Virus record (IMG/VR): IMGVR_UViG_3300031958_000085
Location: 1 to 28,299 of that record
Length of the DNA: 28,299 nucleotides
DNA from: a virus
Reading direction: 5' to 3' (one strand)
Part shown: piece by piece, positions 1-28,299 of the stretch
Layout of the letters: each line of letters opens with the position of its first letter
Numbering within the stretch: the stretch's first letter is position 1
Program-made: the position numbers and the translations under genes
The notes under the pieces: generated by a model
The model's database searches: none
The model's input: the letters and a program-made list of their open reading frames with translations, nothing else
What the model was told of the DNA's origin: nothing

Positions 1-2
1 AT

Positions 3-107
3 TACATGATGTGTTACGACGCCGACAAAGATGGTGTTCCGCCAACTGACCAAATCGGTGGTGGCAACTCTGGCGGAGGCCGTGAGCCAAAACGCAGGTA
101 CGAATAA
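3..107 (+). CDS. C-terminal end of an unknown protein (5' truncated)
   Basis: An open frame enters from the left edge and stops at TAA 105-107, giving about 34 residues. The tail contains a DADKDG stretch, which resembles a DxDxDG calcium-binding loop, then a Gly/Ser/Asn-rich linker (GGGNSGGG) and a basic end (KRRYE). Codons are richer in G+C than in most of the window, much like the acidic gene at 27461-28126, which may mean high expression. The fragment is too short to assign a function; a virion protein with a flexible tail is possible. The next gene starts 18 bp downstream behind its own candidate promoter box. Confidence 0.6.
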   Translation, partial: YMMCYDADKDGVPPTDQIGGGNSGGGREPKRRYE

Positions 108-113
108 ATATAA

Positions 114-121
114 GTATATTT
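114..121 (+). promoter_or_regulatory. GTATATTT box, candidate phage promoter
   Basis: The octamer GTATATTT ends 4 nt before the ATG at 126. The same octamer lies 4-9 nt upstream of the starts at 3712, 9098 (minus) and 24247 (minus). I see no consistent second box upstream, so it would be a single-box promoter producing an almost leaderless mRNA. TATATTT also fits the Bacteroidota -7 consensus TAnnTTTG except for the final G. The role is inferred from position and recurrence only. Confidence 0.45.
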
Positions 122-125
122 CCAT

Positions 126-1004
126 ATGACTAATATTCCTAATAGAGCGATAGCAGAACATTTATCTAAAATGAGCTACTGTGTCAGCCTCAGTCCTGTG
201 GCTACTGTTCAATTCCCAAACAGGATCTCATATGCTAACTACCCATTTGTTAATAATCAGAAGCCACCAGGGGCTATATTAAGCTTTTTGTTGTTATTCA
301 GACACCTGAACAATGGAGAAGATAATACAGGAAACGATACAGAAAATACTTGTTGTCGTGCAGGGTTTGACCAAAATGACATAATAGTTAATAATAAGAT
401 CAGGTATATAATTAGCAACGTAAAGGATATAGATCAAAGGCTAAGTTACGATTTCAAATACGATTTGATACGATATAATACTATATATAACATGACACAA
501 GAAGATTTTGCAGTCGGTACTTACATATTTATTCCCGAATCTTATGTTTGGTATCTGAGTACTGAGCATCCTAATCGCACTGGGATGATAGTGAAGTTGC
601 AGGCTCGTACCGATAGTGGTAGTGGGAGGCCATTGCATAGTATTATAGGCACAAACGCCTTACCTAACCACATGTTAGTACTGGCTTGTATTGCCCTTCA
701 ATCTGGTTATTCCCAGTCGCTTGAAACTGTGAATGGTAATAACATTGAAATAGTTGACTTAGCATATATGCCTATACTATGCAGTGTTGATGAACAAATT
801 ATTAAAGACGTCATGTATAGTCATGGCTTTGTTTTGGAGTTTAGTTTGCCAATAGAGTTTGAGGTAAGGGATGTAGATCGAGTTAGAGTAATTAGTTACG
901 ACCGTGTACTTTTAGGGAATGCTTACTTTGCATCTAGTGGTGGGCCTGTTGCAAACTATATTGTACAGCCGTATCGTACTATTAGGTTTTTGAACGGGGC
1001 GTAG
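126..1004 (+). CDS. Hypothetical protein, 292 aa
   Basis: I do not recognise this family. The ATG at 126 is 4 nt after a GTATATTT box. The protein is mixed alpha/beta in character, with no signal peptide or clear membrane span; a short hydrophobic stretch (ILSFLLLF) lies near residue 51. An Asn/Asp/Thr-rich linker with a CC pair follows at about residues 64-78. The second half is rich in Tyr, Val and Ile, as expected of a beta-rich structural protein (for example YMPILCSVDEQ, then EFSLPIEFEVRDVDRVRV). It may head the plus-strand run that continues into the SNF2 ATPase. A virion role is plausible but unproven. Confidence 0.75.
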   Translation: MTNIPNRAIAEHLSKMSYCVSLSPVATVQFPNRISYANYPFVNNQKPPGAILSFLLLFRHLNNGEDNTGNDTENTCCRAGFDQNDIIVNNKIRYIISNVKDIDQRLSYDFKYDLIRYNTIYNMTQEDFAVGTYIFIPESYVWYLSTEHPNRTGMIVKLQARTDSGSGRPLHSIIGTNALPNHMLVLACIALQSGYSQSLETVNGNNIEIVDLAYMPILCSVDEQIIKDVMYSHGFVLEFSLPIEFEVRDVDRVRVISYDRVLLGNAYFASSGGPVANYIVQPYRTIRFLNGA

Positions 1005-1007
1005 AGT

Positions 1008-1070
1008 ATGACGGAACGTTGGCCAATTTTCTATACCTTGCGCCTGCGGGTGAGTATACAGGTGCCATGA
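1008..1070 (+). CDS. 20-codon leader ORF overlapping the SNF2 start by ATGA
   Basis: A short frame begins with ATG 3 nt after the stop of the 292-aa gene. It reads MTERWPIFYTLRLRVSIQVP and stops at TGA 1068-1070. The last four bases form ATGA with the in-frame ATG of the SNF2 gene at 1067, the same arrangement seen at 4437, 23729 and 25507 in this window. It may be a small coupled peptide or only a translational bridge that fills the gap between the two genes. No homology is recognisable at this length. Confidence 0.35.
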   Translation: MTERWPIFYTLRLRVSIQVP

Positions 1071-2884
1071 GCAGCATAGATACATCTAAGGCCGACCTCC
1101 TTCGGCAGGCCTTCTCGAAAATACCTGTAAAAGCAGTCAACTATTATCAAAACAAACCGTTGTATCTTACAGTAAATGTACAAGATAACATCTGCGCTAT
1201 AAGGCTTCCATATGTACATAATGCTAATACACAAGATTTTATCGTTATAAAGGATGCTCTCAAGAAGCATGGTTTTAAGTATAGTCCTGCGCCTGATAAT
1301 GTTTGGCGTGGGGACAAGCGTCAGTTTGCGCTCTTCGCGTCGCAATACTTTGATTATCTCAGCGTGGAGGCTCGCATCATAGCTTACGAGTTAGGTGCAA
1401 AGAATAGGTATATAGACGCTATCAACGAAAAACTGCAACAACTAGAAACGAATGCAAACGAAAGTTTAGATATACCCATCCCCGATAGTATAGCTAAGTC
1501 AGTCAGTAAGGATATTGAAATGGTTAAGGGTTTGATACCTAGTCTGCGAGATTATCAGGTAGAGGGTGTGAGGCATATTCTGTTAGCTTATAGCAATGGG
1601 AATAAAGGATTTCTGCTATGCGACGAACAAGGACTAGGTAAGACAGTACAAACTATTTCATTCCTGCTAGCAACATACCGTAAAGGCATGACAGTCGTCA
1701 TAATGACGCCTGACGTAATGATTCAAGAATGGTACGATAGAATTGTAGAATTTGACATACAGCGTTTTTTATTGACAAGAGTAACTTTAAAAAATCCGCT
1801 ACCACAAAGGATAAATATTATCAATTACGCTTCTCTTACAGCTAAGAGTAAGCTGCCCTCTCTTTTGAATCTACAACCAGACATTATAGTATTTGATGAA
1901 ATACAGAATTTAAAAAGTCTCAAATCCAAACGTGTTAAAAATGTAATGCCATTAGCTAGTAAGGCTAGATTTATTCTAGGGCTTACTGGGACGCTTGTTA
2001 AGAATAGGCCAGTAGAGGCTTACAATATATTGCGTTTGCTTGATATGTTGCCAAATGGAATAAAAGATGTAGTGAAGTTTATAAAGAATTTTGAAGGTGA
2101 GACAGCGGCGTACTATTACAGGACAGGTAATCATGCTCGTTATTATCGTACGATAGAAGCCGAAAAAGCATCTAGCCTTATAACTTATCTAAAGAGTACG
2201 CATCAATACATAAGGCGCTTAAAGAAGGAAGTGTTATCCGAGTTACCTGCTAAGAGTCGTATCTTTGTTAACATAGATATTGCTAATCCATCGGATACTA
2301 ATCTTATGGAAGCTATTAGTGAGGAAGCTAAGATTAAGAGTATGTTGGAAGCTAACCTTAAACTACCAAGAGACATCGCTTTGCGTATTTCTACCTATCG
2401 TCGCCTTATAGGCATTGAAAAAGCTCGTTGGGTTGTTAGCTATATACTAAATAAGTTTGATGGTAAAAATAAGTTTATTGTGTATGCCCATCATAACGAG
2501 GTTATAGATTATATTAAGATGAAGTTGTCAGAGGCATGGTCTGATTATGAGATTTATGTTATTGATGGTCGGGTTTCTAGGGCTGAGAGAGCTAGGGCGG
2601 TCGCTGCTTTCCAATCTAGCGCGGCCGAGAAAGCCATTATCATCGCTTCATTAGCTGTAGCCTCGGAGGGACTGACCCTAACCGCTACCGACGAAATAGT
2701 ATTTGCAGAAACAGATTGGGTACCAGCAACTATGCTACAAGCCGAAGACCGAATTCACCGTTTCTCACAAAAATCCAATAAATGTACCTACCACTACATA
2801 ATAGCTATTGGCACATTAGATCAATACATATATAATGTTATCAGACAAAAAGAACGCTACCTAAAATACATAAACACCCAATAA
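1067..2884 (+). CDS. SNF2-family helicase-like ATPase (superfamily 2)
   Basis: The protein is 605 aa from the ATG at 1067; a TTG at 1019 would add 16 residues. SF2/SNF2 motifs occur in order: Walker A GLGKT at about 189-193, a motif II variant DEIQ at 277-280 in place of DEAH/DEGH, motif III TGTLVKNRP, the RecA2 region starting FIVYAHHNEV, and motif VI QAEDRIHRFSQ at 558-568, close to the SNF2 consensus QAxxRxHRxGQ. The N-terminal 150 residues precede the ATPase core and may bind DNA. SNF2 proteins are dsDNA translocases that remodel protein-DNA complexes; phages including crAss-like ones carry them, probably for replication or recombination. The ATG overlaps a 20-codon ORF by ATGA, and the next gene starts 1 bp after the stop. 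Confidence 0.93.
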   Translation: MSSIDTSKADLLRQAFSKIPVKAVNYYQNKPLYLTVNVQDNICAIRLPYVHNANTQDFIVIKDALKKHGFKYSPAPDNVWRGDKRQFALFASQYFDYLSVEARIIAYELGAKNRYIDAINEKLQQLETNANESLDIPIPDSIAKSVSKDIEMVKGLIPSLRDYQVEGVRHILLAYSNGNKGFLLCDEQGLGKTVQTISFLLATYRKGMTVVIMTPDVMIQEWYDRIVEFDIQRFLLTRVTLKNPLPQRINIINYASLTAKSKLPSLLNLQPDIIVFDEIQNLKSLKSKRVKNVMPLASKARFILGLTGTLVKNRPVEAYNILRLLDMLPNGIKDVVKFIKNFEGETAAYYYRTGNHARYYRTIEAEKASSLITYLKSTHQYIRRLKKEVLSELPAKSRIFVNIDIANPSDTNLMEAISEEAKIKSMLEANLKLPRDIALRISTYRRLIGIEKARWVVSYILNKFDGKNKFIVYAHHNEVIDYIKMKLSEAWSDYEIYVIDGRVSRAERARAVAAFQSSAAEKAIIIASLAVASEGLTLTATDEIVFAETDWVPATMLQAEDRIHRFSQKSNKCTYHYIIAIGTLDQYIYNVIRQKERYLKYINTQ

Positions 2885-2885
2885 T

Positions 2886-3689
2886 ATGATTACACAATTG
2901 GGATATAAAGTTATATTGTATAAAAATCTCAGTATCGATAAACCTATAAAAACTAACTTACTTGTAAAAGAAAACATAAAAACATTATTGGACATACACA
3001 AAAACTTTAGTTATTACGATTTAGTAAATGTGTATGGGATTTTGAATGAGAGATGGTCGCCTCAAGTTAGGAATCAGTTTTCGGAAAGATACTTAGACTT
3101 AGGTATAATAGAGCAAAAAAACGGCAAAATTAGACTCACACATCATGCACTCAAGATTGGTATAGAATACCTCATAATATACGGAATAGTAAGAACCTGT
3201 ACTGATACCACACTAAATACCTATATAGAAAATCAAATAAGCAAGAGCACTGGGAAAGGAGTTAGTCTAAATGGAACAGCTATGATGCAGTTTTTGCATC
3301 TCATGGGTCTGACATACGATGAGTCGTATGAATACGATTTTTATGTAGATTTGATAGCTAACATTGTTAATTCGCTGCATACTCCATATCGTCCATTAGC
3401 GAGTAAAATGAGATTAGGTAATAATCAGTTGGTAGAGGCGTTGTACTTGTATAACCGTCTGCGATTTTGGGTATCGAGTAAAGATATAAAGACCGATCTT
3501 GTCACACAGCTGTTATTAAACGGTATGCTAGACTATAAGCATAGTGATGGATTAGACTTATTTAGACTCAATAGTTCAGGACAAGCATTTGTCACACACA
3601 AATACGCTCTTAAAATCCATAACATAGTTTATGGAAGACAAAAGGTAGAGGTACCCACATTCTTTGTTTATGACTATGTACTACTTTAG
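2886..3689 (+). CDS. Hypothetical protein, 267 aa, possible winged-helix N-terminal domain
   Basis: The ATG follows the SNF2 stop by 1 bp, so the two are very probably co-transcribed. I do not recognise the full-length family. Residues about 40-80 look like a winged helix: two short helices, then a segment with SERYLDLGIIEQKNGKIRLT, which has the shape of a recognition helix followed by a beta wing. This pattern is common in phage and archaeal DNA-binding proteins. The rest is mostly helical with no catalytic motif I can see. Direct coupling to a SNF2 translocase makes a DNA-binding partner role reasonable, but that is inference. Confidence 0.75.
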   Translation: MITQLGYKVILYKNLSIDKPIKTNLLVKENIKTLLDIHKNFSYYDLVNVYGILNERWSPQVRNQFSERYLDLGIIEQKNGKIRLTHHALKIGIEYLIIYGIVRTCTDTTLNTYIENQISKSTGKGVSLNGTAMMQFLHLMGLTYDESYEYDFYVDLIANIVNSLHTPYRPLASKMRLGNNQLVEALYLYNRLRFWVSSKDIKTDLVTQLLLNGMLDYKHSDGLDLFRLNSSGQAFVTHKYALKIHNIVYGRQKVEVPTFFVYDYVLL

Positions 3690-3698
3690 AGAATATTA

Positions 3699-3706
3699 GT
3701 ATATTT
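3699..3706 (+). promoter_or_regulatory. GTATATTT box, candidate phage promoter
   Basis: This octamer ends 5 nt before the ATG at 3712, in the 22-bp gap after the 267-aa gene. It would allow the 3712-5102 pair to be expressed apart from the SNF2 genes. An overlapping out-of-frame ATG at 3707 does not open a useful frame. Confidence 0.45.
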
Positions 3707-3711
3707 ATGGC

Positions 3712-4440
3712 ATGCCAGGATATCTCTTCTACTATCATAGACAGACTCCAACGATTAAACTGCCCAACTTACATGAGATTTTAAATAATTCTGGTAATCA
3801 CAGCATTATTACGTACGAACGAGTTAAGGATTTTGGTATTGTCCCGTTTTTATTTGTTGAGGGTATGCCACCTAATCCACACTATGATCTTGTATCAAAG
3901 GTCAAAGAACATCTAAAAAAACAAAATGTAGAACCAGAAAAGATAAAGGTTATAACCTACCAAAGGGATGAACTATATCAATACAGCCAGTCTCGTATCC
4001 CTTGGCATTACATAGGACCTAAACTTGTAAAACAAAAAATAAATATAGAGCAAATAAACAAGAGGGTAGATAAGATTACTTTAGACAAGGCAGAGGTGGT
4101 CTTTTTAGAAAGTAGTAAGGCGGGGAAAGAACTATTAGGGCATCTAACGGGAAAAGACGTGGACGCGGTAGAGATGTTGAAATTCTTCTTAGATAGAACG
4201 TCTCAGAAACTAAAAATGGATGTGCCAATAAAAGACTACGACTTACTTTATGATATGCTGTACGACGTATACGAATACTATATATGGTATGGTGTAAGAA
4301 GTGAAATAGATAACTTCCATACTCTTATAGAAAACTTTTATCGTTACTACTTGCTCAATAAACTGACCAAAGTTGTAGGATTATACTGGTTAGACACCTA
4401 CTACGACCCAAGCTCGTTAGTAACCCAAATCCAACTATGA
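3712..4440 (+). CDS. Hypothetical protein, 242 aa
   Basis: I do not recognise this protein. The start is the ATG at 3712, preceded by a GTATATTT box. The N-terminal third is mixed alpha/beta (MPGYLFYYHRQTPTIKLPN, then a segment with HEILNN), and the middle is Lys-rich. The last 90 residues are helical and very rich in Tyr and Asp (YDLLYDMLYDVYEYYIWYG), which suggests a packed helical bundle. There is no signal peptide. The stop overlaps the next start by ATGA, so the two genes are probably translated together and may form a complex. Confidence 0.75.
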   Translation: MPGYLFYYHRQTPTIKLPNLHEILNNSGNHSIITYERVKDFGIVPFLFVEGMPPNPHYDLVSKVKEHLKKQNVEPEKIKVITYQRDELYQYSQSRIPWHYIGPKLVKQKINIEQINKRVDKITLDKAEVVFLESSKAGKELLGHLTGKDVDAVEMLKFFLDRTSQKLKMDVPIKDYDLLYDMLYDVYEYYIWYGVRSEIDNFHTLIENFYRYYLLNKLTKVVGLYWLDTYYDPSSLVTQIQL

Positions 4441-5102
4441 CGGCGCTGCTACCCGAAGAAATCTTCGTAAAATTTGTAGACTCAGATAGTTTCATCATAC
4501 CATATAGTCTAAAGGATCTAGGCCAGCTGCTCAAGTCCAAACAGAATATAACAACAAAGTTTGCGAATTCTCTAAATACAGACATGTATAACTTTCTGAA
4601 CAACTACTTTGATTTAGAGCATGCTGATCAGGTTACAGTAGGACAGGTAACTAGAAAGCTATATGGTTACAAAACGGGTGTATATTATATTTTTATGACT
4701 TTCTTCGTGAGTTACTATTATCGCTCTTATTATAGCATACCTCATGCTTCTGTATTCTTGAAATATAACATTGGATTGGAAGAAGCACTTTTGTTTTGGC
4801 CTAATATAGTCTGCAAAACTGTGGATATCAGAAAAAATATGTTAAACGCTCTCGGGACTAATCAGCTAATAAGTACTATAAGAAAAGTAGATTACTATCT
4901 TATCAAAGAAGTAGACGAGCTTATAGATGTCAGGAAGTTACTTGGACTCGGCAGTCAGGAGGTACTTAACAAGATAGCTAAGTACGATCAAGCACTCGCA
5001 ATAGCCTTCGTAACTCAAGCACTGGCTTATAAAATACTATTGGATATGGATAAAAAAATAGATACATTGCTCGGCCTCGATGTTTATAAAAATGTAGATT
5101 AA
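4437..5102 (+). CDS. Hypothetical protein, 221 aa
   Basis: The ATG lies inside the previous gene's terminal ATGA. The product is not recognisable. It appears largely helical, with an aromatic hydrophobic stretch near residues 85-100 (YYIFMTFFVSYYYRSYYS) that might pack inside the protein or touch a membrane, and a regular amphipathic C-terminal third (IDVRKLLGLGSQEVLNKIAK). It ends the plus-strand run. The stop is only 2 bp from the stop of the opposing 495-aa gene, with no terminator hairpin between them. Confidence 0.75.
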   Translation: MTALLPEEIFVKFVDSDSFIIPYSLKDLGQLLKSKQNITTKFANSLNTDMYNFLNNYFDLEHADQVTVGQVTRKLYGYKTGVYYIFMTFFVSYYYRSYYSIPHASVFLKYNIGLEEALLFWPNIVCKTVDIRKNMLNALGTNQLISTIRKVDYYLIKEVDELIDVRKLLGLGSQEVLNKIAKYDQALAIAFVTQALAYKILLDMDKKIDTLLGLDVYKNVD

Positions 5103-5104
5103 AT

Positions 5105-6592
5105 CTATAAGCTATCAAAAAATTTTTGTTCTTCTCTAAGTATCCTATTGTATATATCACCTATTGATTTAAATTTGTTATCTATATAGTCAGTCACTAT
5201 GTTTAGTCTTCTCTGTAATCTATTAATTTTTCTAGTAATCTCGTTATTTGCGTTATTTGTATCCATATAACTTCTGTATCTATTTATAATCTCCGCATGA
5301 GTATCCAACAAAAAGCGGGCTTTGCAAAAGTTCCACACCATTTGTAAGGGGTTTTCATAATCTCTATAATTTGAACGGTCAACTATTCTCTTCATATCTC
5401 TGATATAGCTAATACCTAATTTTAAGATTTGGAAGAAAGGTTCTTTTCTTATCTCTTCTGTGAAACGTTTTATGACTTTTTTATAGAATAAGCTTTCTTC
5501 ATTGTTTTCTATATTACTCAGTCTTCTTAGAGCCTGATTTATAGTTTCGCTGTCGTGTTTGCGATTTTGTACTTCCATAGCTAGGTATAGTAAAAGTATA
5601 TAGAATGCTGTTGGAACGTATAGTACGGCGTACCAGCCTTCTTTGAAGACCTGTTGTGTTTGGGCGTCGATTTGTAGTTTCAGCGCTTTGCATGCGCATT
5701 CTGGGTGCAAGGTATATCCTTCGTTAGTGTAACCACTCCCTCCTACTACACCTGCAAAACCACCATATAACGAATGCCGCCATAAATGAAAAGAATAAAC
5801 CGAGTATCTGTAATCGTCTATTCGTGGGCCGTAGTAGCTACGAATAGTATCGTAAGTTACACCAGAATGTGAAACCGTCGGATAATAACTAATAGATATA
5901 ATGATGTAGTCAGCTATATCGAGGTCAAAGACACTTTTATATATACCACGGTCGTAATGGAAATATGATGCTATGCCGAACTGAGTGCCAGAATGTAATC
6001 TATTAACGAATAATTCTCTTTCTCTCGCCATATTTAATATAAGCTGATTACGATGTGGGACATTACCCTGATCTGCAAAAAGGTGCTGAGCACCACCTTC
6101 ATTGCGCAAAATGAGTAAAACAGAGTATAAGAGATGTGGCTTTGAAAACACATAATCTATAATATTGCGGATGTTGGTTAATTCTGTAATACTACTTGCT
6201 GGAGGATTAGGTGGTTCGAGACCCTCCATCAGTATGTTCGTAATAGAGCTTTGAGGGTCTGGGCGCGCAACAAGCGCATTATTGCGTATAAGCTCATGTG
6301 TAACAGCTCCATAACCGTTACCATACTTAGTTGTACTATTACTTAATGTTGTCAAGTCAGGTCTAACAAAAAAATCAGCTCTCGGCGCTAAAAATATTTC
6401 ATCAACACCTTTGATTAAGAAGTTAGAAGCAGAAGAATCCCTAAGGCATAATTTGGCATCTCTGTGCTGTAATAGATCACCATAAGTTATGTTAAAAACT
6501 TTACCACTACATGCATTATTCGTAGCAAGATACACTGTATAATTTTTGACCGAAGAATTCCCATTACTAATAGCAATATTTTGTAATATCAT
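5105..6592 (-). CDS. Hypothetical protein, 495 aa, downstream of large terminase
   Basis: The ATG at 6592-6590 lies 5 bp after the terminase stop, so it belongs to the tail-tube/terminase operon. Genes directly after TerL often encode the portal, and about 500 aa is a typical portal length, but I see no portal signature and do not call it one. The N-terminal 300 residues are beta-rich and Asn/Ser/Tyr-rich. A Gly-rich stretch (GGFAGVVGGSGYTNEGY) precedes a short CAC pair. A hydrophobic segment follows at about 330-350 (AVLYVPTAFYILLLYLAMEV). The last 130 residues are charged helices, probably coiled coil (ITRKINRLQRRLNIVTDYI). A virion protein is the best guess from context. Confidence 0.75.
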   Translation of the reverse strand: MILQNIAISNGNSSVKNYTVYLATNNACSGKVFNITYGDLLQHRDAKLCLRDSSASNFLIKGVDEIFLAPRADFFVRPDLTTLSNSTTKYGNGYGAVTHELIRNNALVARPDPQSSITNILMEGLEPPNPPASSITELTNIRNIIDYVFSKPHLLYSVLLILRNEGGAQHLFADQGNVPHRNQLILNMARERELFVNRLHSGTQFGIASYFHYDRGIYKSVFDLDIADYIIISISYYPTVSHSGVTYDTIRSYYGPRIDDYRYSVYSFHLWRHSLYGGFAGVVGGSGYTNEGYTLHPECACKALKLQIDAQTQQVFKEGWYAVLYVPTAFYILLLYLAMEVQNRKHDSETINQALRRLSNIENNEESLFYKKVIKRFTEEIRKEPFFQILKLGISYIRDMKRIVDRSNYRDYENPLQMVWNFCKARFLLDTHAEIINRYRSYMDTNNANNEITRKINRLQRRLNIVTDYIDNKFKSIGDIYNRILREEQKFFDSL

Positions 6593-6597
6593 AGTAG

Positions 6598-8286
6598 CTA
6601 ACTCATTTTGAAAACAAAATCGGTAGGTTTGACATATCCTGCTAAGTTCATTTGACGATATAGTTTGTTTTTATAGTTTTGTATTTCTTCTTTTATAATT
6701 GTATTTATAGCTTTACCTTTAGCCACTAAATCTAATAAAACATAGTGAACAGAGGCTACAGCATCGGCTATGTCTTTGGAGGAATTAGGCGAATGATCTA
6801 TTTTGGGTTTGAAACTAGCGCCTACAATCTTATAACGCAAATTAGAAAGCTCGTCTATCAAAAGTTGATTTCTAGTTATGTTTATTGTCCTATCTATGAT
6901 AGCTTTCTTTAAGCTAAAATATATGCTTGGGTTTTGGTCTACAGATATTGTTTGAGTTTTGATTCTAGTCTTTATAGCGATATCTTGAAGTAGTTTATAG
7001 GATTGGTATGTATCGGAAGTTACAATGGATATTTGCCTTTGCTGGGCTATTTGTGTTATTAAGCCCTCTATGAGGTGCATAGGTATGTCGTCCCCTTCGT
7101 TGTGGATACCGAAAGCTACAGGGATGTAGATAGTGTTTTCGTCGTACCAGTAACCTATGGCTATACCAGTGTTGTCCCCACGTATAGATGTGTCTATATG
7201 TACAGCTAGAGCCCTATCAACGGGTAACGCTGATAGTATAGGTTCCAGTATAGTATCCATTTGCATTATACTTACCAAATCGTTAGTAACACGCGGAAGG
7301 TTCATAACTGTGCTAACCATTTCGCGTGTGAAAAGCGAGTTTGGAGGCCTTACACTAACACCAGCTAACGATATCAATGCCTCGTAGATATTAGTATTAA
7401 ACTCTTTCTCAAACTCTTTGGGCACCTCTATGATACGTTCAGGTTCGTACTTGCTTAGTTCCTCAGGTGGCACATCCTCCTTATCACCTATTATCTTAGG
7501 CTCTCCTAAAATGCCGCCCGTATAAACCCAAATAGCACCTTTCTTAAAGAACAGCCCCGTATGCGCTTTGGCTTCCCACTGCGATATACGAACTGTATAA
7601 AAATCTTCAGCTCTGTGCCCTAAAAAATCTACAACACTACCCTCGTAAGAGGCAGAAGTGTCTATAATAATATTACCTAAATAGTCTTTAGCGGCTAAAA
7701 ATCTGGATTTGAAACGATTATAAGCTTGCTCTAATTTAAACCTTATCACTCCCTCGTTGACAAAGTTGGCTTCCGAAAAAACATAAAAAATCACATCACC
7801 ACCTATGGAAGAGTTGCTCTTGGAACCATCAGCTTGAAAATCTATAGGAATTGGCTTCAAATCTTTTTCTAATCGTAGCTCTCTAACCTCTTGAAATAAA
7901 TCATGATTCTCAAATACTTCCTTAACATACTCTAAAAACTCAATACGAGATTTTTCTATCTTGACATGGAAAAAAACGAATTGAATAGGCTTTGTTATGA
8001 ATAAGTTAAATGCTTTCAAATCTTTTAGACAGAGTATCTTATATGCAGTGTATAACGCTGCGATTTTTGAAACAGTAGACTTACCAGTCCCGATAGCACC
8101 AGTTAGAAGGATATAATTATGGGCAGTGTGTATCGGGTCGGGGAAAAGCTCGCGTAGGTGTCTCATCCATGCCGGATAGATAGAACCTTCTAAACCCAGA
8201 CGAGCTATAAACTCGTCTATTGTAAGTGGCATGTTAAAGAAACCAGCTCTCTTAGCCTCCTCAACTAGTGCTGTGTCAAAAAGCAT
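6598..8286 (-). CDS. terL: Terminase large subunit (packaging ATPase-nuclease)
   Basis: The protein is 562 aa from the ATG at 8286; a GTG at 8292 would add two residues. The ATPase domain has Walker A GAIGTGKST at about 63-71 and a Walker B-like strand FYVFSEANF, in which Ser replaces the usual Asp before the catalytic Glu. The C-terminal RNase-H-like nuclease shows the expected acidic triad context: VHIDTSIRGDNTG, then IVTSDTYQSY, then SSKDIADAVASV. Terminase docks on the portal, cuts concatemeric DNA and pumps it into the prohead. The start overlaps the end of the small HTH gene, which fits the usual small-large terminase order. Confidence 0.93.
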   Translation of the reverse strand: MLFDTALVEEAKRAGFFNMPLTIDEFIARLGLEGSIYPAWMRHLRELFPDPIHTAHNYILLTGAIGTGKSTVSKIAALYTAYKILCLKDLKAFNLFITKPIQFVFFHVKIEKSRIEFLEYVKEVFENHDLFQEVRELRLEKDLKPIPIDFQADGSKSNSSIGGDVIFYVFSEANFVNEGVIRFKLEQAYNRFKSRFLAAKDYLGNIIIDTSASYEGSVVDFLGHRAEDFYTVRISQWEAKAHTGLFFKKGAIWVYTGGILGEPKIIGDKEDVPPEELSKYEPERIIEVPKEFEKEFNTNIYEALISLAGVSVRPPNSLFTREMVSTVMNLPRVTNDLVSIMQMDTILEPILSALPVDRALAVHIDTSIRGDNTGIAIGYWYDENTIYIPVAFGIHNEGDDIPMHLIEGLITQIAQQRQISIVTSDTYQSYKLLQDIAIKTRIKTQTISVDQNPSIYFSLKKAIIDRTINITRNQLLIDELSNLRYKIVGASFKPKIDHSPNSSKDIADAVASVHYVLLDLVAKGKAINTIIKEEIQNYKNKLYRQMNLAGYVKPTDFVFKMS

Positions 8287-8485
8287 ACCCACTCTGCTCT
8301 AACGATGTAACAAACGCTTTGATATGATGTACGATGTCCCTTCTGATAAATATAGTGCTCCCCTCGCGATAATGAGGTATACTATATAACTTAATAACTT
8401 CATCTATCTTATGGACAGGCATACCTAACATTCTAGATGCTTCGTAATTAGTGATGTACTTAGGTTCTGGTTGTATAATGTCCAT
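8276..8485 (-). CDS. Small helix-turn-helix protein, candidate small terminase subunit
   Basis: The product is 69 aa, starting at the ATG at 8485, 1 bp after the tail tube stop. It reads like a MerR/excisionase-type HTH: ITNYEASRMLGMPVHKIDEV forms the turn-helix, followed by a short wing region (IPHYREGSTIFIRRD) and a closing helix. Its end overlaps the terminase start by 11 bp or more. Position directly before terL and a DNA-binding fold fit a small terminase subunit that recognises DNA for packaging, but it is short for one. A minimal transcription regulator or excisionase is an alternative. Confidence 0.7.
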   Translation of the reverse strand: MDIIQPEPKYITNYEASRMLGMPVHKIDEVIKLYSIPHYREGSTIFIRRDIVHHIKAFVTSLEQSGYAF

Positions 8486-8486
8486 A

Positions 8487-9098
8487 TTAGAAAGTGAATG
8501 CAGGTACTACGTTGAGGAGCGTTTTGTCGTGATGTTCGTAACCAAAACTTAACGTTACTGTTTCTCTTGCACCAGAAGGCTCCGTCGGGGTATCATAGTT
8601 GTAATCATAGTTCATAAACAATAAGGTATAAAAATCTATTCTCTTGACAGGCTTACGACTAGAATTGAGAAAATAAACTTGAAAAACTGGTATCATAACA
8701 TCTTCCTTTCTAAGCTGGAACTTATATCTATTGGCACCACCTGCACTCATAAAGGATAATGCCATAGCGTAAATGGTCTGATCTTCAAAGTCAATCAGCT
8801 CCCACGTTACAGTCCCATCACTTTCATAACCGCCATACTGCTTGATATGGATACCACGAATATTAACATCGACACTGCCAACTAAATCCTTTTTGACTTC
8901 TAAGGAAAGTGTTTTCATTCTATGCTTTATAACATCTAGACCGGGCCAATATACAGCCCTCGGCTTTACAGGGACATCAATATCCCACATGTGTTGCCAT
9001 AAAAACTCTTTGCCACCGCCAGAAAGCCTAGGATACTCAACGAAACCTAAATAACCCTGTGTAACCCCAAGCTGGGCAAAATCAACAAAGTTGGCCAT
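8487..9098 (-). CDS. Tail tube protein, T4 gp19-like
   Basis: The product is 203 aa from the ATG at 9098. A TTG at 9113 would add five residues but overlaps the promoter box, so I reject it. The sequence is beta-rich in the gp19/Hcp style: a Gly-rich start (MANFVDFAQLGVTQGYLGFV), a segment with VTWELIDFEDQTIYAMALSF, a turn (SAGGANRYKF), and a C-terminal strand pair ending ETVTLSFGYEH, which resembles the closing strands of tail tube subunits. Such proteins stack as hexameric rings to form the inner tube of contractile tails. I assign it from pattern and length; the baseplate spike in the window agrees with a contractile tail. It heads a four-gene minus-strand operon. Confidence 0.6.
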   Translation of the reverse strand: MANFVDFAQLGVTQGYLGFVEYPRLSGGGKEFLWQHMWDIDVPVKPRAVYWPGLDVIKHRMKTLSLEVKKDLVGSVDVNIRGIHIKQYGGYESDGTVTWELIDFEDQTIYAMALSFMSAGGANRYKFQLRKEDVMIPVFQVYFLNSSRKPVKRIDFYTLLFMNYDYNYDTPTEPSGARETVTLSFGYEHHDKTLLNVVPAFTF

Positions 9099-9102
9099 AA
9101 AT

Positions 9103-9110
9103 AAATATAC
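9103..9110 (-). promoter_or_regulatory. GTATATTT box upstream of tail tube gene
   Basis: Read on the minus strand, GTATATTT is followed by ATTT and then the ATG at 9098, a 4-nt gap. It shares the 33-bp divergent region 9099-9131 with the promoter-like box of the plus-strand gene. A late structural gene behind this box is the main reason to suspect a late promoter. Confidence 0.5.
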
Positions 9111-9119
9111 CAACTATTG

Positions 9120-9127
9120 CTATATTT
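9120..9127 (+). promoter_or_regulatory. CTATATTT box (variant) upstream of the 113-aa gene
   Basis: A one-base variant of the GTATATTT box ends 4 nt before the ATG at 9132, the same spacing as at 126 and 9098. It faces away from the tail tube box, so the 33-bp gap would hold two divergent, non-overlapping boxes. Confidence 0.35.
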
Positions 9128-9131
9128 TATC

Positions 9132-9473
9132 ATGCAGGCATGTTTCGACAAATTCACAATTATGAAGGAGATTATAGACTTGTATAATCTTTGTGTTAAT
9201 TTGTTTGATTATTTAGAGCATGGTAAGGGACGATATTACATGATGTCGTTTGCCGGTCACTTAGACGATGTCGTACGCCTATACTACAAGTGGCCGGTAA
9301 AAAACGTTACTCAACTATGGGTCAAAAGTGCCATAAATATGCATAGTGACGATACAATCAACAAATTCGGCATTCTATTAAATGAAGCAATAAACGGCGA
9401 CTGTACTAAAAGCGACCCGATTCTACAAAACATACTATGTCAAATCAGCGGACTGCTCAACTCCTGCAGTTGA
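9132..9473 (+). CDS. Hypothetical protein, 113 aa, 3' end derived from an IS605-type relic
   Basis: I prefer the ATG at 9132 (MQACFDKFTIMKE); a TTG at 9117 would overlap the promoter box, and an ATG at 9162 is also possible. The protein is small and helical with no recognised domain; YMMSFAGHLDDVVRLYYKWP suggests an amphipathic helix. The last codons (GLLNSCS and the TGA) lie inside the repeated element at 9451-9600, so insertion of that element probably replaced the original C-terminus. It is the only plus-strand gene between two minus-strand blocks, which suggests independent acquisition. Confidence 0.6.
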   Translation: MQACFDKFTIMKEIIDLYNLCVNLFDYLEHGKGRYYMMSFAGHLDDVVRLYYKWPVKNVTQLWVKSAINMHSDDTINKFGILLNEAINGDCTKSDPILQNILCQISGLLNSCS

Positions 9474-9600
9474 GCTTCCTGCTTCGTCGCAGGATGGCTT
9501 TTTAGGTAGCTCGCAGGGGCTACGTTCATCCACCAGAGCCTGCTCCACAGGCTTCACTTCGGGTCGTCCTAACCCTAGAGGCTTGGTTCTCGCCTACACA
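9451..9600 (-). mobile_element. Solo IS200/IS605-type relic, copy A: tnpB 3' tail plus right end / omega-RNA-like region
   Basis: This GC-rich, hairpin-rich stretch is repeated at 26796-26930. Read on the minus strand it has the look of a tnpB 3' end: PEVKPVEQALVDERSP in one frame, and TKQEAQLQEL just downstream in another frame. I recall PEVxPVE and KQEA as common TnpB C-terminal patterns. Then comes a perfect palindrome at 9457-9475 (CTCAACT and AGTTGAG arms around CCTGC), as expected at an IS605 right end. Further hairpins are CCTGC/GCAGG (9479-9494), GTAGC/GCTAC and AGCCTG/CAGGCT. In TnpB systems the omega RNA is transcribed from exactly this region. No TnpB body, zinc finger or left end is present here. 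Confidence 0.55.
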
Positions 9601-9611
9601 AAATACTATCG

Positions 9612-9619
9612 AAATATAC
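9612..9619 (-). promoter_or_regulatory. GTATATTT box pointing into relic copy A
   Basis: On the minus strand this octamer lies 11 nt before the start of copy A (9600), in the non-coding gap after dnaG. If the box is a promoter, it would transcribe copy A in the tnpB/omega-RNA sense and continue antisense into the 113-aa gene. The octamer also occurs inside coding sequence at 10416-10423 and 21568-21575, so a chance match is possible. Confidence 0.25.
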
Positions 9620-9669
9620 AAAATTGCATTCAAGTAGTGCATTAAGTATCCATAATATAGAACATGCAA

Positions 9670-11046
9670 TCAATCGGATTGACCAAGATTTAAGCTATTT
9701 ACTATTAGTTCAACGAGCATATCAACTATTACTTCTTCTTCTTTATCTGTCCTCATGTTTTGTAACATATTGTACCTTTCTCTTTCATCTATCACATCTA
9801 CTATATAGGCTAATGCTAGCTTAAGCGTCGGAGTAGTAAGTGCTTCTAATATTTTATTTATACTCGAAATTTCTTTATTGTCCATGGGTTTTTTCTTAAT
9901 AGCCTCGTAAATGCTTTTGTTATATAAGTACCTTATATCACTATCCTTTATGCCATTGATTACCTTTTTTATCCACTGCTTATACTGTGCTTCGGAATCG
10001 ATAGACTTATACGTTCTAGTATATATATGTGTAGTTATTAGCTGTTTTTTATGTTTTATTGTATCTTTATCGTATACACCAGCTTTTATAGCTTCATCTA
10101 CATCCTTATAAGGCGTATTAAGAAGCAGGTATACGACTTTATTTTGTAGCATAAAGTACTGCGCCGCTTTCAAAGAAGCTTTATATCCAGAACGATCAGT
10201 GTCTAATACCATATTGATTACAGTGTACTTGTTTAGTTTGGATAACTTTTTAGAACTTATATTCAGACCTAATAGGGAAACCACGTTCTTAATGCCTATA
10301 CTGTAAAGTGCAATAGCATCAAAGATGCCTTCCGTTACATAAATCTCCGAATTTCGGTCATGAATATTATAGTTATAGACAACATCTATCAGAGACTTAT
10401 CAGGCTCAGCGGAATAAATATACTTGTACTCAGCATCTTCATGTATAGTTCTAAACATAAATGTTATAACCTTATGATTTTCTATTATTGGCAATACAAT
10501 GAAACTATTATTGTCTGTTTTAGGGAAACTTAGATACTTTATCCGTTTTTCACCATAAAGCGTAACAAGCTCTTGATGAACATGTTTATTCCATAAACCG
10601 ATCTTGAAATTTTTAATAATGTTATTCAGAGCCTCAGTTTCTATAAATGAGAATCTTTTCTTTAGGTATAAATATTCATCTGTATTTGCAGCATTAACTA
10701 ACTTACCAGACAGATAGTTTGCGACTTGTTTTTTAAATTGTGTACGGTCGTGCTTATATTTTTCAGTATCATCTATAGGTATGTTATATCTTTCGCTTAG
10801 AATTCTAGCTGCTTCTACGTATGGAATGTTTTCCATTAGAGCGACAAATTGGATTACATCCCCCCCATAACCACTTGAAAAGCACTTGAAGATATTCTTT
10901 TCGGGTAATACAAAAAACGAAGGTTTAGTTTCGCGTTTGAAAGGGGATAAACTGCTATATTGCTTGCCTACCTTCTTCAAAGTAATCCCATATGATCGCA
11001 CAACATCAACTATGGATACGGAAGATTTTATTTTATAAAAATCCAT
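9670..11046 (-). CDS. dnaG: DnaG-type DNA primase with degenerate zinc finger
   Basis: The 458-aa protein makes RNA primers for replication. The N-terminal zinc-binding domain is recognisable (SPFKRETKPSFFV, then KCFSSGYGGD), but three of the four CHCC ligands are changed: Ser34 for Cys, Lys37 for His and Ser58 for Cys, with only Cys55 kept. The TOPRIM catalytic core is intact, with Glu239 in VTEGIFDA and Asp282/Asp284 in LDTDRSG. The last 110 residues are Lys-rich and helical and may contact a helicase. The ATG lies 5 bp after the stop of the giant gene, so it is last in the spanin-giant-primase run. It is shorter than bacterial DnaG (about 580 aa), as is usual for phage primases. Confidence 0.92.
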   Translation of the reverse strand: MDFYKIKSSVSIVDVVRSYGITLKKVGKQYSSLSPFKRETKPSFFVLPEKNIFKCFSSGYGGDVIQFVALMENIPYVEAARILSERYNIPIDDTEKYKHDRTQFKKQVANYLSGKLVNAANTDEYLYLKKRFSFIETEALNNIIKNFKIGLWNKHVHQELVTLYGEKRIKYLSFPKTDNNSFIVLPIIENHKVITFMFRTIHEDAEYKYIYSAEPDKSLIDVVYNYNIHDRNSEIYVTEGIFDAIALYSIGIKNVVSLLGLNISSKKLSKLNKYTVINMVLDTDRSGYKASLKAAQYFMLQNKVVYLLLNTPYKDVDEAIKAGVYDKDTIKHKKQLITTHIYTRTYKSIDSEAQYKQWIKKVINGIKDSDIRYLYNKSIYEAIKKKPMDNKEISSINKILEALTTPTLKLALAYIVDVIDERERYNMLQNMRTDKEEEVIVDMLVELIVNSLNLGQSD

Positions 11047-11051
11047 TTATA

Positions 11052-14000
11052 TTATATGTCTACGTTTCCAAAATAATCTGGATTGCGTGCTACGGCCTTG
11101 ATATAGCTGGACGCGATGTTAGAGAAGATACCTCCGTTACTAAATACGTATTCTGCTTGGTGGTGATAGTCTATGTCATGTTTATTCCTTACCATAGCGG
11201 GGAATGCATGCTGAGCAAAACAGCTATTTTGGAGCAGACTTTCATAACTATATGTATGAGGCAATTGTTCGGATGTGTCAGTCGAAAATGACAGATACTT
11301 CTGGTACGGTCTAATGGTAATGTCTTGGTACTGATCCCTATTTATTGTGCCATCAGCGCTGCGCAAAGCTGTATAGAGTCTAAGACCTATCTCTATAGTA
11401 TAAGACATCGGCGGCGCGCTATACGTGACTTCCGGCACAGGATTGCCAAGGAACTTGTAAATATTATCAGACTTGCCGAATATGATGAAGTTAGGATGCG
11501 GCACTGGATGTCCCTCGTACAAGCTATTATCGTTTTCTCTATACAGGAACATGTTACCTAAGAAGTAATCTACTATTGTAGCCTCGTAATGTAGCCCATG
11601 AGATGTAATCATGTGGTTATTACTTACGGAGACTCCGTATTCGTGGGTTAGTTCATCACCGGTTCTTGTGAGAGGTGCCGTGTTCAAACCGCATTGAATA
11701 CTCCAAAGGCGCGTCATAGATGGCTCCGCCTCTACAAGATGATAGAAGTTAGCAACGGAAGCCCCAGTCCCCTGCTTAACGATTGCTTGATCGTATCCAC
11801 CATACGGTCTCGTCATCACGTTGGAACCAGCGCGATAGCCAGATGGTATTTCAACACCTTCCCAATTAGCACCATCACCAAAACTAAAACCACTGTTCAT
11901 ATAGTAAAACTCCACAGACGTTGGCGGATTACCACTTAAGTGGTCAAAACTATATAACTCGTTAATCCAGTCTCTTGTTTCGCCTCCTCCTAAATAACGA
12001 GCTGGGTCATTCATATATATAGCGTCTGCAAGCACAAAAAGTGGCACATCAGGTGTTGTTTCTTTAGACACAGGACTAGTAACGACTCGATTCAGTTGGG
12101 CAGCTGGATAAAGACGAGGTCTAATGAAAACACGCCCAGTGTCTAAGTAAAGCGGATCGTACATGTAGTGCGAGAGTGTATTGGCTCGCAAAACAGGTTG
12201 CTTGATAGTCAAACGATCGTTAATAGTCCGAAAATCGTATGGGGTTCTGAACATAGATGCATATGCGCGTGCGTTACTATAACCAAAAACCCAAGCGAAC
12301 CAGAAGTAATCTATCCGATGCGTAAAGTTCCATATATTATATCGTCTTGTGTTGTAAGTCATATTGAATGCTCTGGGTAGTAAACCAGACGATGTTACAC
12401 CTAATATATTATATGTTACATTATTACTTCGCCTTAACTGACCAGATGCATCGGGCATGCCAGCTACATCTACGTAACTCATCTGACTAAATGCATCTAC
12501 TGCTATGCTGAAAAAGGCACTGGCATTCCCACTCCACATGGCGTGACGTTCTACAAATAGTGGTGGCACACTCAAAGACAACCAATTACCCAAAGCTTCA
12601 CCAAGACTATTACCTGTAATAATGATACTCATTTCTTTCGGAAAGCGGAATAGCATATTAACATCATCGCCTAAAAGTTTAAGTCCGCTCCTGTAATAAA
12701 GTTGCCCCCCTATACGAAACTTATTTATGGGCCAGTAAGCCGGGAAAACGAAAATAGACCGTGGCACAGGATTACGAATCAATAAGTCAGCGTAATTCAT
12801 ATTATACTCGAACCTGCTAAAACCATTAAATTCCAAATAGAATAACTCGTCATTAGGAGTATTGTACTTAAATCTAAAACTAGCATTAGGTGATGTATTG
12901 TAAAATAAATCAAAAGTAAAACTCTTTTTGTACATATCGTTAAGCGGCGTTTGCATTCTATTGCTAACTATAATATTTTCAAATTCTATGTTGTAAGCAC
13001 TATTATTAAATATTGAGTTAGCGATTTGTGTATCTGAATGTTCTACATTGTGATGTGTGTTTCTGTCAAAAATTGCACTTTCCCCTTTATGTTGAAATAC
13101 GGGATGCGGTTCTATATCGCTTGCAAATATAGCAGTTCTATATAGCGATAAACGGCGTGTAGATAAACTAGTATTGAAAGTGTAAAATACAGGTACATAA
13201 GTTGCTTCTTCTATTAGTATTCTGGGTTGTACTCTAACATCGTTTACTTCTGGAGGCGGAACGTTATGCCTAACGATATACTCAGAACTGTTAAGCAAGA
13301 AGTATAAGCCGCCGAGCCACTCGTAACGGCCAGCAGGCATCGTATTACTAACTGCTTCAATAGCATAGAAAGGAGCATCACGCACAATTCCAATATAAAG
13401 ATTATAAGCGTGATCAATTATATTATACGTAGTTGTGAATATCAAATCTCTTTTAGTCCAGTACAGACTTTGAAAATTTGTAATAGTGCCAGATAGTAAA
13501 CCGAGAATCGTAGAAAGTGTATTCAAACCACTGAATAAGCTACCCGGATTATCATATTTATTGTAATTAAGTAATGTTTCAGCATTTAATGTATATAGGT
13601 CGTAATAGTTTTGTTCTATCAGAGCCTTTACAGTATAGTAATGATGTGGCGAAATTAGAAACTTTTTGATATTTTTATTTTCTTCTCTCATGTTCACCTC
13701 CGTATGCTGCATGTGCGGCCAATAGTTATTGTACGTCACAGTATCAGTCAAGTCATGCAATAGATCCATATCAAACCTCATTTCATGAACGACTTTGTTA
13801 TTATAAGCCGACGAGCCCAGAACGTGAGACAGGTATAACATAGTATGAGTAGGGTTACCATACATGCTTAGGAAAAAAGTTTGAGGGTTATGCAGCTGCA
13901 TGATATATGTGTCATATAACGCAGTGGAATAATGGTGATAATAACGCTTTTCTAAGGTTTGTGTAAGCATCGGCAAAGTATTGGTGTACATGACCATGTG

Positions 14001-17000
14001 GTTTAGCCATCGGCGAGGAACAGGCAAATGCTGCACGCCTGATGCCACATCTCTAAACCAGGGGTTGAGTTTCCATTGGTGATAAGACCATTTATCGTAG
14101 CCTAAGCCACTAGCCTCAACAACAGCACCCATCGGGAAAGAAAATGACATGTCTAAGTAGCAGACAGTTACACGTTGTTGAGCCGTACCTATATCACTAC
14201 AATCAATATATGGGTTACTACTACTTGTAATAACCAGATCGCCTACCATTCCCGCATCTATAGCAGCATTTGGCCATGCTAAGCTATTAATAAAATTAGG
14301 GTTACGGTCAGGATAAGCGGAGCTGTTGACTAAGTAATCTAGAGGCAAGTGTCTTGGGATATCATTTCCTAGGGCCCCGTATGGAACATAAGTAAGGTAG
14401 TCACTCAAGTATAAAGATGCACAGCTTAGGGATTCTTTCTGATATATAGATACAGGGTCTATAATTAGCGGTTTAGGATATATAGTTAATACATCTATCA
14501 AATACGGATTTCTAGCCCAGAATATAACCCTTTCTTCTCGTCTGATATTGGTTATGGTATGGAATAAAGATTTAGGCGACTGAAAATATTTTGTGGTTTG
14601 TAAGTTGCTATTGATGTTCCGCATTACATTATTTACATTTATCTGAACGTCACGGCTACTACTTAATGGCATACTACCCATAGACGAAAAGTTAGTTGTC
14701 TCGCGTGCTGGTAAGTGATACTCACCGAACTGACGATCAGTATATTGTGAGTAGTTTCTTGCGCCCACCGCACCCGCGGGGCCTACACTATACGCATGCG
14801 TAGCATTATATCCTAAAGGCATCACACCAACGCTCACCCTAAGACCTTTAACCATCGGCATCCTAATACGATACCGATGCCGTTTGGCTCTCTTGTAAAA
14901 CTGAGACAAAACTTTATAATTGTTATATATAAAGTAAATATTCGCCTTATTAGCTAATTCAGACCTAATATAATAAGGATTGCCCACAAAAAATAATGCT
15001 TTTGCTGAGACACTTTGGTTAAGCATAAGATTGAATTCTGTATGGGTATTAGGTATATAAATGCCTTCGTTAGGTAATGGAACATACGAACGGTAGTGAT
15101 AAGATTGCAGAAGTAAGTCTTCGTAAATAAATCTATTAGTCATATAAAAATGTAAGCGAATATCAGTGCCCAATTGTGTAAGTACGTTATTAGAAAGACT
15201 ACCGAAAGTAGAACTCAGTGACAATTTGATTATATCCCGTTCTAAAATCATTTTAGTGCTAGCATAGGAACCACTTATATTGTAATAATCAATAGTATAA
15301 GTATTATTAGAACTATTTAGTTTATTAATATCGCTAAGTATATTAGGTGAGTATTTAAGTATATTCAGTAAATCATTTGTAACTTTTGTATTTTGGTCTT
15401 TAGGATGTCCTAATACGCCTATTCTGTCTAAGCGGTAACTTGTATGTTCCTCCTCGTGAGCATGGAAATAAAACATCATCACATCGTATGCCATTGTATC
15501 GGTTCTATAGTATTCGTAAAGTTTTTGTAATACCAGATCGGACGTTTTAAGGGTTGGGCTGGTCCCAGCCAAGAAGTTCATTGCACCTGCCATAGATAAA
15601 GCAGAACGATTTCTCTCCAAAAAAGACATAAACTGAGTATCTTCCCTTACAATAGTGGCATCATAATAGGCATAAAATTTGTGCATATCATTATTAGGAT
15701 CAAAAATATTAGGGTTTTGAGGGATATAGGCTGAATCGTTGTAATTGACGTCATCTTTTTGCAAGTAGGACAACATGGCCGATTGACTTATAGCTATATT
15801 ACCACTTATTATATTTGATGGTGTGTGGTTAAAGTCATATTGACCGTCAATATATATACTATATATTGGCATACCTCTGTTCTTGTAACGAAAATTTTGA
15901 AGAGGAAGCCTATACAATGTTTTAGAATATCTTATTATATCAGGAGAAAAATTTTCGCTTATAGAATTTTTGTTATATTCTACCATTAATTCGTTGAAGG
16001 GATAAAATACCTTTACGTAAGGTATTCCATAAGGGGCAAGCGGATAGAACTTCTGTGCCCCTACATATACTAAATTAAGCTTTGCTGTAGACATATAGAA
16101 TGGTTCATACTGATATTCTACGTTAGGATTGTCTAAGTTAGGATTAGAAACTTGTTCGTTAGTCAAAAATATAGGATATGATACAAGATAATACAACTCA
16201 GGTGGTATAAAATGTTTAAGCGCCAACTCCTGGTTAAAATGTACTCTCCTAAACAATCTATCAGTTGTACTATCGTTATCATTATAATAGTAGTACAATG
16301 GTATGTTAGACAACATATATTGTTGTAAGTAGAAAGAACCGCCTAATGGCACACCATAAGGTGGTGTATCAAAGCATAAATAATTAGTAGTATATAAAAA
16401 CTGACTTGATGCCCAACTTCCATAGTTTGTCCTTCTTAGATTAATACCTTGTTTACGTATGCTATTCCCAGGAATCTTGTAGCTATTATTAATACCGTGA
16501 ATAGCGAATAAGGGGACAGGTGGATGATAGTTACTAATAAGCATATTATATATAAAACCCTGAGGTATCTCAATCGCTGCCGAAGTCCTCACAGTCATCG
16601 TATCAAACACGCCTTTATTGGCTACATTACTAACAACTCTATCACTAACAACTGATAATCGTGTTGGGTTAGTACTGTTAGGGAACTCCCTTGTGTATTT
16701 GTTAAGTATCAATGAATTATCAATATCGCCATAAGCAATTTCCCATCCATAGGGTCTTTCATAAGCAATAAAATCTTTATAAGGATTCACCACACGGCCA
16801 TAACTATAACCGTACTCGGAGTTAACGCTGAATTTAATTTGAGTCAAAGTAGGTCTAACTTCATCTGGTCTTATAAAATTATTGGGGTTGAACCAAAACA
16901 TCATCATTGGCGATACAATATGTTGACTATTAGAGTATCGCATCCAATAGCCATAACCTGTAAATGGCGAGAAGGCAGCTCGTTGTGCATTTAAATGCAT

Positions 17001-20000
17001 GAGATTCTCAGCATAACGGCCAATATAGGGCCAATACCAAGCTTTAAGATTGTAGTTAAAAAATGTAGGGTTTCTGTAATAACATTCAGCTTGCACATTA
17101 GCACCTATCAAATCGTAGGGCCAAGCGAAAAGATTGCCTATACGATAAAAGACATCGTAATTATCATTATCAAAAGGCTTTGGTGGCACAACGTAAACTA
17201 ATCGCTTCCTCCCAGTTGCTACACTAGACCAAAGCTCGCCTACAGAAGTAACAAGTGGATCATTATTATATTCTACTGTCTCGTAGTTTGTACTATTAGT
17301 GCCAAACTGGGATATTAGGAAGTTTTGTATATTGGATGCAGGTGTTATTACGTTGTAATAGAAATATAAATCATTACTCTCGTAAAATCTTCCTAAACTT
17401 GAGATATTAGAAATCCTACTCCACTCAGGCACATCACCTAAGCTATAATCATAAGTTATAGTATAAAATCCCTTATCGTACACATTATCAGCGTCATTAG
17501 GATGTAATGTAGATGTTGGATATATCCTATATCTTGGCAATTCATCTTTCACAAAAACCATCTTAGTAACTACGGGTAATCTGAAGCTAAACAGACGCGT
17601 AACTATGTCTTTAGCAGGAAATAAAAACTTCTGATTTTCATTTTGTACACTTATATCTTCAACTCTAAATCTATAAAGTGAATTACGTATTTCGTTAGGT
17701 GTTGTACTTGGGTTATATTCAGTGCCATAATACGAAGATGGTAGATATAAGTTGTTAGGCGTATAGTCGTCTGAGTAGTACACAGTCTTAGGAGTACCAC
17801 CGAAGTAGTTAGTATATATAGTGAAGTCTAAAAATGGGGCAAAGGCGTTTAGTGATAAAGCAGATATTACGAAACTGTGAAGTCTTATATAATTATCTAA
17901 CCTAATATCATCTTGCGCGAAAGTTACAGAAGACTTATTAGTTATTAGGTATCTGCCGTATCTATTGGAACTTGTCAGATCAACCTTGTAAAAATACACA
18001 TTGCTAAAACCTTCATATATCGTATTTGTGTTCTGTAGTAATCCCTGTCTAGGTTCAGCATTCAATCCTGCCGACCACTTGTTCCACGCATAGTCTGTAA
18101 TGAAACCAACATACTCCATATGCCAAAAACCCGAAAAAGGATTAGGCCCAACATTAATAATATTCTCGATATTTGTATTAGCATTTAGATTATCCCTAAT
18201 AACACGTATTAAATTGTCATTTAGAACATCTGCATCGGCTCGTTCATTAGTTAAGTTATCCATAAATATGAACAGAATGTTTTTAGGATTGTAAGGATTA
18301 TCATATACTATCATAGGCTCGTCAAATCTTTCAATCTCATGAATCATCACGTTGGCTAAACCTTTATTGCCATAAATACTGAGACCCTCAGCAGTGCTAA
18401 CATAACTTGTATTAGTATCACCTCTACCGTAACGTAACGCGTCACTAAATTGGCTATATTCAAGTGTCTGAGCAGGCAAGTCTATCTCAAAGATAAGCCT
18501 TTGAAGATATCGCGAGAACTCATTCCTAAAAACTAATCTTGGTAAATTATAAACAACATTAGCACCATTCAGGTTATTAAACCTATTTGATATTAAACTT
18601 ATATGTTCAGATTTTTGAACATTTTGTATGGGGTTAGAAATATCCATTCTATCATAAGAAATGTAGTTTATATTGTCCATAATTGTTATGTAGTCTCTTT
18701 GCCTTTTTAGCATGTTTACATCGTCTATTATGCCATAAGATATCGGATGTTCTGGTACGATGTTTATCATGCCTTTATATCTATTGACTTCAAAATTCTT
18801 TCCAGCGGCTTTAGTGAAAACGTCTTCTGTCTTAAACTTTACGTAAAGAGCCTCGGTCCATCCAAAGACTGTAGTTTCGTAACCGTAATCATCGGGCACT
18901 ATAATCTCAATGTCCTGTTCATCTTTATCATATGGATAAGTTGTTCTATCGCAGAAATTCAATTCGTTGTTTTTTATACGATGAACATCACCCAAGCAAT
19001 TGATAACACTAGCTTCGTTAAGAATATAGTAGGCACTACCGACGTTAATACCATCTTCAATAGGGTGTAAGTAGTCTACTGCAATATAGTTTTCGCGGAT
19101 AGATGAATTATTGCTAACCAAATCTGCTAAGACCTTACCACCGACTATATCTTCAAATTGTTCTAAGTTACTCCGTTGCGAAGTTGTAGGTATAGTAAAT
19201 GGTTCGCTTACTAAGTCCATCAAACTATGCCTTACTCTGTTGGCACCTTTTAGTGTTCTGGGTACTATAGGTTCTATAAACTGAGTTTTTGTGCGTATAT
19301 AAACTTTATTATCATGATAAATAGCCACAAAATCATTATTCAGACTCTCAGCCACTACTTCTTCATTTACTTTGTAAAGTCTAATAACCATAACAAAATC
19401 TTTTGTATTTATATAATCTAAAACATGATATGGTCTGCTCCCTGAGTAAGTTTTTTCTTCGTATCGTATTATACCAGACAGGTAATAGGCTGGGTTAGGA
19501 GTTACGCGGCCAGGATAGTAATAAGCCATGATTGGTCTGGGCCACATTCTGGGGTGCGAGAATGCCCACGCTTGTGGCTGCCTTACTTCGCCCGTAGAAA
19601 AAGTCGGGAATAATAGATTATGAAAGTTCCACGGACCTATAAGCTCGTAATTCCTATATATGGCGTTGTAAAATTCATTATCAAAACTAGCATTAAAAGG
19701 TACGGGATTAGAATTATTAGGAGAATTAGAAGGCAAAACATTAGTTTCCATGAGCCTGCGAATGTAATCTCTATCTTTCTCGTGTACCATAACATAGGCT
19801 CCAAGAGGATTGTATGTAATATACATAGGAGTTAGCAAATCGGTCTGATAGTAACTGCTTTTCGTTACTATATCGTCATATATTTTATAATAAGCTATAT
19901 GTCGCCTCGCTACATCATTATTGATATTATTATTTGAGGCAAAGTCTATATTCATCCCTAACAATGGTCTAATCCGCACATTAGGGAAAAATATCCTATT

Positions 20001-23000
20001 CGTCAAAGCTATAGTACGCAATACGCTATAAGCAAGAAATCTTCTTTGTAAGTCATAACCAGAATCCGAATCATTTCTTAGAACAAATGGCGTCCACCTT
20101 AAAATTCTGTAGCCATTCATGTAATAGCTTCTAAAGTCATCAAAAGTAGACCATAGTTTTTTACCTTCATTCCAAAGAGTATTATTGTAAGTAAACATAA
20201 GATTAGTTAATCCATTCATTGTTATAACATAACCTTTTAGCTTATCATCATCACCTGTTAGATATAACAACCTATTATTTATCGCATATTTTAGGATATC
20301 ATATCTAACCTCGGAAGTTAGGCACACAGAACCTGCATCTGTGTAAAATGGGTTAAAATCAGTTCCCTCGAGGGGATCGGGACTGAGGGGACCGGCAGTC
20401 CTAACCAATATTCTGGCAAATGGAGTGCCACTAGGGTTATATGGGATTACCAAATATCTGATCGTTCTTTCAATGTAGTCGGTAAGATGAAGCCCTTCAA
20501 TGTTATTAATACGTTCTATACCTATGAAACTGCCACCAACGTCAACAAAGAAGTAGCCTAAGAAGCTGTTATAGTAGCCATAGCGTCTCAAATTAAATAT
20601 TCCGGTGGTTGAGGTGTCATTAGGATTATTTATGCGATACCCTATTGTATCTATTATGCTTTCAGGGACATCTTCCATAGGGCGTATATCTCTATAAATA
20701 TTAAAACCTTTCAGATGTGGTTTTATATCAAATCGTGGTAATGTGGTGTTTACATCTCTGTATGGATACAATGGCAAGTAAGGTGCGAAAAACTCGTACC
20801 GTGCGACCGTATAAACATCGCGCAGCGATGCACTTGTCAATCTATGGGTACTTATACTCCTAATAGGACCAGGGAGTTTAAGGTTATACATATAATCTGG
20901 CGGCACAATATATAAATAAGTAAGTTCCGTGTTTTGCGTATTCATATTGGTGTTAGGCGTGTGACTGTCTATTTGACCGTGTTGCCAATTCCCGTTCCTA
21001 TCAGTTAATACAACAAAAAACAATGGCGATAAATGATTATAAGTTAGAAGCGGTAATCTGTATGAGTTACTGTCTGTATTACCTAAAAATAATCGTATGT
21101 CGGGTATCGGATGTATATCGTTATGAAAATAAGCAAAACGGTACTCATACCCTAACCCGTATCTACTAGCTTCTGCGCCGAATTCCGGAGCATAAGAAAG
21201 CATACTATCAAAAGACTGCCAACACCAAGGTATAGTAGGGGAAGAATCAGGATAGTCGGGAACGGCTAATGTATAACTCATTAAAGCCAACGCTATTGCT
21301 CGTTGTTGGAAAAACCTTTCATTAGGATTAAAATCTATGTAAGTACCACGCATGGTGCCGCTATAAACATTCATCCGCCATAGTCTTCTAGGCGTTTCTA
21401 GAACATTTGCACCCGAGCCTACCCTTACGGGTACATTAGTAATCCCAAAGGGTTGAATAGAGGGCACAATACGGCTTAAACGCATGTCTATACTATTATC
21501 ATCTATATGCGCAATTGCGCCAGTGAACCCTAACTCATAAGCAGCACCTTGGTCTATCAACTTCCTAAAATATACATTACTCCATAACAACCCTCTAATG
21601 TTAGTAGGCGAAGTGGCAAATAAATAATTATCGCGCATTTGATTCTCATTCATAAATTGTGAATAAGTACCTGGGTAGTTAACCCAATTGCAGAAGTTAG
21701 TAAGTATAGCATTTTGCGTTCTATTATTTATAAGCTGCTTACCCGAAAATGAATTGGATACTGTATTTACCAATTGTATTGTTTCATTCATACTTTTTAC
21801 TGCTCTTACCGCAAGAAAGGCCATTTGTCTGTTGAATGGTGGGAGCATAGTATGATAATCAGAAAGTGCTGTAAAGTAAGCGTAAGTCGGTGTTATACCA
21901 GAAAAACCAGTAGATGGATTAATGTGATAATAGCTATTAGCCTGAGCATAAGCTTTTAAAACTGTATTGTTCCTACGCTCGTTTTCCTGTATACCAAAAG
22001 GTATTCTAAAATGAAAGTTGTATTGTCTAGGAGTTAAAGTATATCTACTGAATGTAGGAGGTTTCAACAATATAGCTTCCTTCCTATTCTCTACAAAACA
22101 ATACGAATCTATGAGATAAATAGGGTAAAACTCTTGGTACATCGGCATTAGGCCAGTTGGTATTGTCGTGGTTTGGTGATACATGAAGTCTTTATCGCTT
22201 ATATTCAGTTTATTTTCCATGTATGTCTTACGGCTCCTCTCGGTAAATCTTACAAAATCTTGGGAAGCATAGAAGTGCATCATTGCCGCCGAAGCATAAC
22301 CAGAAACAGTGTAATCGGAAGTGTAATACGGCGTAAAATAAGTGCCGTAGCGATACTTGGAACTAGGCAAATACTTCAATGACATGCCGTAGCTGAAAGA
22401 CCCTCCAAAACCAGCATGCTTAAACGTCAAATCGTCACCCGAGCCTGCTATCAAAAATGTATAACCCCAAAGATCGTATTCAGAGTTTAAATTAGTAGGT
22501 ATGTCAATCCAATTCGAACCACTAAGACGCATGGGATAAAAATAGCCATAAGTCTTCATGTTTTGAAAGGCATTTTCATTTACTAACGGGTCACGATAAC
22601 TATACCCATTAGTAGCGTGCTGGAAACTGAAAGCGCTGTTGTGATGATCTAAGTTGAAAGATTCGTAATAGAATACAGTTGGAACGTAAAAATACGGATA
22701 CATGTATCTTTTATAATTACCTCTTGAAATAGTTTCTGTTTTAGTAGGCATACTACTATAAAGCAAATCCATAAAAACTCTACGATAATTACCATTATTG
22801 ACCGAGCCAAATGGTATATGTTCCGCTGCTCTAAGAATTTTGACTCTTGTAACATTGTAGTCATAAAATGTTATACCATCTAAAGTACCTTCCTTAGTCA
22901 ACTTATGAAATGCAAAAGCTCTTTTGCTCGCGTCTGGAATGAAAGGTATGTTTAATACACCTGATTTAACATGTTTGGTTCTTTCATTAGATAAGTAACT

Positions 23001-23729
23001 ATTTATACACAAGTTGTCTGTGAACCAATAACTAGTAGCGCTTAGGTTATATCTATTGATCTCGTTTGTATCAAAGTAGTGGTCGGGTTCGCTGGACGAG
23101 TAATCAAAAGCGTAGTACTCGTATTGGTTTGTTAGATCATAGCTGTGTAAGAAAGCATCAAGATTCCTACCAGGCCCAACATCATAAGTGTCTACTACCA
23201 ATTTTTGACGCCATATAGAAAATTCGTAAGTTTTATAGTCTTCCTTTGCTTGCTCAAAAATATAATTCCTCTTAAATCTATTAGAATACTTCCCTTTTAT
23301 TACCAAAAACGCATTATTTAGTTGTTCCGTAACGAGTTTGTCAGAATTGATATACCTACTCAAGTCAATACAAAGGTACTTACCATCAGACAACGACCTA
23401 AGTTGATCTATGGTTGGATTTCTAAATGTTACAAAATGACTCCTTTTTAATACCCTGTCTCTCTTTCTATTGATGTAATCATTGACGAGAGCCTTTACTT
23501 TACCAACTAACTCTACTATGTTAGCGTCAAACCGATCTGAAAACTCGTTACTTGCGTTTATACCAGTACCATCATACTTACGGTTTTTAAGTCTGTTCCA
23601 TAACAACAATATCTGTCTTGTGGACACAAATGAGACAGGTGCTAAAAGGAATACATCTTGCGGTTCTATGCAAAAAAACAAAAGCGGAAGTAATGTGAGG
23701 ATCACTACCGATTCAAGTATTTTTCTCAT
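11052..23729 (-). CDS. Giant 4225-aa Tyr/Asn-rich protein of unknown function
   Basis: One uninterrupted frame of 12,678 bp begins at an ATG that overlaps the spanin stop by ATGA. The N-terminus (MRKILESVVILTLLPLLFFC) is a hydrophobic segment after two basic residues, consistent with a signal peptide or membrane anchor; LFFC is not a standard lipobox. The rest is soluble in character, visibly rich in Tyr, Asn, Phe, Pro and Arg, poor in Lys-rich coils, and without long hydrophobic spans or obvious tandem repeats. I find no polymerase DxDGD motif, so I do not call it a crAss-type virion RNA polymerase. A chance-level HEEEH lies at 2758-2762. The length, composition and beta-strand-like texture suit a huge virion or surface protein, but placement between spanin and primase gives no firm clue. 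Confidence 0.9.
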   Translation of the reverse strand: MRKILESVVILTLLPLLFFCIEPQDVFLLAPVSFVSTRQILLLWNRLKNRKYDGTGINASNEFSDRFDANIVELVGKVKALVNDYINRKRDRVLKRSHFVTFRNPTIDQLRSLSDGKYLCIDLSRYINSDKLVTEQLNNAFLVIKGKYSNRFKRNYIFEQAKEDYKTYEFSIWRQKLVVDTYDVGPGRNLDAFLHSYDLTNQYEYYAFDYSSSEPDHYFDTNEINRYNLSATSYWFTDNLCINSYLSNERTKHVKSGVLNIPFIPDASKRAFAFHKLTKEGTLDGITFYDYNVTRVKILRAAEHIPFGSVNNGNYRRVFMDLLYSSMPTKTETISRGNYKRYMYPYFYVPTVFYYESFNLDHHNSAFSFQHATNGYSYRDPLVNENAFQNMKTYGYFYPMRLSGSNWIDIPTNLNSEYDLWGYTFLIAGSGDDLTFKHAGFGGSFSYGMSLKYLPSSKYRYGTYFTPYYTSDYTVSGYASAAMMHFYASQDFVRFTERSRKTYMENKLNISDKDFMYHQTTTIPTGLMPMYQEFYPIYLIDSYCFVENRKEAILLKPPTFSRYTLTPRQYNFHFRIPFGIQENERRNNTVLKAYAQANSYYHINPSTGFSGITPTYAYFTALSDYHTMLPPFNRQMAFLAVRAVKSMNETIQLVNTVSNSFSGKQLINNRTQNAILTNFCNWVNYPGTYSQFMNENQMRDNYLFATSPTNIRGLLWSNVYFRKLIDQGAAYELGFTGAIAHIDDNSIDMRLSRIVPSIQPFGITNVPVRVGSGANVLETPRRLWRMNVYSGTMRGTYIDFNPNERFFQQRAIALALMSYTLAVPDYPDSSPTIPWCWQSFDSMLSYAPEFGAEASRYGLGYEYRFAYFHNDIHPIPDIRLFLGNTDSNSYRLPLLTYNHLSPLFFVVLTDRNGNWQHGQIDSHTPNTNMNTQNTELTYLYIVPPDYMYNLKLPGPIRSISTHRLTSASLRDVYTVARYEFFAPYLPLYPYRDVNTTLPRFDIKPHLKGFNIYRDIRPMEDVPESIIDTIGYRINNPNDTSTTGIFNLRRYGYYNSFLGYFFVDVGGSFIGIERINNIEGLHLTDYIERTIRYLVIPYNPSGTPFARILVRTAGPLSPDPLEGTDFNPFYTDAGSVCLTSEVRYDILKYAINNRLLYLTGDDDKLKGYVITMNGLTNLMFTYNNTLWNEGKKLWSTFDDFRSYYMNGYRILRWTPFVLRNDSDSGYDLQRRFLAYSVLRTIALTNRIFFPNVRIRPLLGMNIDFASNNNINNDVARRHIAYYKIYDDIVTKSSYYQTDLLTPMYITYNPLGAYVMVHEKDRDYIRRLMETNVLPSNSPNNSNPVPFNASFDNEFYNAIYRNYELIGPWNFHNLLFPTFSTGEVRQPQAWAFSHPRMWPRPIMAYYYPGRVTPNPAYYLSGIIRYEEKTYSGSRPYHVLDYINTKDFVMVIRLYKVNEEVVAESLNNDFVAIYHDNKVYIRTKTQFIEPIVPRTLKGANRVRHSLMDLVSEPFTIPTTSQRSNLEQFEDIVGGKVLADLVSNNSSIRENYIAVDYLHPIEDGINVGSAYYILNEASVINCLGDVHRIKNNELNFCDRTTYPYDKDEQDIEIIVPDDYGYETTVFGWTEALYVKFKTEDVFTKAAGKNFEVNRYKGMINIVPEHPISYGIIDDVNMLKRQRDYITIMDNINYISYDRMDISNPIQNVQKSEHISLISNRFNNLNGANVVYNLPRLVFRNEFSRYLQRLIFEIDLPAQTLEYSQFSDALRYGRGDTNTSYVSTAEGLSIYGNKGLANVMIHEIERFDEPMIVYDNPYNPKNILFIFMDNLTNERADADVLNDNLIRVIRDNLNANTNIENIINVGPNPFSGFWHMEYVGFITDYAWNKWSAGLNAEPRQGLLQNTNTIYEGFSNVYFYKVDLTSSNRYGRYLITNKSSVTFAQDDIRLDNYIRLHSFVISALSLNAFAPFLDFTIYTNYFGGTPKTVYYSDDYTPNNLYLPSSYYGTEYNPSTTPNEIRNSLYRFRVEDISVQNENQKFLFPAKDIVTRLFSFRLPVVTKMVFVKDELPRYRIYPTSTLHPNDADNVYDKGFYTITYDYSLGDVPEWSRISNISSLGRFYESNDLYFYYNVITPASNIQNFLISQFGTNSTNYETVEYNNDPLVTSVGELWSSVATGRKRLVYVVPPKPFDNDNYDVFYRIGNLFAWPYDLIGANVQAECYYRNPTFFNYNLKAWYWPYIGRYAENLMHLNAQRAAFSPFTGYGYWMRYSNSQHIVSPMMMFWFNPNNFIRPDEVRPTLTQIKFSVNSEYGYSYGRVVNPYKDFIAYERPYGWEIAYGDIDNSLILNKYTREFPNSTNPTRLSVVSDRVVSNVANKGVFDTMTVRTSAAIEIPQGFIYNMLISNYHPPVPLFAIHGINNSYKIPGNSIRKQGINLRRTNYGSWASSQFLYTTNYLCFDTPPYGVPLGGSFYLQQYMLSNIPLYYYYNDNDSTTDRLFRRVHFNQELALKHFIPPELYYLVSYPIFLTNEQVSNPNLDNPNVEYQYEPFYMSTAKLNLVYVGAQKFYPLAPYGIPYVKVFYPFNELMVEYNKNSISENFSPDIIRYSKTLYRLPLQNFRYKNRGMPIYSIYIDGQYDFNHTPSNIISGNIAISQSAMLSYLQKDDVNYNDSAYIPQNPNIFDPNNDMHKFYAYYDATIVREDTQFMSFLERNRSALSMAGAMNFLAGTSPTLKTSDLVLQKLYEYYRTDTMAYDVMMFYFHAHEEEHTSYRLDRIGVLGHPKDQNTKVTNDLLNILKYSPNILSDINKLNSSNNTYTIDYYNISGSYASTKMILERDIIKLSLSSTFGSLSNNVLTQLGTDIRLHFYMTNRFIYEDLLLQSYHYRSYVPLPNEGIYIPNTHTEFNLMLNQSVSAKALFFVGNPYYIRSELANKANIYFIYNNYKVLSQFYKRAKRHRYRIRMPMVKGLRVSVGVMPLGYNATHAYSVGPAGAVGARNYSQYTDRQFGEYHLPARETTNFSSMGSMPLSSSRDVQINVNNVMRNINSNLQTTKYFQSPKSLFHTITNIRREERVIFWARNPYLIDVLTIYPKPLIIDPVSIYQKESLSCASLYLSDYLTYVPYGALGNDIPRHLPLDYLVNSSAYPDRNPNFINSLAWPNAAIDAGMVGDLVITSSSNPYIDCSDIGTAQQRVTVCYLDMSFSFPMGAVVEASGLGYDKWSYHQWKLNPWFRDVASGVQHLPVPRRWLNHMVMYTNTLPMLTQTLEKRYYHHYSTALYDTYIMQLHNPQTFFLSMYGNPTHTMLYLSHVLGSSAYNNKVVHEMRFDMDLLHDLTDTVTYNNYWPHMQHTEVNMREENKNIKKFLISPHHYYTVKALIEQNYYDLYTLNAETLLNYNKYDNPGSLFSGLNTLSTILGLLSGTITNFQSLYWTKRDLIFTTTYNIIDHAYNLYIGIVRDAPFYAIEAVSNTMPAGRYEWLGGLYFLLNSSEYIVRHNVPPPEVNDVRVQPRILIEEATYVPVFYTFNTSLSTRRLSLYRTAIFASDIEPHPVFQHKGESAIFDRNTHHNVEHSDTQIANSIFNNSAYNIEFENIIVSNRMQTPLNDMYKKSFTFDLFYNTSPNASFRFKYNTPNDELFYLEFNGFSRFEYNMNYADLLIRNPVPRSIFVFPAYWPINKFRIGGQLYYRSGLKLLGDDVNMLFRFPKEMSIIITGNSLGEALGNWLSLSVPPLFVERHAMWSGNASAFFSIAVDAFSQMSYVDVAGMPDASGQLRRSNNVTYNILGVTSSGLLPRAFNMTYNTRRYNIWNFTHRIDYFWFAWVFGYSNARAYASMFRTPYDFRTINDRLTIKQPVLRANTLSHYMYDPLYLDTGRVFIRPRLYPAAQLNRVVTSPVSKETTPDVPLFVLADAIYMNDPARYLGGGETRDWINELYSFDHLSGNPPTSVEFYYMNSGFSFGDGANWEGVEIPSGYRAGSNVMTRPYGGYDQAIVKQGTGASVANFYHLVEAEPSMTRLWSIQCGLNTAPLTRTGDELTHEYGVSVSNNHMITSHGLHYEATIVDYFLGNMFLYRENDNSLYEGHPVPHPNFIIFGKSDNIYKFLGNPVPEVTYSAPPMSYTIEIGLRLYTALRSADGTINRDQYQDITIRPYQKYLSFSTDTSEQLPHTYSYESLLQNSCFAQHAFPAMVRNKHDIDYHHQAEYVFSNGGIFSNIASSYIKAVARNPDYFGNVDI

Positions 23730-24247
23730 AGGTTGTTTTTAATATAACTTCTAATACCTCTAACTATAGCAATTATAAGGAATAGTACGACGAATACTAT
23801 GAAAGCTATGGGAATAAATTCGTCATAAAACTTGTTTTTGTCAGAAGAATTCTTTGGTTCTGTGTATTTTGTTACATACACCACTTTTTCTCTTATTATT
23901 GTATCTGTAACGCAATCGCCTTTGAGATATACTGTATCATTCTGTCTGATGATTCTAATCTGCATTCTATCGTTTTTGATTTGTATTGTATCTGATTTTT
24001 TCAATGTATCTATACGAATTATAGTATCTAATCTTATACTATCGCGAATTATGGTTAGGGTTTCCAAACTATCGTATGGTGTTTCGGGTAGCTTATATGT
24101 ATTTACTAAGTAACTATACACAAATTCTGGGCTGGTTAGTTCAACAGCTTTGCTGATTTTTTTGACTGCTCGTTTTTCTCCACTGCAGGAAAGTAATAAG
24201 GTTGTCAATAATACGATGAGTGCGGTTTTGATTCGTGATAGCCGCAT
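23726..24247 (-). CDS. Candidate unimolecular spanin (lipoprotein with C-terminal membrane anchor)
   Basis: The product is 173 aa from the ATG at 24247. The upstream in-frame codons to 24352 would place 35 residues before the signal peptide, so I reject them. The N-terminus MRLSRIKTALIVLLTTLLLSC is a lipoprotein signal with lipobox LLSC (Cys21). The middle is a periplasmic stretch of polar beta-like repeats (IIRDSIRLDTIIRIDTLKKS). A C-terminal membrane span lies at about 144-163 (FIPIAFIVFVVLFLIIAIV) with a basic cytoplasmic tail. Outer-membrane lipid anchor plus inner-membrane span in one chain is the hallmark of u-spanins such as T1 gp11, which fuse the two membranes at the end of lysis. 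No holin or endolysin is visible in the window. It starts the operon that continues into the giant gene by ATGA overlap. Confidence 0.6.
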   Translation of the reverse strand: MRLSRIKTALIVLLTTLLLSCSGEKRAVKKISKAVELTSPEFVYSYLVNTYKLPETPYDSLETLTIIRDSIRLDTIIRIDTLKKSDTIQIKNDRMQIRIIRQNDTVYLKGDCVTDTIIREKVVYVTKYTEPKNSSDKNKFYDEFIPIAFIVFVVLFLIIAIVRGIRSYIKNNL

Positions 24248-24256
24248 AGTTAGTGT

Positions 24257-24264
24257 AAATATAC
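24257..24264 (-). promoter_or_regulatory. GTATATTT box upstream of spanin gene
   Basis: On the minus strand the octamer lies 9 nt before the ATG at 24247, in the 48-bp divergent gap between spanin and sliding clamp. It would drive the spanin, giant protein and primase genes. Another late-type gene behind this box supports the promoter idea. Confidence 0.45.
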
Positions 24265-24270
24265 GAAAAT

Positions 24271-24276
24271 AAGGAG
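24271..24276 (+). promoter_or_regulatory. Shine-Dalgarno-like AAGGAG upstream of clamp leader ORF
   Basis: AAGGAG is 5 nt before an ATG at 24282 that opens a nine-codon frame (MRGWSWHSQ, stop 24309-24311). It is 19 nt before the sliding clamp ATG at 24296, too far to serve it directly. Nearly all other starts in the window lack such a site, so this one stands out. It may recruit ribosomes to the tiny ORF, which overlaps the clamp start in another frame and could tune clamp translation. Confidence 0.35.
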
Positions 24277-24295
24277 TTTCGATGCGTGGCTGGTC

Positions 24296-25510
24296 ATGGC
24301 ATTCACAGTAAGAGCAGGCGACATCAAGCGTATCGTAAAAGCTATTGCACAAAGCGGCGGAGACCGCAGATCACTAATGCCCGATATTCTACAAAACTAT
24401 ATAAGTATAAAGCAAGATAGCGAGACGGGCATTTTAGAAGCACGAACTGGCAACGTATATATCACAAGTCGTCTTCCGATATTACCGATACCCAACGGAG
24501 GCGAACTACAAGTCTTAGCACCTAAAAAAGCCCTCAAAGACCTTATCAGTACATATAACGACGATAGTATTCTAACTTTCAGACACGTTAAAAGCAACGA
24601 TACGAACGGAAGTCATGCACAAACAGAACAATATAACGGTCAGCTCTTGATACAACCTGATGATACATCCAAGTATACCATAAAATGCGGATTCCCGGAG
24701 GAGTGGAGCGCATTAGACACAAAAGCAGATGGTGAGAATCTGGAATTCTTTATACCATCTCCTTTACTTATTTCAGGCATACAAAAGGTTGCCTTCGCTG
24801 CCGCAAAAGAAGACCCTAGGGAAAGTCTAAACGGAATCAACTTTAATATCGGCAGTAACAAAATAAGACTTATTGGAACCGACGCCGTAACATTGGCCAT
24901 GTGCGTTATAGACTATACAGATACAGCTATACTTAATTCTGTGTCTTTTACATTGCCTAATGACACCGTAGAGACTATAAAAAACTTCTTTAGCGCTAAG
25001 GAGCAAAATCCAATCAAGATAACATTAATCTACGACAAAGGCGAACAGCTTAGAATAGTGGGTTTCTCGGACGACAAAAATTCTGTTTATAGCTATGTTA
25101 TAAACTATCCGTTCCCTTCTGTAGATAGTATAATAAAGCCAGAAAGCGAATATAATATACTGGTTGTAAACAAAACTAAAATCATAGAAGTAATCAAAAG
25201 GTTTCAGAAGATATCTGATAGTAAAGAACAAGCCTTTAGAATCAACATTAAGAATAACACTATGACTTTGATGCAGAATTCTTATGGTTTTGGTGAGGGG
25301 TTAGAAGTTATAGAGATAGAAAAGTGGGCAGGTGATGAGATTGAGTTATCATTGTCTGTCAATAGGATTTCTGAAATACTTAGTAACATCACGGCAGTAG
25401 AGGAGATTAGGATTGGGATACAAGCCCCTAACCGTCCAGTAGCCTTTTTCTATGACGATGAGGATGGCCGTTCACATGTCCAGATACTTGTAATGCCCGT
25501 AGTCCAATGA
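24296..25510 (+). CDS. dnaN: DNA polymerase sliding clamp, beta (DnaN)-like
   Basis: The protein is 404 aa; bacterial beta clamps are about 366-380. The family pattern is visible: an N-terminal VRAGDIKRIVKAIAQSGGDR, the LEARTGNVYITSRLPI strand region, a middle domain with FFIPSPLLISGIQKVAFAAA-like order (actual text FFIPSPLLISGIQKVAFA), NGINFNIGSNKIRLIGTDAV matching the canonical 'L-G-V-x-x-x-...-ATDGxR' block, and a C-terminal VQILVMPVVQ resembling the beta-clamp end (YLVMPMRL). The clamp encircles DNA and tethers polymerase; in T4 the phage clamp also activates late transcription. The stop overlaps the next gene's start by ATGA. Confidence 0.85.
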   Translation: MAFTVRAGDIKRIVKAIAQSGGDRRSLMPDILQNYISIKQDSETGILEARTGNVYITSRLPILPIPNGGELQVLAPKKALKDLISTYNDDSILTFRHVKSNDTNGSHAQTEQYNGQLLIQPDDTSKYTIKCGFPEEWSALDTKADGENLEFFIPSPLLISGIQKVAFAAAKEDPRESLNGINFNIGSNKIRLIGTDAVTLAMCVIDYTDTAILNSVSFTLPNDTVETIKNFFSAKEQNPIKITLIYDKGEQLRIVGFSDDKNSVYSYVINYPFPSVDSIIKPESEYNILVVNKTKIIEVIKRFQKISDSKEQAFRINIKNNTMTLMQNSYGFGEGLEVIEIEKWAGDEIELSLSVNRISEILSNITAVEEIRIGIQAPNRPVAFFYDDEDGRSHVQILVMPVVQ

Positions 25511-26055
25511 GTGTAATGATACTGAAAGGCACAGTAACCTCTGTAGTAGATACTGAAAAAAGGATCATAACAGCTACATCTGACTATGGACACGGCACAT
25601 TTACAGGTACCCTCTTATTCACACCGCATAACATAGAAGTAGAAGACAAAGTAATAATCATAATCCCAGCTAATATTGCAATAACAAACGCCTACTTCAT
25701 CCCACTATCCGACAAAACAGAACACGGACTGGACAAAATAAAACTACACTTCACGTCAGAAAGTACAATAGATATTACAGAAAATGACATAAGTATAAAA
25801 CATAAGGACGCCTTAATACACATGACAGAAGAGGGTATAGAAATATCTTACAAACAAAATACTTTCATCAAATTCACAGAAGGTAAAGCTGATTACGAAA
25901 GTAAAGAGATTAACATCGTAGCTGGACAGAAAATATATGTACCTGGCACGCCTGATAGCAGTAACACACAACCTAAGGGCGGCTTTTCAAGGATTCCGTT
26001 TTGCCCATTTACTGGTGTCATTCACACGACCGATACGATGAATAATGTATCATAA
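25507..26055 (+). CDS. Baseplate spike / tail-tip puncturing protein, gpV/gp5-like
   Basis: The product is 182 aa and starts in an ATGA overlap with the clamp. Residues about 5-70 read as the OB-fold of baseplate spike proteins (LKGTVTSVVDTEKRIITATS, ending VEDKVIIIIPANIAITNAYF). Residues about 75-145 are short alternating strands (STIDITENDISIKHKDALI and following), typical of the triple-stranded beta-helix shaft. The end (SRIPFCPFTGVIHTTDT) has a Cys and a His that could help bind metal at the tip, as in P2 gpV, though the exact HxH is absent. Such spikes sit at the end of the tail tube and pierce the outer membrane. It supports a contractile-tailed virion and a Gram-negative host. Confidence 0.75.
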   Translation: MSVMILKGTVTSVVDTEKRIITATSDYGHGTFTGTLLFTPHNIEVEDKVIIIIPANIAITNAYFIPLSDKTEHGLDKIKLHFTSESTIDITENDISIKHKDALIHMTEEGIEISYKQNTFIKFTEGKADYESKEINIVAGQKIYVPGTPDSSNTQPKGGFSRIPFCPFTGVIHTTDTMNNVS

Positions 26056-26787
26056 ATGGAGAATTTCCTCAATAATCTTATTACGGGCGACTGTTTGGAA
26101 GTCTTAAGAAAACTGCCAGACGAAAGCATAGATGTAGTAATCACTTCCCCACCTTATAATAAACACTATGCTGGTGGTAAATTAGTTAGACGTATAGATT
26201 ACGAAGTTTACGAGGACAACATGCCAGAAGAAGAATACGAAAAATGGCAGCTTCAGATTTTGAATGAATTATATCGCGTAACTAAGATTGATGGTCAGGT
26301 ATTTTATAATCATAAGGTAAGATACTATAAAAAACAAATGTATCATCCTGTGTCATTTTTACTTAAATCGCCTTTTATTGTCTGGCAGGAGATTGTCTGG
26401 GATAGGATGATAGCTGGCAACATTCGTGGGTGGCGGCTATACGAGACTGACGAACGAATATATTGGCTTGTAAAGCAACCCCCACCAGAGTTGCCACTTT
26501 ATATAGCTAGCTGGAAGGGAGTTTGGTCTATGAGACCACCAGAAAACAAAACAGAACACCCCGCTCCATTCACACCAGAAATAGTGAAGAGACTTCTGAC
26601 AATATCAGAAGCCTTAATACCTAGAAACCCTTTGACTATACTAGACCCGTTCGCGGGGATATGTACTGTCGGGGTTGTGGCGAAAGAAAATAACCATAAT
26701 TACGTGTGTATAGACATAAACCCAAAATATATAGAAATCGGCAAAAATAATATAGATCGAACTGTTACGCAACTAGGGTTGTTCTAA
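26056..26787 (+). CDS. Site-specific DNA methyltransferase, beta class (N4-cytosine or N6-adenine)
   Basis: The ATG follows the spike stop with no gap. The 243-aa protein starts with LITGDCLEVLRKLPDESIDV and the catalytic motif IV SPPY at residues 31-34; SPPY is more often seen in N4-cytosine enzymes, DPPY in adenine ones. The SAM-binding motif I (LDPFAGICTVG, Phe199 onwards) is near the C-terminus, followed by a segment with YVCIDINPKYIEIG. Motif IV before motif I defines the beta class. No restriction endonuclease is adjacent, so it is an orphan enzyme, probably protecting phage DNA from host restriction. The region between about 95 and 185 should contain target recognition. Co-transcribed with clamp and spike. 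Confidence 0.92.
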   Translation: MENFLNNLITGDCLEVLRKLPDESIDVVITSPPYNKHYAGGKLVRRIDYEVYEDNMPEEEYEKWQLQILNELYRVTKIDGQVFYNHKVRYYKKQMYHPVSFLLKSPFIVWQEIVWDRMIAGNIRGWRLYETDERIYWLVKQPPPELPLYIASWKGVWSMRPPENKTEHPAPFTPEIVKRLLTISEALIPRNPLTILDPFAGICTVGVVAKENNHNYVCIDINPKYIEIGKNNIDRTVTQLGLF

Positions 26788-26795
26788 ATTCGGCA

Positions 26796-26930
26796 GACTG
26801 CTCAACCTTTTGCAGTTGAGCTTCCTGCTTCGTCACATGATGGCTTTTAGGTAGCCCGTAGGGGCTACGGTCATCCACCAGAGCCCGCTCCACAGACATA
26901 GCTTCAGTCATCCTAACCCTACAAGAACTA
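26796..26930 (-). mobile_element. Solo IS200/IS605-type relic, copy B
   Basis: This is the second copy of the element at 9451-9600, same strand, about 80-85% identical by eye with small indels. On the minus strand it reads VERALVDDRSPYGLPKSHH and continues in frame to VTKQEAQ, a cleaner TnpB-like C-terminus than copy A: copy A has five T at 9499-9503 where copy B has four at 26845-26848, a frameshift between them. Upstream, copy B has a TGA in the frame that gives PEVKPVE in copy A. Hairpins differ in an informative way: GTAGCCC/GGGCTAC is perfect 7 bp here (5 bp in A), while the terminal palindrome is 6 bp. It begins 8 bp after the methyltransferase stop. No TnpB gene is present. Confidence 0.55.
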
Positions 26931-27028
26931 TCTGAAAAATAATAATTTAGAAAAGTTTGTCCCTGTATAATATTTTCTTGTATGTTATTTCGATATCAAC
27001 ACAATCAAAGTTAAAAAGTTCCAGAAAT

Positions 27029-27367
27029 ATGCCCATTGATGACCTTATAATATGGTTGGAGAGCAATGTTAAGATCAATAATCGGACACACATCAAAAAT
27101 TACTTATCTCTTTTTAGCGACTTGATAGACTTAATTCCTATTGCAGTAAGTGTAGCTAAAAAACATTTTCCAGAAGCACATATTGTCGTTGATGTGTATA
27201 AAGATCCTGAAATAGAAGATAGTTACATTGTTTTGTACATTAGACTTAGTCAGTATGATGAATCATTTATTGAACGGTTAGCAGAAGCAGAAAGTGAAAT
27301 ACTTCCTCTACTTGTTAATAAAAGCGGCTGGATACAATTGACTACTGACTTTTTATATATAAAATAA
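27029..27367 (+). CDS. Hypothetical protein, 112 aa
   Basis: I choose the ATG at 27029 (MPIDDLIIWLESN); a TTG at 26957 would add 24 residues in a promoter-like AT-rich region. The protein has an N-terminal helical half (LFSDLIDLIPIAVSVAKKHF) and a central strand pair (HIVVDVYKDP, then DSYIVLYIRLSQYDESFIER) followed by a helix. This resembles small bacterial proteins of unknown function that carry a conserved 'V-x-x-D-P-E-x-x-D-...-L-x-x-x-I/V-R' strand pattern, some in toxin-antitoxin-like settings, but I cannot name the family. It stands alone after relic B. Confidence 0.6.
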   Translation: MPIDDLIIWLESNVKINNRTHIKNYLSLFSDLIDLIPIAVSVAKKHFPEAHIVVDVYKDPEIEDSYIVLYIRLSQYDESFIERLAEAESEILPLLVNKSGWIQLTTDFLYIK

Positions 27368-27371
27368 AAAC

Positions 27372-27406
27372 TTTTGTGTAAATAGACAATAATCTATCTA
27401 ATTTTC
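27372..27406 (+). promoter_or_regulatory. Possible Bacteroidota-type promoter for the acidic coiled-coil gene
   Basis: TTTTG at 27372-27376 and TAATTTTC at 27399-27406 are separated by 22 nt. They resemble the Bacteroidota -33 TTTG and -7 TAnnTTTG boxes with one mismatch and slightly wide spacing. The gene downstream is GC-biased and closes with a strong terminator, so a strong own promoter is expected. An alternative -7 box is TAACTTGC at 27427-27434, at the start of the duplicated leader. Confidence 0.3.
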
Positions 27407-27426
27407 CATGCATCTCACACTTATAT

Positions 27427-27471
27427 TAACTTGCCTTGCGTGTTCGTCGTAATGCTTGGTATGACGACGCA
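27427..27471 (+). repeat. Duplicated 45-nt leader with start-codon hairpin, copy 1
   Basis: This 45-nt block is repeated at 28219-28263 with only two differences. It covers the 5' region, two possible start codons (27452 and 27461) and the first codons of the gene. CGTCGT at 27445-27450 pairs with ACGACG at 27464-27469, which puts both ATGs in or beside the 13-nt loop. Being shared by two neighbouring genes, it could be a translational control element or simply a duplicated strong start region. Confidence 0.6.
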
Positions 27472-28126
27472 CAAAGAAAACCGAACCAGAGTTCAAGAAG
27501 AACTCCGGTACCTCATCCACGATGAGGGTGTGAATCAAGTTTTAGAAGCTATGATTGAAAAGATGAACGAAGTAGGTGACAGCTCCGAGCGTATCAAACA
27601 ATGGCGCCAGGAAGCACAAGCCTACATCCCCGACGACCCAGAGTACGACGAAAACTACTGGGTTGCAGCCTACATCCTCTACACTAACATGGAAAACTTC
27701 AAAGACCTGTTTGACAGGTTGGACAACATCTACTCGGAGCTTAGCGAACTAGAAAACCAAATAGAAGAATCAGAACGCGAGCAGGAATATCTGGAAAATA
27801 GGATAGAAGACTTACGCTATGAACTGCAATCTTTACGCGAAGAGTACGAAGAAGACGAAGAAGAGTACGAAGAAGACGAAGAAGAAAACGAAGATGAAGA
27901 AGATGATTACGACGAGGACGGGGAAAAAGATGAGAGTGATTGGGATGAAGAAGAAGACGAAGCAATATCAGACCTGCGTTACCAAATTGAAGAGCTTGAA
28001 GAAGAGTTGAAAAACGAAAAGGACAACTACGAAGAGGCCTTAGACAAGTTCTACGAGCTAGAAGACGATAAGAAGTATCTTTGGTGGGAGATAATGGAAC
28101 GTGCGGAGCAGCTTATAGCATCGTAA
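27461..28126 (+). CDS. Hyperacidic coiled-coil protein, 221 aa
   Basis: I prefer the ATG at 27461 (MTTHKENRTRVQEELRYLIH); an ATG at 27452 and a TTG at 27431 are in frame. After a helical N-terminal domain (about 1-75) come two long heptad-like helices, about 80-125 (LENQIEESEREQEYLENRIE) and about 170-215, joined by a strongly acidic linker of Glu/Asp. The linker contains a perfect 21-bp tandem repeat at 27839-27880 (EEYEEDE twice). The likely fold is a helical hairpin with an acidic loop. Codons are more C-ending than in the rest of the window. Acidic coiled-coil proteins next to capsid genes are often scaffolds, but no capsid gene is visible here; a DNA mimic is another option. Confidence 0.8.
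   Translation: MTTHKENRTRVQEELRYLIHDEGVNQVLEAMIEKMNEVGDSSERIKQWRQEAQAYIPDDPEYDENYWVAAYILYTNMENFKDLFDRLDNIYSELSELENQIEESEREQEYLENRIEDLRYELQSLREEYEEDEEEYEEDEEENEDEEDDYDEDGEKDESDWDEEEDEAISDLRYQIEELEEELKNEKDNYEEALDKFYELEDDKKYLWWEIMERAEQLIAS
27839..27880 (+). repeat. 21-bp tandem repeat, two perfect units, in the acidic linker
   Basis: Two identical adjacent 21-bp units (27839-27859 and 27860-27880) encode the heptapeptide EEYEEDE twice. The length is a multiple of three, so unit number can change without breaking the frame, and the linker length probably varies among relatives. Confidence 0.85.
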
Positions 28127-28158
28127 CCCAACCTTTACGCGGAGGGTATTATTCACAG

Positions 28159-28182
28159 GCGGGGCAAACGCCCCGCTTTTTT
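28159..28182 (+). terminator. Rho-independent terminator after the acidic protein gene
   Basis: GCGGGGC (28159-28165) and GCCCCGC (28170-28176) form a perfect 7-bp stem with an AAAC loop, followed by six T and a G. It is 32 bp after the stop at 28126 and is the only clear intrinsic terminator I see in the window. GGCAAAC (28163-28169) can alternatively pair with GTTTGCC (28183-28189). Confidence 0.9.
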
Positions 28183-28218
28183 GTTTGCCCTCATTTACCA
28201 AATCGCAAGAATAGAAAC

Positions 28219-28263
28219 TAACTTTCCTTGCGTGTTCGTCGTAATGCTTGATATGACGACGCA
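28219..28263 (+). repeat. Duplicated 45-nt leader with start-codon hairpin, copy 2
   Basis: This matches copy 1 at 27427-27471 except for two bases (T for G in TAACTTTC, and A for G in CTTGATATG). The hairpin arms CGTCGT (28237-28242) and ACGACG (28256-28261) are unchanged. The block begins with TAACTTTC, close to a Bacteroidota -7 box, so transcription could start within it. It lies 37 bp after the terminator, so the next gene is a separate transcription unit. Confidence 0.6.
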
Positions 28264-28299
28264 AGCGCAAGTCAGCGGAACCGAACTCAAAGTTCGGAT
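28253..28299 (+). CDS. 5' end of an unknown gene (truncated by window edge)
   Basis: The frame starts at the ATG at 28253 (or the ATG at 28244, three codons upstream) and runs off the right edge as MTTQAQVSGTELKVR. The first three codons come from the duplicated 45-nt leader and are identical to those of the acidic gene; after that the sequences diverge. Its own leader after a strong terminator suggests a highly expressed gene. Function cannot be told from 15 residues. Confidence 0.55.
   Translation, partial: MTTQAQVSGTELKVR

Follow-up and report, generated by a model that had tools for sequence, protein, structure and literature searches.

A giant orphan phage protein with a conserved N-terminus of membrane-targeting type, encoded next to a spanin-like lipoprotein gene

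We analyzed an entire IMG/VR virus record of 28,299 bases (hereafter, the window), a fragment of a larger phage genome, and found that the longest open frame on its minus strand encodes a genuine, single-chain and lineage-specific protein of nearly 500 kDa (our own estimate). The lack of any known relative in the databases searched, together with a conserved, membrane-seeking N-terminus, suggests that this protein acts at the host cell envelope, and we tentatively regard it as membrane-targeted and envelope-facing. Most giant phage proteins with an established role serve as tape measures, fibres or ejected polymerases. The family described here matches no such class by sequence, composition or periodicity, is clearly selected and starts with an N-terminus of membrane-targeting type; it offers a test case for why a phage would need an envelope-directed protein of this size.

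The giant gene and its homologs

The frame consists of 4225 stop-free codons in DNA of 36–37% GC, for which we estimate a chance probability below e^-200, while the plus strand over the same interval is full of stops. A scan of IMG/VR recovered full-length, intact homologs on five contigs (4176–4260 aa, 74–81% overall identity), and the C-terminus was found on three additional short contigs (L007, L020 and L031). Among six sequences, dN/dS of the gene ranged between 0.12 and 0.22. Based on these values and on the intact frame in the relatives, the giant is a gene under purifying selection and not a product of chance or assembly. A single intact 12.7-kb frame had been noticed in an earlier sequence-only reading of the window, and it is indeed intact on the minus strand and open in all five relatives. 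Coordinates of the features are collected in Table 1.

Table 1. Positions of the features discussed, numbered from the first base of the window
Feature	Positions	Strand	Remarks
Giant ORF, orphan family	11052..23729	minus	4225 aa; ATG at 23729, stop at 11052
Giant residues 7–21	23667..23711	minus	Strongly hydrophobic segment; mean KD 2.4–3.4 in six homologs
Giant residues 26–44	23598..23654	minus	Nearly invariant hydrophobic stretch FLLAPxSF...QILLLWN, the second of two; basic residues follow
Giant residues 3974–4216	11082..11810	minus	Most conserved part; about 90% identity, eight homologs
Lipoprotein/TM gene	23726..24247	minus	173 aa; LLLSC lipobox, C-terminal TM segment, u-spanin-like layout
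DnaG-type primase gene	9670..11046	minus	Third gene of the operon
495-aa gene	5105..6592	minus	The window's second fast-diverging island
GTATATTT box	24257..24264	minus	Probable promoter, 9 nt upstream of the lipoprotein start
Further GTATATTT boxes	114–121, 3699–3706, 9103–9110		Before starts
Intergenic repeat, about 96 nt	9465–9560, 26811–26905		Copies roughly 90% identical
Leader sequence, 45 nt	27427–27471, 28219–28263		Copies 96% identical

The giant protein had no match in PHROGs, Pfam, NCBIfam or PADLOC, nor among PDB sequences, profile search included. Searches by tblastn with residues 1–1666, 1667–3224 and 3225–4225 returned nothing from 50,697 phage records. Alignment-based scans for distant relatives recovered only the same phage clade from viral contigs, and neither a giant match nor a host record from bacterial and archaeal genome contigs. 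The absence of a recognisable domain, stated in the sequence-only reading, was borne out: neither profile nor sequence searches linked the protein to a known family of tail proteins, fibres or RNA polymerases. In the literature on giant hot-spring or envelope-directed phage proteins we found no counterpart. AlphaFold2 models of residues 1–1085 and 3960–4216, built from 6- and 8-sequence alignments, reached pLDDT values of 25.8 and 28.7, which makes them unusable and uninformative on the fold. An HExxH sequence at residue 2758 was discarded as a meaningful motif, as the relatives do not keep it. The chain is non-repetitive, as had been reported: self-BLAST revealed no internal repeats, and neither did profile–profile comparison of 28 overlapping segments (351 pairs; best probability 3.6%), which speaks against a repetitive tail fibre or adhesin.

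The N-terminus and the upstream lipoprotein gene

The giant begins with MRKILESVVILTLLPLLFFCIEPQ, in which basic residues are followed by a hydrophobic stretch. This arrangement, already described from the window sequence, is kept in all six homologs. Residues 1–26 average 55% identity among the six, compared with 85% for residues 27–100; as the first part diverges yet stays hydrophobic, what persists is hydrophobicity and not sequence, a pattern seen in targeting or membrane segments. Judged by these features, the N-terminus is of a conserved membrane-targeting type. A survey of N-terminal hydrophobicity covered the ORFs called in the window phage and its relatives that were 90 aa or longer. 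Apart from the giant, a single ORF, whose start is doubtful, passed the threshold. The survey overlooked the upstream lipoprotein because its called start lies too far upstream; the lipoprotein most likely starts at ATG 24247 and not at TTG 24352, giving the lipoprotein signal MRLSRIKTALIVLLTTLLLSC. None of the 19 virion proteins of Cellulophaga phage phi14:2 verified by mass spectrometry (MS) passed the same threshold, which supports the earlier remark that such an N-terminus is unexpected for a virion part.

The sequence-only reading had called the N-terminus export-like, implying a cleaved signal peptide, and this part of it was not supported. A signal peptidase I (SPase I) (-3,-1) site is neither common to the six homologs nor present in the window sequence, no lipobox is present, on which a lipoprotein was rejected as well, and Glu6 in the n-region is invariant. 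A signal anchor or a membrane hairpin is more likely on this evidence. Either topology may apply. A signal anchor would place the body of the giant outside; a hairpin, made possible by residues 26–44 and the basic residues after them, would leave it in the cytoplasm.

Directly upstream, the 173-aa lipoprotein gene shares an ATGA stop/start overlap with the giant gene in the window and in 5 of 5 relatives, so that the overlap noted earlier extends to all six. A lipobox and a C-terminal TM segment are likewise present in 6/6 of the upstream proteins, and because of this gene the host is probably Gram-negative. In the IMG/VR search the lipoprotein gene occurred only beside the giant gene, and tblastn found no match to it in named phages. 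The earlier label of spanin candidate stands in part. The protein has the u-spanin layout, sharing the N-terminal lipobox and C-terminal TM segment with unimolecular spanins of the phage T1 gp11 type. However, its periplasmic Cys112 is invariant, and a periplasmic cysteine was found in none of 58 surveyed u-spanins (PMC6139136). In addition, unlike in the T1 gp11-type setting, the gene is not beside an endolysin gene, which in relative G005 lies elsewhere on the contig.

The primase gene follows the giant gene after a gap of 5 bp (11047–11051), just as described before. In 5/5 relatives the gene order is a divergent clamp gene, the lipoprotein/TM gene, the giant gene, DnaG primase, a small ORF, a 208-aa tail-tube candidate, a 69-aa ORF, TerL and the 495-aa gene, with an additional insert after the primase in L003. 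The 208-aa protein had no family match in PHROGs or Pfam, and we call it a tail-tube candidate on our own reading of its sequence.

In the reading that we favor, although at somewhat less than even odds, the giant would be directed to the cytoplasmic membrane by its non-cleaved N-terminal hydrophobic segment, as a signal anchor or hairpin. It would then act on the host envelope, presumably in a host-interaction role, next to the co-translated, spanin-like lipoprotein/TM protein.

Composition and competing explanations

The giant body is rich in N (8.8%), Y (8.5%), F (5.8%), P (5.6%) and R (R/K 1.8), as the earlier description of a Tyr/Asn/Phe/Pro-rich chain had it, and poor in K (3.2%) and E (K+E 7.1%), with 4.8% Ala and 4.9% Gly. 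In composition it comes nearest to the sheath (distance 0.047) and to the 495-aa and 292-aa proteins of this phage, and it lies far from the phage's enzymes. The body is built like structural proteins of the same phage, a likeness that puts the giant in a class without proving its role.

It is very unlikely that the giant is ejected into the cell as a tape measure or virion RNA polymerase of the kind known from P23-45, N4 or crAss. Such proteins are of a similar order of length (5002 and 3500 aa) and can carry membrane segments (PMC10770324), and gp96 of Thermus phage P23-45, a 5002-aa fusion of tape measure and virion RNA polymerase, is like the giant a very large single chain, and carries membrane segments. 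However, gp96 combines a DFDGD motif with 12.8% Ala, 16.4% K+E and strong helical periodicity, none of which the giant has. Its K+E of 7% contrasts with 13–17% in the P23-45 tape measure, N4 virion RNA polymerase and phi14:2 gp077, and its helical periodicity per 1000 aa is 0.8 against 3.3–4.4 in these proteins. With these values, the low Ala content and no Pfam or PHROG match, a tape measure was rejected. The RNA polymerase signature DxDxD, by which the P23-45 enzyme was found (PMC10770324), is present in P23-45 gp96 and phi14:2 gp077 and has 0 occurrences in the giant; a double-psi barrel virion RNA polymerase was rejected on this count, in line with the earlier statement that no polymerase motif is present. 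For the N4/T7 type of virion RNA polymerase, a search for motifs A, B and C revealed no T7-like set; its sole match, to motif B at residue 2831, looks like chance, and there was no family match. An outer-membrane beta-barrel or SprA-like translocon is very improbable. The Tyr/Asn-rich chain, the targeting-type N-terminus and a probably Gram-negative host would suit it, but there is no beta alternation over 4225 aa (z170 -0.3, compared with 3.3 over 784 aa in LptD), Gly is lower than the 6.9–9.3% in E. coli FhuA, BamA and LptD, and Pfam gave no match to any barrel family; the barrel was rejected on beta alternation and Gly content. A search for SprA_N was uninformative, as it gave no match even in the control genomes. 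By these comparisons the giant does not look like an extended helical rod, an RNA polymerase or an outer-membrane barrel.

The main rival reading, plausible but somewhat less favored, makes the giant a virion component that touches the host from the tail periphery, the baseplate or the particle surface, with its N-terminal hydrophobic segment buried in the particle or inserted in the host membrane at infection. The sheath-like composition agrees with this, K+E and R/K being as in structural proteins and not enzymes, and virion parts account for the largest phage proteins known (P23-45 gp96, PMC10770324). Among the large proteins of other phages that we compared, the least distant in composition is phi14:2 gp082, an MS-verified structural protein of 1340 aa, which equally lacks helical periodicity; it differs in having a third of the length, no detectable sequence similarity and no hydrophobic N-terminus. 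The allelic exchange and the replacement rates described below would also suit a virion part. Against it stand the strong N-terminal hydrophobic segment, unlike 19/19 of the phi14:2 virion proteins, the operon partners, which are a lipoprotein/TM gene and a primase gene and not tail genes, and a giant allele tree that departs from that of the 495-aa gene. The envelope-facing reading has weaknesses of its own: the lack of an SPase I site or lipobox with the invariant Glu6, the possible return of the chain to the cytoplasm by segment 26–44 and the basic residues, a composition that fits a virion part equally well, and the large cost of a 12.7-kb gene for a non-virion protein. A more specific form of it, in which the giant would be a specialized machine for remodeling or guarding the infected cell's envelope, non-repetitive, membrane-anchored, of an unseen fold, made with a spanin-like lipoprotein and with alleles traded between tailed-phage lineages, we consider unlikely.

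Allelic exchange and further features of the phage

Compared with L002, L004 and L006, window DNA is about 90–97% identical over most of the backbone from helicase to TerL and the tail-tube candidate (92–97% in the TerL/tube block), in contrast to roughly 65–85% over the giant and part of the primase and 67–85% over the 495-aa gene. Between the window and L004, pS was 0.16–0.17 for TerL and the tail-tube candidate, 0.48–0.61 for the giant and 0.03 for the last part of the primase. Although the L005 backbone is distant, L005 carries the nearest allele to the window giant (pS 0.37–0.46), which indicates that the giant was exchanged between lineages by recombination. One breakpoint lies in the primase near 10,000, and the other is probably near the lipoprotein gene. 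At similar pS, the giant replaces amino acids two to three times as often as TerL, and also more often than the tail-tube candidate and the clamp. By these comparisons the giant is an exchanged, faster-evolving module, and its higher replacement would fit a part that meets the host. Allele relationships of the giant differ from those of the 495-aa gene, which itself outpaces every neighbor (40–74% identity in relatives versus 90–97% for TerL) and is a candidate host-recognition gene.

The window TerL matches phrog_2; Acinetobacter phage Ab1-TPeters is among the phages whose TerL shares about 30% identity with it. Given a tail sheath (phrog_23) in a relative, the phage probably has a contractile tail. 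Just 2 of 36 genes are preceded by a Shine-Dalgarno-like motif. Many start codons have a GTATATTT box 3–12 nt ahead of them; the box before the lipoprotein start would probably serve as promoter of the lipoprotein–giant–primase operon. Four of the seven boxes in the window stand before a gene on the right strand, although their total does not exceed chance expectation, seven being reached in 12 of 100 shuffles. Together with the near absence of Shine-Dalgarno sites, the boxes look like near-leaderless promoters. Missing Shine-Dalgarno sites and a TAnnTTTG-like box are reminiscent of Bacteroidota, but leaders in that group average 33 nt (PMC6847099), whereas the phage transcripts would be nearly leaderless.

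The 96-nt intergenic repeat had no Rfam match, and copies occur in 4/5 full-length relatives (L003–L006). Its copy nearer the start of the window folds into three hairpins (z -2.6), and the other is unremarkable (z -0.45). In L003 the repeat flanks a 327-aa inserted ORF on both sides, and in L005 it adjoins a TnpB-like ORF. The 45-nt leader has at least four further copies in a 60-kb relative, several of them ahead of ORFs. Relative G005 encodes a 906-aa ORF (L017:5440–8160) that matches peptidase M16 domains (PF05193, PF00675) above the Pfam cut-offs; to our knowledge, such domains are not expected in a phage. The same relative carries a 1518-aa ORF (L018:769–5325) resembling a restriction-type nuclease-helicase, among paralogous ORFs of 668–686 aa.
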